From Alicyclobacillus sp. SO9 (GTDB taxonomy: Bacteria; Bacillota; Bacilli; Alicyclobacillales; Alicyclobacillaceae): a stretch of 64,000 nucleotides of DNA. The stretch spans positions 4,340,001-4,404,000 of the forward strand of contig NZ_CP066339.1 in NCBI RefSeq assembly GCF_016406125.1, given 5' to 3'. Of the stretch, positions 1 through 64,000 are shown one piece after another. The notes beneath the pieces are model-generated. The model had not been told where the DNA came from, made no database searches, and worked only from the letters and a program-made list of their open reading frames with translations. Numbering within the stretch: the stretch's first letter is position 1; the number at the start of each line of letters is the position of its first letter. A program made the position numbers and the translations under genes.

Positions 1-540
1 CGTCCGCTCCAGAATGGTATTGCTTTGTGCATTGGTTATGAACAGGTCTCCCGCGCTATCCACGGCTATGCCGTCAGGCCAGGAAAACCCCGCTTCACCC
101 AGGATATCCGTCCAGGTCGTGCTCCCACTCGCTCGCTCCAAAATGATGTTGTTGCCCGCGTTGGTCACAAACAGGTCTCCTGCGCTGTCCACGGCTATGC
201 CGTCAGGCGAAGAAAACGCCCCACCATTGCTAATATTCATCCAGGTCGTGCTCCCACTCGCTCGCTCCGAAATGGTGCCACTACCCGAGTTGGCCACAAA
301 CAGGTCTCCCGCACTGTCCATGGCTATCCCTTCAGGCGAAGAAAACGCCCCCCCGTTGGTGACATTCACCCAAGTCCCTGTAGTGGCCGCAAGCGCCCGG
401 GTATTTTGCATTGGCACCAGTGTCAACCATGAGAGAGGGGTCATGACAATGAAGGCAATCAGTGACTTTCTTAAACGGTTGCGCTCACCTCTGGCTTCCA
501 GCGGCATCTTCTTTTTTCTTGACCCATGTTTTTTCCCCAC
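1..540 (-). CDS. Secreted NHL-repeat beta-propeller protein, 3' end missing
   Basis: Read on the minus strand, this is an open frame that leaves the window at base 1. It starts with a basic stretch and a hydrophobic signal-like segment (LIAFIVMTPLSWL) ending near LAATTG. About three repeats of roughly 43 residues follow, each with the core PxGIAxDSAGDLFVxN, the usual NHL/SMP-30 propeller signature. GTG at 540 is chosen because AAGGGG lies just upstream; an in-frame ATG at 507 is the alternative. NHL propellers generally bind proteins or ligands, and here the protein is presumably exported. The repeats are very similar to each other at DNA level, which creates misleading open frames on the plus strand. 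Substrate and full length cannot be known from this fragment. Confidence 0.75.
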   Translation of the reverse strand, partial: MGKKHGSRKKKMPLEARGERNRLRKSLIAFIVMTPLSWLTLVPMQNTRALAATTGTWVNVTNGGAFSSPEGIAMDSAGDLFVANSGSGTISERASGSTTWMNISNGGAFSSPDGIAVDSAGDLFVTNAGNNIILERASGSTTWTDILGEAGFSWPDGIAVDSAGDLFITNAQSNTILERT

Positions 541-625
541 GAATACCTTTTCCCCTTTTCCCTACATGCGGCGATAGCCGGTCGAATGCGCACGCACAAT
601 ACAATCCAAGCAGCGCCCTTCTATG

Positions 626-717
626 CTGACTGCGCTAACTTTCTATGTCTGACTGCGCCAACTTCCTATGTCTGACTGCGCTAACTTTCTATGTCTGAGT
701 GCACTAATTCTCTATGT
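626..717. repeat. Four tandem 23-bp repeats
   Basis: Four head-to-tail copies of CTGACTGCGCTAACTTTCTATGT start at 626, 649, 672 and 695. The first and third are identical and the others carry a few changes. There is no open frame here. Short direct repeats of this kind are found at the ends of some insertion sequences such as the IS21 family, so this may be an orphan IS end, but no transposase is adjacent. Confidence 0.85.
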
Positions 718-1048
718 CTGCCTGTCCTAAAACGCATGCACTCATCCAGACTTCGCCCCATTTGATATACCTGCTAGACTGAACATTTCCGCCGTCAACC
801 TACATTGTTTACGAAGTCTACCGATTGACCCCGCAGAATCGATGTCATTATACAAAACCGCCTCTAAACAAATTCTCAACAAAAAATCGCCATGTCAGGC
901 CCGCAATGTTGTGATACAAGCGTTTACCCTGCCAAGACGACAATTGTCTTAGTGAAATTTTCTATTTGAAGACCAATAATGCTGTCATTATTTGCGGCCC
1001 CAGTTGATATCAGAGTTGCGAGTAAAAACAACCGTAAACTCCTAGGTG
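718..1048. other. Intergenic region, nothing recognised
   Basis: About 330 AT-rich bases lie between the tandem repeats and the end of the permease gene. No convincing gene, RNA or strong hairpin was seen. Confidence 0.5.
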
Positions 1049-2353
1049 TCAATCGTTTTTTATGCCTGACTTTGGTTCGGTTCCCAAAGAGTTGTGTCTA
1101 TGTGTCCGCCATACTATATACGTCACACAGGTAATACCAACGATTAAAGGGATGGATAATGCCGTTCCTACAAAAGGATACGCAACCAGGCAAAGTCCGA
1201 AAGCAATTCCAGCAGCTGCCTTGCCCACCCTCGATTTCAGTAGTTTAACACCAGCCGCCGTACCGAGAATATAGGTGGCGATTCCAAGCGAGTTCGGCAC
1301 ATAAACCAACTCACTCATACTCAGATTGAAGACATACGTGACGACGAGTCCAGCACCAGCCAACACCCCAACCAATAAGACCGCCCTTTGTGGTGTCGAC
1401 CTCTGCTCATTAACGTGATTTAACCACGCCGGCGCTAACATTTCATGCGACAATGAGTAAGCAAGTCGGCTAATGCTTGCCACAAACGCATTTGTAGTAC
1501 CCAGACAAATCACAAGGGCAATGACCGCCGTGACCGCGGCACTCTTCCCGCCCATAGTGGTTTGCCTAACCTGTGCCAAGGATGCCGTGTTCATCGCTTG
1601 AGCCATCGTTTGCTGACCCACCTCATAGGAATGTGTCCCAACTACGGCTAAGGCGATTCCGAAGTAAAGTGTGCCTACAATCATGACTGCACCCCATGTA
1701 GCTCGCGTTACATCCCGCTTTGGATAGTGAAACTCTGGCGCAAGACTGGCAATGGCCTCCCAACCGAAGAATGACCAGAAGATAAGCATGGCGGCACTGC
1801 CAACGGGCCGAAGATGAAAATTGGAAAACTGAGGAGACAAATCACTGGCGTGCATAGATGGAATCGCAAAGACAATCGTTGTCAATAAAACCACAACAAT
1901 TAATCCGCTTGTCGCTAATTGCAACTTGCCACTTGTCTTTAACCCAAGGTAGTTACTGATAATCGAACCAAGCAATAAGACTGCCGCAATCAGAAAGGCA
2001 TTACCTGTCGGAAGTCGAAAAACGAAAGTCACGTAGATACCACCTGTAAGCGGTACGATAAACTGTCCAGCGGACGCGGCAATGAAATAAAACCAACCTA
2101 CGATTGCACCTGAGTATCGGCCGAAAGCCTCTCCAACAAAAGTTGACACTCCCCCTGCACTGGGATACTCCCGAGCCAAAAACGCAAAGGTATAGGCAAG
2201 CGGAATACTGAGCAGTATCATTCCTCCCCAAGCAAACAACGCATTCGACCCGGCTAATCCTGCCGTCATCCCCGGCAAGATAAGAATTCCTGAGCCGATG
2301 ACCGCACCAACATACAGTGCCACGCCTTGCCAGACAGAAATTGACGTTTTCAA
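1049..2353 (-). CDS. APC-family amino acid permease (YjeH-like)
   Basis: The 434-residue protein has about twelve hydrophobic segments and begins with the APC hallmark GAVIGSGILILPG in TM1, followed by EYPSAGGVSTFVGEAFG. This start and the length resemble the YjeH branch of the APC superfamily, whose E. coli member exports methionine and branched-chain amino acids. Membrane transport of an amino acid is likely, but substrate and direction cannot be told from sequence. The start is TTG at 2353, ten bases after GGAGGTG. The gene stands alone, divergent from the SGNH hydrolase, with a 347-bp region between them. Confidence 0.85.
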   Translation of the reverse strand: MKTSISVWQGVALYVGAVIGSGILILPGMTAGLAGSNALFAWGGMILLSIPLAYTFAFLAREYPSAGGVSTFVGEAFGRYSGAIVGWFYFIAASAGQFIVPLTGGIYVTFVFRLPTGNAFLIAAVLLLGSIISNYLGLKTSGKLQLATSGLIVVVLLTTIVFAIPSMHASDLSPQFSNFHLRPVGSAAMLIFWSFFGWEAIASLAPEFHYPKRDVTRATWGAVMIVGTLYFGIALAVVGTHSYEVGQQTMAQAMNTASLAQVRQTTMGGKSAAVTAVIALVICLGTTNAFVASISRLAYSLSHEMLAPAWLNHVNEQRSTPQRAVLLVGVLAGAGLVVTYVFNLSMSELVYVPNSLGIATYILGTAAGVKLLKSRVGKAAAGIAFGLCLVAYPFVGTALSIPLIVGITCVTYIVWRTHRHNSLGTEPKSGIKND

Positions 2354-2700
2354 CGTGTACTGTCACCTCCAATCTTTTTGTATCACGCAGTCAAACCTGC
2401 CGACTTCTGTAATCTTGCTTTCATATTTGTAGATGTTCAGACCCATTAGGTCAAAGAATATGAATGAGTTGTACAACGATTCCCATTAACCCCAATGAGA
2501 CCAAATGTGCGCAAAACGCCATTGATGCGCACCTATAGGCCACTTGGTTGCCAAACGGTATACACTCCAAGCATCTGGCGAACATTAAACTACAACACTA
2601 CAACGCTGGACTTTGTTGCACACGTGTGACTTGAAAGCAGTTTTAGAGCTAGCTAGTCTTCTCATCAACCCGACACTAACATTTCTACTGAGGTGACAAA
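2354..2700. other. Divergent intergenic region
   Basis: This 347-bp region separates the permease from the SGNH hydrolase and must hold both promoters. It contains a TGCGC/GCGCA inverted repeat near 2513-2538. No T-box, S-box or other known riboswitch core was recognised. Confidence 0.5.
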
Positions 2701-3540
2701 TTGAAAAAATCCAAGGGGCTTCATGCAGTGGCCAAACAAGCGGTGGTATCAATGACAGTCATGGGAACGCTAATATACTGTTTCCTCATATTGGGACACA
2801 CTGCAGCAGCGCAAAGTGCACTCCCAGGGAAATCGCACCCAAACCAAACTCCGGCATTGACAGAGAATGCAGAGACTAGTAGTCCATCGCTGAAACCAGT
2901 CCACACCAAGACCGTCAATTGTCCACTTAACGTACTCGTTGTCGGCGCCTCCACGGCACACGGTTGGCATGATACAAAGGGGAACGGGTATCTAGCAAGG
3001 GCATTTGATACTTTGACATCGACAGAAGGCGTGGCATATCGAGTAGTAGACAAAGCCATTCCTGGAGCAAGAATTGCAGAGGTATCACCGAGGTATACAG
3101 GGTGGTTGAGGCAGTATCACCCGAATGTTGTGGTCATTTCATGGGGGCTCATTAATGATCTCAAAGCAAGAACGCCTTACACTTCCTTTCTATATGACTT
3201 ACAGAACGAAATCGATAAAGCGTTGCAAGCTAATGCAAAAGTGTTTGTCATAACACCGCCCATCTCAAGATACTCTTACACAGATTTTGCTGCTCAACAG
3301 GAGGAACTGACCCGTGCAGAGATTCACTTGGTGCAAAGACTGCAAAATCCAGACGTCGTGTCTATTGATTTGTTTGAACAGATGAAAAACACAATTGCTT
3401 CAAGCAACGTCCCCTATCAACAATACTGTGCATCAGACAGTGCACATCCCAATACACGCGGGCACATTCTTGCCGGAAGATTATTAACGGCCGATCTCGC
3501 TAACATATACGACACAAAACCTACGGATGACCACCGATGA
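2701..3540 (+). CDS. Secreted SGNH/GDSL-type hydrolase
   Basis: The 279-residue protein has an N-terminal signal or anchor (about residues 12-37) and then an SGNH fold. Block I is GAST around residues 82-85 with the likely nucleophile Ser84. The block III Asn lies in SWGLIND (147-153), and the catalytic Asp/His pair is in DSAHP (246-250). Family members are lipases, esterases or deacetylases of sugars and peptidoglycan; the substrate here is unknown. Its location should be outside the membrane. The TTG start is preceded by GAGGTGAC at good spacing. Its 3' end overlaps the convergent diguanylate cyclase gene by 20 bp. Confidence 0.85.
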   Translation: MKKSKGLHAVAKQAVVSMTVMGTLIYCFLILGHTAAAQSALPGKSHPNQTPALTENAETSSPSLKPVHTKTVNCPLNVLVVGASTAHGWHDTKGNGYLARAFDTLTSTEGVAYRVVDKAIPGARIAEVSPRYTGWLRQYHPNVVVISWGLINDLKARTPYTSFLYDLQNEIDKALQANAKVFVITPPISRYSYTDFAAQQEELTRAEIHLVQRLQNPDVVSIDLFEQMKNTIASSNVPYQQYCASDSAHPNTRGHILAGRLLTADLANIYDTKPTDDHR

Positions 3541-4807
3541 ACCGCGTGGAATACGCACACTGCGTGTGTTGCCCACTTTGAAAACGTTCAATGAGGCGTT
3601 TTCGTTTCATTTTGTAAAGGTCACGGTCTGCTCTATTGATGAGTTCATGTAGTGTTTCGCCGTTTCTATGGTAGGCAAGGCCATAGCTCACTCGCATTTC
3701 AATTTGATTCGTGCCAAAGTTCCATGCTTGATTGAGTTTCGTTAACAAGTCATTTACAATACGATGGAGTTCCCTTTCATCTTGCTCAAGTTCGAATAAG
3801 ATCAGAAACTCGTCGCCGCCCATTCGAGCAACGGTATCGGTCTCCCTCACAGTCTGTTCAATGACACGCCCTATCTTCTTCAAGACTTGATCTCCTACTT
3901 CATGCCCCAGCGTATCATTAATCTGTTTAAAGTCATCGCAATCTAGACTCATCACAACCAATTGATGTTCGTTGAATGTATCGCCAGTGTTAGCTTCTTG
4001 CCAATTACTCAATTTCTTTTCTGCAGACGCAATGAAATATCGTCGATTTGGAAGGCCTGTCAAGACATCGTGATAGGCCCATTCTTCTAACAGTTGCTGT
4101 CTATCGTATTGCATCGTTACGTCTCTTAGTGATACCTGTGTGCAATGTTTTCCCTGGAAGAGAACTGGATTTGGAGAGACTGTAACCCATAGGACTTCGT
4201 CTTCCACAATAATTTTAATATCGACTGCATCTACTTCCTCACCCATATAGCAACGTTTCGTGCGTTCCTGCATTAAGTCTACAAAATCTTCATGAATGAA
4301 ATCAAAAATATGAGAATCCAGTAAATCAGACGGTTGCTTGGCTTTTAATAGTTCAGCACAAGCCTGATTCATATAAATGATAGCACCATGATGATGGATA
4401 AACACCGGTTCTGCAGTGCGTTCAATCACACTGTGTATAGCCTTTTGTCCTGTTATATCATGCATCACCGCAATCAGGCCATGAGGTCGTTCCTCGTCAT
4501 AACGGACAGGTTTACAGTTGATAGATAATTGAATTGCACACCCGTCCTTAGTCATGTGTGTATCCTCAGTGCTTTCCACAGTTTCTAAGTTGACCAGTGC
4601 CTTGCGTAAGGTGCTCTTGTCGTCGGAGATAAATGGTAAAACATCCATTCCGTTCAGTTCTTGAAGAGTCCATCCGTACAATTGATGAAAAGCTTCATTG
4701 ACATGTAGGGCCTGTCCCTCGTGATTGAGCAGAATTACCGCATCCGGTGTCACAGCAGTTGCTTGATTGAATAAGGACTTATAGTCGAAAGTTAGGTCTC
4801 TCATCAT
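3521..4807 (-). CDS. PAS-PAS-GGDEF diguanylate cyclase
   Basis: The protein has 428 residues. Two PAS sensor domains (about 14-118 and 124-235) are followed by a GGDEF domain (about 245-405). The active-site GGDEF at 330-334 is intact, and RETD at 321-324 is placed five residues before it as in the RxxD inhibitory site, so product inhibition by c-di-GMP is expected. No transmembrane segment is seen, so it should act in the cytoplasm, making c-di-GMP in response to a small ligand or redox signal bound by PAS. The start codon lies close to a GGGGGG stretch; the second ATG three bases later has better spacing. No EAL or PilZ partner is in the window. Confidence 0.93.
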   Translation of the reverse strand: MMRDLTFDYKSLFNQATAVTPDAVILLNHEGQALHVNEAFHQLYGWTLQELNGMDVLPFISDDKSTLRKALVNLETVESTEDTHMTKDGCAIQLSINCKPVRYDEERPHGLIAVMHDITGQKAIHSVIERTAEPVFIHHHGAIIYMNQACAELLKAKQPSDLLDSHIFDFIHEDFVDLMQERTKRCYMGEEVDAVDIKIIVEDEVLWVTVSPNPVLFQGKHCTQVSLRDVTMQYDRQQLLEEWAYHDVLTGLPNRRYFIASAEKKLSNWQEANTGDTFNEHQLVVMSLDCDDFKQINDTLGHEVGDQVLKKIGRVIEQTVRETDTVARMGGDEFLILFELEQDERELHRIVNDLLTKLNQAWNFGTNQIEMRVSYGLAYHRNGETLHELINRADRDLYKMKRKRLIERFQSGQHTQCAYSTRFIGGHP

Positions 4808-4888
4808 ATCCCCCCTACAAACCAGGTTCCACCTTTCAGGATATAAAGATGCTGTTACTATTCTATCAAATGTCCCATCTGTCTGGCT

Positions 4889-6205
4889 TTAGCCGACAAA
4901 TATGCGTTCCTTGACCCGTTTGACTTTGGATGGTCCCTTTCTGCGTAACATCCCTACCAAAACAGTCAAAATCCCGACTCGTCCGATGAACATCGTTACA
5001 ATTAATACCCACTTCACGGGAGCATGAACGATACTTGTTATTCCCGTAGACAATCCTACGGTGCCAAAAGCGGATACTTCTTCAAAAATGATTCGGATAA
5101 TATTAATATGCGGCTCAAGAGCGGCATCAATGAGGGTGGCCGTGGTAATGACGCCGCTTGCCAGAAAGAAAATCAGCAACGCTTTTTGATTTACTTCCCA
5201 AGGGACAGACCGTCGTCCAACATGGATTTCTGCATCTCCCCTGGCATTGGTCCAGGCGGACTTCATAAGAATAAAGAATGTTGTTGTTTTAATTCCACCG
5301 CCTGTTGAGCCCGGAGATGCGCCAATAAACATAAAGATGGCAATAATGAACCAAGTGACTTCTTTCATCTTACTAATAGAAATAGAATCAAACCCGGCAG
5401 TCCTTGTCGTCACAGATGTGAACCAAGAATTAAGCAATTTCCCACCCCATGACAAATGGCTCATAGAGTGACTTCCTTCAAAGAACAGCATGAGAAACGT
5501 CCCCACAACGAGAAGAAAGCCGGTCATCGCGAGGACGATTTTTGTATGTAGTGAGAACTTGCGAGTATGCGGAAAATTATAGAGTTCCGTCAAAACGATG
5601 AAGCCGAGCCCGCCAAGAATGATAAGGATGCTTGTTAACAAAATCACAAATGGATCTCCTGAGAAACCTTCAAGGGAATTCCCCCATAAGTCAAAACCTG
5701 CATTATTAAAAGCTGAGATAGCATGAAAACAGCTAAAGCCGATGGCTCGCAGCCAGGAGTAGTGATAAATGAAATGGAACCATAACGCGAAAAGCACCGC
5801 GGCTGCCCCTTCAATGACAAAACTAAAATGCAAGATGCTCTTAATGAGGCGAACAGACCCTCTGACACCAAAGTTTCGGTCTTCTGCAATGAGTATGCGA
5901 TCGCGTAACGAGATCTTTCGCCCCAAAGCCAAATAGATAGACGTTGTGATGAGCGTCATACCTGCCCCGCCTATTTGCATCAAGACTGCAATAATGATTT
6001 TCCCGAAGACCGTCCATGTGGTGGCTGTCGTTACAGTACTGAGTCCTGTTACACACAATGCACTCATGGAGGTAAAGAACGAGTCCGTAAAGCTGACACC
6101 TGTATGTCGAGACCACGGAAGTAAAAGCAGCAAGGAACCGACCAGCGCAATGGTTAGATACCCGATTGCGATTCTCTGCGGCGGACTAAAACGAAATGTG
6201 TTCAA
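4889..6205 (-). CDS. ktrB: KtrB-type potassium uptake subunit
   Basis: This is a TrkH/KtrB-family K+ translocating subunit of about 438 residues with four P-loop repeats. The four filter segments are visible: CVTGLST, NNAGFD, RTAGFDS and GTVGLSTG. Each keeps the conserved Gly. The gating-loop sequence GASPGSTGGGIKT of the third repeat is also present. The protein forms the membrane pore that takes up K+ with a cytoplasmic KtrA/KtrC RCK subunit, which is not in the window. The TTG at 6205 is chosen because GGAGG lies nine bases upstream; an upstream in-frame TTG at 6223 has no such site. The transcript begins with a c-di-AMP riboswitch and terminator. Confidence 0.92.
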   Translation of the reverse strand: MNTFRFSPPQRIAIGYLTIALVGSLLLLLPWSRHTGVSFTDSFFTSMSALCVTGLSTVTTATTWTVFGKIIIAVLMQIGGAGMTLITTSIYLALGRKISLRDRILIAEDRNFGVRGSVRLIKSILHFSFVIEGAAAVLFALWFHFIYHYSWLRAIGFSCFHAISAFNNAGFDLWGNSLEGFSGDPFVILLTSILIILGGLGFIVLTELYNFPHTRKFSLHTKIVLAMTGFLLVVGTFLMLFFEGSHSMSHLSWGGKLLNSWFTSVTTRTAGFDSISISKMKEVTWFIIAIFMFIGASPGSTGGGIKTTTFFILMKSAWTNARGDAEIHVGRRSVPWEVNQKALLIFFLASGVITTATLIDAALEPHINIIRIIFEEVSAFGTVGLSTGITSIVHAPVKWVLIVTMFIGRVGILTVLVGMLRRKGPSKVKRVKERIFVG

Positions 6206-6254
6206 AGCCGTAAACCTCCACAATGAAATCCGTTACTACAACACATTTTCCTCA

Positions 6255-6284
6255 GAAAAAGACAAAACGACCCTTCAGGGGTCG
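6255..6284 (-). terminator. Riboswitch expression-platform terminator
   Basis: On the minus strand, CGACCC and GGGTCG form a 6-bp stem around a 5-base loop, followed by TTTTGTCTTTTT. It lies between the c-di-AMP aptamer and ktrB, so it is the likely transcription-off structure used when ligand is bound. Confidence 0.85.
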
Positions 6285-6292
6285 CTCTCAGA

Positions 6293-6430
6293 CCTCTCCC
6301 GCTGCAATGCTTACGAAGTTAGCTGACGGGTTCGGGTGGCAAGAGAGAACTTCACCCTACTAGTTCACAGACCAGATTCACCCCAAAAATATGGACCCTC
6401 CGTTCCCAAACGCTGCGTTCAGGATTCAGC
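6293..6430 (-). promoter_or_regulatory. ydaO/yuaA c-di-AMP riboswitch ahead of ktrB
   Basis: On the minus strand the leader contains GGGGTGAATC, then GTAGGGTGAAG, then CCCGAACCCGTCAGCTAAC followed by TTCGTAAGC. These match, from memory, the highly conserved core of the ydaO/yuaA (RF00379) aptamer, whose ligand is c-di-AMP. An intrinsic terminator follows at once and ktrB begins about 60 bases later. In Bacillus subtilis the same riboswitch controls ktrAB, where c-di-AMP represses K+ uptake. The 5' boundary is approximate. Confidence 0.9.
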
Positions 6431-6626
6431 ATATAGATTTTCAAATGCATGGCTACGATTCTACTCCACTCACATAAACTTTCAAGACTTAAATATAACT
6501 TCGGTTCTACGGCCGCTGAGGCTTCATATAAGAGGACACCTGAAAGTTTTACAGGCTGACCTTCGAGAACCTTGACTGTGCGGAGAAGGGACAACAGTGC
6601 GTAAAACACTGCGAGACAGAGGGAGT

Positions 6627-7094
6627 TCAAGTGATCTTTCGACTTAAAACGTGAATTAACTTGCTGATAAGCAGAACATTGACAATCCATGAATACAACA
6701 TGAGCAGTATGATGAAAGCGTGGGCTTCTCCCAAGACCTTTGGATATCCATATCCTGTAATCAGAATCAGTGCATTGCCGAGTGCGTCCGCGTTCGAATA
6801 TGAATGATGGTGAAATGAGCTGGGATACAAATAGGAAATATACATTAACGTAACAGCTTCCGAAAAGATGAGTGAGACCAAGGATGTAAATCCATAAATA
6901 AAGATGCCAAGTATTGTTTTTATGCGACGTTTATAGGTAAAATCAAAAAGCATTAGCCCTGACACAAAAAGGAAGAAAACAGATACTATAGAGTTGAATA
7001 TCAGATAGTGCGGCTTTGTAAAGAACAGCGTTCCTGCTTCACTACACAGAACCACCACGATGATGAGTACGTGAACGGTATTTCTCCAGTTCAA
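6627..7094 (-). CDS. Small membrane protein with K+-channel-like filter
   Basis: The 155-residue protein has three hydrophobic segments (about 5-24, 31-50 and 58-88), then a short pore-like stretch ending in ITGYGYP (112-118), then a final hydrophobic helix (125-150). The layout helix, pore loop with TGYG, helix recalls two-TM K+ channel pores (Ion_trans_2). However, the canonical TVGYGD filter is altered: the residue before GYG is Thr and the Asp after it is Tyr. The TTG start has GGAGG at seven-base spacing. It is on the same strand as ktrB, just upstream of the riboswitch, which supports a K+ link. Function is unproven and it could be a non-conducting relative. Confidence 0.6.
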   Translation of the reverse strand: MNWRNTVHVLIIVVVLCSEAGTLFFTKPHYLIFNSIVSVFFLFVSGLMLFDFTYKRRIKTILGIFIYGFTSLVSLIFSEAVTLMYISYLYPSSFHHHSYSNADALGNALILITGYGYPKVLGEAHAFIILLMLYSWIVNVLLISKLIHVLSRKIT

Positions 7095-7402
7095 TCAACG
7101 ACCTCCACGTATGTACAGTATACCGACGTCCCTGTCCTCTGCACGTTCAAGTAAATATCCCGTTTTGCGTTTATGGAAACGACTCAAAGATGATGTCACT
7201 TTATCTTTTCCTCTTCAATGTTTTTACATACGGTCCAAAGGCATCCACAGACGTGAATCGAGGCTACCACATGGTGCCGGCAGTTGACTTCGTTGCACCA
7301 GCACTGTGTTGTGCCCCATGGCAAAGCCATGGGGACCTTTGTCTGACTCAAGCAGCGATTAGGTACGAGGAAAATAACTGAGTGAAAATTCATACTGTTC
7401 AT
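7095..7402. other. Intergenic region with a perfect 9-bp hairpin
   Basis: This gap holds the upstream region of the small membrane protein and the region before the cold shock gene. CCCCATGGC and GCCATGGGG at 7314-7334 form a perfect hairpin with an AAA loop and no T-run. Short open frames on both strands here lack ribosome binding sites. Confidence 0.55.
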
Positions 7403-7430
7403 TTGACATTTCGGGTATTAATGTTAACAT
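7403..7430 (+). promoter_or_regulatory. Cold shock gene promoter
   Basis: TTGACA at 7403-7408 and TAACAT at 7425-7430 are separated by 16 bases, a good sigma-A-type match. Transcription would start near 7437. Confidence 0.65.
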
Positions 7431-7436
7431 AAAACT

Positions 7437-7577
7437 ATGTTCACAAGCCATCGTGGTATGTATAACATACTGAGCCGTTCTTTTCGCGCTTCATTATGTG
7501 GGGCAGAATTGAACGGCTTTATATTTATACAAAATGAACAAATATTGTTCTCAATTAACACAACAGGAGGAATTCTT
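7437..7577 (+). promoter_or_regulatory. Long 5' leader of the cold shock mRNA
   Basis: About 140 untranslated bases would precede the cold shock start codon. AGCCGTTC at 7473-7480 can pair with GAACGGCT at 7511-7518. Long, structured leaders are typical of cspA-family mRNAs, where refolding in the cold increases translation; here that is inferred. Confidence 0.5.
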
Positions 7578-7772
7578 TTGAATCAAGGTACAGTAAAGTG
7601 GTTTAACTCAGAAAAAGGCTTTGGATTCATTGCAGTTGAAGGCGGAGAAGATGTATTTGTACACTTCAGCGCAATACAAGGCGACGGCTACAAGTCCCTT
7701 GAAGAAGGTCAACGTGTAACGTTTGATATTGTTCAGGGACAAAAAGGCGCACAGGCAGCGAATGTAGCATAA
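7578..7772 (+). CDS. csp: Cold shock protein, CspA family
   Basis: The 64-residue protein is a single cold-shock (OB-fold) domain of normal length. The RNA-binding motifs RNP1 (KGFGFI) and RNP2 (VFVHF) are intact, as is the start GTVKWFN. It should bind single-stranded RNA and act as an RNA chaperone in the cytoplasm. The TTG at 7578 is chosen because AGGAGG precedes it by seven bases and the protein then has the exact family length; a longer frame from 7437 would include the leader. It is followed by the YdjO-like and desaturase genes, which are also cold-associated. Confidence 0.95.
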
Positions 7773-7912
7773 GTAAGCAAGTCATCATGAACAGACGGGA
7801 CCGTCCCTTTAGACATTATTTTGATATCTTTAGGGAGGTCCCTTTCATGTGCCTCGTCTCTTTTGAAGCCTTGAGTGCATCGACTTACAGCAGACACAGA
7901 GGAGGTATCTTA

Positions 7913-8095
7913 GTGAGTTACTTTAACAATAGGAGAAAGCCATCTTCTGAATACGTGTACGCTGACACCGTGATCTGGCAGTGTTCGAGGTGTAATTGTT
8001 GGTCCAGAAAAGAGTTTATTTACGTTGATGACCCAAGTTGCCCTATGTGTAAAAGTAAGATGAATCAAGAAGCAAAATTGATTCGTGTAGACTAA
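7913..8095 (+). CDS. YdjO-like cold-inducible zinc-ribbon protein
   Basis: The 60-residue protein has the pattern SYFNNRR, then WQCSRCNCW and later CPMCK, giving paired cysteines for a small zinc ribbon. This resembles Bacillus YdjO, described as cold-inducible. The GTG at 7913 is chosen for the AGGAGG seven bases upstream and because MSYFN is the typical family start. Molecular role is not known. Its place right after the cold shock gene supports a shared cold response, although the 140-bp gap between them may hold its own promoter. Confidence 0.8.
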   Translation: MSYFNNRRKPSSEYVYADTVIWQCSRCNCWSRKEFIYVDDPSCPMCKSKMNQEAKLIRVD

Positions 8096-8232
8096 CATAC
8101 ATTGGCTGATAAGATTTCACTGTTATGCTAAATCAATTTGGGTCTTTTGCTTGCATATCCTACTTCCCCTTCTGAATATCCCTAGGTCAAAATATTAGGA
8201 AGCACGGTTATTTTACAAAAAAAGAGAGGAAG

Positions 8233-9315
8233 ATGATTATAAATAAACACCAAGAGCGTGACAATTGGAATAAAGATATTGCTCGTTTTCAAAAAGCGGA
8301 CACAAGGAAGAGTTTGTGGCAACTTGTCAATACCATCGTACCTTTTTTGGGACTGTGGTGGCTAGCTTATCTGAGTCTGTCTGTTTCAATCTGGATTACG
8401 ATGGGCCTCGTCGTTTTGACCTCTGGATTCTTTATGCGGATCTTTATCATATTTCATGACTGTTGCCACCATTCTTTCTTTAAGAGTCGAAAGGCGAATG
8501 AGATTGTCGGGATCATAACGGGTGTCCTGACCTTTTTTCCGTATCACCAGTGGAAGTATGAACATTCGGTTCATCACGCAACCAGTGGTAATTTGACACG
8601 AAGAGGTACGGGCGATATGTGGACGATGACAGTGAATGAGTATACGGAAGCACCCCCGTTTCTGCGAATAGTTTATCGACTTTATCGAAATCCCTTTGTG
8701 ATGTTCGGATTGGGACCACTTCACCTGTTTCTGAATCAATACAGGTTTAACAGGAAAGGAGCCGGAAGGAAGGAACGTATTAACACTCATGTAACTACTT
8801 TTACGCTCGCTGGAATCTTAGGTGTTCTTTGCTTGATATTGGGTTGGAAAGGTGTGCTTCTCGTCGAAGGACCAATTCTTTACCTATCAGGCATGATAGG
8901 TATCTGGTTGTTTTATGTCCAACACCAATTTGAACACACATATTTTGAGAAGGCAGAGAATTGGAGCTATGTTAGTGCAGCCCTACAAGGTAGTTCCTTC
9001 TATAAATTGCCGAAAGTATTGCAATGGATGACAGGAAATATCGGGTTTCATCACGTTCACCATTTAGGACCCAGAGTACCGAATTACAGTCTGCAGCATG
9101 CTCACGAAAACCTCCAATTTCTACAAAATGTCCCGGGTGTTAGCTTGCTTTCTAGTTTACGTTCCCTCCGTTACCGTCTTTGGGACGAGAATAACAATAG
9201 GTTTGTGGGATTCAAGGAGATTGAAAGAGCTAATCCTAATACGAAAGCAAATCTCGCTTTCAAAACTGCCTTGTTAATTCGTACGCTGCTAAAAAAGTCC
9301 AAAATTCAGCACTGA
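8233..9315 (+). CDS. Acyl-lipid fatty-acid desaturase
   Basis: The 360-residue integral membrane protein has the three histidine boxes of membrane desaturases: HDCCHH (75-80), HSVHH (111-115) and HHVHH (273-277), plus HQFEH at 231-235. These bind the di-iron centre. Paired hydrophobic segments lie near 35-73, 92-104 and 188-230. It likely introduces double bonds into membrane phospholipid acyl chains, raising fluidity in the cold, as Des does in B. subtilis. No DesK/DesR pair is visible here. The ATG start follows AGAGGAAG. Position beside the cold shock and YdjO-like genes supports this role. Confidence 0.92.
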   Translation: MIINKHQERDNWNKDIARFQKADTRKSLWQLVNTIVPFLGLWWLAYLSLSVSIWITMGLVVLTSGFFMRIFIIFHDCCHHSFFKSRKANEIVGIITGVLTFFPYHQWKYEHSVHHATSGNLTRRGTGDMWTMTVNEYTEAPPFLRIVYRLYRNPFVMFGLGPLHLFLNQYRFNRKGAGRKERINTHVTTFTLAGILGVLCLILGWKGVLLVEGPILYLSGMIGIWLFYVQHQFEHTYFEKAENWSYVSAALQGSSFYKLPKVLQWMTGNIGFHHVHHLGPRVPNYSLQHAHENLQFLQNVPGVSLLSSLRSLRYRLWDENNNRFVGFKEIERANPNTKANLAFKTALLIRTLLKKSKIQH

Positions 9316-9542
9316 CAAATAGATTAACCATCCTTGTGAAGGGTTAGTTCTTTAGTACGTTTTCTAGGTATTAGAGTCGACCTCCACAGAAGAAGGATGT
9401 TACTGCTGGAGCATAAAGTCCAAAGTGTGACGGTGTAAGCTGTCCCAAAAGTGATTATGTTCAACAGGGTGCGATACAAAAGCGGACACCATTAGTATGT
9501 CCGCTCGGCAGCAGAAATGTAATCTCAGTACTTGTTCACTGG

Positions 9543-11425
<1,883 letters not shown>

Positions 11426-11570
11426 TTATCATTATTGACCAAGTAGACCCACCACCGTTATCCCATTCTTCTCAAATCATTGCCTAATCCTCTCACTGTC
11501 GTTAAACACCAGACGAGTCTGGACTATAATTGTAACTATCAAGGATTAAGAAGAGAAATGAGGCGAATTC

Positions 11571-12518
11571 ATGTCTGAACAAATAGAAAAACAGCAGGAT
11601 GTTCTTGCCAAACTCATTGAGCGTCATACAAAGGAGGACGGCGTTCATGACACGACAATACCTTCTTTATTCTTTATCCGTCACTCAAATTTAATTGGAC
11701 CAACTTACGGGGTTTACGAGCCTTCTTTTTGTATCGTGGTTCAAGGAACAAAGGAGGTTTGGCTGGGGCAAGAGCGCTTTCGGTACAGCCCTACAGATTA
11801 CCTCGTCGCATCTGTGAACCTGCCAGTCACTGCTCAGGTCACAGAAGCCTCTGCCGACTTACCGTATTTGGGTTTTAAACTCAAATTTACACCAGAACAA
11901 ATCTTAGAAGTTCTGAGTGAATCCAAAGTTCACATTGAGCCGCACAAAACTTCGAAACGTGGTATGTATGTTAGCCAGATGGAGCCATCGTTACTAGATG
12001 CCGTACTGAGATTAGTACGTCTAATAGACACTCCTGAGGATGTCTCGTTTCTCAGTCCTATATTCACGAAAGAAATTCTCTATCGGATTCTACAAGGACA
12101 GCACGGAATTACACTCGAACAAATTGCGATTGAAGGAAGCTCCGCTTATCGAATAAAAAACGCGATCGAACACATCGTGAATCATTTTGACCGGTCTGTC
12201 CGAATTGAGGAACTTGCACACATGGTGAACATGAGTGTTGCCTCGCTCCATAGACACTTCAAAGAGGTAACTACAATGAGCCCAATTCAATTTCAAAAAC
12301 AACTGAGACTCCAGGAAGCCCGGCGCTTGTTGTTATCTAAGTCGACAGATGCCACTGATGTCGCGTTTAGGGTTGGCTATGAAAGCCCTTCGCAATTCAG
12401 CCGTGAATATTCTCGTATGTTTGGCTTACCACCTAGAGAGGATGTAATGACTTTGAGGGAGCATAATGACAAAACAAGAGAAGCCTGCCCCAATGGTTAC
12501 AGGTTCACTGGCGGATGA
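11571..12518 (+). CDS. AraC-family regulator with AraC_N domain (YqhC-like)
   Basis: The 315-residue protein has an N-terminal cupin-like AraC_N region (about 20-185, with PSFCIVVQGTKEVWLG) and two C-terminal helix-turn-helix motifs (about 200-300). These include MVNMSVASLHRHFKE and the second-motif end VAFRVGYESPSQFSREY. It should bind DNA in the cytoplasm and sense a small molecule. Divergent placement against two aldo/keto reductases suggests it controls them, as the AraC_N protein YqhC does for aldehyde reductases in E. coli. The ATG follows GAGGCGAATTC. Confidence 0.88.
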   Translation: MSEQIEKQQDVLAKLIERHTKEDGVHDTTIPSLFFIRHSNLIGPTYGVYEPSFCIVVQGTKEVWLGQERFRYSPTDYLVASVNLPVTAQVTEASADLPYLGFKLKFTPEQILEVLSESKVHIEPHKTSKRGMYVSQMEPSLLDAVLRLVRLIDTPEDVSFLSPIFTKEILYRILQGQHGITLEQIAIEGSSAYRIKNAIEHIVNHFDRSVRIEELAHMVNMSVASLHRHFKEVTTMSPIQFQKQLRLQEARRLLLSKSTDATDVAFRVGYESPSQFSREYSRMFGLPPREDVMTLREHNDKTREACPNGYRFTGG

Positions 12519-12671
12519 AACTTCCGTGGCCGAAGGTGGGTGGTCACTATTAGATTACACGACAGGCTGTCGCCTCGGCAGCCTTGAAATCTTTCTGAGG
12601 TTTTATTGATTATCCTATTATTCTAGTGGAAAACTGACCTCCTTCTGTCGTTAAGCTGCCCTTTCGTACCG
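12519..12671. other. Intergenic region
   Basis: This sequence follows the AraC regulator. No gene or strong terminator was recognised before the duplicated segment begins. Confidence 0.4.
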
Positions 12672-12896
12672 TTAGCATATCACAACTAAAATGAATAAAT
12701 ATTCCTTTTGCTGTTGAGTACTATCTAGCACTGCTTCAAGTTAGTCCTCCACACAGGAGCGACACAAAAAGGGAGCCCCGCAAGGCCCCCAACACATTCC
12801 ATGCAACTGTATCCCTGCTTGCCGCATTTCTGCGAATGAAGCTTTAACTACCATAAAAAGGCCAGCGCGAATATCCATGCAAACGCCAGCCACACT
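12672..12896 (-). pseudogene. Decayed duplicate of the 3' end of the Gly/Tyr/Trp-rich gene
   Basis: Three blocks here match the 29.5-29.7 kb region in the same order. One is 12672-12710 against 29489-29527 (39 bp, one mismatch). The second is a shared terminator (12764-12790 against 29577-29600). The third is a coding tail at about 12851-12896 that reads WLAFAWIFALAFLW plus stop on the minus strand, identical in protein to the end of the gene at 29654-30010. Everything upstream of this tail is lost, so it is a remnant rather than a gene. Confidence 0.85.
12764..12790 (-). terminator. Intrinsic terminator left from the duplicated gene
   Basis: On the minus strand GGGGGCC pairs with GGCTCCC (one G-U pair), followed by TTTTTGTGTC. 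The same structure is at 29577-29600. Confidence 0.75.
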
Positions 12897-13327
12897 ATAC
12901 CTCATGTTGACCGACGATAAAGAGCAGCTGAGAACCTAAAGCAACATATGAGCCTAACTAGCAGATCCGGCCCAAGTTTATTCTGACTTTCTAATCCAAC
13001 TTGCGTTCCTACCTCGTATCCCTATAATGCATCTTCTGCTTACCTGAAGTCCACTCCTGCGTCATCGCCCCCCCTAGTTTGTTCTGTAAATTTTCCCAAT
13101 AAAATTTAGGGAGTGCAGATAGATTTTCTGTGAAATGCCCTCATTTTATAATGACAAATGACAAGAGATGAGTCCCTAAGCGAAATCTCATCTCTTGTCT
13201 CATGATGTATTTATTATTTTTGCGGCATATGATTATTCAAGGGCCTCTTTACGCCCCGCCACCTCAATTAGGACGTCTTGACGGGAAAATCCGCTCAAGA
13301 GGCATTCCCCGCTCCAGCAGCACCTAT
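12897..13327. other. Intergenic region downstream of the peptide operon
   Basis: The only strong structure is a perfect 13-bp inverted repeat, GACAAGAGATGAG at 13160-13172 and its complement at 13187-13199, with a 14-base loop. It lies 130 bp past the end of the ABC operon and may act in termination or mRNA stability, although no T-run follows it. Confidence 0.6.
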
Positions 13328-14296
13328 CTAGGTCGAATAGAGGTGGCAGGCAACCATGCGGCCGTTGCCGTAATCCCGTAACTGCGGCCGTTCACTTCGG
13401 CACACGTCTATTACCTTGGGGCAGCGAGTGTGGAACGAGCACCCCTGTGGTGGATTGGCGGGGCTGGGTACATCTCCCGCTAGAATGATGCGTTCGCGAC
13501 GACCTTTCCGTTTCGGCTCCGGTGCAGCGGAGAGCAGTGCTTGAGTATAGGGGTGAAGGGGGTGGGAGTATATGTCTCCCTTACTTGCCAGTTCTACAAT
13601 GTGGCCGAGGTACATGACGCCAACCCGCTCGCTGATATGCTTTACGACCGCTAGATTATGTGAAATGAAGATGTATGACAGGTTAAACTCTCGTCTCAAG
13701 TCCACCATAAGGTTTAGGATCTGAGATTGAATAGACACGTCCAGTGCTGAGACAGCCTCATCGGCAACAATCAGTTGCGGATTTAACGCCAATGCACGCG
13801 CAATTCCAACGCGTTGCCTCTGCCCACCAGAAAACTCGTGAGGGTAACGGAGACGGTCATCACCGCGCAGCCCCACTGTCTCCAGTAAGTGCACAACCCT
13901 CTCCACGGCCTGCTTCCGGTTAGTGACCCGATTCGCAATCAAGGGTTCCATAATAATTTCCTCTACCGCCATCTTAGGATCCAGTGAGGCGTACGGATCC
14001 TGAAAAACCATCTGAAACTGGGACCGGACAGAACGAAGTGCATTTCCGGACATCTTGGTGATATCCTTCCCATCAAAGACAATGCGACCAGCGGTGGGCT
14101 CGAGCACTCGCATAACCACCCTGCCCATTGTGGACTTGCCACAACCCGATTCCCCTACCAGTCCTAGGGTCTCTCCTCGCCGGATAGAAAATGAAACGTC
14201 GTCCACAGCCTTAACATATCCTACGGTACGACGCAATACGCCAGCGGTAACAGGAAAATACTTTTTCAGGTTCTGGACTTCAAGCAATGTTTCCAT
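13328..14296 (-). CDS. oppF: Oligopeptide ABC importer ATPase (OppF/DppF type)
   Basis: This 322-residue ATPase has Walker [10 protein letters not shown], the signature [15 protein letters not shown], Walker [13 protein letters not shown] and the H-loop IFISHNL. The C-terminal oligopeptide-transporter extension contains the CSFHTRCP and CRSERP cysteine motifs typical of OppD/F. It powers peptide uptake at the inner face of the membrane together with OppD. The ATG at 14296 is chosen because GAGAGGAAG lies upstream and the gene then starts 4 bp after the oppD stop. It is the last gene of the seven-gene peptide operon. Confidence 0.93.
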
Positions 14297-14300
14297 CACG

Positions 14301-15317
14301 TCACACTTCCTCTCTTGTGCTCGATCTACGCTCACCTTCAATGCGACTCTCTATCTCTACCACGTCACATCTCACTAGGTGACCGGGACGAAGTTCACGT
14401 AACGCTGGCATCTCTTCTCGACACGAGGGCACCGCCAATGGGCATCGTTCTGCAAATCGACACCCTTGTGGAAACGAAGCCGCACTTGGCACCATCCCTG
14501 TGATGGCATGAAGGGTCTCTTGTTCCTCAGCCAACGATGGCATAGAATCCATCAAAGCTTGGGTGTAGGGATGAAGGGGTGTTTCAAACAGATCATCTGC
14601 ATTTACGGATTCCACAACTTGACCAGCGTACATGACGACAACGTGATCGGCCATATCAGCAACGACTCCTAAGTCATGTGTGATAAGAATGATAGCCGTG
14701 TGGAAGTCGTCTCGCATCTTCTTCATCAAATCGAGCACCTGCGCCTGAATCGTCACATCAAGCGCCGTAGTTGGCTCATCCGCAATCAGAAGTCGTGGCT
14801 CACAAACCATTGCCATGGCAATCATGACGCGCTGCCGCAGGCCTCCGGATAACTGGTGTGGGTATTCCTTAACAATTTCGGAAGCTCTCGGTACACCTAC
14901 AAACCGAAGCATATCGATGGACTTCGCCAAGGCTTGCCGCTTGGTCATCCCACGGTGTCGAATCAGAACCTCTGTAATTTGTCGACCAATGGTTAACACC
15001 GGATTTAATGCGGTCATAGGTTCCTGAAAGATCATGGACATCTCGTTACCACGAACATCCGTCATCTCGTTTTCTGATAGTTTGAGCAGATTGCGCCCAG
15101 TAAGGGTAATCTCGCCGGACACAATTTTACCGCGAGGTTGAGGAACCAGCCGCATGATGGACAATGATGCCATGCTCTTACCGCAGCCGGACTCCCCCAC
15201 GATGCAGACGATCTGACCGGAATCAACATCGAGATCGATTCCGTCGACGGCTCTGACCTCAGTCTGTTTGGTAACGAAGTAAGTCTTCAGACCTCTAATT
15301 TCAAGCAACGATCCCAA
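14301..15317 (-). CDS. oppD: Oligopeptide ABC importer ATPase (OppD/DppD type)
   Basis: This 338-residue ATPase has Walker [10 protein letters not shown], the signature [15 protein letters not shown] and Walker [13 protein letters not shown]. The C-terminal OppD/F extension has [14 protein letters not shown]. The Ser/Thr of Walker A is replaced at the last position by Met (GKSM), while the Lys and preceding Ser remain; this is common in OppD proteins. It pairs with the downstream OppF-like ATPase. The TTG at 15317 is favoured over the 96-bp longer frame because GGGAG precedes it and the homologous start EIRGLKTYF follows. Confidence 0.92.
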
Positions 15318-15454
15318 AATGAGCCATCTCCCTTTCGCCCCCTGCAGGGCACCTCTTATGATGTTGCCCTGACACTTGGGGTCGTCCTTAGGTTCCCAGT
15401 TCCTATCCTGCAACGGTCAGGTACTTGAAAACAGTTCATATCAGCATCGCCAAT

Positions 15455-16870
15455 CTAATTCCGATAAGTACTCCAGCCGAGGCACGTCTCAACCAAGAGT
15501 GATACCCCAAAACCCGTCGCGCCAACGCCCGACTGTTTGCCGTCGGTGTAAGCCATTCCGGCAATGTCTACATGAACCCAAGGCTCTCCGTGGGCGAAGT
15601 GCCCAACGAATAGGCCCGCTGTGATGGTTCCGGCAGGTCGGCCGGCACTATTCTTCATGTCCGCAATGCCGCTGTGATTCAACTCCATATATTCCGGGTC
15701 ATTTGGAAGAATCCAAACGGGCTCCATGGAGACATTTGCTGCATGATCTACGACGGAAGCCCACGACTCGTTGTTATGCACAACCCCGGCCCGAATACCT
15801 CCCAAAGATACGACATTCGCTCCCGTCAAGGTTGCCATGTCCACCAGGTGCGTAGCGCCTTCCCGCAGTGCGACTGTGAGTGCATCTCCGAGCGCCAGAC
15901 GCCCTTCTGCGTCTGTAGAGATAACTTCGACTGTTGTCCCGTCCAGCATGGTCAAGACATCTCCCGGGCGAAAGGCGTCCGCACCGGTCATGTTCTCCGC
16001 CAATGGAATTACGGCCATTACGTTGGCTTGCAGATCCAGTTCCGCCACAACCCGTAGCGCAGCTGCCACAGCGGCAGCGCCGCCCATATCCACCTTCATG
16101 CGCTTCATTGCCTCGGCAGGTTTCAGTGAAAGTCCGCCACTGTCAAACGTGATGCCCTTCCCGACCAGGCCAAGATAGGGCTTGTCACCACTCCCGTTGT
16201 ATTTTCCAATCAACATGGCGGACGGATGAGCGCTGCCTTGACCAACGGCTAGGATGCCTCCCGCTTTAATCCGCTGCAGTTCGGATTCATCCATAATCGA
16301 CCAGGTAATTTTCTCGGACGAGCCCTCCATAAACTGCTGGGCCAGTTCCGCTGGGGGCTTCAAATTGGAAGGCTGGTTCACCCAATCTCGTGCCAGGGAC
16401 TGCCCTTTGGCAATCTCCACACATTTATGAAAGTGTGTTTCCGTCGTGCCTTCCAGATTAAAGTACAGTTTTGTGGAAGTATCCACTCGAGCCTCCACCT
16501 GAGCAACGCTGATTTTGAACTCGTATAAACCTGTACCCAAGCCCCAAACTGCCGACGCCATTCTCTCCGGAGGAAAATGCGATGACCACACCAGGATACG
16601 ATCCGCTTCCAGTTCTCGAACGATATGTCCTGCCTTAGCCCAAGTCCGCTGTGTTTCTCTCTGTGATCCGAAATCGTTCACCAACACGACCTTGTCTGAA
16701 GTACCGGGTATATACCACAGCATTGCAGAGCCTTGCTTGAGCGAAGGCTCCAGAAAGCGACTGTCCTTCATCACACTCTCCATAAAACTCTGGAGCCTGT
16801 CCACCGGAACAATATATGCATTGGGTTGTTCGTTATTGGAATCCCAAATCTTCCAACTGATTGGGCTCAT
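15455..16870 (-). CDS. Leucyl aminopeptidase, M17 family
   Basis: This 471-residue M17 cytosol aminopeptidase has the family signature STDAEGRLALGDAL (NTDAEGRL in most members), a catalytic Lys in GKGITFDSGGLSLKP, and the metal-ligand region KVDMGGAAAV. It binds two metal ions and removes N-terminal residues from peptides in the cytoplasm. It lies inside the peptide importer operon, between the OppB permease and the OppD ATPase, so it probably digests imported peptides. The ATG follows AGGAGGATGAAGG. The N-terminal domain of about 160 residues is divergent, as is normal in M17. Confidence 0.92.
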   Translation of the reverse strand: MSPISWKIWDSNNEQPNAYIVPVDRLQSFMESVMKDSRFLEPSLKQGSAMLWYIPGTSDKVVLVNDFGSQRETQRTWAKAGHIVRELEADRILVWSSHFPPERMASAVWGLGTGLYEFKISVAQVEARVDTSTKLYFNLEGTTETHFHKCVEIAKGQSLARDWVNQPSNLKPPAELAQQFMEGSSEKITWSIMDESELQRIKAGGILAVGQGSAHPSAMLIGKYNGSGDKPYLGLVGKGITFDSGGLSLKPAEAMKRMKVDMGGAAAVAAALRVVAELDLQANVMAVIPLAENMTGADAFRPGDVLTMLDGTTVEVISTDAEGRLALGDALTVALREGATHLVDMATLTGANVVSLGGIRAGVVHNNESWASVVDHAANVSMEPVWILPNDPEYMELNHSGIADMKNSAGRPAGTITAGLFVGHFAHGEPWVHVDIAGMAYTDGKQSGVGATGFGVSLLVETCLGWSTYRN

Positions 16871-16890
16871 CCTTCATCCTCCTTGTATCA

Positions 16891-17841
16891 CTAATATTTC
16901 ACACGCGGGTCAACAACTCCATACACAATATCGGCCAGCAGGTTGCCTAAAATAGTCAGGAAACCGACCATAATCACGATCCCCAGAAGCACAGGATAAT
17001 CGCGGGCTTGGGCCGCATTCCAAAAGAGCAGCCCCATCCCAGGATAATTGAAAATCATTTCAATGATTAGGGCGCCACCGAACAGCGCTGGCAAGGACAT
17101 TCCTGCCAAGGTAATCAGAGGCAAAAGGGAGTTTTTTAACGCATGTCGCATCAAGATGGTTCGCTTACGCAGCCCCTTTGCGTGCGCGGTTCGAATGTAG
17201 TCCTGAACCAGTGTTTCCATCATCCGTGACCGTACATAGCGGCTCCAATTCGGGATGGTGGCAACAATCAGAACGACAGCAGGTAGAATCATATGTCGCA
17301 AATAATCGCCGAAGGTAGGATGGATGGCGAACGGATCGGACAAACCACCTGCCGGCAAAAGGTGTAAGCCAATGGCAAACACGGAAATGACAATCATGCC
17401 GAGCCAAAAAGTTGGCATGGAATACAGTAAGTAGGTCACAACAGTCAGTGCATGATCCGTTGGGCTGTCTCTGCGTACGGCCTGAAACACGCCAATGAGT
17501 ATGGCCAGAATGTGCGACAGTATGATAGCCGTCAACACGAGTACCAGTGTTCTGGGAAGATTCAGTGCAATGAGACTCGATACGGTCTCATGATACGAAT
17601 AAGCGTAGCCGAGGTTGCCGTGCAATAGTTTAACAAACCACAACCAATACTGGACGTAAAGCGGCTTATTAAGACCGAGAGATTGGTTGATTTGTGCAAT
17701 CAACTGCGGGGTGGCACGGTCTCCAAGCATCACTGCTGCTGGACCGCCAGGCACAATGTGCAACAACAGAAAGCTTAAAACAGTGATTCCAAGGATGGTA
17801 GGAACCGCCTGAAGTACACGGTAGACAATAAAGCGAATCAC
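16891..17841 (-). CDS. oppB: Oligopeptide ABC permease (OppB/DppB type)
   Basis: The 316-residue protein begins MIRFIVYRVLQAVPTILG, the typical DppB start, and has six hydrophobic segments. The permease EAA loop contains YIRTAHAKGLRKRTILMRHA. It forms the membrane channel with the OppC-like protein encoded just upstream (12 bp gap). The GTG start follows GGGAGGAATTC. The substrate is a peptide by context; dipeptides and nickel are other substrates of the family. Confidence 0.93.
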   Translation of the reverse strand: MIRFIVYRVLQAVPTILGITVLSFLLLHIVPGGPAAVMLGDRATPQLIAQINQSLGLNKPLYVQYWLWFVKLLHGNLGYAYSYHETVSSLIALNLPRTLVLVLTAIILSHILAILIGVFQAVRRDSPTDHALTVVTYLLYSMPTFWLGMIVISVFAIGLHLLPAGGLSDPFAIHPTFGDYLRHMILPAVVLIVATIPNWSRYVRSRMMETLVQDYIRTAHAKGLRKRTILMRHALKNSLLPLITLAGMSLPALFGGALIIEMIFNYPGMGLLFWNAAQARDYPVLLGIVIMVGFLTILGNLLADIVYGVVDPRVKY

Positions 17842-17853
17842 ACGAATTCCTCC

Positions 17854-18771
17854 CTATTTCTTGCTATCGAGACGTTCATCAAGTGCCACGCGTAACGCGT
17901 CACCAATAAAGTTGATGGAGAGAACCGTCAACAAAATGGCCAATCCCGGCGGGTATACCAGCCACCAGGTGTTATCTGGGAGGTATGACATTGAATTCGC
18001 CAACATGGCTCCCCAGTTTGGTGCCGGTGGAGGTAGTCCAAGACCAAGAAAGCTTAATCCTGCGACCAGCAACACGGCGTCTGCCACCATGAATGTAGCA
18101 GCAACCAGGATGGTGCCAAAGGTATTTGGAACAAAGTGTCTCAAAATAATCCTCAATCTGGATGCGCCCGCGATACGCGCCGCCTCAACAAACGGCTCAT
18201 TTTTCAGGGACAGTACTTCCCCTCGGACTAATCGACTGATACCGTGCCATGATGTCAGCGATATCAACACGACGAGTAAAACAGCACTCGGCCTCACGAC
18301 GGAATCCAAAAAAATCAAAAGGAATAGGTTCGGTATTGCTCGCAGTAAATCGATAATGCGCATCAATACGATATCCAACCAGCCTCCGTAGAACCCAGAT
18401 ACCATGCCATAAATGACCCCAACGACCATTGCTGCTGCCGCCGCGGTAAAACCAACCTCCAGCGATGTTTGACCGCCTAGCATCAGACGCGCCAGCTCAT
18501 TGCGTCCCAAGTTGTTTGTACCCAGCGGAAAAGACGGAGTTGGCGAATGTAAAATGACCTGCAGATGGGTATCGTATGGACTCGCCGGGTATACGAGTGG
18601 TCCGACAAAGCAGAGGAGAATTAAGAACACCAAGCCAAAGCTCCCAACTTTGGCCAATCTGTTCCGCCAGAAGATCCGCAACACCCTTGTCCATCGGGAC
18701 ATATGAACTCGCGTCATCGACGAGTGTAATTCTGTTGAAATGTCGTTGCGCACTTGTATAGACATCTTCAT
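17854..18771 (-). CDS. oppC: Oligopeptide ABC permease (OppC/DppC type)
   Basis: This protein of about 305 residues has an N-terminal cytoplasmic tail, the OppC_N TM (GSFGLVFLILLCFVGPLVYP) and a further five hydrophobic segments. The EAA loop has FVEAARIAGASRLRIILRH. It heterodimerises with OppB. ATG at 18771 is chosen because GAAGGGG lies about ten bases upstream. The longer frame to 18807 overlaps the end of the upstream peptidase gene, and even the chosen start lies only 5 bp past that stop, so the genes are probably translationally coupled. Confidence 0.92.
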   Translation of the reverse strand: MKMSIQVRNDISTELHSSMTRVHMSRWTRVLRIFWRNRLAKVGSFGLVFLILLCFVGPLVYPASPYDTHLQVILHSPTPSFPLGTNNLGRNELARLMLGGQTSLEVGFTAAAAAMVVGVIYGMVSGFYGGWLDIVLMRIIDLLRAIPNLFLLIFLDSVVRPSAVLLVVLISLTSWHGISRLVRGEVLSLKNEPFVEAARIAGASRLRIILRHFVPNTFGTILVAATFMVADAVLLVAGLSFLGLGLPPPAPNWGAMLANSMSYLPDNTWWLVYPPGLAILLTVLSINFIGDALRVALDERLDSKK

Positions 18772-18775
18772 CCTG

Positions 18776-20722
18776 TCAAGCCCCTTCAATTGGCAAATGA
18801 TCTGCAAACCAACTCAGAATGTGATGAAATCTGTCCAGTCGGTGAGAAGGTGTTCCATTCCGTGGCAGTCCGTGATTTTCACCAGGAAAGCGAACAAACT
18901 TGACTTCCTTTCTCTGTAATTTCAAAGCAACAAACAATTGCTCTCCCTGCTCGATGGATACTCGCAGGTCGTTCTCGCTGTGGATAATCAAAAGCGGAGT
19001 GGTCATGCTCTGCGTATATGAAATAGGAGAGCGTTCCATATAGAATTCGGGATCTTCCTGTGCCGAAAAACCGTAAACGAGACGATGGTTCGATCCGGCC
19101 AGGTCACTGGATCCGCTCATGGAGTACAAGTTATTGGGCGCCGCTTCGGAACAAGCTGCGCAAAATCGGTCGGTATGCCCTACGGCCCAACTAGTCATAT
19201 AGCCACCATAGCTGCCTCCCGTCACAATTAACCGTGTCGAATCCACGAATTCAAACTGCTCAATGGCTGCGTCTGTGCAACCCATGAGGTCCTCATAGTC
19301 CGTAATCCCCCGATTCCGGCCCAGAGCGCGTGCCCATTCCTCGGAGTAACCCGAACTCCCGCGCGGATTTGCAAAAAAGACAGCGTAGCCCGACGCACAA
19401 AGCAGTTGTAACTCATGGTTGAACCCATACCCAAACTGGGCGTAAGGCCCCCCGTGAATTTTCAACACTCCCGGGTAGCGTTCTTGTTCATGAAATGGCT
19501 GAGGGAGCATCATCCAGCATGGCACTGAGGTGCCGTCTTTGCTCTCACCCACAAAAGCCTCCATGTCACTGAACTGCACTTCGTCACACCAATCATCGTG
19601 AAAATGCGTGACTTGTTCGAAAGATGGCGAGTCAGCACCAATGTACAACTCAGGGGGTCGTGTAGGAGACGATTGGACACCCGCAATAAGGCCGCTTCGA
19701 GATATGTCAAATGACGTAATCTGCGAAGGTGTGTTTCTGTCGCCGCCGATTGTGCCATCATTTATGCTGCTATAGAGCAAGGCAACACGCCCTTCGTCCT
19801 CAAACAGGGCCCATATTTTTTCTCCCTCTGCAGACCAAACGAGCCGACTGCCGCTAACAGTAGTTCTGTCAAACGCCGGAGATAGCAGCTCTGGATCTCC
19901 TTCAGAAGTTGCCACCCTGTGGATGTGTCGGTGGTTCGGCATACTATCGATCCGCTCTGTCCCCACGTAAGCAATCCAACTTCCGTCGGGGGACCAGGTG
20001 GGCGATTTGACTGCTCCCTGTGTTCGCGTAAGTTGCCGAACAATCCCTTTCTGAGGGCTGACAACAAAGAGGTCAGAAGCAAGGTCAAACTGTCGATTTT
20101 CATGACGTCTGGAGACAAAAGCAATCCACTCCCCGTCCGGTGACCAGGCGGGATCGGTGTCGTCGGCATCCCCAGCGGTCAGCGGGGTGATTTCTGCTGT
20201 ACGAACATCGAGCAAAAGCAGGTGATGTTGCTGATTGTAGGTAAAACCCTTGCCGTTGAACTTATACTGAATAGTGTCAATCACGCGCGCACTCTCCGTC
20301 GACGGTTGTTGTCCGGCAACGGGCTGTGAGACCTTCGCACACAGGACGACGGACTTCCCGTCTGGAGACCACTGATACGACGCCACGTCATAAGCTGCGT
20401 CGCTCAGTACGCGAGCCTCTCCACCACATCTGGGAAGCACAAAAAATTGTTGTACATTTTCATCTCGTTTAGACAGGAATCCCAAGTAACGCCCATCGGG
20501 AGACCACTGTGGTGAATGGCTCGGATACTCAGACGATGTCCAAGGAGCCAACTCTTCACTTTCAACGTCGTACACGTAAATCTGTGTTTGATAGCCGTCA
20601 ATCTGTTCCACCGCCCGGCGGACTGAGAACGCGACATGCTTACCTGAATCGTCAATGGTCACTTCACTGATGTGATACAGACGAAAAATGTCTGTGTCCA
20701 CGACCCCTCGTTTGTTGTTCAC
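18776..20722 (-). CDS. S9-family serine peptidase (acylaminoacyl-peptidase-like)
   Basis: This protein of about 648 residues has an N-terminal TolB/WD40-like propeller (about 15-385, with repeated PxWSPDGxxIAF blades) and a C-terminal alpha/beta hydrolase domain. The nucleophile Ser is in GGSYGGYMTSW, with the likely acid Asp in HSENDLRV and His in GENHGLPRNG. S9C enzymes remove acylated or dipeptide ends from short peptides in the cytoplasm. No signal peptide is seen. Located directly after the binding-protein gene in the peptide operon, it likely processes imported peptides. GTG at 20722 has AGGTG six bases upstream; an in-frame GTG at 20731 is possible. Confidence 0.92.
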   Translation of the reverse strand: MNNKRGVVDTDIFRLYHISEVTIDDSGKHVAFSVRRAVEQIDGYQTQIYVYDVESEELAPWTSSEYPSHSPQWSPDGRYLGFLSKRDENVQQFFVLPRCGGEARVLSDAAYDVASYQWSPDGKSVVLCAKVSQPVAGQQPSTESARVIDTIQYKFNGKGFTYNQQHHLLLLDVRTAEITPLTAGDADDTDPAWSPDGEWIAFVSRRHENRQFDLASDLFVVSPQKGIVRQLTRTQGAVKSPTWSPDGSWIAYVGTERIDSMPNHRHIHRVATSEGDPELLSPAFDRTTVSGSRLVWSAEGEKIWALFEDEGRVALLYSSINDGTIGGDRNTPSQITSFDISRSGLIAGVQSSPTRPPELYIGADSPSFEQVTHFHDDWCDEVQFSDMEAFVGESKDGTSVPCWMMLPQPFHEQERYPGVLKIHGGPYAQFGYGFNHELQLLCASGYAVFFANPRGSSGYSEEWARALGRNRGITDYEDLMGCTDAAIEQFEFVDSTRLIVTGGSYGGYMTSWAVGHTDRFCAACSEAAPNNLYSMSGSSDLAGSNHRLVYGFSAQEDPEFYMERSPISYTQSMTTPLLIIHSENDLRVSIEQGEQLFVALKLQRKEVKFVRFPGENHGLPRNGTPSHRLDRFHHILSWFADHLPIEGA

Positions 20723-20737
20723 GACTTTCACCTGCCT

Positions 20738-22501
20738 CTACTTTCCGCTGACGGTCCAATACTGCGGAGAAATCTGGTTCGTGAAGGTATTCCCGTACTT
20801 TACGGCGCCATGTACATTCTTCGACACTTCCGTGAGCGCGTCGGGAACGGGCATCCAGAGATTCGGGAGTTGTTGCGCCGCATACATCTGATACGCATCC
20901 AACGCCTTTTGAGATTCAGCCGTCGTGGCATGCGGCTGGTGCGTCTGGTTCACCAGTTGATTCATCTTCGGGTCTGAGTACCCGTAGAAATTGTAGCCTC
21001 CCGTGCTCGAAAACATCCCGCCGCCTGTAGGATAAGTGCCACCATAGCTCCATCCGAGCCCAGTCTGAATATCCCATTTTGCCGGACTGTGATGATAGTG
21101 GAGCATGGTTGCAAACGGAAGCGGTTGAAGTTTTATCTGAATGCCTTCTTTACCCCAATCCTGTTGCAGCAACTGAGCCATGGCCTGAGTCGACGTGTTT
21201 CCAGCGGGGTATTGCACGTTAAAGCTAAGCTTTACACCCTTACTGTTTTGCATGACGCCGCCAACCTCGTGCCACCCATTCTGCTGCAGAAGCTTCTTAC
21301 CAGCCGCAGGATTAAACTGATATACCGGCGTTTTAAGCTTGGGATCCAAGAATGTGGCTGGATTGAGCGGAATGGGACCCGTTCCGGGGGTGCCAAGACC
21401 ATCATAGATATCCTTGATGATGGACTTTTGGTCAATGCCCATCTGCAGTGCTTTGCGAACCGCAAGTTGCTTCATCGCCGAACCTACCGTCGGACTCTTA
21501 AAGTTCAGCATCGTCCGGTCAATGACAAACCGCTTCGTCTCTACGAATTTGTCTTGTGTCAGTTGTTTTCTACTGCTATACATGGAGAGCGGCAGGTAGC
21601 CTACTTGCACGGTACCTGTCTTCAGTGCATTCACTTCAGCAGAGTTCGACGTCTCATAGGCCAAAACAAAGCGACTGATGCTTGCCTTGTGACCGTCATA
21701 CTTCGGATTGGGAACAAACGTCCAAGCAACGTTCCGCTTCGCTGACTTCAAAATGAATGGGCCGTCTATCACCTTGAAGAAGGATGCATTGTTCCCATTC
21801 GAAGCCAAGTAACTCAATTCTTTGTTCAAATTCGTAGGATATTTATCCCACGCGGCTTTAGGAAGCGGAGTAAAGTCAGACAGTCCGTTGTATTCAAACC
21901 ACAGCTGGTTTACAGGTTTCTTCAGTGTGACTTGAAACTCATGGGTTCCTAGCACCTTGAAACCCTGAATCATGGCAGGTATACCGCCTGACCCCGCCCC
22001 GGCATAAGGCCATGGCCTAGGTGCCGTCGGCGCAGATGCCGCTTTAATCAAGTTCCACGTAAACGCAACATCTGACGCAGTCACCGGCGTTCCATTCGAC
22101 CACTTCCACTTTGGATTCATTTTGACTGTATAGACAGTCCCCTTTGAATTCCAACTGACATTACTTGCAATACTGCGCGAATAGTCGATCTTTCCGCTGG
22201 CGTTAAGATGGAACAAACCTTTGTACATGAGGGACGCAGCCCAGGCATCGTATAGGCTGTTGTACGCGACGGGGCGGAGTGGAAGATACCAGTTGATGGA
22301 CACGAGCGGACCAAGAGCCTGCACGACCGTTCCTCCATGACTGCTTGTGCTCGAAGAAGATGAAGAAGTACTTGCATTTGCGTTCGACGTGTTAGCGGCG
22401 CTCGCCGTGTGTGTTTTGGAGCCACACCCGCTCAGCGACCCAACCAGAACAATTCCCATAAAAATGCCCACACGCCTTTTGTACACCGAATAACGTTTCA
22501 C
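20738..22501 (-). CDS. oppA: Peptide-binding lipoprotein (SBP_bac_5, OppA-like)
   Basis: The 587-residue extracytoplasmic binding protein begins with a lipoprotein signal: the lipobox LSGC places the lipidated Cys at residue 26. A Ser/Asn/Thr-rich linker to about residue 55 follows, then a family-5 solute-binding fold of usual length. VTASDVAFTWNLI is a typical family-5 segment. It captures peptides outside the membrane and delivers them to the OppB/OppC permeases encoded in the same operon. It is the first gene, so the promoter should lie at 22502-22711. The GTG start follows GGGAGGATTG at eleven-base spacing. Confidence 0.93.
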   Translation of the reverse strand: MKRYSVYKRRVGIFMGIVLVGSLSGCGSKTHTASAANTSNANASTSSSSSSTSSHGGTVVQALGPLVSINWYLPLRPVAYNSLYDAWAASLMYKGLFHLNASGKIDYSRSIASNVSWNSKGTVYTVKMNPKWKWSNGTPVTASDVAFTWNLIKAASAPTAPRPWPYAGAGSGGIPAMIQGFKVLGTHEFQVTLKKPVNQLWFEYNGLSDFTPLPKAAWDKYPTNLNKELSYLASNGNNASFFKVIDGPFILKSAKRNVAWTFVPNPKYDGHKASISRFVLAYETSNSAEVNALKTGTVQVGYLPLSMYSSRKQLTQDKFVETKRFVIDRTMLNFKSPTVGSAMKQLAVRKALQMGIDQKSIIKDIYDGLGTPGTGPIPLNPATFLDPKLKTPVYQFNPAAGKKLLQQNGWHEVGGVMQNSKGVKLSFNVQYPAGNTSTQAMAQLLQQDWGKEGIQIKLQPLPFATMLHYHHSPAKWDIQTGLGWSYGGTYPTGGGMFSSTGGYNFYGYSDPKMNQLVNQTHQPHATTAESQKALDAYQMYAAQQLPNLWMPVPDALTEVSKNVHGAVKYGNTFTNQISPQYWTVSGK

Positions 22502-22711
22502 AGGCTAACAATCCTCCCTTTTGACGACACTGCAACAGCGTGGCCGAAGCCTCCTCTACTGCCACTTAACCCTTTATATAAGTCGTATTATTCAGATTAT
22601 TAGCCTCACATTATCAAGCCACATAGTGAGCCGCAACGAATTTTGGTAAGGTGACGAACAAAGACGAAAACGGCACACTATACCCAGCACACGATTTGTC
22701 AGGGTTTCACG

Positions 22712-23893
22712 TCAGTAGAGTACCTCGCGGGACCAGTCCCCAGACACCGGAAAATCAGATGGCGCTGGCAGACTGAGCCTTCTTGCAGCGTATTGAACGT
22801 ATTCCCCCTTGACGAAAGTATGAATGTCGGAAGACATACAATTCAAACCCGTTTCACACAGTCCATTCAGGGTGGCTATATCTCGCTCATAGATCGACGC
22901 ATCCCATCTCACTCTTTGTAGAACACTCAGTGCGATTGCAAGTGGAAGTCTCGTAGCCTTAGCGATGACTTGTGCTGCGCGTTGTGGCATCTCCCGAATG
23001 ATTCTGTGGGCTTTCAGATGAGCTCGGAGGTATGCGACCACATGGGCTTCATGACGTCGGCACCAGTTCTCATCGGCCACAACGCTTGTGAGGTAATCAT
23101 CACCGAGTCCATCGTCAAACAAAACACGACCATGTTGATTGAACGTCATGAGACTCAGATACGGTTCCCACATCATGCTCGCTTGAACTTGTCCACGAAT
23201 GAGGTTTCGCATACTCGCGTGCATCTCTTGGTGAAGGACGTTCACTTCAGGCAACTTCATCGATAGAAGCAACTTGTTGAGTCTGTAGCCCGCGCTTGTA
23301 TTGGGCACCGTAGCAACGGAGGCTTTGATAATCTCGTTCGGTTTCATCAGCTTTGACTGGATTTCAGTCACCAGTGAGATTCCCTTGCCCCCTTTGCTCT
23401 TCCCATCAAAAGCAATCAAAATCGGGCGGAATTTGGGAAGTATTTTCCTTAAATCCGCAGCAAGAACAGTCGGATAGTCTCCCAGAGACGCGATTTGAAT
23501 CTTTCCTGCAATCATCCCCTCCACAAGTTGCAATCCGTTTGACGCATTGTGCCAACGGACCACATGGTTTGAAGCTGGGCGTATCGACTGCAATTCGTCC
23601 TCCAGCAGATGCAACTCTTTGATTACCAACGCACTCCACATATGCGCCGTACCGCGTTGGTATCCAATTGTAATAATCTCTTGCTCGGATGGATCCCCTG
23701 CTGTTTGCTCTGTCACTACGGTGTGTTGGCGGACCCACGTCTCTAAAATATTCCGGTCAAAAAACACTTCTTTGCCAATCTTCACATACGGGAGGTTGCG
23801 GTACTTACGCCATCTATCCAAAGTGGAACGACTGACCTCGAGTAGATCCATTGCTTCCTGTACGGTCATCATATTTAACCGCTTATGTTCCAT
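22712..23893 (-). CDS. Excisionase-type HTH fused to SsuA/NMT1-like binding domain
   Basis: The 393-residue protein has an N-terminal MerR/excisionase-like HTH (about 8-55: MTVQEAMDLLEVSRSTLDRW, then FFDRNILETWV). A domain like periplasmic nitrate/sulfonate/thiamine-precursor binding proteins follows from about 70 (TIGYQRGTAHMWSALVIKE, GKIQIASLGDYP, ASVATVPNTSAGYRL, VQASMMWEPYL). There is no signal peptide, so the binding fold should act in the cytoplasm as a ligand sensor. ATG at 23893 is chosen because GGAGGTG lies six bases upstream. It is divergent from a TauE/SafE exporter, hinting at sulfonate or sulfite control, but the ligand is unknown. Confidence 0.8.
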   Translation of the reverse strand: MEHKRLNMMTVQEAMDLLEVSRSTLDRWRKYRNLPYVKIGKEVFFDRNILETWVRQHTVVTEQTAGDPSEQEIITIGYQRGTAHMWSALVIKELHLLEDELQSIRPASNHVVRWHNASNGLQLVEGMIAGKIQIASLGDYPTVLAADLRKILPKFRPILIAFDGKSKGGKGISLVTEIQSKLMKPNEIIKASVATVPNTSAGYRLNKLLLSMKLPEVNVLHQEMHASMRNLIRGQVQASMMWEPYLSLMTFNQHGRVLFDDGLGDDYLTSVVADENWCRRHEAHVVAYLRAHLKAHRIIREMPQRAAQVIAKATRLPLAIALSVLQRVRWDASIYERDIATLNGLCETGLNCMSSDIHTFVKGEYVQYAARRLSLPAPSDFPVSGDWSREVLY

Positions 23894-24088
23894 ATTCGGC
23901 ACCTCCGTAGTCCGCAGCACCATGTGTCGTTTGTCCATCCTCTCACCATATACCAATAATGTATGATATTAGATTTTGTCGTCTTTGTTCGTTGTTTAAT
24001 TGTTTTCTTAGTAGATTGCAGATATTGTATTAGATGTTCAATTATTCGGATGATTCCGTTGATTATGCATACTAAATATTAGAAAGGT

Positions 24089-24922
24089 ATGACTATCCTG
24101 AGAATAGGACTTCGAATTTGCCGACGACATACGTCTACACCCGATAAGGATCCGTCACGCTACCGGACAAAGGTACTCTTAACCGGGGGCTTCGGCGGAC
24201 TGTTCGGCGCTTTGTTAGGGATTGGCGGGTCCTTTCTCGTTATCCCCATCCTGTCAGGTCCGTTGCGGATTGCTCCCAAGCAAGCACACTCGTCTGCCCT
24301 ACCTGTAGCATTCGTTGGTGGGCTGTCGTCACTGTTCTTCTATCTGTCCGCCGTCCACATGCATTGGTTCACCACTGGGACGGTCATCATCAGCAGTTTG
24401 TGCGGGGTGCTGTTTGGCGCACGTATGATGCGCTTTCTAAACGTCAGAAAACTGGAAACCACGTTTGGATTCATTCTCTGCGGGGTCGCGTTGCTGTACG
24501 CTTTTCATCTGAAACCCATCTCGCACACGTCGCTCTCCCAACACTACGTGTTAAGGACAGCAGGCCCACTGCTGCTTGGTCTTCTGGTGGGGCTGGTAAG
24601 CGGTGCATTCGGTGCCGGAGGTGGAGCCCTTCTCGTTCCCGGAGCGGTACTGCTGTTTCATTACAATCAACAAGCAGCTCAAAGTCTATCCATCATGACC
24701 ATCATCCCAACCACATTGCTAGGAAGTTGGGTTCATTTCCGAGAGAAAAACCTGTCTCTCGACATTGTTTTCCCCTTGTCTATAGCGGCTTGCCTAGGCG
24801 GCGCAATCGGAGGCATTCTAGCCCTGCATGTCCACACCGTCATCCTTCGCAGCCTACTCATTGTTGCGCTGATTTACATCGGCATATCGAACATAAGAAA
24901 ATACTGGACATTCGAAAATTAG
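24089..24922 (+). CDS. TauE/SafE-family anion exporter
   Basis: The 277-residue membrane protein has two homologous halves (about 28-140 and 155-277). Each has the glycine-rich start of this family: GGLFGALLGIGGSFLVIPIL and GLVSGAFGAGGGALLVPG. TauE/SafE proteins are linked to export of sulfite, sulfoacetate or related organic anions. The substrate here is not known, but the divergent regulator with a sulfonate-type binding domain supports a sulfur compound. The ATG at 24089 has AGAAAGG almost touching it, so the true start is slightly uncertain. The upstream region is very AT-rich. Confidence 0.85.
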   Translation: MTILRIGLRICRRHTSTPDKDPSRYRTKVLLTGGFGGLFGALLGIGGSFLVIPILSGPLRIAPKQAHSSALPVAFVGGLSSLFFYLSAVHMHWFTTGTVIISSLCGVLFGARMMRFLNVRKLETTFGFILCGVALLYAFHLKPISHTSLSQHYVLRTAGPLLLGLLVGLVSGAFGAGGGALLVPGAVLLFHYNQQAAQSLSIMTIIPTTLLGSWVHFREKNLSLDIVFPLSIAACLGGAIGGILALHVHTVILRSLLIVALIYIGISNIRKYWTFEN

Positions 24923-25078
24923 TCGACAACCCTGTTGTAACACCTTCCTGTCATGCAGCGACTGGAGATGTCGCTTTTCTATGTATCTTACAGAGAAATT
25001 GTCGCTTTTCAATATGCAATGTCAGTATTTTTAACAGAATCGTAATCTGCTTTCTACAGCCTATGTCATCCGCTTTTG

Positions 25079-25816
25079 TTATTCGTAAGCTAACTGAACA
25101 ACTTTAGAAGCCAATATATCGGTGGAACTAAACACTTTAACGGTTGTCCCAAACGATGACGTCCGTTCAGTACTTGAAAATACAACTGGTAGCTCCGTAC
25201 ATCCCAACAATATACTATCTATACCACGTGCCCACGAGCGAGATGCAATCTCCCTAAGACTGCGACCAAGTCGCGAAAAATCAGTAAGTAGGATATCACC
25301 GTTACGCGCGTTTAATGGTGGAGAACCTTTCACCGCCATAATAACTTCCATGATGTCATTTTCAGACTGCGCGTCAGGGTATATCGGTGTAATACCAGCT
25401 CGTGCAAAACTATCCTCATAAACACCGAAGGTTCGAGTGGGAGTCGTAGCCATAATCCCAATCTGTCTATACCCAGCAACCGCTATTGCCTCCGTCACTG
25501 CGTCTATCAATGAAATCACAGGCACACCTGTTGCTTCCTGAAGTTGGGCAAGGTAAATGCTCGTTGTGCTAGAAGGGAGAACAATCACTTGCGCCCCTGC
25601 TTCCACTAATCTCCTACAAACCTCTGTTAGCTTAGGAACTGGGGATTCTCCAGTACCGGACAAGTGCGCAACCCGATTCGGAATCGATGGATCGGAAATA
25701 AGAATTACAGGTATGTGCTCTTGGTCATTCGTAGCCGGAGACATCTCGACAACACGTTGATAGAAATGCGCACCAGCAAGTGGGCCTAGCCCCCCAAAAA
25801 TTCCGACAGTCTGCAT
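25079..25816 (-). CDS. Asp/Glu racemase-family protein with Ser at the first Cys site
   Basis: The 245-residue protein is of the aspartate/glutamate racemase superfamily, starting VGIFGGLGPLAG as in aspartate racemases. The second catalytic Cys is present in LLGCTELP (Cys206). The first site, usually PCNTAH, is PSSTTS (81-86), so Ser replaces Cys. The E. coli relative YgeA (L-Asp/Glu-specific racemase) has Thr here, so activity may remain with altered stereochemistry. It would racemise an acidic amino acid in the cytoplasm. The ATG follows GGAGGGGGAG. It is a single gene with no clear pathway neighbours. Confidence 0.8.
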   Translation of the reverse strand: MQTVGIFGGLGPLAGAHFYQRVVEMSPATNDQEHIPVILISDPSIPNRVAHLSGTGESPVPKLTEVCRRLVEAGAQVIVLPSSTTSIYLAQLQEATGVPVISLIDAVTEAIAVAGYRQIGIMATTPTRTFGVYEDSFARAGITPIYPDAQSENDIMEVIMAVKGSPPLNARNGDILLTDFSRLGRSLREIASRSWARGIDSILLGCTELPVVFSSTERTSSFGTTVKVFSSTDILASKVVQLAYE

Positions 25817-26197
25817 TTCTCCCCCTCCAATTTCTCAATCCAACAAAATAATTAGTTTTGTACTAGATGACTGACAACTTAGGTCAATAGCTCCGGGTTT
25901 TCTATGAATTTGGTTTAAAGCATTCTTCGTCCCTCAGGCTTCAAGCCTTATTATTAGTCTATTCTGAACAAATGAATGAGTAAAGCAAATTGTTATAGTC
26001 TAGTCAATGCGGGCTCAACTCCGCCTCCGTGAGAAAGCTCCATCCACTCCTAGCCATATTGCAAAGTCAGCCTTAATCGTCTCTCGCACCCGTCTGTGTT
26101 TCCATCCACGTTTCTGAGAGTGTTCTACATTCGTGCAACTGCAATATTGTGTTCGAGCAAATCATGGCAGCTTCCGTCTTGAGCGCGTATTTATCGT
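25817..26197. other. Intergenic region, nothing recognised
   Basis: About 380 bases separate the racemase start and the anti-sigma-like stop, both on the minus strand. No gene, RNA motif or clear terminator was recognised; it must contain the racemase promoter. Confidence 0.45.
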
Positions 26198-26884
26198 TTA
26201 GCTCGGAGGCAGGCTCAGTTTTTGACCACTCTGGTTATAGTAGCTTCCGTTCTGTTCGGCGTAATAGTTGTTCGCAATAACACCCCAGAATGGGCTTCCT
26301 CCAGTCGCATACTGAGATACATCAAGGACCACATGGTCGCCTACCTTCGGTGAAAGCGACGGATCACACTGGATGTTCACCACTGAGCCAACCTTAAACG
26401 GATAGTTTGGACTGGTTACTGCACTATTGGCACCTTGGATATTTTTGCTGACTTTAAGTTCGAACGAATGACCCTTTACAAAACTGACGACCCCTTGCAC
26501 TTCGTACATCCTCCCGACATCTTTCCACTGACTACTCCCTGGTGTCTGGTTATTGGTGCGATTCGACGTCGCTTGTGAATTAGCGGCTGGGTTGCTTGTT
26601 GTCCCCACCAAGTTCGAGGCACCAGTTGTTTGGGTTGTTGGTGTTTGACTGAAAACGTGTTTATCAATACCGACTCCGATACCAACCGCTACTACTGCGA
26701 TAGTAGCTACAGCAGCTACACTTGTCGCGAAGGCATTGAAATGTTTTTTGTGCCTAGTCCGAGGCGGTCTCATCGTTTTCATCTTCTGCGAAATGCTTTG
26801 CCAGAGTTCATCTTGATCGCTTTGCGTCATGCTGATGTCTGTCAATTCCTTGAACCGATGTGTTACTTCCTTATCATGCGTCAT
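26198..26884 (-). CDS. Anti-sigma-like membrane protein
   Basis: The 228-residue protein has about 55 cytoplasmic N-terminal residues and one TM segment (FATSVAAVATIAVVAVGIGV). A Thr/Asn/Ser-rich linker and an extracellular domain of about 110 residues follow, with a beta-rich part from MYEVQGVVSFVKG to the C terminus. This is the layout of ECF anti-sigma factors, and its ATG overlaps the stop of the upstream sigma gene (ATGA). AGGAGGTG precedes it at nine bases. No zinc-binding HxxxCxxC motif is seen. As the sigma gene is broken, the protein has lost its obvious partner; it may have another role in envelope sensing. Confidence 0.65.
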   Translation of the reverse strand: MTHDKEVTHRFKELTDISMTQSDQDELWQSISQKMKTMRPPRTRHKKHFNAFATSVAAVATIAVVAVGIGVGIDKHVFSQTPTTQTTGASNLVGTTSNPAANSQATSNRTNNQTPGSSQWKDVGRMYEVQGVVSFVKGHSFELKVSKNIQGANSAVTSPNYPFKVGSVVNIQCDPSLSPKVGDHVVLDVSQYATGGSPFWGVIANNYYAEQNGSYYNQSGQKLSLPPS

Positions 26885-27163
26885 GACTGCGTCACCTCCT
26901 GACTTGAGTTGCCTAAAATCTCTCGTATCTTTGCGATGGCTCGCCGATCCATCGTCTTGACGTTCCCTTTTGATGCCCCTCTTTGCATGAACATCGCCTC
27001 GAAACGTCCCCCAAGAGCGAAACGCTCGAAGAAAGACTTCTTGCACCACATCCATGGCAAGCGCGTCATCGCGAAGCGTCAGCCGTGCATATCTATAAAT
27101 GTCATTCGCGTACGTTTGATAAAGCGAATGAATCTCATTTTCGATTTTTTGTGAACTCACCAT
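26881..27163 (-). pseudogene. ECF sigma factor with internal deletion and frameshift
   Basis: The first 57 codons encode a normal sigma region 2 (YRYARLTLRDDALAMDVVQE, then VFLRAFRSWGTFRGD). The frame then runs on into unrelated sequence. A typical end of sigma region 4 (ASKGNVKTMDRRAIAKIRE) is present in another frame and ends at 26881, overlapping the anti-sigma ATG. The linker and first half of region 4, perhaps 85-90 codons, are missing. A deletion with a frame change explains both. The ATG at 27163 follows AAGGAG. In the long frame the sigma head is joined directly to the anti-sigma-like protein, which is unlikely to be a designed fusion. Confidence 0.75.
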
Positions 27164-27227
27164 CTCGACTCCTTTCATATGATTAGACGTAAGCAAGCCC
27201 AAAAGGAAACGCTTTGACTTATAGAAT

Positions 27228-27263
27228 TCAAAATTAAAACCGCCTCCCTATTGGAATGGCGGT
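27228..27263 (-). terminator. Intrinsic terminator
   Basis: On the minus strand ACCGCC pairs with GGCGGT around a 13-base loop, followed by TTTTAATTTT. It ends the transcript of the small membrane protein at 27397-27642 before the sigma region. Confidence 0.8.
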
Positions 27264-27396
27264 CTCATATCCCTCGTTGGTTTTGTGATGCAAGGCGCTA
27301 ACCCTGTGCGCAGTCCTACCCGAGAGTTTAGGAAACATAGCAATGATGAAATCGAATTTTCATACACCCAAGGGTCCTGCTTGCTTTACTCCCAAA

Positions 27397-27642
27397 TCAG
27401 TTCTCTTTCTTGTCACTCATTAAGATGAGATTTCTGATCCCAACAACAAGGCATATCATCAAGCCTGTCACAACGATTGTCTCCAGCGTAGGTTGGGAAT
27501 TTATAATTTCATAATTCTGTGGGGTTTTTATTCTGCTAACAAGAACTTGGCTGCTCATTAGGACAACCGCGAAGACAGCGAAGACTTGCCAGACTTTTGC
27601 CAATAGACACGCCAATAAGACCATAGAGATAATGAAGAGCAA
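27397..27642 (-). CDS. Small two-TM membrane protein, unknown function
   Basis: The frame encodes 81 residues with a hydrophobic segment at about 1-35 and another at 55-75, ending in the charged tail MSDKKEN. It resembles no family I can name. The TTG start has AAAGG about nine bases upstream, and a good terminator lies 130 bp past its end, both of which support a real gene. It lies next to the IS110 element, so its upstream region may have been altered by the insertion. Confidence 0.5.
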   Translation of the reverse strand: MLFIISMVLLACLLAKVWQVFAVFAVVLMSSQVLVSRIKTPQNYEIINSQPTLETIVVTGLMICLVVGIRNLILMSDKKEN

Positions 27643-27745
27643 ACTGGAATACCTTTCTATCAGATTCCCATGGAGATCTGCTACTGCATTAAGCTGCCCG
27701 TTAACATTCCTGTAGGTGTTAGTAGATTCGGTTTGTAGAAATAAA

Positions 27746-27808
27746 GACGCCTCGATACGATGAGTGTGTACTGGGTCGTAGCCCTTAAAAACTCATGTAG
27801 GAGGCGTC
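27746..27808 (+). promoter_or_regulatory. Hairpin covering the transposase ribosome binding site
   Basis: GACGCCTC (27746-27753) pairs with GAGGCGTC (27801-27808), and inside it ATGAGT (27760-27765) pairs with ACTCAT (27791-27796). The 3' arm contains the AGGAGG site for the transposase ATG at 27812. Folding would hide this site and keep transposase translation low, for example on read-through transcripts. Confidence 0.7.
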
Positions 27809-27811
27809 ACT

Positions 27812-29089
27812 ATGAAGTCTAGACTGGTTAATGCTCAAAATCAACGAATTGAACGAATTTCCACTACAACTCTGGTCGTCGGGATTGACATCGCCAAGGA
27901 GAAACACGCTGCACAGGCTATCAATTTTAGAGGAATCGTCCTGAACAACAAACCTGTTGTGTTCGCAAATGATCTCTCCGGTTTTGAGCATCTGGGACAG
28001 ACAATCCGCAAGCTGCAGAAAGCCCACAGCATGGACAACGTCATCATAGGTATGGAAAGCACGGGACATTACTGGTTCAACCTTTCGAACTGGCTTGTGA
28101 AGCAAGGCATTGACGTTGTGCTGGTCAATCCCATGACCACAAAACGCAACAAAGAAAACAGGGATAATTCTCCCTCCAAGAACGATCCAAAGGACGCACT
28201 CGTCATCGCTGACGTAGTCAGTCGTGGGTACTACACTCCCTTTTCTCCGAAAGAAGAAGCATTTCGCCGGATTCGAGTCGTCGTCACAAATAGAGAGCAC
28301 TGGGTCGTTGAACGTGGACGCATTGAGAATCGCATTCACCGTTGGCTGGATATCCGTTTCCCTGAATATATACAAGCCTTTGAGGACCTTTTCAGCACTC
28401 GTTCTCTAGCGACATTACGTCGGTTCCCTGCTCCTTCAGACATGTTGAAACTCACACCGGAGCGGATGGTGAAAATCTGGGGAGAGTTCATGTCCAGACC
28501 CGGTGGCGCACGTGGAACACGTAAAGCCATGGAGCTTCTCCATCTAGCCAGACAGAGTGTTGGAGACACGGTTGCCTTGGAAGAAGACAAATGGGAACTG
28601 ACGCACCTGGTGGACGAGTATGAAAGGGTCCAGAAAATTGTCGACGAGGCGGACGAGATGATTGAGAAGATACTGCCTGAGATTCCTGGCGCCGATCTCA
28701 TTCGGTCTGCCGGCGCAACGATTCCTGCAACGGCTGCCATTTTAGCCTTTGGCGGTGATCTAAGTCAGTTGTCACACGGAAACCAATTGCTACGAAAAGC
28801 AGGATTGAACTTAGCGGAGCGAACTTCGGGCAAGTACAAGGGTCAAATCAAACTCACAAAGCGGGGAAATTCTCTGCTACGCAAGCACTTGTACTTCACT
28901 GTCTTTCACCTGCTGTCATATAACCAAGCGTTTCAAGCCCTGCATGCTCACAACATCGAAGTAAAACGGATGACAAAGATGCAATCCATGATGAAGCTCA
29001 TCGGGAAGCTGGCTCGAATGCTTGTAGCCATGGTAAGGACAGGAGAAAAATTCAGTCAAGATAAAGCACAATTCTCAATAGCAGCTTAA
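27812..29089 (+). CDS. IS110-family transposase
   Basis: The 425-residue protein has an N-terminal DEDD/RuvC-like domain (GIDIAKEK with Asp26; VIGMESTGHYW; KNDPKDA). A C-terminal Transposase_20 domain holds IPGADLIRSAGA and AGLNLAERTSGKYKG, with the conserved Ser near 339. It looks full length and intact. Recent work shows that IS110 enzymes use an RNA from the element's own noncoding end to choose target and donor sites. The ATG has AGGAGG upstream, but inside a hairpin. No second copy is in the window. Confidence 0.93.
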   Translation: MKSRLVNAQNQRIERISTTTLVVGIDIAKEKHAAQAINFRGIVLNNKPVVFANDLSGFEHLGQTIRKLQKAHSMDNVIIGMESTGHYWFNLSNWLVKQGIDVVLVNPMTTKRNKENRDNSPSKNDPKDALVIADVVSRGYYTPFSPKEEAFRRIRVVVTNREHWVVERGRIENRIHRWLDIRFPEYIQAFEDLFSTRSLATLRRFPAPSDMLKLTPERMVKIWGEFMSRPGGARGTRKAMELLHLARQSVGDTVALEEDKWELTHLVDEYERVQKIVDEADEMIEKILPEIPGADLIRSAGATIPATAAILAFGGDLSQLSHGNQLLRKAGLNLAERTSGKYKGQIKLTKRGNSLLRKHLYFTVFHLLSYNQAFQALHAHNIEVKRMTKMQSMMKLIGKLARMLVAMVRTGEKFSQDKAQFSIAA

Positions 29090-29119
29090 GTCGTCTACCG
29101 CAACCAAACACGTAGGTTG

Positions 29120-29447
29120 GCTCATTCGCAGGATTTCACAAAGAAAGCACGGAGTACCGAGATTATTGCACTTTAGGGCATAGACCCGTTCCGTTAACGT
29201 TGATCGGACTCCACACCTTGGACAGATAGGACGAAGGAATGAAAGGGCATAGACCCATTGAGATATGGGAGTGTGAATCCCGAGGATCTTGTGGAGAGAG
29301 TCGTGCAGTAAAGCTATTTATGGAAGATGCTGTGAAATAAGACCGCACCTTTTGTTCCTGCATACTCTCAAGCGGATCTCCCTAGGCGGAATATCTACTT
29401 ATCCTTACTCCATCCGAAACCAGGTAAATGAAATCCTGCGAATGAGC
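29120..29447. repeat. 19-bp perfect inverted repeat flanking 290 bp
   Basis: GCTCATTCGCAGGATTTCA at 29120-29138 recurs inverted at 29429-29447. Between them GGGCATAGACCC occurs twice (29172 and 29248). The segment has no supported gene. It may be the structured noncoding RNA end of the IS110 element or a small MITE-like insertion. Confidence 0.75.
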
Positions 29448-29576
29448 GAGCATTCGTGAGAAAGACCTTACTCTACGAGGGAGTGCAATTAGCATATCAC
29501 AACTAAAATGAATAAATATCCCTTTTGATCTTCGAGTCACACTGTTTCCAGTTGACCCTCAATCCACGTATGACAC

Positions 29577-29600
29577 AAAAAGGGAGCCCCGCAAGGCCCC
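29577..29600 (-). terminator. Terminator of the Gly/Tyr/Trp-rich gene
   Basis: On the minus strand a GGGGCC/GGCTCC-type stem is followed by CTTTTTGTGTC. The same structure is kept in the remnant copy at 12764-12790. Confidence 0.75.
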
Positions 29601-29653
29601 GATTCCATGCAACTGTATCTCTACCTGCCGCATTCCTGCAGATTACGGCCCAA

Positions 29654-30010
29654 CTACCACAAAAAGGCCAGCGCGAATATCCATGCAAACGCCAGCCACC
29701 ACCACCACCAACCGCCGTACCATCCACCGTAACCTGGATAGCCCCAGCGGCCGTATCCTGCTCTGTAACCGGGGTAGCCATAGCCGCCGCGTCCGTAGCC
29801 GCCATAGGTCAAGGCCAAGTCCAACTTTTCCTCATCGCTGCCGTTGCTTTGCTGGTGTGTTGCCAAACCCGCAGGCGCATAACCGCGCGGTACGCGCATC
29901 AAAACTCCGCGGTTGTTTACATCCGTCACAATCCCGCGGTGGAGTCCCCACTGAGTCCGAAATTGAACCCATTGGCCCATATTAGACATGCATTCGCCTC
30001 TGCTGCACAT
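29654..30010 (-). CDS. Gly/Tyr/Trp-rich protein with hydrophobic C-terminal tail
   Basis: The 118-residue protein has a folded-looking N-terminal part (GQWVQFRTQWGLHRGIVTDV, VLMRVPRGYAP) of about 60 residues. A low-complexity stretch of GGYG/GYPG-like repeats follows, with five Trp in a row leading into a hydrophobic tail LAFAWIFALAFLW. Such composition is seen in some spore-coat or surface proteins, but I do not recognise the family. The ATG at 30010 has AGGAGGTG at good spacing. Another copy of its last codons and terminator survives at 12672-12896, so the gene was once duplicated. Confidence 0.75.
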   Translation of the reverse strand: MCSRGECMSNMGQWVQFRTQWGLHRGIVTDVNNRGVLMRVPRGYAPAGLATHQQSNGSDEEKLDLALTYGGYGRGGYGYPGYRAGYGRWGYPGYGGWYGGWWWWWLAFAWIFALAFLW

Positions 30011-30205
30011 GAGTCACACCTCCTGGATAGAGAAAGAGTCCCTCTCCACATCAATGTATGTGTCAGTACAGTTCTGCCGAAGCGGTATCTGTCCTCATCG
30101 CAGGCGTTATTAGGACACCACATTGGGGCAACTCTCGACGGTCATTGACATAATGGTCACGCCGTATTGTAAACTGAGAAAGAAAAGGAGAAAGGACGAT
30201 AAAGT

Positions 30206-30838
30206 GTGACGCCTCTGAAGGATTCAGTGAGGAAAGGTATTCAAATAGAATGGATTTCAGTTATCTGGATGATTGTTGAAGCAGCGGTGGGAGTTCTGGC
30301 AGGTCTTCTTGCTCATTCGCTGGCTCTGACAGCCTTTGGACTAGACAGTGTCATCGAAGTTATATCCGGAATTGTTCTTTTGTGGCGGCTGTATGTAGAG
30401 TTAAACGGCGGCTCTAAGGAACGTGTGGAAAGGGCCGAACGCCGCGCATCAGCCATCGTCGGCGGACTTCTCCTGCTGTTGGCTGTATATATTCTCATTG
30501 CTTCACTCTTCAAGCTTTTTCATCATCAAAGTGCGGATACAAGTTGGCTTGGATTGGGACTGGCCGTTGTTTCAGCCATTTGGATGCCGATATTATCTAA
30601 ATCCAAAGTCCGAATAGGCGCTCAAATTGGAAGTGCGGCTTTGCGAGCTGACGGTGGGTGCAGTATGGTTTGCGCATATATGGCGTGGGTACTGCTGGGG
30701 GGCGTAGCCCTCACTGCACTGTTTGGATGGTGGTGGATTGATTCTATTGCGGCACTGGGCTTAATCTACTTTGTGGTGAGTGAAGGCTGGGAAGCCATTC
30801 AAGAAGCTAGGGGTATCGAAGATGACGATGACGATTGA
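30206..30838 (+). CDS. Short CDF-like cation transporter lacking the C-terminal domain
   Basis: The 210-residue membrane protein matches the transmembrane part of cation diffusion facilitators: ALTAFGLDSVIE in TM2 and ALRADGGCSMVC in TM5, with about six helices. CDF proteins export Zn2+, Fe2+ or other divalent metals. The usual TM5 motif AxxDAxHS is altered (Gly and Cys replace Ala and His). The cytoplasmic domain is absent and is replaced by a short tail ending in five Asp residues. The GTG start follows AAAGGAC. Metal and activity are uncertain. Confidence 0.8.
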   Translation: MTPLKDSVRKGIQIEWISVIWMIVEAAVGVLAGLLAHSLALTAFGLDSVIEVISGIVLLWRLYVELNGGSKERVERAERRASAIVGGLLLLLAVYILIASLFKLFHHQSADTSWLGLGLAVVSAIWMPILSKSKVRIGAQIGSAALRADGGCSMVCAYMAWVLLGGVALTALFGWWWIDSIAALGLIYFVVSEGWEAIQEARGIEDDDDD

Positions 30839-30930
30839 CTGGTACGGCTTGGCTCTCTAGCACGACTTATCGTCGTGGCATGGGTTGTCTTCTGAACGCA
30901 CGCCCCCTTCTCGACATGGAAGGAATCCCC

Positions 30931-31878
30931 TTAGGACAGCCTTTCGTCAATGTAGCGAAAATATCTCCGGACAATGTTGATTTCAGGAGCAACCAGGCTC
31001 AAAGTACGACTGCCAACCACGTCTTCGATCTCGTTAAACAACAGTCCCCCGCCACCATCCGGCAAAAAGTCAATGCCAACCATCCCAAACTCAAAATGGG
31101 ACATGATGCGTCTTACGACGTCTTTCTCAGACGCGCTCAGGATGTATCGCTGGGCCCTGCCGCCCAGGGAGAAATTTGCGCGAAAGTCTGAGGATGTTGA
31201 CGAGCGCAGTACAGCGGCCACTATTTCCTTTCCGACAACAAACACTCGAACGTCTTTGCCGGGATTGGGACCGAGTTGCTGCAAAACCACATCCGTGTCG
31301 GGGTATTTGCTAATGAAATTCTCAAGGTCGTTTGAAGTTTCAATCAGCGCAACGTCTTTTCCACCTCGCCCAGAGACAGTTTTTATGACAAATGCCGAAT
31401 CCGACTCGCAAACTCTCTTTCTAATTCCATCTATCGAGACCTCATCCCGAATCGTCCCCTTGAGGTCCTCTGTATTACAAAATGCTGTGTTCAACATTGG
31501 GACATCAAACTGCTGCAGATACTGATAAGTTGCGGCCTTATTGTTGCATATGCGCGACACGGCGGAAGAATTGAAGACAGGGATGTGGAGGTGCTCCAGG
31601 TGGGTGGTGAGGACGGGATCGACAGTGCGCATAATCACAAAATCCGGTAGCTGGGAAGAACGGGCGTGAGACCTACCATGTCCCTGCACATCCGTTTGCG
31701 CGTCATTGACCCAGCCCACATGTGGTTGTCCGTTCATCACACCCGCAACCACTTCATCGCGGTACACCAGCATCAGTACCCAGTTCATGCGACGGGCTTC
31801 GGTCATCATCCACTCAATATAGTTTCTGTTTCGCTCTGCCTCTTTTCGGCGATAAACGAGCCAGCCCGCCTTTTTCAC
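30931..31878 (-). CDS. RimK-like ATP-grasp ligase, second of a pair
   Basis: The 315-residue protein has an N-terminal pre-ATP-grasp domain and an ATP-grasp fold. Motifs include NNKAATYQYL, FVIKTVSGRGGKDV (ATP lysine region), QQLGPNPGKDVRVFVVG, DFRANFSLGG, and the metal ligands in GIDFLPD and FNEIED. RimK/LysX ligases join amino acids to a carboxylate through an acyl-phosphate. It overlaps the upstream paralogue by 4 bp (GTGA) and lacks its own clear ribosome site, so it is translationally coupled. No carrier protein such as LysW is seen. The substrate is unknown. Confidence 0.85.
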   Translation of the reverse strand: MKKAGWLVYRRKEAERNRNYIEWMMTEARRMNWVLMLVYRDEVVAGVMNGQPHVGWVNDAQTDVQGHGRSHARSSQLPDFVIMRTVDPVLTTHLEHLHIPVFNSSAVSRICNNKAATYQYLQQFDVPMLNTAFCNTEDLKGTIRDEVSIDGIRKRVCESDSAFVIKTVSGRGGKDVALIETSNDLENFISKYPDTDVVLQQLGPNPGKDVRVFVVGKEIVAAVLRSSTSSDFRANFSLGGRAQRYILSASEKDVVRRIMSHFEFGMVGIDFLPDGGGGLLFNEIEDVVGSRTLSLVAPEINIVRRYFRYIDERLS

Positions 31879-32780
31879 ACTCGAACACCCGCCATGGTCC
31901 GTTTAATGTGAAGCAGCATATAGTCTGCAGCATTTACGCCCGTATAGGTCCGCAAGTTAATGATGTGTGCATTGGAATTCACTTCGCACAGGATGGGTTC
32001 GCCTTCGGGTCCGAAAAGGAGATCGACGCCGGCAAAATCTGCGCCTAGCTCTTTTGCACACCGGACGGCAAGTTCTTTCTGCTCTGTTGTGGGTGAATGC
32101 GGGAATGCATGTGCCCCTTTTCCCATGTTGGCGCGAAAATCTGTGTCTGACACCCGGCGCATGGCTCCTACCACTTCGTCTCCCACAACCTGCAGACGCA
32201 GGTCTGTACCTTTGCTGCTTCGAACAAATTCTTGAAAGACGAAGGGAATGCTGCCAAGTTCCTTCACTTTTCCCAACATCTCTTCTTCGTTTTGAATGAG
32301 ATAAACCTGCGATCCGAATGAACCATAGGACTCCTTCATCACCATGGGAAACCCCAGTTCTTCTGCTACATAGCTGTAGTACGCTTGTTCTTTTACTCCG
32401 GTCCAATCAAAAATCCGGGGGCTAAGTACCGTTTTGGGCATTGCAATCCCGCAATCACTCAACCACTGATATGTCAGTCCCTTGTTGTCACAGGTTTCAA
32501 TGACTTGAGCCGGATTGAACAGGCGGACACCTAATTTCTCTAAGTGCCTGGCCAAGTATAAATCCTTGTCCCAAAACAGGACAAAATCAGGCAATCGCTC
32601 GTCTTCCATACCCAGGAGTTGAGTTGTCCCGCCAGATACCATGGAAAACAGGCTGTTGTTGGGAACAATTTTTGTATGAATGCCATGCTTCTTGGCACTC
32701 TCATGAAAAATCTCCGCATGAGTCAGGAATTTGTCTCCTAAGTTCCCGTTGTAAATAATCCATCCAGACAGTGATGTCAC
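31875..32780 (-). CDS. RimK-like ATP-grasp ligase, first of a pair
   Basis: The 301-residue ATP-grasp protein is related to its downstream neighbour. It shows CDNKGLTYQWL, FPMVMKESYGSFGSQV, QEFVRSSKGTDLRLQVVG, DFRANMGKGAHAF, the metal-binding Asp in GADFAGVDLLFGPEG, and CEVNSNAHIIN. The combination matches the RimK/LysX group of carboxylate-amine ligases more closely than D-Ala ligases. The GTG start follows GGGGGA. The pair likely acts in sequence or as a heteromer on one product, which cannot be identified here. Bacillus YheC/YheD spore-coat-associated ATP-grasp proteins are another paired example. Confidence 0.85.
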   Translation of the reverse strand: MTSLSGWIIYNGNLGDKFLTHAEIFHESAKKHGIHTKIVPNNSLFSMVSGGTTQLLGMEDERLPDFVLFWDKDLYLARHLEKLGVRLFNPAQVIETCDNKGLTYQWLSDCGIAMPKTVLSPRIFDWTGVKEQAYYSYVAEELGFPMVMKESYGSFGSQVYLIQNEEEMLGKVKELGSIPFVFQEFVRSSKGTDLRLQVVGDEVVGAMRRVSDTDFRANMGKGAHAFPHSPTTEQKELAVRCAKELGADFAGVDLLFGPEGEPILCEVNSNAHIINLRTYTGVNAADYMLLHIKRTMAGVRV

Positions 32781-32862
32781 GTTGATCCCCCGCTTAAAAT
32801 GGCCTGTTCAGTCATACTCGGCTGGTACCAATCTGGTTCGTGCCCTTCTTTGGGCAGGCGAT

Positions 32863-33009
32863 ATGATAACCTACCCCATTTTACAGGGAAGGGCTGTGAA
32901 AGAAAATGACCTGCCGCGCAACAAGGCACGTTACAGCGGTCGCAGAAGCAATGTCGTTGTCAGCGTCGGCATTTATGTGTATGATGTGGAAGTAGTAGCA
33001 TACTTTTGA
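32863..33009 (+). CDS. Possible 48-residue protein
   Basis: The open frame encodes MITYPILQGRAVKEN and continues with basic residues and a beta-like tail (VVVSVGIYVYDVEVVAYF). Ribosome site quality is modest; a GTG at 32896 after GGGAAGGG is another start. It lies 26 bp before a second small ORF with a strong site, and both precede a terminator, which hints at a two-gene unit. Function is unknown. Confidence 0.4.
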   Translation: MITYPILQGRAVKENDLPRNKARYSGRRSNVVVSVGIYVYDVEVVAYF

Positions 33010-33035
33010 ACATTTGAATTCAGGGAGGTGAGGTC

Positions 33036-33200
33036 TTGCAGGACACGATGAAATTGTTTGCGTGGTATATAGCTGAACGCCGCGCAATGGTTGGCACAAA
33101 TGTCTTTGACGGGATTGGTATGCCTAAATTTAGTCAAACACATCATGTGCCAGAGCGTGCGCAAGACCTGCCTTCTTCAAATACGAGAGCGCTGGTGTAA
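33036..33200 (+). CDS. 54-residue protein, unknown function
   Basis: A TTG start lies five bases after GGGAGGTG, an excellent ribosome site, and opens a frame of 54 codons (MQDTMKLFAWYIAERRAMVG, then a polar tail ending TRALV). It is followed after 40 bp by an intrinsic terminator. No family is recognised and no TM segment or motif is clear. The site and terminator make it a credible small gene. Confidence 0.6.
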   Translation: MQDTMKLFAWYIAERRAMVGTNVFDGIGMPKFSQTHHVPERAQDLPSSNTRALV

Positions 33201-33239
33201 CGCAAGGTAGCATTCGCTGCCTTGTAACACCACGCTGAC

Positions 33240-33272
33240 GAAGCTGCAGGCTGCGAGTCTGCAGCTTTTTTT
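33240..33272 (+). terminator. Strong intrinsic terminator
   Basis: AAGCTGCAG (33241-33249) pairs with CTGCAGCTT (33259-33267), followed by a run of T to 33272. It ends the small-ORF transcript before the ABC-F gene. Confidence 0.9.
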
Positions 33273-33309
33273 GCGTCGCCTCCTGGTGCAACAAAGGAGC
33301 CGAAAACAG

Positions 33310-34959
33310 ATGTTGTATTGTTCAGCACACCATGTCGGAATTGCAGTGCACGATGATTGGCTGTTTCAGGATGTATCCGTAGAAATTCACGAGGGACATC
33401 GAATTGCACTGGTTGGACCCAATGGCGGCGGAAAGACAACCTTGCTCAGACTTTTGGCTAAGCAAAGTGAGCCGGATACAGGTACTGTCGCATGGAAAAA
33501 AGAGCTGCGACTCGGACTGTTGCATCAAATTCCGAGTTACAGCGGGACAGTGAAAGAAGTCCTGCACCGCGCATTTGCCGACATCTACTCCATTGAACAG
33601 AAAATGCGCGCTTTGGAAGCCAAGATGGCGAGTCCTGCCAGTGACAGAGAACTAGAGCGCATCCTAAAAACCTATGCAGCTCTGCAAGAGGAGTTTGACA
33701 ATCTTGACGGATATTCCATTGACTCTAGAGTTCGCTCAATTACAACAGGAATTGGAATACCGGAAGCACTTCTTCAATCTGAATTCTCGCTACTCAGCGG
33801 CGGCGAACAGACAAAAGTTGAGTTCGCCCGCCTTTTGCTGAGCCGTCCCGAGTTGCTCTTACTTGACGAACCGACCAATCACCTGGACTTGCCTGCAGTG
33901 GAGTGGCTGGAATCTTTCCTGGAAACCTATGCTGGTGCGGTATTGGTTGTGTCCCATGACAGATATTTTCTCAATCGAGTCGTGAACCGTGTCATGGAAC
34001 TGGATAACGGCGCTGCGGCGCTGTACCAGGGAAACTATTCGCAAGCCATGGAAGAACGGGAAAAACAGCTGTTGCTGGAGTTTCAAGCTTTCGAAGAACA
34101 GCAAAAGAAAATCAAGCAGATGCAAGCAGCCATTAAGCGACTGCGAATATGGGCAAACCAGGCCAGCCCGCCCAGCGCTGCTCTGCATCGGCGAGCCACT
34201 AACATGCAGCGTGCATTGGATCGCATGGAGAAAATCGACAAGCCGCAACTTGAACGAAAGCAAATGGATTTGTCCTTCGATGTTCAGGAACGAAGCGGAA
34301 AAGACGTTGCGACAGCTATGGGCTTACAAAAGCGCTATGGAGACACCGTACTTTTGAATGAAGTCTCGTTTCACGTTCGCTTTGGCGAACGAGTGGCCAT
34401 TGTGGGAACAAATGGGAGCGGAAAATCTACACTTGTGAAGATGCTGCTGGGAGAAATCTCGGCTGACGCAGGCGATGTGAGACTGGGTGATTCCGTACGG
34501 GCAGGCTACCTCAGTCAGGCGGGACTCGCGATGACAGGAGACGAGGATAAAACCGTTCTTGATGCATTCCGTGACGAAGCCAAGGTTCATCAAGGAAAGG
34601 CACGGCATATCCTGGCCCAATTCCTGTTCTACGGCGAAGCCGTGTTTAAACCAATCAAGCGCCTCAGCGGAGGAGAACGCATGCGCCTGCGTTTGGCGCA
34701 GCTCATGCATCAAGATATTAACCTGTTGATTCTGGATGAACCAACAAATCATCTGGATATTGAATCCCGCGAAGCTTTGGAAGTTGCACTGGACGAATTC
34801 ACGGGTACCATTATTGCAGTATCCCACGACAGGCATTTCATCAACCAGCTGTTTCAGCGTGTCTTGTGGCTGGAAGACGGAAAATTGCAGTCATACCACG
34901 GCAACTACGACGATGCTCGCAGAAAAAGGTTTGAGCTGTTAGCCGCGAAGATGGAATGA
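33310..34959 (+). CDS. ABC-F family ATPase
   Basis: The 549-residue protein has two ABC ATPase domains and no TM segments. Walker A motifs are GPNGGGKTT and GTNGSGKST, the signatures LLSGGEQTKVEFA and LSGGERMRLRLAQ, and LLDEPTNHLDL/ILDEPTNHLDI follow each. A charged coiled linker (about 235-310) joins them, which in ABC-F proteins reaches the ribosomal E or P site. Members act as translation factors or protect ribosomes from antibiotics; sequence alone does not decide which. The ATG at 33310 is chosen because AAGGAG precedes it by ten bases; the frame extends upstream to 33271 inside the terminator. Confidence 0.93.
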   Translation: MLYCSAHHVGIAVHDDWLFQDVSVEIHEGHRIALVGPNGGGKTTLLRLLAKQSEPDTGTVAWKKELRLGLLHQIPSYSGTVKEVLHRAFADIYSIEQKMRALEAKMASPASDRELERILKTYAALQEEFDNLDGYSIDSRVRSITTGIGIPEALLQSEFSLLSGGEQTKVEFARLLLSRPELLLLDEPTNHLDLPAVEWLESFLETYAGAVLVVSHDRYFLNRVVNRVMELDNGAAALYQGNYSQAMEEREKQLLLEFQAFEEQQKKIKQMQAAIKRLRIWANQASPPSAALHRRATNMQRALDRMEKIDKPQLERKQMDLSFDVQERSGKDVATAMGLQKRYGDTVLLNEVSFHVRFGERVAIVGTNGSGKSTLVKMLLGEISADAGDVRLGDSVRAGYLSQAGLAMTGDEDKTVLDAFRDEAKVHQGKARHILAQFLFYGEAVFKPIKRLSGGERMRLRLAQLMHQDINLLILDEPTNHLDIESREALEVALDEFTGTIIAVSHDRHFINQLFQRVLWLEDGKLQSYHGNYDDARRKRFELLAAKME

Positions 34960-35044
34960 CAATGGGCCTAGTCGCTCTGGACCGTCTCAGTGCTTGTTGC
35001 AAGCAATCGACTACTGTTCCTGTCTCGGTAGCTGACAGTTGTTA

Positions 35045-35078
35045 CCCTGCACGGTTGACCTAGGCAACCAGTGCAGGG
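35045..35078. repeat. Inverted repeat between convergent genes
   Basis: CCCTGCAC (35045-35052) and GTGCAGGG (35071-35078) flank a sequence that can also pair differently (ACGGTTGAC with GTCAACCGT). It lies between the convergent ABC-F and methyltransferase genes and may help termination, though there is no T-run. Confidence 0.5.
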
Positions 35079-35119
35079 TGTCAACCGTCATGCCCACCAA
35101 TGGATTGCAAATCGATGGC

Positions 35120-36586
35120 TTATTTCAATACGGTCCCCTTTAGCCATAAGCCGCGGTGCCTGTGTTTCATGTTCTCGGCTCCGTATTTGTCCTTCAGTTC
35201 GTATCCCTTACCAATCAGTTCCTCAATTAAGGTTTGTCTAGCCCGCCACGGAAGTGCAGTTGTTTCAGCAATTAGACCTGCGTTGATAATGAATTTGACG
35301 GTGTTTTCAACATTGCTAAAATCCACATCCCACATTTCTATCTCAACTTCCACGTCTGTGAAGTGTTGTTTTGCATGCTCCACAATAAACTCGGGTTCCG
35401 GCAGCGGGTCTTGCGCATCCATAGCTAGTCCCATTTTGAAAACAGGCTCAAACCATTCTATGAAAAAATCTTCCTTTTGAGAGAAGTTTAGAGCTGCTAC
35501 CGTTACAAATCTCCCGCCTTCTCTCGTTACTCTAGCAATCTCCTTGAGAGCCCTGGGAATCTCCGTGAAATGTAAAAACCACATTCCAGTCACACAATCG
35601 AAGCTGTTGTCGGGGAAAGGAATCTTTTCAGCTGCAGCTTGCCGAAAAACCACGTTTGCGGCATCATACCTGGACAGTTTCTGTTTGGCTCTTTGCAGCA
35701 TGCCAATGGACGGGTCCGTAGCCACCACACTGCCTTGTTTCCCTACCGCTTGGTACAGTCCGTCATCCAATGTCAGCGCACCAGCACCGCAGCCAAGTTC
35801 CAGCACGCGCATCCCGCTGTGAATGCCTGTCCACTGGATAAGCCGGCGCCGGTCTTCATGGACTCCCGGGTTGAAAGTATCCATAATTTTTTCGTAGTCG
35901 TCCATATTCGTAAAACCATTTGCTCTCAACAGTTGCTCATGCTGCCGTAAGTATCCGCACTGCTCTAAGTCACGCCAGCACTCTTCATACAGTTGTTTGC
36001 CGGCTTCAGTCAAGCGGACAAAGCTTTGCCCATCCCTGGCAACACGCTCAAAAAACTCATACTGCAGGGCGAATTGCAGCTCATATTCCAACGAGTACTC
36101 AACCCAAGGGCGGTGCCACTCACCGGAAAGGAATTTGTCTTCGGGAACTTCTCCATAGTAGAGTAACAACTTATTGTTCAAATAGGTTATCACGCGTGCG
36201 TAGACAGACAACAAGGCGGAACCGCCGTTGCGCTCAAGATAGTCTCGCAACAATGACGTGGCCACAGACGCCATTTCCTCCGTAATCACCAGTGTACCAA
36301 GTCTCATGTGGCTGAGGTAGGCTGCCGTCGACAATAGGATTTCGTAATACGCCCGCTCACGAAAATCTGAATTCACGTCAAATTCCACCCAAAACACTTG
36401 TGCTTCCGTGTCCTGGGCCGCCAACTCCGCTGCTGTTTTCTTGAGTTTGGCCTGTAACCGCTGATGAATCCGCTCTTCACCGTCATTCATCGCCAACCAA
36501 GGGGCAATGACAATGTCTGACGCTTCCATCTTCTCAAACTCGGCAGTAATTCTATCCAACCTGGTTTCGTCCGTGTCGACCGACAT
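35120..36586 (-). CDS. SAM-dependent methyltransferase with helical N-terminal domain
   Basis: The protein has about 488 residues. The C-terminal half (about 235-400) is a class I methyltransferase with motif I VLELGCGAGALT, the acidic end of motif II VVATDPSIGM and FDCVTGMWFLHF. The first 220 residues are mostly helical and charged, with no family I recognise. The last 100 residues form an extra domain. The ATG at 36586 is chosen because GGTGGGG lies six bases upstream. It is a single gene; the substrate is unknown. The N-terminal part could be a substrate-recognition or regulatory domain. Confidence 0.8.
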   Translation of the reverse strand: MSVDTDETRLDRITAEFEKMEASDIVIAPWLAMNDGEERIHQRLQAKLKKTAAELAAQDTEAQVFWVEFDVNSDFRERAYYEILLSTAAYLSHMRLGTLVITEEMASVATSLLRDYLERNGGSALLSVYARVITYLNNKLLLYYGEVPEDKFLSGEWHRPWVEYSLEYELQFALQYEFFERVARDGQSFVRLTEAGKQLYEECWRDLEQCGYLRQHEQLLRANGFTNMDDYEKIMDTFNPGVHEDRRRLIQWTGIHSGMRVLELGCGAGALTLDDGLYQAVGKQGSVVATDPSIGMLQRAKQKLSRYDAANVVFRQAAAEKIPFPDNSFDCVTGMWFLHFTEIPRALKEIARVTREGGRFVTVAALNFSQKEDFFIEWFEPVFKMGLAMDAQDPLPEPEFIVEHAKQHFTDVEVEIEMWDVDFSNVENTVKFIINAGLIAETTALPWRARQTLIEELIGKGYELKDKYGAENMKHRHRGLWLKGTVLK

Positions 36587-36763
36587 TATTATCCCCACCC
36601 GCTAGAATATAGTATAGAATCGGCGTTTACATGTCTTCTTTATTATGTGCATTTTTCCAATTAATTTCAAAGATTTTGCACCAATAAATGAAATTGTCAC
36701 AACTTACGTCGTGACTCGCACTGTTTCCATCAAGATTCACCGACTGTGACCTAGCGTGGAAAT

Positions 36764-38836
36764 TTACAGCGATTGCTTAAATGTCTCCAGGTCTGTTGTG
36801 GGGGCTTGGCATGCGAATTGCCTGCAAACGTAGGCCGTGGTTTGTTGGTTTTGCTGTTGATAAGAAGCTGCAAAGGGAATCAGCTTACGGAATTGATTAG
36901 ATCCGTTATTGACAGCCCAGACTGTATTAGGCAGAAACCTGCTATAGATTTCCGCAAGCATATCTTGCGTCTGCAGATCATCGTTTTTGCCCACAAGTAC
37001 AATCTCCTTTCCTGGGAACAATGCAAAGGACAAAGCCATTAAGTAGTGGGTATATCCTGCCGGATAGCGATTGACTTCTCCTGAAAAGGCCTGAAGACAC
37101 TGGTTTGCCGCTTCTTCCAATTCTGCGTCACCTGTCAGACGAGCCAGCCGGAACTGATTCCAAGCCGCCACACTGTTTCCTGACGGCAGTGCACCGTCGT
37201 AAATGTCCTTGGGCCTTGCAAACAACGCTTCACTGTCTGTTCCATATAAGAAGAAGCCGCCGTTTTTGTCGTCCCAGAACAGCTCTTTCATCTGCCGATT
37301 CAACCCCACTGCGGTCTCCAGGTAATCCGCGTCACATGTGGCTTCGTAGAGTTCGGTCAAGCCCCAGATGAAAAAGGCATAATCGTCCAGATAGCCTAGA
37401 TGCGCCGCTTCACCATCCCGATAGCGAGCGAACAGACGTCCATCCTCGCGGCGAAGATGTGTCAAGACAAAACCAGCTGCTTTTACAGCGTGATCCTTAT
37501 ATCCCTCGTCTCCCAACACCTGTGCGGCCTTGGCAAGCGCGGCAATCATGAGACCGTTCCACGCCGTTAAAACCTTGTCGTCCTTATGAGGATGTACGCG
37601 CTGTTCCCGCGCTTGAAACAGCTTGTTTCTCGCGTTAGTATGCTGAGCCTCAAACTCTGTTTCATCGAGTCCGCGTTCTTCACAGAACGCCTGAACATCT
37701 TGTTTCATCAAATGCAGAATGTTCTTCCCGTCAAAGTTTCCGAACTCTGAGACCTGGTAGTAGTTGCAAATGAGAGATCCCGTTTCATCTCCGAGAACCG
37801 CCTTCACCTGCTTTGGCGTCCAAGTGTAAAACCGGCCTTCCTCACCTTCGGAGTCCGCATCCTCCGCAGAGTAGAACCCGCCTTCAACGGATGTCATGTC
37901 CCGCAGAACATATGTGAAGACCTCTTTCGCAATACGTTTATACCTGTCGCGTTTTGTCACCTGATAAGCTTCCAGGTAGGCAATCGCCAGCAACGCATTG
38001 TCATAAAGCATTTTTTCGAAATGCGGGACAAGCCACCGCCGGTCGGTGGAGTAGCGGGCGAAGCCGCCGCCAACGTGATCGTAGATGCCTCCCCGGTACA
38101 TCGCATCCAACGTCTTCTCCACCATTTCAAGCGCATGGACTTCACCGGTTTGCTGGTAGTAACGAAGCAGAAACGACAGATTGTGCGGAGTCGGGAACTT
38201 GGGCGCATCGCCAAAGCCGCCGTATTCCGCATCAAACTCATCCGCAAGGGTCCGATAGGCGCTGTGTACCGTCTCTTCATTCAAGTCTGACGCCGCGGCC
38301 CCTGACTGATAATGAGCGCTGACAGCCTCTGCGATTTTGTCACCGGATTGTTCCACTTTGTCTCGGTTTTGTTTCCACTCTTCCAGTAGTTTCGCCAGAA
38401 TATCGAGCAAACCGCCGCGGCCGTATTTTCGTTCCTTGGGAAAATATGTTCCGGCAAAAAACGGTTTCTTGTCCGGCGTCATAACAATGGTCAACGGCCA
38501 GCCTCCCTGACCCGTCAGAGCCTGGCACACTGTCATGTAGATACTGTCGATGTCGGGGCGCTCTTCCCTGTCGACCTTGATGGCCACAAAGTTTTCATTC
38601 ATGTATGCTGCTACTTCATCGTCCTCAAACGACTCCCGCTCCATCACGTGACACCAATGGCAAGTAGAATAGCCAATAGACAAAAAGATAGGTTTATCCT
38701 CTTGCTCGGCCTTCTGGAACGCTTCGTCTCCCCACGGGAACCAGTCAACGGGGTTGTGTGCGTGTTGAAGAAGGTATGGAGATTTTTCATGAAAAAGACG
38801 GTTTGTGTATGTATGTTCTCCGTTGCTCTGCGTCAC
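36764..38836 (-). CDS. Thioredoxin-domain protein, DUF255/YyaL family
   Basis: The 690-residue protein has an N-terminal thioredoxin-like domain (about 8-170) starting [20 protein letters not shown], with the motif STCHWCHVM around the CxxC. A six-hairpin (alpha/alpha)6-barrel domain follows. Length and layout fit bacterial YyaL and the eukaryotic SPATA20 proteins exactly. The family has no firmly established reaction; redox or sugar-related roles are proposed. It is cytoplasmic. The GTG start follows AAAGGATG. It stands alone between a methyltransferase and a LysR gene. Confidence 0.93.
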
Positions 38837-38917
38837 GGTTCATTCATCCTTTCCGGGAAATCTAACGTTATTGTACACCTGCGTGCATGGCGTTAGTCTC
38901 CTGCGGCCATTGTAACG

Positions 38918-39847
38918 CTATGACAGAGCTGGTGCCTCACCGGACAGGGGGCGTGATTCTCTTCCTGCTTGCCTCAGTTGGCCTCGAAAAATCTCCAATA
39001 GTGATTGCGCCGCTTTGCTCATCGTCAAATCGGTTCTGTAAAGAAGCCCGATTGGCAAATGGACGGTGGTGTCAACAAGGGTCCGTGCTACTGTACCAGG
39101 AGGGAGTTGTGCCGCGCTGATTTCAGGAACGAAGGAAACACCGAGGTTGGCCTGCACCATACCTTTGAGTGCTTCGAAACTCCCAACTTCAACACCGCTG
39201 CCGGGATAGCTGACTTGTTCCATCAGCGACCTTTCAATCATTGCCCGATACTGACAAGTCCTTTCTTTCATCAAAATGCGTTCCGTTGAGAGGTCGTCCA
39301 TGGTTAAATCGGGGCGATTCGCGAGAGGATTCTGGGTAGACACGAGCAGTACGAACTGCTCGTCAAAGAGGGGCTCATAGAACAGATTTGTCTGTGTGAC
39401 GGGAGGCGAGCACAGACCGAAGTCCGCGCGGCCCTCAGCAATCGTTTCTGTAATGAATTCAGTACCTCCAACATCCAGCGAGAGCTGCACCTGCGGCCGT
39501 TCGCGACAGAAGTCAGCAAGAATCATCGGCAGTCGAAGGCTGGCAGAGGGTTCATTCGCCGCAATCCGGACTCGACCCGCATATCCACTGCCGGCACTTG
39601 TAAGCAACCGTTTAATGTCTTCAATTGCATTCAGCAAACTGCCCGTCTTCAGGCTGAGCAGTCGACCTTCTTCGGTGAGTTTGACGCGTTTCCCATGGCG
39701 ATCGAACAATTTTACTCCCAAATCCGACTCCAAATTTTGAATTTGAACCGTCACAGTGGACTGAGCATACTGGAGTACATCAGCGGCCTTCTGAAATCCA
39801 TCCAGTTCCACAATGGTGTGAAATGTCTTGAGAGCTTTGAAGTCCAT
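38918..39847 (-). CDS. LysR-family transcriptional regulator
   Basis: The 309-residue protein has an N-terminal winged HTH (about 1-60: ALKTFHTIVELDGFQKAADV, then QYAQSTVTVQIQNLESDLGV). An effector-binding domain of the periplasmic-binding fold follows from about 90. Length is normal. It probably binds in the 112-bp AT-rich gap before the divergent MFS gene and controls it in response to a small ligand. The ATG has AGGAGG upstream at good spacing. Confidence 0.92.
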   Translation of the reverse strand: MDFKALKTFHTIVELDGFQKAADVLQYAQSTVTVQIQNLESDLGVKLFDRHGKRVKLTEEGRLLSLKTGSLLNAIEDIKRLLTSAGSGYAGRVRIAANEPSASLRLPMILADFCRERPQVQLSLDVGGTEFITETIAEGRADFGLCSPPVTQTNLFYEPLFDEQFVLLVSTQNPLANRPDLTMDDLSTERILMKERTCQYRAMIERSLMEQVSYPGSGVEVGSFEALKGMVQANLGVSFVPEISAAQLPPGTVARTLVDTTVHLPIGLLYRTDLTMSKAAQSLLEIFRGQLRQAGRESRPLSGEAPALS

Positions 39848-39959
39848 CTCCAGCCTCCTTATCTATAAAAACGAATCAAACATTTATTTAATTCTATTTT
39901 ACAAATAAGATACCATCCCTCATTCTATTGTCAACCTAAAGTGAAGGGGTTACGAATCC

Positions 39960-41222
39960 ATGAACAAGTCTGCTGTCAGTTGGACGACATTGTGGGCCTC
40001 ACTTCTGTTCGCGATTATCTTAGGCTTTTCTCGTCTGTCATATGGACTGTTCATGCCAATCATCCAGCGCGTGTTGGGAGGCACCTACGGTGAACTCGGG
40101 ATTGTCGGCACACTCAATTTCGTTGGCTATTTTCTGGGAACCATGGCTTTGCCATTGATGCTGACACGCTTCCAAATGAACAGGCGAAGAATAAATCTTT
40201 TTGCAAGCTGTCTTTTGGGTCTAACCATGATGGGGTCAGGATTGAGTTACAGCCTCATTCAACTTGCCGCCTGGCGCCTTGTAATTGGCCTGATGTCGGC
40301 ATTTTCAACCGTGTTGGTATTGTCTTTGGCGCTCGACCGAATTCTGCCGAGTCAACGAGGTTCAGCCTCTGGATTGATATGGATGGGCGGTTCAGCGGGA
40401 ATTGTGGTTTCGGGCCTCGTTGCGCCAGCAGTGATTAACCCAGCTCATGTCTTTGCTTGGCGAATTTCCTGGATGGCCATGGGTTTGTTTGGCGTTCTCA
40501 GTGCTGTAGGCTTTGAAGCGGTATTAAGACGGACGCCTGAACCAAAAGTAGAAGTACAGGAAGTTGCCTCCAACCGTTCAAGGCCACGGACAAACTATCG
40601 CATGATTTTTGCTGCTGATAAGCTGCTGCTTTTGGCACTTTCGTATTTTCTCTACGGCTGGAGCTATATTGTGTACTTTACTTATCTCATACCGTTTCTG
40701 GTAAAACAGGGTGTCCCAGCTCTGGAGGCCGGTATGATATGGGCCGCTATTGGCTTGGCGAGTATGTTTAACGGGGTGCTGGCCGGCAAAGTGATTGACA
40801 GATGGCCAAACGGTTTCACCTTGGCAATTGGTTTGGCCGTCGGAACACTGGGTACTGCAGCTGTGTTCTTCGATGATTTTACACTCACCTTCGTTGGTGC
40901 CGTCCTTATCGGCTTAGCCACGTTCCTATCCCCTCCTGTCATGACCAGTGCAATGCTGAACAGAGAATTATCTGCGGAATCATACCCCAACATCCTGAGC
41001 ATCTTCTCAGCGTTATTCGCTGCCGGCCAAATGATAGGTCCGCTTGTGGGCGGATGGACAGTGGACAAAATGGGGTTACAAATGGGTGTGGCATCGAGTG
41101 CAGTCTTCATGCTCTTGTCCGCCGTGCTTGCAGCACTCTACGGGTTGCAGCAGCATCGACGCGCACAAAATCAAATGCGCAGTCTGGTAGAGGTACCCCC
41201 TATACGTGATTTCCAATCCTGA
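39960..41222 (+). CDS. MFS transporter (YbfB/CynX-like)
   Basis: The 420-residue protein has twelve predicted TM helices and a long central loop (about 195-220). The start LLFAIILGFSRLSYGLFMPI and the GELGIVGTLNFVGYFLGT segment resemble the YbfB/YjiJ branch of the major facilitator superfamily. It should move a small solute across the membrane, probably an organic or amino acid; the substrate is not clear. It is divergent from a LysR regulator and followed by a strong terminator. The ATG follows AAGGGG at about ten bases. Confidence 0.88.
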   Translation: MNKSAVSWTTLWASLLFAIILGFSRLSYGLFMPIIQRVLGGTYGELGIVGTLNFVGYFLGTMALPLMLTRFQMNRRRINLFASCLLGLTMMGSGLSYSLIQLAAWRLVIGLMSAFSTVLVLSLALDRILPSQRGSASGLIWMGGSAGIVVSGLVAPAVINPAHVFAWRISWMAMGLFGVLSAVGFEAVLRRTPEPKVEVQEVASNRSRPRTNYRMIFAADKLLLLALSYFLYGWSYIVYFTYLIPFLVKQGVPALEAGMIWAAIGLASMFNGVLAGKVIDRWPNGFTLAIGLAVGTLGTAAVFFDDFTLTFVGAVLIGLATFLSPPVMTSAMLNRELSAESYPNILSIFSALFAAGQMIGPLVGGWTVDKMGLQMGVASSAVFMLLSAVLAALYGLQQHRRAQNQMRSLVEVPPIRDFQS

Positions 41223-41250
41223 CATGCGTTCACAATATCGGCTAAGAACA

Positions 41251-41285
41251 CAAACAAACCCGCACCCTTGCAGCGGGTTTGTTTG
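41251..41285. terminator. Bidirectional intrinsic terminator
   Basis: CAAACAAACCCGC (41251-41263) and GCGGGTTTGTTTG (41273-41285) form a perfect 13-bp stem with a 9-base loop. Its T-rich 3' arm can end both the MFS transcript and the Maf-gene transcript that converge here. Confidence 0.85.
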
Positions 41286-41319
41286 CAGTTTGGCATATGG
41301 AAACTCCTGCTTCGCGGCC

Positions 41320-43275
41320 TTATGACTTGGAAAAGGTTTGCTTCAGGTGTTGTTCTGCCAGTTCAAAGTGATTTTTTACGAAATGACACGTTCGCTGCAA
41401 ATACTGAAACATCTGCTTCTGTAAGCCTGTAACCTGTTTCAACCGTTGGACACTGTCCACCTCGCCCACGTCATTGATTTGTTTGTGTATGGCAAATATC
41501 ACTTGCTGAGTAAAGGGGACAATCTGTTCGTCTACTGCGTACTTCTTAAATGCGGCAGTATTGGTCTGAAACAGTTTCTCGACAAAAGGCGGCAAACTGC
41601 TCTCTGGATACTTTTCTTGCAGTTTGCAAGCCCGCTCAATCAGATTGCAATTGTGGATGTCGCTGTCAGCTTGCTCAACCAAATTTGAGAATTTGGCTTT
41701 GATATCCACAACCTGCTTCACAAGCGTAGTTGTTCGCTCTTCAATCTGGGAATCGGCGGCAACCGCCTGCTTATCCTGTGTCACATTTTCCAGGTACTGA
41801 TACAAATTCATCGGCAGCGGGTCCGTACAATAGTTGTCAAGGGCCTCACGAAGGGTCATCAGTCGGGTTCCTTGAATGTAAGCACCACCTTCTGTAGCAT
41901 CGATAAAGTCTACACTGCTGTACTCTTGAATCTTCTGCTCGAACCAGGTTTTAAACTCGTACCAGATTTTTGTCGTAAGGACAGGCTGACCGTCCACTCC
42001 CTTTACGGTGAAAGAGGGCTGTGACTGCAGCAATTTTACCTGATTTTCCAAATCCGCCTGCGTGTATGCAGACAGCTTGCTGTGTGTCTGCTTGTTCGGT
42101 CCGAACGCCAAATCCTGGCCAATTAAAACAATCGGATTCGCTCCGACCCAGAGGGCAAACTCGAAGGCTAAATGAGCTGACGAACCCCCTCCGTGAAGAC
42201 CCGAAGGCTCGTGTCCAGGTTTCGGTGCCTCACCCGAGGGATTTTCCGAAATAGCATTTTGAATCCACTTGCCAGTAGATTCACTGTTCCGAAATACAGG
42301 GACCCACGGGCCTTTAAAACTGGCTGGAATCCTGGGATCCATTAAGGTCAGTCCAACCATGACCAGCTGCGGCGGAATCTCTTGGTGTTCAAAGTGAATG
42401 TGATAGACATTGGGGGTCCGTTCTGTGACGCAGATGGCATCTGGTACAATACCTCTGCGAAGACAAGGTTGCAGTGCAGATTCAGCAGTAAAGATGAGGG
42501 ATTTTCCCACTGCTTCATGAAGAAGTTCGATGTTCTTGTCCAATGACGGTCCATTTGAGACAATGAATGCCGGCTTGCCTGCAAAACTGTTTTTCAACGA
42601 ATCCAGCTTCGGGCTGTGCAGTATGGCATTCACATTATCCAAGGTATTGTACATACCAACCAGCGTGTCGTGAACCGAATTTCCGACACTGCTCAAATGC
42701 AGCTCCAGTGTATTCCATAACCATTCATGAAGCGCTAAATAAGTTGCTTTTTCATTTCTGTGTGCCAACCACGTAAAGAATGCAGCAGGTTTTGTTGCAC
42801 GAAGCAGAAATTCTGATGTAATCACGCTGTTCAGCATCGCTTTCATTTGATTGCTCGTGCCAATGACGAAATGAACCGACGGGTCCTTTAACAGGGGTGT
42901 CATATCAATACGGGTGAGCATTGCGTAAAACAAGTGTGTGTTTTCCTCAAAAATAATGGTTTCTGTGTAGGGTTTCTTTCTTCGGTAGTACTCAATTAAG
43001 GGATAGCCGAAGCCGCATCCATAAATGAAGCTGACCATAACATCCTTGTAATCCAGTGTCTGCGCCCATTGTTTGCCTTCTTCCCATGGATCGACAAGGC
43101 TGTTCGTATGAATAACAGCATCATCTCGTCTCATTACAGCGACTGGCCAACCGCGCTCTCCAAGGACTGTCTCAACGGTTTGAGACAACGGATTCCCTTC
43201 ACGAATTTGCGGCAGGACGTCTTTCAAGTGTGGAGGTAAATTTGAAAGGTTGTTTTCCAGTACTGGATTCTTCAT
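41320..43275 (-). CDS. Maf (DUF115) motility-associated-factor glycosyltransferase
   Basis: The 651-residue protein belongs to the Maf/DUF115 family. The central part (about 215-460) shows GKPAFIVSNGPSLDKNIELL, FTAESALQPCLRRGIVPDA, HGGGSSAHLAFEFA and NPIVLIGQDLAF, all typical of the GT-A-like Maf core. Maf enzymes transfer pseudaminic or legionaminic acid to Ser/Thr of flagellins. Here a full legionaminic acid pathway lies next to it, but no flagellin gene does. It overlaps the small upstream gene by 4 bp (ATGA). The acceptor may be one of the surface proteins at 44153-45818; this is inference. Confidence 0.9.
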   Translation of the reverse strand: MKNPVLENNLSNLPPHLKDVLPQIREGNPLSQTVETVLGERGWPVAVMRRDDAVIHTNSLVDPWEEGKQWAQTLDYKDVMVSFIYGCGFGYPLIEYYRRKKPYTETIIFEENTHLFYAMLTRIDMTPLLKDPSVHFVIGTSNQMKAMLNSVITSEFLLRATKPAAFFTWLAHRNEKATYLALHEWLWNTLELHLSSVGNSVHDTLVGMYNTLDNVNAILHSPKLDSLKNSFAGKPAFIVSNGPSLDKNIELLHEAVGKSLIFTAESALQPCLRRGIVPDAICVTERTPNVYHIHFEHQEIPPQLVMVGLTLMDPRIPASFKGPWVPVFRNSESTGKWIQNAISENPSGEAPKPGHEPSGLHGGGSSAHLAFEFALWVGANPIVLIGQDLAFGPNKQTHSKLSAYTQADLENQVKLLQSQPSFTVKGVDGQPVLTTKIWYEFKTWFEQKIQEYSSVDFIDATEGGAYIQGTRLMTLREALDNYCTDPLPMNLYQYLENVTQDKQAVAADSQIEERTTTLVKQVVDIKAKFSNLVEQADSDIHNCNLIERACKLQEKYPESSLPPFVEKLFQTNTAAFKKYAVDEQIVPFTQQVIFAIHKQINDVGEVDSVQRLKQVTGLQKQMFQYLQRTCHFVKNHFELAEQHLKQTFSKS

Positions 43276-43634
43276 TGCTTCAACCCTCCTGTTGATTCAT
43301 CACTGTCTTCTGCCTCTGCAATGAGGAGCGGCAGAATTTTGTACTCGAGAGTGTCTGTGGCATGGATGATGTCGCGGCTGTGAAGTGACTGAAGGACTTG
43401 TTTCAGCAGGCGGGTAACTTCTGTTGCAGCAGGAGGAGTAAGCCAGGCTGTCTCTGAGACGAATTCGGTGTCATCCGCAGGACCAGGGCGTTGCACGTCA
43501 TCTAAAGTCTCCAGCCACAGCAAACAGGCCCGTTGAAAGTGTTCTTTGCCTTGTGCATCATCACCGTTGCGCCATGCTGTACAGCCTGCTGCAATGGAGT
43601 CGGTAATCTCTGCAGCCTCATGAGTCATACGCAT
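43272..43634 (-). CDS. Small protein of the Maf operon, unknown family
   Basis: The 120-residue acidic, helical protein (CTAWRNGDDAQGKEHFQRAC and TEVTRLLKQVLQSLHSRDII) may have a TPR-like or four-helix fold. I do not recognise a family. Its stop overlaps the Maf start (ATGA) and its start overlaps the end of the next upstream gene by 17 bp, so the three genes are tightly coupled. By context it may be a chaperone, acceptor-recognition or assembly factor for the glycosyltransferase. Confidence 0.7.
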   Translation of the reverse strand: MRMTHEAAEITDSIAAGCTAWRNGDDAQGKEHFQRACLLWLETLDDVQRPGPADDTEFVSETAWLTPPAATEVTRLLKQVLQSLHSRDIIHATDTLEYKILPLLIAEAEDSDESTGGLKQ

Positions 43635-43911
43635 CGTACTCTCCCTCTTTCCAACGTTTCATCACGATGTCCGAACCTTCTTTAAAGAACCAATCTGCAT
43701 TCAACATGGTTGTTCTGCTTAGCCAGTTATTGGCTTTGTGAAAGTACACTACAGGACCCTGCAGGCGTTTCACATCGCCCAAACCAAAAAGCACGTCCGG
43801 ATTGCTGCTAAGCCATTGGTACCACTCCTCCAGCGTTACCAGCAATTCTTCCCGCGGTGCTTGTTCCTGTTTTGATTCTGAGTCCATTTGTGACTCCATT
43901 TCTGAGTCCAT
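43618..43911 (-). CDS. Small acidic protein at the head of the Maf operon
   Basis: This protein of about 97 residues starts with a Glu/Ser/Asp-rich tail (MDSEMESQMDSESKQ) and continues with VTLEEWYQWLSSNPDVLFGL and WLSRTTMLNADWFFKEG. No family is recognised. ATG at 43911 is chosen for the AGGGGG eight bases upstream; in-frame ATGs at 43947 and 43989 are alternatives. It overlaps the next gene and is divergent from the two putative surface-protein genes. Shared transcription with Maf suggests a role in the same process. Confidence 0.65.
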   Translation of the reverse strand: MDSEMESQMDSESKQEQAPREELLVTLEEWYQWLSSNPDVLFGLGDVKRLQGPVVYFHKANNWLSRTTMLNADWFFKEGSDIVMKRWKEGEYDAYDS

Positions 43912-44152
43912 TTTCCTTGCCCCCTGCCCTTTTATCCTGGTCAACATTCGCCCATTTTCCCGCCGCCTTTTGTGCTGTCGACACGACAAATGTCCTGCTG
44001 AACGTGTAAGTCGGCTCCTATTACTCTATACAGCCAGTTCTTCGTCTGAATGGGCATACTGGATAAAAATCACTGAAATGTAGGTGAAAACCCGAACAGG
44101 GCAACACATTGCCAAATAAGATATGGCAGTCAACTTGGGAGGAAGAGCGGTG

Positions 44153-44821
44153 ATGAGTCAATCTAAACCAAGAAACCAATTTTCGGGAAGAACAGTCCGG
44201 AAATCCAGTGCGAAGAATGCCTTGAAGAAGCGGCAGCAAGTGTCGTCTTCTACACCAAAAGTCCAGATTCTCGACAAAAACAACAAGGTCGTGAAACAGG
44301 TACAGACCGATGAATACGGCCGCCTTTTGACGGTTCCCGTATACAAAAAACGGAAGCAAATGCCGCGAACGAAAATCTATGGACAATATCAAAAAAACAC
44401 ACTGCCGGTTCGAGTCGATGAAAGCGGGCGTTTAGAGACGCGATCGAAGGTCGATGTCCATACAGATACTCTGACTTTTTACGAACAGAGGCAAACGGTG
44501 TACACCTTTAACACCTACACGCCATTGCCTTTCGAAGATATCAGCCACGCAGTTCAGTATGTCTACCTCGTCCACAACCAGGGAGACAACGATGCAGAAA
44601 TCTTTGTGGAGTTGGCCACTGATAATGAGAATGTGGTAAAGGACCTAGACGGTACATACGCTCTGTCTGCCGGCCAGTCAAAAATTTTGACACCGCTTCA
44701 GTTTTCCCGCTTCATCCGCATACAGTACCGCTCTAAAACCCGGGATATGTCCACGAAACTGCACATTGTATTCCAAGCACAACAGGTCTCTGCCCAAACG
44801 GATAACGACGGTAATTCGTAG
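44153..44821 (+). CDS. Putative surface protein with C-terminal beta-sandwich
   Basis: The protein has about 222 residues. A basic, Ser-rich N terminus (to about 35) is followed by two copies of a VxxDExGRLxT motif (QTDEYGRLLTV and RVDESGRLETR). The C-terminal domain of about 85 residues, from VQYVYLVHNQGDNDAEIFV to FQAQ, looks like an all-beta sandwich. The same domain ends the next protein. It resembles proteins annotated with DUF6385 as I remember them, which I cannot verify. There is no signal peptide. ATG at 44153 follows GGGAGG. It may be a spore or cell-surface protein and an acceptor for the neighbouring Maf glycosyltransferase. Confidence 0.65.
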   Translation: MSQSKPRNQFSGRTVRKSSAKNALKKRQQVSSSTPKVQILDKNNKVVKQVQTDEYGRLLTVPVYKKRKQMPRTKIYGQYQKNTLPVRVDESGRLETRSKVDVHTDTLTFYEQRQTVYTFNTYTPLPFEDISHAVQYVYLVHNQGDNDAEIFVELATDNENVVKDLDGTYALSAGQSKILTPLQFSRFIRIQYRSKTRDMSTKLHIVFQAQQVSAQTDNDGNS

Positions 44822-44990
44822 CGGGCATTCTTGCTCTCAAACGCCTGTCCTGGGCACTTACTGCACGCTAAACAATTTCCACAAAATACCGCTTCAGCCT
44901 ACAGCAACGGCCGTGGAAAAATCGAACAAGTTTCGTATGATAGCATGACTCCCCTGTTGAGTCATATTTAGGAATCTTCGTGGAGAGGAG

Positions 44991-45818
44991 ATGAAAAAAG
45001 TGTCCACAAAAGTGTTCTCAGAAGTTGCGTCGACGATGAGAAGCCAGGTCTTTCAATCCACAGCATCAGACATGCAAACACAGATCTTCCAAACGGCTGC
45101 TTCTAATTTGCAAGCAAACGTCTTCCAGACCTCTGCCTCCAACCTGCAGGCGCGCATATTCCAATCGCTGAACTCCCTGCTGGCGGCAAACGTCTTCCAG
45201 ACCTCTGCTTCTAACCTGCAGGCGCGCATATTCCAGTCACAGAACTCGCTGCTAGCGGCAAACGTCTTCCAGACCTCCGCTTCCAACCTGCAGGCGCGTA
45301 TATTCCAGTCGCTGAACTCCCTGCTGGCGGCAAACGTCTTCCAGACGAGTTCCTCCAACCTGCAAGCGCGGGTATTTCAGTCAACGTATTCGGAACTCCG
45401 TGCACAGGTGTTCCAGACGACAGCTTCGCTCCTGCGCATGACGCTGGTTCAATCCACCGCATCTACCGCCGCCTACGTACAACTTGGCGGTCGCTCTACG
45501 GTTAGCGTATCCTCCACACACGTTGTCTCGTCTACTGCTACGTATTTTGCTGGATTCACTCAGGACGTCTTGCAGCTATCCCAATTCACCTTCACAGTGC
45601 GAAATGCTGGCGCCGGAGGAAGTATTGACACAAAACTGCAGCTTAGTGCAGATGGAACCAACTGGTATGACGATCCAACCGGAAAGGTGGAAACCCTCAC
45701 GACCGGTCGAATCTTCACATTCACGCCAGGGTTTTTCACCAAATACGTGCGGATATCTTCAAAGAAGGCAAATGCAGCGGGCAGTACGTTGGAGACATAT
45801 GCGCAAGGGCACGTCTAG
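44991..45818 (+). CDS. 12-residue-repeat protein with C-terminal beta-sandwich
   Basis: The protein has 275 residues. Residues 8-163 are thirteen consecutive 12-residue repeats with consensus [VI]FQ[ST]xxSxLxAx, for example VFQTSASNLQAR and IFQSLNSLLAAN. Hydrophobic residues recur at positions 1, 2 and 9, and each repeat has several Ser, Thr, Asn and Gln, which suits a solenoid or a long amphipathic rod with many possible O-glycosylation sites. The last 110 residues form a beta-sandwich like that of the previous gene product (FTFTVRNAGAGGSIDTKLQL, then TKYVRISSK). No signal peptide is visible. The ATG follows GGAGAGGAG. Confidence 0.75.
   Translation: MKKVSTKVFSEVASTMRSQVFQSTASDMQTQIFQTAASNLQANVFQTSASNLQARIFQSLNSLLAANVFQTSASNLQARIFQSQNSLLAANVFQTSASNLQARIFQSLNSLLAANVFQTSSSNLQARVFQSTYSELRAQVFQTTASLLRMTLVQSTASTAAYVQLGGRSTVSVSSTHVVSSTATYFAGFTQDVLQLSQFTFTVRNAGAGGSIDTKLQLSADGTNWYDDPTGKVETLTTGRIFTFTPGFFTKYVRISSKKANAAGSTLETYAQGHV
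45114..45401 (+). repeat. 72-bp coding tandem repeats
   Basis: Units start at 45114, 45186, 45258 and 45330. The first three are nearly identical and the fourth has diverged. Each encodes two 12-residue protein repeats. High DNA identity points to recent expansion or homogenisation and predicts copy-number variation between strains. Confidence 0.9.
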
Positions 45819-45933
45819 AACGGCATACCTGTTTCGGTCTACAGCCAGCCCTGGGTTTTTCTATCCAGGGCTGCTCTGTCACAGCGAACGGCAAGATTGA
45901 CCCATCTCAAAATGAGAAAGGACAGGAGCGGAG

Positions 45934-46986
45934 ATGCAGACTTGTACAGACATATTCATCAGTCCATCGACATCTATCCGCGAATCGGTTGAAATTATTG
46001 ATAAGGGCCGCCATCAAATTGCCCTCGTTGTCGACGGCGACTTTAAGTTGCTGGGTACGGTGACGGACGGCGACGTTCGCAGAGCTATCTTGCGAGCAAA
46101 AGACTTTAGTGTCCATGCAGAGGAGATTATGAACCGCAATCCAATCACCGCCTCAATAGACACACCCGCAAAGGTAACGCGTCAAAACATGCTCGAGAAA
46201 GGAATCCGCGCAGTTCCGGTTGTGGATGACGACGGCCGTGTCTTGGGACTGGAAGTATGGAATGCCTTTCAGCCGTCCCATAGTAAGCACGAAAATTGGG
46301 TCGTGCTCATGGCCGGAGGACTTGGACACCGTCTCACTCCTCTTACAGACAGTTGCCCCAAGCCGCTCTTAAAAGTAGGTCCAAAGCCCATCCTGGAAAC
46401 GATTTTAGAATCATTCATAGCCCAGCACTTTGATAAATTCTTTCTTTCTGTCAATTACAAAGGCAACATGATTGAAGACTATTTTGGAGACGGAAGCAAA
46501 TGGGGCGTCACTATTAAATACTTGAAAGAAGAGAAACGAATGGGAACTGCAGGCGCTTTGTCCCTGTTGCCTGTGATTCCTGACTCACCTCTCATCGTCA
46601 TGAACGGGGATTTGCTCACGAGCGTGAACTTTGAGCAATTGCTGCAATTCCACCTGGAAAACAAAAGCGCCGCAACAATGTGCGTCCGCGAACATACTTA
46701 TACATTGCCTTACGGAGTGGTTCAGCTACAGAACCATCAGTTTATGGGGATTGAAGAGAAACCTGTCCAACAGCTATTTGTAAATGCAGGCATTTATGTG
46801 ATTGACCCAAAGGTCCTCACTCTGATTCAACCAGACATTTACACAGACATGACGACATGTTTCCAACAAATGGTACAACAGCATTATCACATCAGTGCGT
46901 TCCCAATCCGCGAGTATTGGCTGGACATTGGTAAGATGGACGACTACGTCCGCGCAAACCGTGAATACACCGAGGTGTTCCCATGA
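45934..46986 (+). CDS. ptmE: CBS-domain nucleotidyltransferase (PtmE-like)
   Basis: The 350-residue protein has two CBS motifs (about 1-120) and a sugar-phosphate nucleotidyltransferase domain (about 125-350) with MAGGLGHRLTPLTDSCPKPL. This architecture is that of Campylobacter PtmE, which makes GDP-glucosamine from GlcN-1-P and GTP at the start of legionaminic acid synthesis. The CBS pair may sense nucleotides. Its stop overlaps the next gene by 4 bp (ATGA), and it leads a four-gene operon. The ATG follows AGGAGCGGAG. The exact sugar and nucleotide are inferred from the pathway. Confidence 0.88.
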   Translation: MQTCTDIFISPSTSIRESVEIIDKGRHQIALVVDGDFKLLGTVTDGDVRRAILRAKDFSVHAEEIMNRNPITASIDTPAKVTRQNMLEKGIRAVPVVDDDGRVLGLEVWNAFQPSHSKHENWVVLMAGGLGHRLTPLTDSCPKPLLKVGPKPILETILESFIAQHFDKFFLSVNYKGNMIEDYFGDGSKWGVTIKYLKEEKRMGTAGALSLLPVIPDSPLIVMNGDLLTSVNFEQLLQFHLENKSAATMCVREHTYTLPYGVVQLQNHQFMGIEEKPVQQLFVNAGIYVIDPKVLTLIQPDIYTDMTTCFQQMVQQHYHISAFPIREYWLDIGKMDDYVRANREYTEVFP

Positions 46987-47900
46987 AGGCGCTCATCATT
47001 GGGTACGGATCAATTGGGCGAAGACACGCTCGTATCCTTCATCAACTCAACTACGAAGTCATCGTTGTAAGCTCTCGAGGCGGCATCAAAGGCACTTCCT
47101 ATCCGATATCTGTGTCGACTGAGCAGATATTAGAGCGAACAATACCTGACTACGTAGTCATAGCAAATGAGACAGATAGACATTATCAAACACTACGGCA
47201 GATCCGACGACTGGGATTTACGGGACCTGTGCTAGTAGAGAAACCTCTCTTTGGAGATGCAGACAATGCACAAGCCTTTGACCTTAGCAATACATTCGCT
47301 GGCTATAACCTCCGTTTTCACCCAGTGTTGCTTCGCCTGAAAAAGCTTGTGCAGGAGAAGTCTGTTATTTCTGCGCATCTGTATGTGGGCCAATACCTGC
47401 CTGCGTGGCGTAGTGGAGATTATCGCAGAAGCTATTCTGCCAGTCAGAACAGAGGGGGCGGTGTTCTTCGCGATTTGAGTCATGAACTGGACTTTGTTCA
47501 GTGGCTGTTTGGCCCATGGCAGCAAGTCGCTGCTCTTGGAGGGCACTTTAGTACACTTCAGATTGATAGCGATGATGTCTTTGCACTGCTGCTGTCGACG
47601 CAGCGCTGTCCCGTTGTAAGTGTCCAATTAAACTACGTCGACCGACTGCAGCAGAGGCAAGTAATCGTTAACACTGATACAGAAACGTATGCGGCTGACT
47701 TAATTCAGAACACGCTTACGTCTACTCACGGAACTACGCAATTTCAATTGGATTTGGATATCACCTATAAGCTGGAACACATGGCTGCAATCCTTCAGGA
47801 CGACACGGTGCTATGCAGTGCCGAGGATGCTTTGCAGACAGATGAACTGATTGCCTCAGCGGCAAAAGCAGCCCAAGAAGGACGGTGGGTCCACAGATGA
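46983..47900 (+). CDS. ptmF: Gfo/Idh/MocA oxidoreductase (PtmF-like)
   Basis: The 305-residue protein has an N-terminal NAD(P)-binding Rossmann fold (ALIIGYGSIGRRHARIL) and a C-terminal alpha/beta domain with LVEKPLF, the EKP motif of this family. In C. jejuni, PtmF acts with PtmA and PtmE in making the glucosamine precursor of GDP-linked legionaminic acid; the reaction here is inferred from context. It overlaps PtmE and LegF genes by 4 bp on each side, so translation is coupled. Confidence 0.85.
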   Translation: MKALIIGYGSIGRRHARILHQLNYEVIVVSSRGGIKGTSYPISVSTEQILERTIPDYVVIANETDRHYQTLRQIRRLGFTGPVLVEKPLFGDADNAQAFDLSNTFAGYNLRFHPVLLRLKKLVQEKSVISAHLYVGQYLPAWRSGDYRRSYSASQNRGGGVLRDLSHELDFVQWLFGPWQQVAALGGHFSTLQIDSDDVFALLLSTQRCPVVSVQLNYVDRLQQRQVIVNTDTETYAADLIQNTLTSTHGTTQFQLDLDITYKLEHMAAILQDDTVLCSAEDALQTDELIASAAKAAQEGRWVHR

Positions 47901-48601
47901 AACGACTCTGTACGATTTGTGCAAGAGGCGCATCAAAAGGCGTTAAAAACAAGAACCTTCGCATACTCCTCGGCAGACCTCTCATTGCGCACACCGTAGA
48001 GCAGGCAAAATCCTCACAGTTGTTCGACACCATCGCTGTGAGCAGTGACAGCCGAGAGATTTTATCTACCGCTGCAGAGTACGGAGCAGATGAGCTTGTC
48101 GTCCGTCCTCCTGACTTGGCTGGAGATGATGCGCCCAAACTCCCTGCCATTCATCACTGTGTACAAACCGTTGAGGCTCGGCTCGATGTGACCTTTGACA
48201 CGCTGGTTGACCTGGATGCAACATCCCCTTTGCGAGATTTGGCAGACATCACTACCACCGTTCGTCTTCTGGAACAATCCGATGCCGCCAACATCCTCAC
48301 GGGTACACCTTCACGTAAGTCACCGTATTTTAATATGGTCGAGGTCCTTGATACAGGGGTGACGAGACTTGTCAAGCAATCAGGGAAAGAGATTGTCAGA
48401 CGTCAGGATGTACCTCTAACTTTTGATTTGAATGCGTCCATTTATGTGTGGAAACGCAGTCAGTTTCTTACCGACTTCACGCTGTTTACAGACAAAACGC
48501 GTCTATACGTAATGCCGCCGGAACGGTCGGTTGATATTGACTCCGAGTTGGACTTTGAATGGGTAGAATTCTTGATGAAGCGGAGGCGCAGTCAAGCGTG
48601 A
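47897..48601 (+). CDS. legF: CMP-nonulosonic acid synthetase (LegF/PtmB)
   Basis: This protein of about 234 residues belongs to the acylneuraminate cytidylyltransferase family. Early ICARGASKGVKNKNLRILLG matches the CTP-binding loop of NeuA/PtmB, LVDLDATSPLRDL holds the family motif, and the C-terminal VDIDSELDFEW carries the metal-binding Asp pair. It should activate legionaminic acid as the CMP-sugar, the donor for Maf. ATG at 47897 is chosen since it overlaps the PtmF stop (ATGA). Confidence 0.9.
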   Translation: MKRLCTICARGASKGVKNKNLRILLGRPLIAHTVEQAKSSQLFDTIAVSSDSREILSTAAEYGADELVVRPPDLAGDDAPKLPAIHHCVQTVEARLDVTFDTLVDLDATSPLRDLADITTTVRLLEQSDAANILTGTPSRKSPYFNMVEVLDTGVTRLVKQSGKEIVRRQDVPLTFDLNASIYVWKRSQFLTDFTLFTDKTRLYVMPPERSVDIDSELDFEWVEFLMKRRRSQA

Positions 48602-49425
48602 GCACACAGACTTATCGAGCGTTATTCGATTTAAGCGGGAAAACAGCCATTGTCACGGGTGCCCTAGGGCTTTTGGGCCGTCGATTCTGCAGAGGGTTGG
48701 CAGAGTCAGGAGCTCAGGTTGCCGTTGTCGATCTCGATGCAGACAAGGCACAACAATTCGCCTCCCGCCTCGCACAAGACTACGGCACTCGAGCTGCGGG
48801 AATCGGCTGTGATGTTTCGAATCCTGCCGCCGTAGACCATATGATAGGTCAGACGTGTGAGGTTTTGGGTGATATTCACATCCTGCTGAACAATGCTGCA
48901 AGCAAGTCGGAACACCTTGACGCCTTTTTCGCCCCGTTTGAGGAGTACTCGCTGGATGAATGGCGACGGGTAATGTCCGTCAACCTGGATGGTGCCTTTC
49001 TGACCGCCCAAGCTGTTGGAAGGCAGATGATTGCACAAGGTACGGGCGGGTCCATCATCCAGACATCCTCCATTTACGGGTTACTGGGGCCTGATGACAG
49101 AATCTATCAAGACTCGCACTACCTTGGCACAACCATTAACACGCCCGCCGTCTATTCCGCATCCAAGGCCGCCATTGTGGGACTGACCAATCACTTGGCC
49201 GCAAGGTGGGCAAAGCACGGCATTCGTGTCAACACACTCACACCAGGCGGCGTTGAAAGCGGACAAAATGACACCTTTGTAAAAAACTACTCCAACCGGG
49301 TCCCAATGGGGCGCATGGCAAAGGCCGATGAACTGGTAGGTGCCGCCCTGTTCCTGGCGTCTGATGCCTCCAGTTACGTCACAGGGCAGAACCTGTTTGT
49401 AGACGGCGGTTTGAGTGCCTGGTAG
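48598..49425 (+). CDS. ptmA: Short-chain dehydrogenase (PtmA-like)
   Basis: This protein of about 275 residues is a classical SDR with a Rossmann start VTGALGLLGRRFC, NNAAS, the catalytic Ser region QTSSIYGLLGP, and YSASK with Tyr and Lys. It resembles PtmA, which works with PtmF in the GDP-legionaminic acid route. The GTG at 48598 overlaps the LegF stop (GTGA) and has GGAGG 12 bases upstream. A longer frame from 48559 is less likely. It is the last gene of the plus-strand operon and converges on legH with a 39-bp gap. Confidence 0.87.
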   Translation: MSTQTYRALFDLSGKTAIVTGALGLLGRRFCRGLAESGAQVAVVDLDADKAQQFASRLAQDYGTRAAGIGCDVSNPAAVDHMIGQTCEVLGDIHILLNNAASKSEHLDAFFAPFEEYSLDEWRRVMSVNLDGAFLTAQAVGRQMIAQGTGGSIIQTSSIYGLLGPDDRIYQDSHYLGTTINTPAVYSASKAAIVGLTNHLAARWAKHGIRVNTLTPGGVESGQNDTFVKNYSNRVPMGRMAKADELVGAALFLASDASSYVTGQNLFVDGGLSAW

Positions 49426-49464
49426 CGCGACTGTTCACGGTGAATGGGCCCCTATATGATGACT

Positions 49465-50100
49465 TTACTTTGCCGGGACACCTTTCACGGTTTGAAAATC
49501 GGCAACAGGTTTCGTGACAACAGCCCCCGCTCCGACGGTGCTGTAGCGCCCAATCTGCATTTTGTCTCGGCAGGACTTGCCCTGTAATACGACCGATCCC
49601 GTTCCCACATACGCCCCCTCCATCAATTGCACATTTCCCGAAATGTTTGCCCCTGGTCCAACGGTTACGAAGTCCTCGATGACACAGTCGTGGGCTACTG
49701 TCGCATTCAAGTTGTACAGGCCAAAATTGCCGAAGTGAACATGGGTCGTCATTCGTACACCAGCCAAGACAATGTTACCAATGCATTGTCTCAATTCTGC
49801 CTTTTGCTGTCTCCCAAAACTCGTATCCGGATGGACCATGTTGACATAACGAAGCAACGGATGCCGCTCGTAAATTTGGCGTCGTATGTTGGGATTCCCG
49901 ACTGCTATGACAAAATCCCATCCGTCAGTGTCCAGTTGATGGAGTTCTTCTTCCGAAATCACCGGGAAAGTGCGGTGTGCAAGGGTATCGGGTACAACGC
50001 CCGCCTTTTCCACCAGAACCACGTTGGCGTAGCCCGCTTCCAAGCACATGTCGGCAACTTCCTGTGCAAGTCCTGACGATCCGAAGATACCTATATCCAT
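49465..50100 (-). CDS. legH: NeuD/PglD-type acetyltransferase (LegH-like)
   Basis: The 211-residue protein has an N-terminal PglD/NeuD substrate domain (IGIFGSSGLAQEVADM) and a C-terminal left-handed beta helix of hexapeptide repeats (VTVGPGANISGNV, GSVVLQG). The catalytic His is probably in TVAHDCVIED. In the legionaminic pathway an acetyltransferase of this type N-acetylates the C-4 amine made by LegC. It overlaps the end of legI by 10 bp and is the last gene of the minus-strand operon. The ATG follows AAGGATGAG. Confidence 0.88.
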   Translation of the reverse strand: MDIGIFGSSGLAQEVADMCLEAGYANVVLVEKAGVVPDTLAHRTFPVISEEELHQLDTDGWDFVIAVGNPNIRRQIYERHPLLRYVNMVHPDTSFGRQQKAELRQCIGNIVLAGVRMTTHVHFGNFGLYNLNATVAHDCVIEDFVTVGPGANISGNVQLMEGAYVGTGSVVLQGKSCRDKMQIGRYSTVGAGAVVTKPVADFQTVKGVPAK

Positions 50101-51188
50101 TGGATTGGCTCATCCTTTTCAAAGTCCTGAGATGCTGTCTTCCCAAGAACGTCGTAGTAGTATGCGGCAGAGATTCCCTCTGCGGGGCGCTTCGTCGTGA
50201 CATTATCTGCGCCAAGTACTTCTCCCTTGCGGATAAAGCGCGCAGCCACAACACTTTTGCGGACAAGCTGAGCATTGTTTTGTTCATCGACACTGGGTTG
50301 TTTCATAGATGAGCCAAGCGCCGACTCTGTCTGGCGTACAGCCCTGACCATTTGCTCGAACTCGGCAGGTTCCAGTGAAGCTCGGTGATCGGGGCCGGGC
50401 AAGCTCCGATTGAGGGTCAGATGCTTCTCTATGACGGCAGCCCCTCGCGCTGCCGCAGCAATCGCAATCGTAATTCCTGAAGTATGATCGGAGAGCCCTG
50501 CAGGCAAAGAGAACGTGGAAGCCAGTGTATCCATAGCTCGTAAATTCACGTGCTCAAAGGGAGCAGGATACTCAGATGTCGCGTGAAGCAGGGTGACGAA
50601 TTTTGCGATAGCTGCTTGACCCGATTCGGACAGATAATGACGTCGAAACTCCATTGCATTCGGTTGCAGAGGAGCCGTCGTTTGTGCAGACTCGGTCAAA
50701 CCAAAGGCAAGAATGGACAGAGCTGTCTCCACTTCACCAATGGTTGCCATTCCCGTTGAGAGAATGATAGGTTTCCTGCTTCTGGCGATTTTGAGGAGGA
50801 GAGGAGCCGATGTAATATCCCCGGAAGCTACCTTGAGTCTGTCTACTTTCAAATCATTTAGAACGTCTACACTGGGTTCGTCAAAGGGTGTCGAAATAAA
50901 CTCTAGTTGACGCTCTTCACAGTAGTCTTTCAAAACGCCAAATGTCTTCGCAGACAACTGCAACTTGTGCAGCATATCGTATTGAGACTCGTCAGACGGC
51001 GTCGCCAGCTCTTGGTACGCTGCCTTCTTTGTATCCCTTCTAACCAGATGTTGCGCATTGAATGTCTGAAACTTCACCGCATCAGCACCGGCATTCGCTG
51101 CTGCGTCAATGAGCTGTTTGGCCACATCCGCCAATCCGTTGTGATTCACCCCGATTTCAGCTACAACCAATGTTCGACCTTTTGGCAC
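50091..51188 (-). CDS. legI: Legionaminic acid synthase (NeuB family)
   Basis: The 365-residue protein has a NeuB TIM-barrel domain (about 1-285) with VAEIGVNHNGLADVAKQLID, SAPLLLKIARSRKPIILSTG and GLSDHTSGITIAIAA. A C-terminal SAF/antifreeze-like domain (about 300-360) has VRKSVVAARFIRKGEVL. NeuB enzymes condense a 6-carbon sugar with phosphoenolpyruvate to make a nonulosonic acid; with legB and legC present, legionaminic acid is expected rather than sialic acid. The GTG start follows GGGGGG at seven bases. Confidence 0.92.
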   Translation of the reverse strand: MPKGRTLVVAEIGVNHNGLADVAKQLIDAAANAGADAVKFQTFNAQHLVRRDTKKAAYQELATPSDESQYDMLHKLQLSAKTFGVLKDYCEERQLEFISTPFDEPSVDVLNDLKVDRLKVASGDITSAPLLLKIARSRKPIILSTGMATIGEVETALSILAFGLTESAQTTAPLQPNAMEFRRHYLSESGQAAIAKFVTLLHATSEYPAPFEHVNLRAMDTLASTFSLPAGLSDHTSGITIAIAAAARGAAVIEKHLTLNRSLPGPDHRASLEPAEFEQMVRAVRQTESALGSSMKQPSVDEQNNAQLVRKSVVAARFIRKGEVLGADNVTTKRPAEGISAAYYYDVLGKTASQDFEKDEPIQWI

Positions 51189-52346
51189 CTAACAGCCCCC
51201 CTCGTAAAATGTCTTTCGCACGTCTATTCCCTCTGCCAACCGTTCCTTGAGAATACGCACGATTTGAACACTGCTGCCTCCATTTCCATACGGGTTCGAC
51301 ACTCCGCTGCAATCCAGCTTCCACGCCTTCTGAATGGCTAAGAAAATTTCCTTAGCATACGGTTCACAGTGAATGACGGACTCCCCCCGCAACCTGCCTT
51401 TTTGCCTGTCTCCAATATCTACTGTCGGCTTATGCAAACTGGGGACTTCCGTTAAACCGCTGGACGAATTTCCGACCACTGCATCCACAAATCGTACAAG
51501 GTTAAAATAGTACAGTTGTCCCAGCGATGTGACGGCTACAGCATTGTCGTGAGCTGCGGTGAACTTGTCCATCAGTTGCATCAGAACTCTTCCGTTGGGG
51601 TCGGCGTTGGGTTTTGTAAAAATGATTCCGGTGTCTTTCTCCAGTTGCTCTAATGCGTGTAGAACCTCTTCTAGTTCCTCCTTTGAAGAACGGTTCCCCA
51701 AAGTCACAGGGTGATAAGTAACCAGCAGGTTTCGACTTCTCAGTGTGAATTGGAGACGTTCTTCCACTGCTGACTGCGAGAGCCTGGGTAAACCAAGAAT
51801 TCTGTCAATTCCAGGATGGCCTGCGTTGTACACTGTATTCGGGTCCTCACCTAGGTGTACGACCCGTTTACGCGATGGTTCGTTGGTGACAAAGTGAAGT
51901 GCAGACATCTTTGTCATGCTGTGACGGAGTCCCTCGTCAAAGGCACCCACAGTCACATCACCTCCGGCAATATGTACAACAGGAACACGCATGATAAAAG
52001 CAGTTTGGACGGCAGCGAAAATTTCGTATCTGTCTCCCAGAACAACAACTGCGTCAGGCTGCAGACGCTGGTAGACATCTGCAAAACCGATGCAGCCCAG
52101 GCCGACAGATTTCGCTGTCCCAGCATGGGTATCACTGGACAGTAGGGTTTCTACTTTCTCGTCAATGACAAATCCATCTGCTTCAATGTCTCGATAAGTG
52201 GAGCCAAACTCCGGTGAAAGATGCATCCCCGTCACGACAACCTGCAGTCGTAATGAGGAGTCTGCTGCGATGAAACTCATCACCTGTTGCAGCAAACCGT
52301 ACTCCGAACGGCTCCCCGTCACAACACACACGTTACTTGTCTTCAT
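51189..52346 (-). CDS. legG: Hydrolysing UDP-sugar 2-epimerase (NeuC/LegG)
   Basis: This protein of about 385 residues is of the UDP-GlcNAc 2-epimerase superfamily. It shows VVTGSRSEYGLLQQVM at the start, PDAVVVLGDRYEIFAA, HIAGGDVTVGAFDEGLRHSM, and VVGNSSSGLTEVPSLHKP. NeuC-type enzymes epimerise C-2 and release the nucleotide, giving the sugar used by LegI. The ATG at 52346 lies 14 bp inside the end of legC and has GGGGG upstream. Confidence 0.91.
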   Translation of the reverse strand: MKTSNVCVVTGSRSEYGLLQQVMSFIAADSSLRLQVVVTGMHLSPEFGSTYRDIEADGFVIDEKVETLLSSDTHAGTAKSVGLGCIGFADVYQRLQPDAVVVLGDRYEIFAAVQTAFIMRVPVVHIAGGDVTVGAFDEGLRHSMTKMSALHFVTNEPSRKRVVHLGEDPNTVYNAGHPGIDRILGLPRLSQSAVEERLQFTLRSRNLLVTYHPVTLGNRSSKEELEEVLHALEQLEKDTGIIFTKPNADPNGRVLMQLMDKFTAAHDNAVAVTSLGQLYYFNLVRFVDAVVGNSSSGLTEVPSLHKPTVDIGDRQKGRLRGESVIHCEPYAKEIFLAIQKAWKLDCSGVSNPYGNGGSSVQIVRILKERLAEGIDVRKTFYEGGC

Positions 52347-53520
52347 CAGCAACCCCCAACGCTGGACTGCTGGGAATGTTCATCACCTGCTTTGCCAAAC
52401 GCTGCGAAACAGATAGATCCATCCGCGGACAGTCCTGATACGGCGCTTGCCTGTGCAGAGGCTTCCACAAGGGCCTGGTCATGATGCCTTCACTATGGGT
52501 CAGCGCCAACAAGTCCTCAAGATACGGTGCAACGGTCTCATCTAGTATCAAAGCATTTAGCCAGTAATTGCTCGTTGCAAACTCCGGTTCGGTTAAGAAG
52601 CGCACGTGTTCTGAAAGACGAAACGCCCCTTCATACGCCTTCGCCAAGTGTCGTTTTTTTTGAACAAAGTCTGGCAGCCGCTTCATCTGTGCGAGACCAA
52701 AAGCTGCATTTAGATTCGGCATGCGATAGTTGTAGCCAATATCGTCATGAACGAAGTCCCACGGATGAGGCTCTTTGGCCACCGTTGTCAGGTGCGCTGC
52801 CTTTGCCGCCAGTTCGTCGTCATCTGTCAGAATCGCGCCGCCGCCGCCGGTTGTGATGATTTTATTGCCGTTGAAGCTGAGGGCTCCCAGTCGGCCGAAG
52901 GTGCCTGTGTGGCGATTTTTGTAACGCGATCCCAGTGATTCAGCCGCATCTTCCACCAACTCCAGACCATATTTCTGACAGACACCCATCAGCAAGTCCA
53001 GTTCGACAGGATGACCCAGTGCATGCATGGCCACCACCGCCTTCACTATTCGCTTGGTTGACCGATTCCAACATTGACCCTTGCGCATTTGGCAGACAGC
53101 AGCAAGGTATGTGTCCAGGCGGGCAGGGTCGATGCCAAGTGTCTCAGGAGAACAATCCACCAAATGAGGGACGGCGTTGCAGTAGGACACTGCATTGGCG
53201 GTTGCTATGAACGTCAGAGCGGGAACCAGAACCTCATCCCCCGCTTGGACCCCTGCCAGTTTGAGGCACAAGTGCAATGCTGAGGTTCCGTTTACCGTCG
53301 GTATAGCGTGTCTCGCACCTGTAAACGATTCGAGTTCCCGGGCAAACTGGTTGACGAAATTACCCGCTGAAGAGACAAAACCGCTATCCAGACACGCCTT
53401 GACATAGTCCCTCTCCAAATCTGAGATAGCAGGTTCATGCAGCGCTGTCGGATTCAGTTCCGCCGGAAGCACAGACTTCAACCTCAGCACAACATCTTTG
53501 AGAAACGTTTGCTTGTTCAT
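52333..53520 (-). CDS. legC: PLP aminotransferase (LegC)
   Basis: This protein of about 395 residues is a DegT/DnrJ/EryC1-type sugar aminotransferase. Features include PTVNGTSALHLCLKLAGVQ, DEVLVPALTFIATANAV, VEDAAESLGSRYK, and the PLP lysine in LSFNGNKIITTGGGG. LegC aminates the 4-keto sugar made by LegB. The ATG at 53520 overlaps the legB stop (ATGA); an upstream in-frame start would lie deep within legB and is rejected. The start MNKQTFLKDVVLRLKSVL is typical of LegC, from memory. Confidence 0.92.
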   Translation of the reverse strand: MNKQTFLKDVVLRLKSVLPAELNPTALHEPAISDLERDYVKACLDSGFVSSAGNFVNQFARELESFTGARHAIPTVNGTSALHLCLKLAGVQAGDEVLVPALTFIATANAVSYCNAVPHLVDCSPETLGIDPARLDTYLAAVCQMRKGQCWNRSTKRIVKAVVAMHALGHPVELDLLMGVCQKYGLELVEDAAESLGSRYKNRHTGTFGRLGALSFNGNKIITTGGGGAILTDDDELAAKAAHLTTVAKEPHPWDFVHDDIGYNYRMPNLNAAFGLAQMKRLPDFVQKKRHLAKAYEGAFRLSEHVRFLTEPEFATSNYWLNALILDETVAPYLEDLLALTHSEGIMTRPLWKPLHRQAPYQDCPRMDLSVSQRLAKQVMNIPSSPALGVADEDK

Positions 53521-54527
53521 ATGGTATATACCTGCGGTGTAAAGCGTTTCAAATTCTCTGCGGTGCAAAACCAGGCAATGGTCTGTGTCAACCCTTGCCG
53601 CAAACCCTCTTCCCCGGAAAGCTGCGGCTTCCATCCCAGCAAACGCTGTGCTTTCTGGTTGTCTGCCAACAGCCGCTCTACTTCACTGTCTTTGGGCCGA
53701 ATTCGCTGTGCATCCGTTTGTATCTCGACAGCGGCGCCCATAATATCGGCAATGAGCTGCGCTGTCTCACCAATAGAGACGTCAAAGCCGCTGCCAATAT
53801 TGACAACTTCTCCGACAGACTGTTCAGAGGCTGCCATTGCAGTGAACCCGAGCACCGTATCCCGCACATAATTAAAATCTCTTCGAGGATGAAGTGAACC
53901 AAGGCGCAGGGTCTTCGCACCTTGGGCAATCTGCGTAATGACCGTCGGAATCACTGCACGCAAGGACTGTCTGGGACCATATGTATTGAAGGGGCGAATC
54001 ACTGCAACGGGAGTTTGAAATGAGTAGTAGAAAGACAGCGCCAGTTCATCCGCACTCATCTTTGTAGCAGAATACGGCGACTGCGGTTGCAACGGATGGT
54101 CTTCCGTAATCGGGACGAATCGGGCGGTCCCATAGACTTCGCTTGTAGAGGTATGAATCATTTTCTCCAATTCGAGTTCGCGTACGGCCTGAAGGACATT
54201 CAGTGTTCCGCGAATGTTTGTGTCGACGTATGACTCCGGAGCAACGTAGGAGTATGGAATGCCAATCAGTGCTGCCAAGTGAAAAACCACGTCCCGTTGA
54301 CTCAGTGCGCTCTTGACAGCACTCGCGTCGCGGATATCTCCAAGAACAACGTCTACTTCATTTCGTACGCTCTCATCCAGGCTGTCCAGCCAGCCCGCAG
54401 AACCAAACGAGTTGTACCACGCAAAAGCTTTGACGTCGCACCCTGTCTGAACCAGTTCTTCAACCAAATGTGAGCCAATAAACCCGTCAGCGCCAGTGAC
54501 AAGAACACGCTTTCCCTTCAGATGCAT
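53517..54527 (-). CDS. legB: NAD-dependent sugar 4,6-dehydratase (LegB)
   Basis: This protein of about 336 residues is an extended SDR. It has GADGFIGSHL for NAD binding, HTSTSEVYGTA with the catalytic Ser/Thr, YSATK with the catalytic Tyr and Lys, and RPFNTYGPRQS. LegB removes water from the nucleotide-linked HexNAc to give the 4-keto-6-deoxy sugar that LegC aminates. ATG at 54527 is chosen because GGGGG precedes it by eight bases. It is the first gene of the minus-strand legBCGIH operon, so the promoter should lie in 54528-54634. Confidence 0.92.
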   Translation of the reverse strand: MHLKGKRVLVTGADGFIGSHLVEELVQTGCDVKAFAWYNSFGSAGWLDSLDESVRNEVDVVLGDIRDASAVKSALSQRDVVFHLAALIGIPYSYVAPESYVDTNIRGTLNVLQAVRELELEKMIHTSTSEVYGTARFVPITEDHPLQPQSPYSATKMSADELALSFYYSFQTPVAVIRPFNTYGPRQSLRAVIPTVITQIAQGAKTLRLGSLHPRRDFNYVRDTVLGFTAMAASEQSVGEVVNIGSGFDVSIGETAQLIADIMGAAVEIQTDAQRIRPKDSEVERLLADNQKAQRLLGWKPQLSGEEGLRQGLTQTIAWFCTAENLKRFTPQVYTI

Positions 54528-54634
54528 AGACCAAGCCCCCAACAGCAGCAACTGTGCTCACTTGCACTGATTCATACTATTCAGTGCCCAACACATACAT
54601 TACAGTTGCACGAGTCTCTTGCTGTGTTCAGCTT

Positions 54635-55771
54635 CTATGCTTGTTGACTCCTGCGAAAGTAGGCTTGGCTTTTGTATCCTCGCTGTTCCCAAAAACCTTT
54701 GATGGGCTTGTCACTAAATTCGATGCGTGATACCCATTTAATCGACTTGTACCCGTACATATTCGGTACGACAAGCCGCAAAGGGTAGCCTGCTTCTCTT
54801 TTTAACGGCTGACCGTTGAGACTCCATGCCAGTAGTACCCCTTGGTGAAGTGCTTCAGTCAAATGCAGAGACTCAGTATAAACCCCGTCAAAGGAATAAA
54901 AGTGAACATACTTGGCGGCAGACTGGGGCTTCACCCTGGCGACCAACTGAGAAATCCGGACTCCCTCCCAAGTAATGTTGTTGACGCTCCATCCTGTGAC
55001 GCAGTGAAAGTTCTCCGTCTCTGTGTGGTTCTTGAGAGACTGCAGGTCACTCCAACGAAGTGTGAGCGGATGTTCCACAAGCCCGCCCACTTTCAACTGA
55101 TAGTCCTGAAGTTGCATGGAAGGATAGGTTCCGGTAACGGTAAAGTACTCCGGAAACTGAGTGCCAGAGCCTCCAGTGGTGGTTTCACCGCCGCTGCGCA
55201 GAGAAGTAAACAAGGCTGGCAGGGTTGCGAACGGATCAATCAGGGTTAATGCTGCTCCGCCAACCAGACCAGTGCCGAGCCACCTGAGAAACAACCGGCG
55301 CTCAGGATAGACTTTACCTGCATAGCCGAGTTTGTTCGGGCGAAAACCAAAAGTCTTATAGGCGACGTGAATCAGCACCCAGATTCCTAGTCCATAGGAA
55401 AAGTAGCCGTGCCATTGAAATGCCGGACTCCTCCAAGCAGTCGGAAATACAGTCACTCCCCACAACAAAATTCCTGTGAAAACAATGGCAATACCCGCAG
55501 CAATCGGAATCAGCCAATCCAGCCGCCAGATGGTTTTCCCAGATGGGAGCAGACGAAACAGAGGCAACAGCAAGGTGATACCGAACACAAGTCCAAGCAG
55601 TATATGCACCTGATAAATCATCGACAGATACGGAATTAAAACCGTGTGAAAAGCCGGCAAATAGAGCGCAAGACCGGTTATCATCAGCAGTATGAATGAA
55701 CCAATTGTGTAGTAGTGAAGGCCCACAAGGAAACCAGGCCATTTTCCATGCTTTAACCAGCGTATCTTCAT
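54635..55771 (-). CDS. Cytochrome b561-like/molybdopterin oxidoreductase fusion
   Basis: The 378-residue protein is a fusion. The N-terminal 170 residues have about four TM helices with spaced His (GLHYYTIGSFI, QVHILLGL, QWHGYFSYGL, LIHVAYKT), like a di-heme cytochrome b561 domain. The C-terminal half is an Oxidored_molyb (sulfite oxidase/MsrP) domain with the Mo-ligand Cys in NFHCVTGWSV. RRLFLRWLGTGLVGGAALTL between them resembles a Tat-like segment. It may pass electrons between quinones and an oxyanion or sulfoxide substrate on the outer face. In E. coli these are two proteins, MsrP and MsrQ. The ATG follows GGGAGG. Confidence 0.85.
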   Translation of the reverse strand: MKIRWLKHGKWPGFLVGLHYYTIGSFILLMITGLALYLPAFHTVLIPYLSMIYQVHILLGLVFGITLLLPLFRLLPSGKTIWRLDWLIPIAAGIAIVFTGILLWGVTVFPTAWRSPAFQWHGYFSYGLGIWVLIHVAYKTFGFRPNKLGYAGKVYPERRLFLRWLGTGLVGGAALTLIDPFATLPALFTSLRSGGETTTGGSGTQFPEYFTVTGTYPSMQLQDYQLKVGGLVEHPLTLRWSDLQSLKNHTETENFHCVTGWSVNNITWEGVRISQLVARVKPQSAAKYVHFYSFDGVYTESLHLTEALHQGVLLAWSLNGQPLKREAGYPLRLVVPNMYGYKSIKWVSRIEFSDKPIKGFWEQRGYKSQAYFRRSQQA

Positions 55772-55948
55772 GAAATGACCTCCCTCCCGCCTTGTGTTTG
55801 AAATTTTCTCATATTTTTATTATAACAGCAGCTCAAGTTCCTTGACACACGGAAGGGCGGTGTGAACAAATTGTTAGTTATACGTTGGGGCAGGAGGTTG
55901 GCTCTCTCACAAAACTGAGAACCAACCTACAAACCGGTTGTCGTATTT

Positions 55949-57094
55949 CTAGTCATGAGGCTTTCGCGGCGGCAATGGGCCCAGGTACTGATAGAAGTTC
56001 GTCTGGATGCGTCCGTTATACAATTTTCGCTTTTTGTCCGCCTTGTCTCCGTACACTCGCTCAAAGTCAGGATAGGACGTAATAACAAACTTCGACCATG
56101 TGTCCAACCGCGCGAAGGATTTACCCATGGTCTGATACAATTTTCGAACTTCCCTTTCCTCCCACAGCCGTTCTCCATACGGAGGATTCGTAATGATACA
56201 ACCATACGGGTCATCAGGTTGGAATTTTGCTACATCCTGATGCACAATCTGGACTTGCGGACCCACTCCCGCCTGTCGCGCATGGTATTCTGCCAGACTG
56301 AGCACCTCTTTGTCGATGTCGCCTGCGAGAATTTCCAACGAAGCACTGCGTTGACGGGTATCCTCCACTTCCTGCCGCGCTTCATTCCAAGAACCTTTGT
56401 CCATCCAGATGAAATGCTCTGATGCAAAAGTCCGGCGGTGTCCAGGGGCCAGATTCGAACCAATCATTGCCGCTTCAATGGCGATAGTGCCTGATCCGCA
56501 AAGGGGATCGGCAAAGGGGCGATGAGGTCCCCATCGACTCAACAAAACCAGGGCAGCAGCCAAGGTTTCGCGGATAGGCGCACTGGCAGTCAGTTTCCTG
56601 TACCCGCGTTTGTGCAGTCCTTCGCCGCTGGTATCGAGCGTGATAACAGCCTCATCCTTGAGCAAAGACACTTCAATCGTATAGCGCGGTCCTGTTTCAG
56701 GGAACTTTTCCATTCTGTATCGCTCTTTGAGACTTTCCACAACAGCCTTTTTTACAATGCTTTGACAAGCCGGCACACTGGATAGCTGCGACTTCAATGA
56801 ACGGCCGTTCACGGGGAAGTTGGCATCCTTTGACAAGAGTTCTGGCCACGGAAGCGCCTTAGTCTGCTCGAACAGCTCTTCAAAGGTACGTGCGGTAAAC
56901 TGTCCCACTTTAATAAACACTCGGTTGACCGTCCGCAGCCACAAGTTAGCCCTGGCAATCGTCAATTCATCCCCTACGAATTCAACATACCCGTTATAAG
57001 CCTGAATTTCACTGACACCCAGACTCTGAAGTTCGCGTTTTGCAACTGCTTCCAAACCAAAGGCGGTACTCGCAATAAGTCGAAACTGGGTCAA
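55949..57094 (-). CDS. THUMP-domain rRNA (guanine-N2) methyltransferase, YpsC-like
   Basis: The 381-residue protein has an N-terminal ferredoxin-like/THUMP part (about 1-155) and a methyltransferase domain with DPLCGSGTIAIEAAMI and the catalytic NPPY in GCIITNPPYGERL. This matches the RlmL N-terminal half and Bacillus YpsC, which methylate guanine N2 in 23S rRNA. It is cytoplasmic and the length is normal. The TTG start follows AGGAGG. It is a single gene with no functional neighbours. Confidence 0.92.
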   Translation of the reverse strand: MTQFRLIASTAFGLEAVAKRELQSLGVSEIQAYNGYVEFVGDELTIARANLWLRTVNRVFIKVGQFTARTFEELFEQTKALPWPELLSKDANFPVNGRSLKSQLSSVPACQSIVKKAVVESLKERYRMEKFPETGPRYTIEVSLLKDEAVITLDTSGEGLHKRGYRKLTASAPIRETLAAALVLLSRWGPHRPFADPLCGSGTIAIEAAMIGSNLAPGHRRTFASEHFIWMDKGSWNEARQEVEDTRQRSASLEILAGDIDKEVLSLAEYHARQAGVGPQVQIVHQDVAKFQPDDPYGCIITNPPYGERLWEEREVRKLYQTMGKSFARLDTWSKFVITSYPDFERVYGDKADKKRKLYNGRIQTNFYQYLGPLPPRKPHD

Positions 57095-57363
57095 ATTCGT
57101 ATCCTCCTGGAATCACGTGTCGTGCATGTTTTAAAGAAGTGCATGTTTTGCAGACTTTCTAGGCCTTATCATACACAAAACCAGCACAGCATTCATAACC
57201 GTTTCACCATTACAACCCTGCGTGAGCCTGGAGACCACAAAGAGGTGCACAATTCTGACTGCGGTCATCACTTATCCGTTTCAATCTGAACTGTATCATC
57301 ATTTTATGTAGTAGCGAGGACAACTTCCACTTCTTAAGTCTCAACTTCTGGTGGTGTGCTATA

Positions 57364-57774
57364 ATGGGCAATCCGAGTTATTTCTTTGTTCAAAGTACAA
57401 GTCACTATCTGGAGATTAGTACGAATCCGGCTCCCGTTCTGACACTCAGTGTCTATGCAACGTCTCATGAAGATAGAGTGAAACTGGACTCATCCATACA
57501 ATTTGTGTCAGACATTAACAATAAGAATTTATCTGTATCCATTGAATTGATTCGCAACGGCACATTTCTAACAAGTCACGTAGTACAGATGGACAATCCT
57601 CACACGTCGCAAAAGGAGAACTTTCTTGTCATTACGGACAACATGACATGGTCAGATACGCCCGACACGGGACTGAACCTCTACCAAATTGTTGCAACTG
57701 TACTAGATGAAGAGCCTCTCCTGCACCCTCTATTTGCGGGAACAAGAAGTATCAACGCAACTGTCTTTCCCTGA
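57364..57774 (+). CDS. Beta-rich hypothetical protein
   Basis: The 136-residue protein has alternating hydrophobic and polar residues (VLTLSVYATSHEDRVKLD, LSVSIELIRNG, YQIVATVLDE), which suggests a beta-sandwich. It has no signal peptide or TM. I do not recognise a family. The ribosome site is weak (GGTGGTG, about ten bases upstream), but length, composition and the hairpin after its stop support a gene. It is a single gene between convergent and divergent neighbours. Confidence 0.6.
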   Translation: MGNPSYFFVQSTSHYLEISTNPAPVLTLSVYATSHEDRVKLDSSIQFVSDINNKNLSVSIELIRNGTFLTSHVVQMDNPHTSQKENFLVITDNMTWSDTPDTGLNLYQIVATVLDEEPLLHPLFAGTRSINATVFP

Positions 57775-57810
57775 CTCCGACACCTTCCTGGTTTCGCGAT
57801 AAAGCAATAA

Positions 57811-57847
57811 GGGCTGCCCCCTCCTGCGTCAATCGGAGGTGCAGCCC
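57811..57847. terminator. Hairpin between convergent genes
   Basis: GGGCTGC (57811-57817) pairs with GCAGCCC (57841-57847), with inner CCTCC/GGAGG pairing. On the minus strand it is followed by TTATTGCTTTAT. It probably ends both the hypothetical gene and the FAD protein transcript. Confidence 0.6.
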
Positions 57848-57931
57848 TCTGTTCGAGTCGAGGCTCGTCATGAGACAGTTCAGTGCCCAAAAGGGATGAG
57901 CACTCACTTTGCCTCTGTCGTGCAACCGTGC

Positions 57932-58498
57932 TTACTTTGATTGGAGAACATCGTGATCGACGTGGCGTTCACCCTTCAGTTCACTCAGCAGATTAATTGC
58001 AACTTTAGCACCGTCACCAGCAGTAATGATGGTATGCATGCTGACGCCGGCAATCGTACCTGCGCCCCAGATGCCATCGATGTTTGTCTTGCCCTGTGTG
58101 TCAACATCAAGAATTGTCTTGATGCGAGGCTCTGTCCCCGGCTTGGTCTTCAAGCCGATTTTTTCTGCCAGAGTTGTATACATACCCGTCGCAATGATAA
58201 CTTGCTTCGCCTCATAGTTTCCGTTGTTGGTTTCAATCTGGAATCCGTCGGCGGTCTTTGTAATGTTCTCGACTTCTGCCTCAACAAACTTGGCACCCAA
58301 CTTTTCTGCCTGTTGTTTGCCAGTTTCAATCAAATCCGGACCGGAAACATCCTTTGCTCCGTAATGATTCTCTAACCAAGCACGTCGTGTCACACTCTGA
58401 TTATTATGGAGAACAAGCGTATCTTGACCAGCTTTTGCTGTGAAGATAGCAGCACTTCCGCCTGCTGGTCCTGCTCCTACAATTGCAACGTCAACCAT
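57932..58498 (-). CDS. Short FAD-dependent oxidoreductase, thioredoxin-reductase-like
   Basis: The 188-residue protein starts VDVAIVGAGPAGGSAAIF (FAD-binding GxGxxG), has ATG at QVIIATGMYTTLAEK, and ends with a GIWGAGTIAG / VAINLL segment like the second FAD motif of thioredoxin reductases. The NADPH domain and the redox CxxC are absent, so the protein is a single FAD domain, about half a normal reductase. ATG at 58498 follows AAAGGAG; the frame upstream to 58672 is untranslated. It may be a flavoprotein that works with a separate reductase. Function is uncertain. Confidence 0.8.
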   Translation of the reverse strand: MVDVAIVGAGPAGGSAAIFTAKAGQDTLVLHNNQSVTRRAWLENHYGAKDVSGPDLIETGKQQAEKLGAKFVEAEVENITKTADGFQIETNNGNYEAKQVIIATGMYTTLAEKIGLKTKPGTEPRIKTILDVDTQGKTNIDGIWGAGTIAGVSMHTIITAGDGAKVAINLLSELKGERHVDHDVLQSK

Positions 58499-58697
58499 AT
58501 TCTTACTCCTTTCAGACTTCTGGAACTTGAACCCTTCGTACTTTGAAAGTGTTCCTAGTAATGATATCACGTATTCTTCCCGTCCCAAAATACTGCCGCA
58601 ACCTAGTACGTGATGCAGCGCACAATGCCAATAGTGATTCGAGAGTAAGCTGTACTCATCGCAGGTACGCAATCAAGTTTAAGGAGGCTAAATAGGA

Positions 58698-59501
58698 GTG
58701 AAAATTCCCAACTTCAAAACTGAGGAAGGTGCTCTACTCTACAAAGATACCGTGGGCAACGATATTGCACCAAGGGTCGCAGACATCTTAATTGAAGCCG
58801 CAAGAACTGTCATCGACATCAAAGACACGTCACAGCAGATAGACATCCTTGACTTAGGCTGCGGGCCCGGAACCGTCTCCCTGGCGCTTGCAGACAACTA
58901 TCCTCATGCACAAATTGTCGGGGTTGACTCTTCTGCAAGCATGCTAGCAGAGTGTCGTTCTGCCGCTGCATCTCGGAGCATCGAAAATGCACAGTTTGTT
59001 CAAAGCGAAGCATCAGAACTGAACGCATTGAAGACTCCCTTCCACCTCGTTGTCAGCAATCTGGCCTTCCCATTCTTCCCCAGGCCAATTGAGACAATGC
59101 AAGCAGTCTGTCGCGTGATGCAAGCAAATGGAAGTGCTATTTTCACTGTACCCGGAAGGCATACCTGGGAGGAATTTTTTGACGTAGCTAAATCTGTTGT
59201 AGGTCCTGCAACAAAAGTTGCTCGACCTTTTTTGACGAAGTTTACTCAAGCAGAAAAATTGCCGGAATCTATGACAGCAGCGGGCTTCGGCACGATACAG
59301 ACAAAAGCGGTGAAAATTCCTTTTTCATTTGACAACGGGCAACATCTGCTTAATTTCTTTGCAAAGCTTTTTCACTTGTTAGATTTTGCTCCCCAGATTG
59401 CACAAGAAAAACTCACGCGGGAAATTGACAAGCGGTTTCCGGATGGATTCACAATGCATTACGAAGCCATTATTGTTCAGGGTACCAAACCGAGAACCTA
59501 G
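58698..59501 (+). CDS. Class I SAM-dependent methyltransferase
   Basis: The 267-residue protein has motif [18 protein letters not shown], motif [13 protein letters not shown], and a later [13 protein letters not shown] segment, as in ubiE/tam-like enzymes. No substrate-specific motif is seen. The GTG start follows AGGAGG at about nine bases. It is divergent from the FAD protein. The substrate is unknown, perhaps a small molecule. Confidence 0.85.
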
Positions 59502-59605
59502 TCTGTGCGTCACTGCCCAGCATCAGGGTGCAGTGCAACATGGTTCCGAAAATACATTTGAAAATGACGGGGAAAACTTTTACTCTTACAGCAGGAGGGA
59601 TGACG

Positions 59606-60061
59606 TTGACCGCCGATAAGAACCAGAGTTCACTTGAGAAACTCAAACAGAAACTCACGCCGATTCAATTTGAAGTAACCCAAAACAATGGAACAGAACC
59701 GCCATTTCAAAATGAATACTGGGACAACCATGAAGACGGCCTCTACGTTGACGTCGTCTCCGGAGAACCCTTATTTTCATCCTTGGACAAATTTGATTCA
59801 GGTTGCGGCTGGCCAAGTTTCACCAAGCCGCTGGAAACAAAGAAGGTTGACGAAAAACGGGATACAAGCCATGGAATGATTCGCACTGAAGTGCGCAGCC
59901 CCGATTCGGACTCCCATCTCGGCCATGTATTTCCCGACGGTCCAAAAGACAAAGGCGGACTGCGGTACTGCATCAATTCAGCTTCACTCCGCTTCGTCCC
60001 CAAAGACCAACTTGAACGTGAAGGGTACGGAGACTACGTCCATCTGTTTGAAACAAAATGA
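59606..60061 (+). CDS. msrB: Peptide-methionine (R)-S-oxide reductase
   Basis: This protein of about 151 residues has the MsrB motifs [17 protein letters not shown] and the catalytic Cys in [11 protein letters not shown]. It reduces methionine-R-sulfoxide in proteins using thioredoxin. The Zn-binding CxxC pairs of some MsrB proteins are absent. TTG at 59606 is chosen since AGGAGG lies seven bases upstream and this gives the normal length; the longer frame to 59528 lacks a site. It lies about 100 bp after the methyltransferase gene. Confidence 0.93.
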
Positions 60062-60084
60062 ACCAAAGTGCTTCGCGTCATAAA

Positions 60085-60127
60085 AACAGGCTGTTGCAGT
60101 CCCTTTGTATGACTGCAACAGCCTGTT
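60085..60127. terminator. Strong bidirectional hairpin terminator
   Basis: AACAGGCTGTTGCAGTC (60085-60101) is perfectly complementary to 60111-60127, a 17-bp stem with a 9-base loop. On the minus strand TTTTTATG follows, so it ends the oxidoreductase transcript; it may also end msrB. Confidence 0.85.
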
Positions 60128-60176
60128 CCAACAAAATGTATCAACAAATCCGCACTGGTTCAGTACTGCGAAGTAC

Positions 60177-61109
60177 TTAGTCCTTAATACTCAAAACAAT
60201 TTTACCGCGGGAATGCAGGGTCTGACTCAGTTCATGCGCGCTTTTTACGTCATCAAGCGGGAATACCTTTCCAACGACTGGTTTCATTTTACCTTCTTCA
60301 AACATTGCACCCAGGCGAGCCAGCTTAGTACCATCTGGCTGAAGAAAGAAGTAGTGTCCGCGAACATTGTTTTGCTTGAGTTGCTGTTCGTCCGGTTGGC
60401 CCGCAATGGAGACCACAATTCCTTCTTCTCTTAATACGCCTATACTCTGTTCAAGCACGTCGTTCCCAAGTGTGTCGAGGACCATATCGTAGTCTTTCAC
60501 AACTTCCCAGAAATTCTGTTCGTCATAGGCAATCACCTTATCTGCCCCTAAAGACCTAACAAACTCTCTGTTTCTCGAACTGGCCGTCGTGGCTACATAC
60601 GCGCCGAGAGCCTTTGCCAGTTGAATAGCGTAAACGCCAACGCCTCCCGCACCAGCGTGCACCAAGACCTGTTGGCCCGCTTCTACGTGAGCAATCTCGA
60701 CAATGGCTTCCCAGGCCGTCAATCCTGCAAGGGGAATCGAGGCTGCCTCCTGAAAGGAAAGATTAGATGGCATAGATGCAACGAGATGTTCGTCAACCGC
60801 AACGTACTCTGCATAGGTCCCATTGCGTTCAGTAGCAGGTCTGGAAAACACTCTGTCACCGACTTTAAAATTCCTCACACCGCTTCCAACGTGAGCAACC
60901 ACCCCGGCAACATCCCAACCCAGAATCAGCGGGAAATCGTATTTCAGAAACTGACGCAAGTAGCCTTCACGAATTTTCCAGTCAACTGGATTCACAGAAG
61001 CTGCGTGGGCCTCTATCAAGACATCTTTGTCTCCCGTTTCCGGGGGTTCAAGCAGCCCTGTTTGTAAAACATCAGCCGATCCGTATTCTTCGATGTACAC
61101 CGCCTTCAC
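60177..61109 (-). CDS. Quinone oxidoreductase-like MDR enzyme
   Basis: This protein of about 310 residues is a medium-chain dehydrogenase/reductase of the zeta-crystallin/quinone reductase type. It shows LGWDVAGVVAHVGSGV in the GroES-like part, VLVHAGAGGVGVYAIQLAKA in the Rossmann part, and no structural zinc cysteines. It should reduce quinones or enones with NADPH. The GTG at 61109 follows GGGAGGTGAG. It is a single gene with a strong terminator. Confidence 0.9.
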   Translation of the reverse strand: MKAVYIEEYGSADVLQTGLLEPPETGDKDVLIEAHAASVNPVDWKIREGYLRQFLKYDFPLILGWDVAGVVAHVGSGVRNFKVGDRVFSRPATERNGTYAEYVAVDEHLVASMPSNLSFQEAASIPLAGLTAWEAIVEIAHVEAGQQVLVHAGAGGVGVYAIQLAKALGAYVATTASSRNREFVRSLGADKVIAYDEQNFWEVVKDYDMVLDTLGNDVLEQSIGVLREEGIVVSIAGQPDEQQLKQNNVRGHYFFLQPDGTKLARLGAMFEEGKMKPVVGKVFPLDDVKSAHELSQTLHSRGKIVLSIKD

Positions 61110-61230
61110 AGGCTCACCTCCCATCCATATCGTCACCATTGAATCACACTTTCAGGCATTCTCAAAATCTCAGGCCCCTAAAAGCAGGATATCGCTAAGG
61201 AGCATGGACAGGTGTGCATTCCCTTATGCT

Positions 61231-62136
61231 TTAAGTTTGGAGCATAATGATACCCAAAGCTACCAAAAGGCTGTATATTCCTGTCATCCATGTGATGGGT
61301 TCGAGGCGTCTAAAGAATAGTTTGGAGAGGACTGTTACCAGAATCGGCTGGACACCGACAATCATTGCGGCTTCTGATACAGGCATGGCCCTTACTGCCG
61401 CAAAAAAGAGCAGTACCCCGGTTGCAGACATGATGCCGGCAGTAACAAGGTAGGGGTTCCAGTTATGAATGTAGTGCCGAAAATACTTACGCAAGCGACC
61501 TAAATACCATAAGATGCAAACATACACGAGGAGCGCGAGCATCAGATCCAGCGCCGCCGCAATAACCGGAACAATCGAGGCTGACATCCCCACCTTTCGC
61601 AGGAAATGTCCTCCGCCTTGAAGCACAGCGCCGAGAAGCCCCAGGACAATGCCCTGGTTTAACAGAAACCGTTCCTTTAGAAACGTGCGTTCTGTTACCA
61701 GCAGCGAAATACCCCCAGCCAGCAGTGCCACTCCGACAAAATCATTTGTTCGAAAGACTTCTCCCAAAAGAACAACCGCAAGAACAGTAGTGACAATGGC
61801 TTCAGCGCTCTCCACGACAATCCCGCGAGTTGCTCCAATTCTGCGGATTGCAGCGTACACTACCAACCTGCCAGCCAAGGTTCCAATCAGCCCAGACAAG
61901 GATGCCAAACCATAGCCCTGCCATTGTTCTTTGGTCAACGACCCAACGAATCCAAACCCGTGATACTTGACTACTATAAATACAAGTGCTGCGATTCCAA
62001 GGGTTATGCTGCCGACAAGCAAAACAGGAAACAGTCCGTTGTCTTCCGCCTCAGTCTCAACTTGTCCTTTGTGCAACAGAACGTACGCAAATGAGTAGCA
62101 AAAAACGGATAAAATCGCAGTAAAAAGTCCAGGCAT
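61231..62136 (-). CDS. EamA/DMT-family transporter
   Basis: This protein of about 301 residues has ten predicted TM helices in two EamA repeats (about 1-140 and 150-300). MPVSEAAMIVGVQPILVTVL is a typical segment of the second repeat. DMT proteins export amino acids or other metabolites; the substrate is unknown. The ATG at 62136 follows AAGGAG at eight bases. It is a single gene. Confidence 0.88.
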   Translation of the reverse strand: MPGLFTAILSVFCYSFAYVLLHKGQVETEAEDNGLFPVLLVGSITLGIAALVFIVVKYHGFGFVGSLTKEQWQGYGLASLSGLIGTLAGRLVVYAAIRRIGATRGIVVESAEAIVTTVLAVVLLGEVFRTNDFVGVALLAGGISLLVTERTFLKERFLLNQGIVLGLLGAVLQGGGHFLRKVGMSASIVPVIAAALDLMLALLVYVCILWYLGRLRKYFRHYIHNWNPYLVTAGIMSATGVLLFFAAVRAMPVSEAAMIVGVQPILVTVLSKLFFRRLEPITWMTGIYSLLVALGIIMLQT

Positions 62137-62312
62137 ATACACTTCTCCTTAGACAAGCAACTGTTCTATAGGTATGCAAAAACCTATTAATGATGAACAG
62201 TCTGTTACGCTGTCGAGAAAGTGTATGTTTGAGACTCATCTCTCACCCCGTTTCTGCGATTTTTGCACAAACCATGACGACAGTACGGGGAGGAAAAGCA
62301 GATGAAGACTAT

Positions 62313-63074
62313 CTAAAAGGCAGGATTGTTTGACTTGAAGCGCTCCCACATCTGCTTTGGAGCCTGTTTCAGCTCCTCATTTGACGCCTTTAGCCTGCGG
62401 TCACTGTCACCAAACCCAATCTCAAGTTCCCCATTATCCATTTTTTGAAAAACAGCTGTCGCAAATTCATTTACATCGGCACCAAACGTATGTAACCCTG
62501 GCCCGCCTAAGTCTGTATTTACAGCCGGCGGAAGAATATCTACTACGTCAACCGGGGTATCCTGCAATTGCACTCGCAGAGAGATACTAAAGGAATGCAA
62601 TGCGGCTTTGGTTGCACTGTAGATCGGCGCAAAAGCAGCAGGAGTGATGGCTAGCCCAGATGTGACATTCACAACTGTCGCACGGGATTGCTGTAATAAA
62701 TGCGGGAGAAATAGCATGGTCAGGTGGATAGGGCCCTCAAGATTTGCTTCAATTTCCCGGTGGTAATGATTCCACACTTCTGATGTCTTCTGCAGATTCA
62801 ACCGCTGCTGAATCCCTGCATTGTTGACAAGAACGTTGACGGCTGGAAAGGATTCTATCGTCCAGTTATATAACTCTTGCCGTTGTTGTTCGTCACTTAC
62901 GTCACTGACCCTTGTGTGTAAAGCGGGCAACTGTTCCTTTGCTTGCGCAAGTTTCCGTTCACTGCGCCCGCACACAATTACCTCGTTTCCTGCGGTCAGA
63001 AATTCACGAGCCAAAGCAAATCCAATTCCCGCTGAACCTCCTGTAATCAGCACGGTGTTCCCTGTCATCACCAT
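62313..63074 (-). CDS. Short-chain dehydrogenase (DltE-like)
   Basis: The 253-residue SDR has VLITGGSAGIGFALAREF for cofactor binding, NVLVNNAGIQ, the catalytic Ser in VNVTSGLAITP and YSATKAALH with Tyr and Lys. The sequence resembles the DltE/YusZ type of unassigned SDRs. It should oxidise or reduce a small alcohol or ketone. The ATG has GGAGG at seven bases. Nothing nearby shows its substrate. Confidence 0.88.
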   Translation of the reverse strand: MVMTGNTVLITGGSAGIGFALAREFLTAGNEVIVCGRSERKLAQAKEQLPALHTRVSDVSDEQQRQELYNWTIESFPAVNVLVNNAGIQQRLNLQKTSEVWNHYHREIEANLEGPIHLTMLFLPHLLQQSRATVVNVTSGLAITPAAFAPIYSATKAALHSFSISLRVQLQDTPVDVVDILPPAVNTDLGGPGLHTFGADVNEFATAVFQKMDNGELEIGFGDSDRRLKASNEELKQAPKQMWERFKSNNPAF

Positions 63075-63202
63075 TCGTTTGCCTCCAATCGAAGTTTATT
63101 AATAATCAGCACGACACCTTCAGTATCCTCAGCACGTGGTAAACTATATACAAGATGAGCTTGCCTCTTTTCTCGCATCGTTCAAGAAGGGAGGCAACAC
63201 AA

Positions 63203-63337
63203 ATGATTACACCTTTCACTTTGACTCCATTCTCTGCACTCTGGGATCACGTTTTCTGGGTCCTGACCGGGGTAGTTTTCGGAAGAGTAGAGGAAATCAC
63301 ACTGCGAATTCAACTGAAGGCAGTCAGCATCCGGTGA
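63203..63337 (+). CDS. 44-residue single-TM protein
   Basis: The ATG at 63203 lies eight bases after GGGAGG and opens a 44-codon frame. It has one hydrophobic stretch (ALWDHVFWVLTGVVFG) and a basic amphipathic tail (RVEEITLRIQLKAVSIR). A terminator follows about 55 bp later. No family is recognised. It may be a small membrane regulator or toxin-like peptide, but no antitoxin is seen. Confidence 0.6.
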   Translation: MITPFTLTPFSALWDHVFWVLTGVVFGRVEEITLRIQLKAVSIR

Positions 63338-63391
63338 TGCAATAAGATGTGTCTGACTGCCCAGCGTAGAATTGAGGGGGGCTCATCGTGT

Positions 63392-63427
63392 AATTCCCTG
63401 TCAGTGGCAGCTGGCAGGGAATTTTAT
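63392..63427 (+). terminator. Intrinsic terminator
   Basis: AATTCCCTG (63392-63400) pairs with CAGGGAATT (63415-63423), extended by CAG/CTG inside, followed by TTTAT. It ends the 44-residue ORF transcript. Confidence 0.75.
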
Positions 63428-63714
63428 GCTCAGAAGACTGTATCCCACCATGAGGACACAGGAACCGCATCAATAGTCAATATGCGCAAACATGTTACTG
63501 ATTTCGTAAATATAATATGACAAATAGACAGGTTTCGCAACATAGACAGTTGCATTTGTCGATGTAGTCTCCGCGTTGCAACCAAAAGACGATAAAAACA
63601 ACAGGACCTGTTCGACAGATTTTTAGACTTTGTTCACTGCTTACGCTGTAACAAGCGGTTTCGCGGGCGCGCTGCGTACTATACTGTAGTAGGGTATAAA
63701 AGGAGGCATCTCCA
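63428..63714. other. Intergenic region before the edge lipoprotein
   Basis: This region is rich in A/T up to 63600 and ends with TATACT near 63679-63686, a possible -10 box of the lipoprotein promoter. No gene with a ribosome site was found. Confidence 0.4.
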
Positions 63715-64000
63715 TTGAAACACAAGACATCTCGCTGGGTCTATGCAGGCATTGCAACAGTTCTTATCGGTCTGTCCGGGTGCGGTACGCCAAGCACTAC
63801 TCTCCAAGGCGGGCGCGGCTCGATGATGGGACAAAGTGGAGCTATGATGCAGGGCCAAAGCAACTCGAGGATGGGGCAAGGCGCGTCCATGATGCAGGGC
63901 CAACAGAACAGTAATGGCACATCCGGGTCCGAAACATCTGCTGGGACATCGGCTGCTAGTCAAAGTACTGCAAAGAATCAGCATATCTACCTGACAGTTC
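63715..64000 (+). CDS. Met-rich lipoprotein, 3' end missing
   Basis: A TTG start nine bases after AAGGAGG opens a frame that leaves the window. It begins with a lipoprotein signal (residues 1-21) with the lipobox LSGC, then a linker rich in Gly, Gln and Met (SMMGQSGAMMQGQ and a second similar copy) and a Ser/Thr-rich stretch. The folded domain is only beginning (QHIYLTV). Methionine-rich motifs often bind Cu(I) in exported proteins, which suggests a copper-related or cupredoxin-like protein, but this is inference from 95 residues. Confidence 0.75.
   Translation, partial: MKHKTSRWVYAGIATVLIGLSGCGTPSTTLQGGRGSMMGQSGAMMQGQSNSRMGQGASMMQGQQNSNGTSGSETSAGTSAASQSTAKNQHIYLTV

Follow-up and report, generated by a model that had tools for sequence, protein, structure and literature searches.

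A Maf and legionaminic acid cassette in Alicyclobacillus sp. SO9 predicted to glycosylate Ena-like spore-surface proteins

Gene content of the locus

The window, i.e., the whole stretch of 64,000 nucleotides analyzed here, belongs to the complete genome of Alicyclobacillus sp. SO9 (G000; 5.29 Mb), and "the family" below is the one holding Alicyclobacillus. Every gene named by a first-pass annotation (a Maf glycosyltransferase, the Leg pathway genes, the ptm genes, and two surface-protein genes) was found at, or close to, its assigned place.

41320-43275, minus strand: Maf, PF01973 glycosyltransferase (117.7 bits, cut-off 34.6)
43272-43634, minus strand: smallA, 120 aa, adjoining Maf
43618-43989, minus strand: smallB, about 100-120 aa
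44123-44821, plus strand: DUF6385 protein a (PF19912, 73.9 bits, cut-off 26.8)
44991-45818, plus strand: DUF6385 protein b (PF19912, 58.5 bits, cut-off 26.8)
45934-46986, plus strand: PtmE, CBS and nucleotidyltransferase domains (PF00571 and PF00483), sugar-nucleotide formation
46983-47900, plus strand: PtmF, GFO/IDH/MocA oxidoreductase (Pfam)
47885-48601, plus strand: LegF, CMP-legionaminate synthetase (PF02348, 70.8 bits)
48559-49425, plus strand: PtmA, short-chain dehydrogenase (PF13561)
49465-50100, minus strand: LegH, PglD-like N-acetyltransferase (PF17836 and Hexapep)
50091-51188, minus strand: LegI, legionaminic acid synthase of the NeuB family (NeuB/NnaB; TIGR03569, 458 bits, cut-off 399.65)
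51189-52352, minus strand: LegG, NeuC-family (NeuC/NnaA) sugar-nucleotide epimerase/hydrolase (TIGR03568, 439.9 bits, cut-off 235.9)
52333 to about 53520, minus strand: LegC, aminotransferase (TIGR04181, 510.5 bits, cut-off 420)
53517-54551, minus strand: LegB, NAD-dependent 4,6-dehydratase (TIGR04180, 503.3 bits, cut-off 475)

For protein a, the ATG at 44153, which is preceded by GGGAGG, is the likely start. LegB, LegC, LegG, and LegI each exceed the curated NCBIfam cut-offs; the names PtmE, PtmF, PtmA, LegH, and LegF are based on Pfam domains and gene context. Together, PtmE/F/A, LegB/C/H/G/I, and LegF would lead to CMP-legionaminic acid, a chemistry which we infer from the family membership of the enzymes.

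The window Maf, the only one encoded in the SO9 genome, passes the curated cut-off for PF01973 (MptE-like). Its Maf N-terminal domain (PF20157) reaches 15.8 bits, below the cut-off of 23.5 (E 0.01), and the PseD model (NF050051) scores 144.1 bits, below the NCBIfam cut-off of 670. This enzyme is predicted to move legionaminic acid (Leg) from CMP-Leg onto Ser/Thr residues.

Conservation of the cassette and the Maf branch

Comparisons relied on HMM evidence for Maf, smallA, smallB, DUF6385, flagellin, and Ena; the local HMMs were iterated, and since the LegB, PtmE, and GT2 models match broad enzyme families, GT2 genes were counted as "GT2-type" at E < 1e-50. The order of the cassette is maintained in five genomes from four genera of the family (G000, G021, G024, G025, and G033), the sole departure being LegH, which was not found in place in G033. 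PtmE, PtmF, LegF, and PtmA are retained in the cassettes of these relatives. A scan of named genomes with the cassette Maf returned four loci, its strict patterns meaning that it says little on absence of the cassette elsewhere; A. herbarius DSM 13609 and A. macrosporangiidus DSM 17980 were among the carriers identified by name. Conservation of the repeat protein beside Maf had been set beforehand as a test of the first-pass proposal, and protein b indeed adjoins Maf in those five genomes and also in G073, which belongs to a further family, with homologues present in loci L030-L033 and L062.

When 49 Mafs were placed in a tree, all 11 enzymes linked to DUF6385 or Ena genes fell on a single branch (support 100/99, 100% of 200 bootstrap trees) with members from five families, and all 35 flagellin-linked rows fall outside it. 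G121 encodes a further Maf (L116), and no flagellin or DUF6385 gene occurs in the 15 kb stretch around it.

smallA lies next to Maf in all 11 branch members and, flagellin loci included, all 31 smallA homologues found sit at most 365 bp from a Maf. We consider it a likely accessory factor of Maf, resembling GlfM solely in its position; the window copy matched no Pfam (E up to 0.1) or NCBIfam family. smallB is restricted to DUF6385/Ena-type cassettes (0/20 other Maf loci carry it) and occurs in seven of the 11 branch members (the window, L030-L034, and L062). As it is missing from the remaining four (L060, L066, L073, and L115), it cannot be essential for the whole branch. The window smallB matched no NCBIfam family and, at E up to 0.1, no Pfam family either, apart from a Vps62 row that stayed under its cut-off.

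Ena genes can occupy the slot of DUF6385. In A. fastidiosus (G007), the place of DUF6385 in the cassette is taken by two Ena genes together with two DUF4183 genes, and these provide the only PF13157 matches among 41 genomes of the family. In G121, from another family, the order is smallA, Maf, four Ena-like genes, PtmF, and LegF. Three of the Ena-like genes of L115 are PF13157 matches; the one at 11053-11397, like the third Ena gene of L034 (11254-11604), was recognized by local HMM search only. In the class sample, Ena lies beside Maf in just one of 17 Ena-positive genomes.

The DUF6385 proteins

Protein b consists of Ser/Thr-rich 12-residue repeats (11 motif occurrences) followed by a C-terminal DUF6385 domain. 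When the repeat region is compared with itself, agreement reaches 48% at an offset of 12 residues and 73% at one of 24, versus 9-11% at 10, 11, and 13, and Ser plus Thr make up 25% of the region, which bears out the earlier description of a Ser/Thr-rich repeat protein near Maf. Of the two DUF6385 proteins, protein b would be the likeliest acceptor. AlphaFold2 on the whole protein gave a pLDDT of 42, and the modelled helical repeats are not trustworthy.

Protein a combines a basic N-terminal extension with a predicted Ena-like jellyroll domain. The AlphaFold2 model of its C-terminal 151 residues (pLDDT 89.4) retrieved Ena1B at rank 1 with Foldseek (E 3.7e-5), and Ena3A, Ena2A, and Ena1C at ranks 3 and 5-7. 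With VIA-align, PirA (Z 11.7) and XepA (11.1) both scored above Ena1B (10.7); the jellyroll fold modelled for DUF6385 is thus common to unrelated proteins also. At the profile level, hhalign links DUF6385 to Ena weakly (10% probability, E 0.003; reversed control 0.4%, E 0.14). With hits admitted up to E 0.1, PF13157 matched neither of the two window proteins, and it gave no match in the SO9 genome. Both proteins are devoid of cysteine, the residue required for disulfide-linked S-/L-ENA fibres. No mention of DUF6385 was found in the literature searched.

Links to sporulation

The first-pass annotation had suggested a dedicated system glycosylating a non-flagellar repeat protein, perhaps on the spore or cell surface. 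SpoIVA is encoded in all 50 DUF6385-positive genomes of the class sample, a co-distribution (lists compared by eye) that constitutes weak proof because 268/398 genomes (67%) are SpoIVA-positive and the genomes are related. A sigma-E/K-like -10 box, CATANNNT, is present at -50..-26 of eight of 35 first DUF6385 genes (shuffled mean 0.93, reached in 0/500), a range picked after inspecting the sites; in controls, the box precedes 1/41 flagellin genes and 0/39 Maf genes. A fuller sigma-K pattern including the -35 part (4/51, 2.4 expected) and the sigma-E and sigma-G patterns (0/51 and 2/51) were not clearly enriched before DUF6385 genes, and the search before the gene of protein a in the window revealed neither CATANNNT nor another sigma-E/K box. 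The proposed spore location is favored by the Ena genes in the slot, SpoIVA co-distribution, the promoter boxes of relatives, and the predicted fold.

This missing box is a point in favor of a different target, namely a vegetative-cell surface glycoprotein such as an adhesin or sheath. Such a target is unlikely, as Ena genes occupy the same slot in relatives, where promoter boxes also occur, and all 50 DUF6385-positive genomes encode SpoIVA.

Is the cassette flagellar?

A second alternative is that the Maf acts on distant flagellins, the cassette being merely displaced from a flagellar cluster. Characterized Mafs modify flagellin, and in some Clostridium CMP-Leg and Maf genes outside the flagellar region have been interpreted as flagellar (PMC13317340). 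While the window is devoid of flagellin, as first reported, the SO9 genome contains two flagellin-family matches (G000:C1:4197606 and 4198568), which lie some 183 kb away from maf, and no Maf besides that of the cassette; judged by flagellin, "no flagellar genes" is hence true of the locus, not of the organism. SO9 flagellins have two GT2-type glycosyltransferase genes in their own neighborhood, which argues against a displaced island. So does the separate Maf branch, since flagellin adjoins none of its 11 members, an outcome that leaves standing the first-pass reading, for which flagellin linkage in relatives was one of the named refuters. By comparison, flagellin is within the examined stretch of 19/20 other Maf loci in the class and of all four flagellin-side Maf loci of the family (L038-L041). 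G025 and G073 possess flagellin-linked Mafs in addition to the branch Maf, and Alicyclobacillus sp. ALC3 (G033; 100% complete, 6% contamination) kept the cassette with no flagellin match, one genome in which Maf and the DUF6385 repeat gene co-occur without a flagellin match, a combination that the first-pass annotation had proposed to look for. Displacement from a flagellar cluster is considered slightly less likely than a vegetative target. A dedicated non-flagellar system is partly supported by the lack of flagellin linkage and the conserved repeat protein; the flagellins elsewhere in the organism count against it.

Alternatively, CMP-Leg could mainly feed a spore glycan or other coat or crust proteins, the DUF6385 proteins being mere neighbors. 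B. subtilis offers a precedent, with crust-linked Leg whose transferase was unknown and whose acceptor was not identified as of 2020 (PMC7439481). However, Mafs are described as protein O-glycosyltransferases (PMC11339370), and a Maf and/or GT2-type gene lies in the examined stretch around DUF6385 in 25/28 loci (8/8 in the family, 17/20 in the class); this reading is the least probable of the three. GT2-type genes are found in 17/20 DUF6385 class loci, four of these also with Maf, versus 0/20 other Maf loci. Chance neighborhood is rejected in view of the order shared by five genomes of four genera and by Maf-DUF6385 pairing in three further families.

Proposed function

Collectively, we favor, with a probability of about 0.62, a self-contained O-glycosylation cassette in which a branch of Maf enzymes, acting in the mother cell, would put Leg on Ena-like fibre proteins of the spore surface; what is predicted here is the glycosylation itself, the sites that accept the sugar, and the placement of the proteins on the spore. 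CMP-legionaminic acid would be supplied by the Ptm and Leg enzymes, and Maf, aided by smallA and smallB, would transfer the sugar to Ser/Thr residues of the adjacent DUF6385 proteins, with the repeats of protein b as the most probable target. This would take place late in sporulation, while the Ena-like subunits are still in the cytoplasm of the mother cell and have yet to assemble on the forespore. Until they leave the cytoplasm, flagellin and the spore proteins made by the mother cell are alike within reach of an enzyme there, so that one enzyme family could serve both.

A broader proposal, which we put forward tentatively and at somewhat less than even odds, is that these enzymes represent a second, spore-dedicated Maf branch and DUF6385 a further endospore appendage family (a fibre subunit plus a repeat-stalk protein). 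Its O-glycosylation in the mother cell would then be carried out by this Maf, with Leg, in certain genera, and by GT2-type glycosyltransferases in other genera.

Relation to known systems and significance

The cassette shares with the flagellin Maf and legionaminic/pseudaminic acid islands of Campylobacter, Aeromonas, Clostridium, and Geobacillus the PF01973 enzyme, the Leg pathway, a small Maf-adjacent gene (smallA), and its compactness. It differs by its separate Maf branch, the extra smallB, and DUF6385 (or, in relatives, Ena) where flagellin would be. With the B. subtilis sps genes it shares Leg destined, here by prediction, for the spore surface. The sps genes rely on UDP-linked precursors and had no known Leg transferase in 2020 (PMC7439481), whereas the window encodes a candidate transferase and a pathway of the LegB type, which in C. 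jejuni proceeds through GDP-linked sugars. Neither SpsA nor SpsB was found to be required for spore Leg in B. subtilis, although compensation for SpsB is possible (PMC7439481).

The endospore appendages S-/L-ENA (PF13157) and F-ENA (DUF4183; PMC11952670) may have in common with DUF6385 an Ena1B/Ena3A-like jellyroll, as predicted by the model, and their genes occupy the same slot in A. fastidiosus. DUF6385 proteins differ by the absence of a PF13157 match and, in the window, of cysteines, and by the 12-residue repeats of one of them. In F-ENA-4 fibres, putative O-glycan density was reported on five Ser and three Thr, and the excerpt of that paper available to us names no enzyme for these putative glycans (PMC11952670). 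No published case of a spore-dedicated Maf was found in the literature searched.

The locus constitutes a testable set of enzyme, sugar pathway, and putative acceptor, and a candidate for the missing spore legionaminic acid transferase. It would uncouple Maf from flagella and suggest a role for DUF6385. Since Alicyclobacillus are juice-spoilage organisms, sugars on their spore surface could bear on adhesion and cleaning.

Gene content of the cassette

The first-pass annotation had proposed that a Maf glycosyltransferase, the legionaminic acid (Leg) pathway and two putative surface-protein genes sit together in the window, and this gene content is borne out in full at 41320-54551. The features concerned, and others observed in the window, are the following.

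41-376: tandem repeat at the left edge, 129-bp unit, 2.6 copies
619-724: tandem repeat at the left edge, 23-bp unit, 4.7 copies
27812-29089: IS110-family transposase gene, about 12 kb off the cassette
30931-32780: two adjacent RimK-like ATP-grasp proteins
41320-54551: cassette of Maf (PF01973), smallA, smallB, DUF6385 (PF19912) genes a and b, and Leg genes
43272-43634: smallA

The DUF6385 genes are divergent from Maf and the two small genes; PtmE-PtmF-LegF-PtmA also belong to the cassette, with LegH-LegI-LegG-LegC-LegB on the opposite strand. LegB, LegC and the NeuC-type and NeuB-type enzymes pass curated cut-offs, and DUF6385 protein b carries, N-terminal to its DUF6385 domain, 11 motif occurrences of a 12-residue Ser/Thr-rich repeat. 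The genome (G000; 5.29 Mb, two contigs, rated 100% complete), in which the window spans G000:C1:4340001-4404000, encodes one Maf, SpoIVA and two flagellin-family genes, the latter about 183 kb from the cassette. Since two GT2-type genes (3822-4982 and 4984-7275 of locus L042, G000:C1:4188000-4207999) lie about 2 kb from these flagellins, flagellin may be modified in this strain by a system other than the cassette Maf.

Conservation and exchange of the surface-protein genes

Among the 41 genomes of the family holding Alicyclobacillus, DUF6385 is present in eight (two matches in each), Maf in nine and flagellin in 36. The repeat protein, which had been suspected of being the Maf acceptor, is conserved beside it. 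Five genomes, belonging to four genera, keep the order from LegB to Maf (G000, G021, G024, G025 and G033), with LegH as the sole cassette gene not found in place, in G033 only. This last genome, Alicyclobacillus sp. ALC3, has no flagellin match; a second LegB-, LegH- and LegC-like set lies just past its cassette Maf (L033:12914-16610). Named genomes in which a strict-pattern scan placed the cassette Maf are A. herbarius, A. macrosporangiidus, Alicyclobacillus sp. ALC3 and A. fastidiosus. Three DUF6385 genomes are without Maf (G030, G039 and G040), and there the DUF6385 pair adjoins GT2-type glycosyltransferase genes; GT2-type genes of loci L035 and L037, scanned against Pfam, are GT2 with TPR. 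In A. herbarius, where Maf is present too, a GT2-TPR gene lies between the two DUF6385 genes (L030:9119-10522).

In the cassette of A. fastidiosus (locus L034 of G007), the DUF6385 position is taken by two PF13157 "Endospore appendages" (Ena) genes, the only PF13157 matches in the 41 genomes, and by two genes for DUF4183, a domain described as the F-ENA fibre subunit (PMC11952670, seen in part) and found in six of the 41. Four further DUF4183 matches stand apart from this cassette on contig 3 (G007:C3:27653-31376). Cassette Mafs, that of A. fastidiosus included, are 55-66% identical to the window Maf, with which the family's flagellin-linked Mafs share 23-28% identity. Ena occurs in 17 of the 398 genomes sampled across the class; in one from another family (G121, locus L115), four Ena-like genes, three of which match PF13157, begin 0.1-1.5 kb past Maf, smallA preceding Maf and PtmF and LegF following the Ena-like genes.

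Maf phylogeny and distribution in the class

In a tree of 49 Mafs, nine DUF6385-linked and two Ena-linked sequences from five families form one side of a branch (support 100/99; recovered in 100% of 200 bootstrap trees), and a 47-row tree agrees. Outside are 35 flagellin-linked rows, two of which are the nearest neighbours of the branch, and three with neither label. Linkage of this Maf type to flagellin, which would have spoken against the earlier proposal, was encountered in none of the 11. As the labels describe neighbourhood, the tree tests neighbourhood against descent and not function. Each of the five branch genomes from other families also encodes flagellins, located on a different contig or at a distance of about 1 Mb, and G025 and G073 carry both kinds of Maf.

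DUF6385 is found in 50 of the 398 class genomes (47 over cut-off; exactly two matches in 39 of the 50) and Maf in 109 (86 over cut-off), the two being adjacent in four genomes of three other families, G069, G073, G114 and G381. Twenty class loci picked for DUF6385 contained GT2-type genes in 17 cases, Maf in four and flagellin in none; of 20 further Maf loci, chosen to be diverse, 19 contained flagellin, the exception (L093) being cut by a contig end, and none contained a GT2-type gene at E under 1e-50. In loci L055, L056 and L070, b-type proteins encoded next to GT2-type genes bear GT[LI]T-rich rather than 12-residue repeats (29-32% Ser+Thr).

SmallA represents a protein family commonly encoded next to Maf: homologues adjoin Maf in all 11 branch members and occur in 17 of the 20 other Maf loci (L075-L094; E under 1e-8), and the 31 matches in the class locus searches are all separated from a Maf by 365 bp or less. 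Those homologues that were scanned stay below every Pfam and NCBIfam cut-off. SmallA may be a counterpart of GlfM, a co-encoded factor required by one Maf type (PMC13317340, seen in part). SmallB is present only in the window, L030-L034 and L062, and was not found in branch members L060, L066, L073 and L115.

Predicted fold of DUF6385

The DUF6385a domain model (44-row alignment, mean pLDDT 89.4) has Ena1B as its best Foldseek match in the PDB (7a02, E 3.7e-5), with PirA at ranks 2 and 4 and Ena3A, Ena2A and Ena1C at 3 and 5-7. In VIA-align, PirA (Z 11.7) and XepA (11.1) stand above Ena1B (10.7, 109 residues aligned), Ena2A (9.8) and Ena1C and Ena3A (both 8.9), so the predicted fold is a common jellyroll. 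Profile comparison of DUF6385 with Ena gave a weak match. DUF6385a has a basic N-terminal extension in common with the Ena proteins examined from the forward strand of cassettes L034 and L115 (K+R/D+E of 25/8 versus 11/1 and 20/0, respectively). Kinship between DUF6385 and Ena is plausible, not proven.

Link to sporulation

SpoIVA is encoded in 268 of the 398 genomes, and these appear to include all 50 that are DUF6385-positive (lists compared by eye). Within -50..-26, a range picked after the sites had been inspected, the sigma-E/K-like -10 box CATANNNT precedes eight of 35 first DUF6385 genes (shuffled mean 0.93, reached in 0/500) and five of 63 GT2-type genes (mean 1.15, reached in 6/500), versus 1/41 for flagellin, 0/39 for Maf, 0/34 for LegB and 0/26 for LegI. 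At any upstream position, CATANNNTA occurs for 10 of 51 DUF6385 genes (3.0 expected), and a sigma-K pattern including the -35 part for just 4/51 (2.4 expected); as a method control, a sigma-D pattern precedes 12 of 48 flagellin genes (0.8 expected). In the window, no such sporulation-type box was found upstream of DUF6385a.

Proposed mechanism

Maf glycosylates flagellin in the cytoplasm (PMC13317340 and PMC4065374, both seen in part), and in B. paranthracis, the mother cell synthesizes Ena subunits at a late stage, probably under sigma-K control (PMC12921279, whose text has no word beginning "glycos"). Since the mother-cell cytoplasm is where spore appendage proteins are synthesized, Maf chemistry could reach them before assembly. 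We propose that the cassette Maf would move Leg from CMP-Leg to Ser/Thr of the DUF6385b repeats, DUF6385a being perhaps a further acceptor. Gene content, conservation, the tree, the exchange of genes in the slot and the predicted fold are results of the analysis, from which the sugar made, its acceptor and the site and timing of transfer are inferred. Spores of B. subtilis bear legionaminic acid, for whose transfer neither SpsA nor SpsB proved necessary (PMC7439481); that paper names Maf in a reference title only. In the parts available, PMC13317340 and PMC13130089 mention the spore surface through B. subtilis spore work or a reference-list entry beside it. The literature searched, which leaves out most subscription papers, has no mention of DUF6385 and nothing that brings together Maf, legionaminic acid and the spore. 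A known enzyme family and a known sugar pathway would act here on what appears to be a new class of acceptor.
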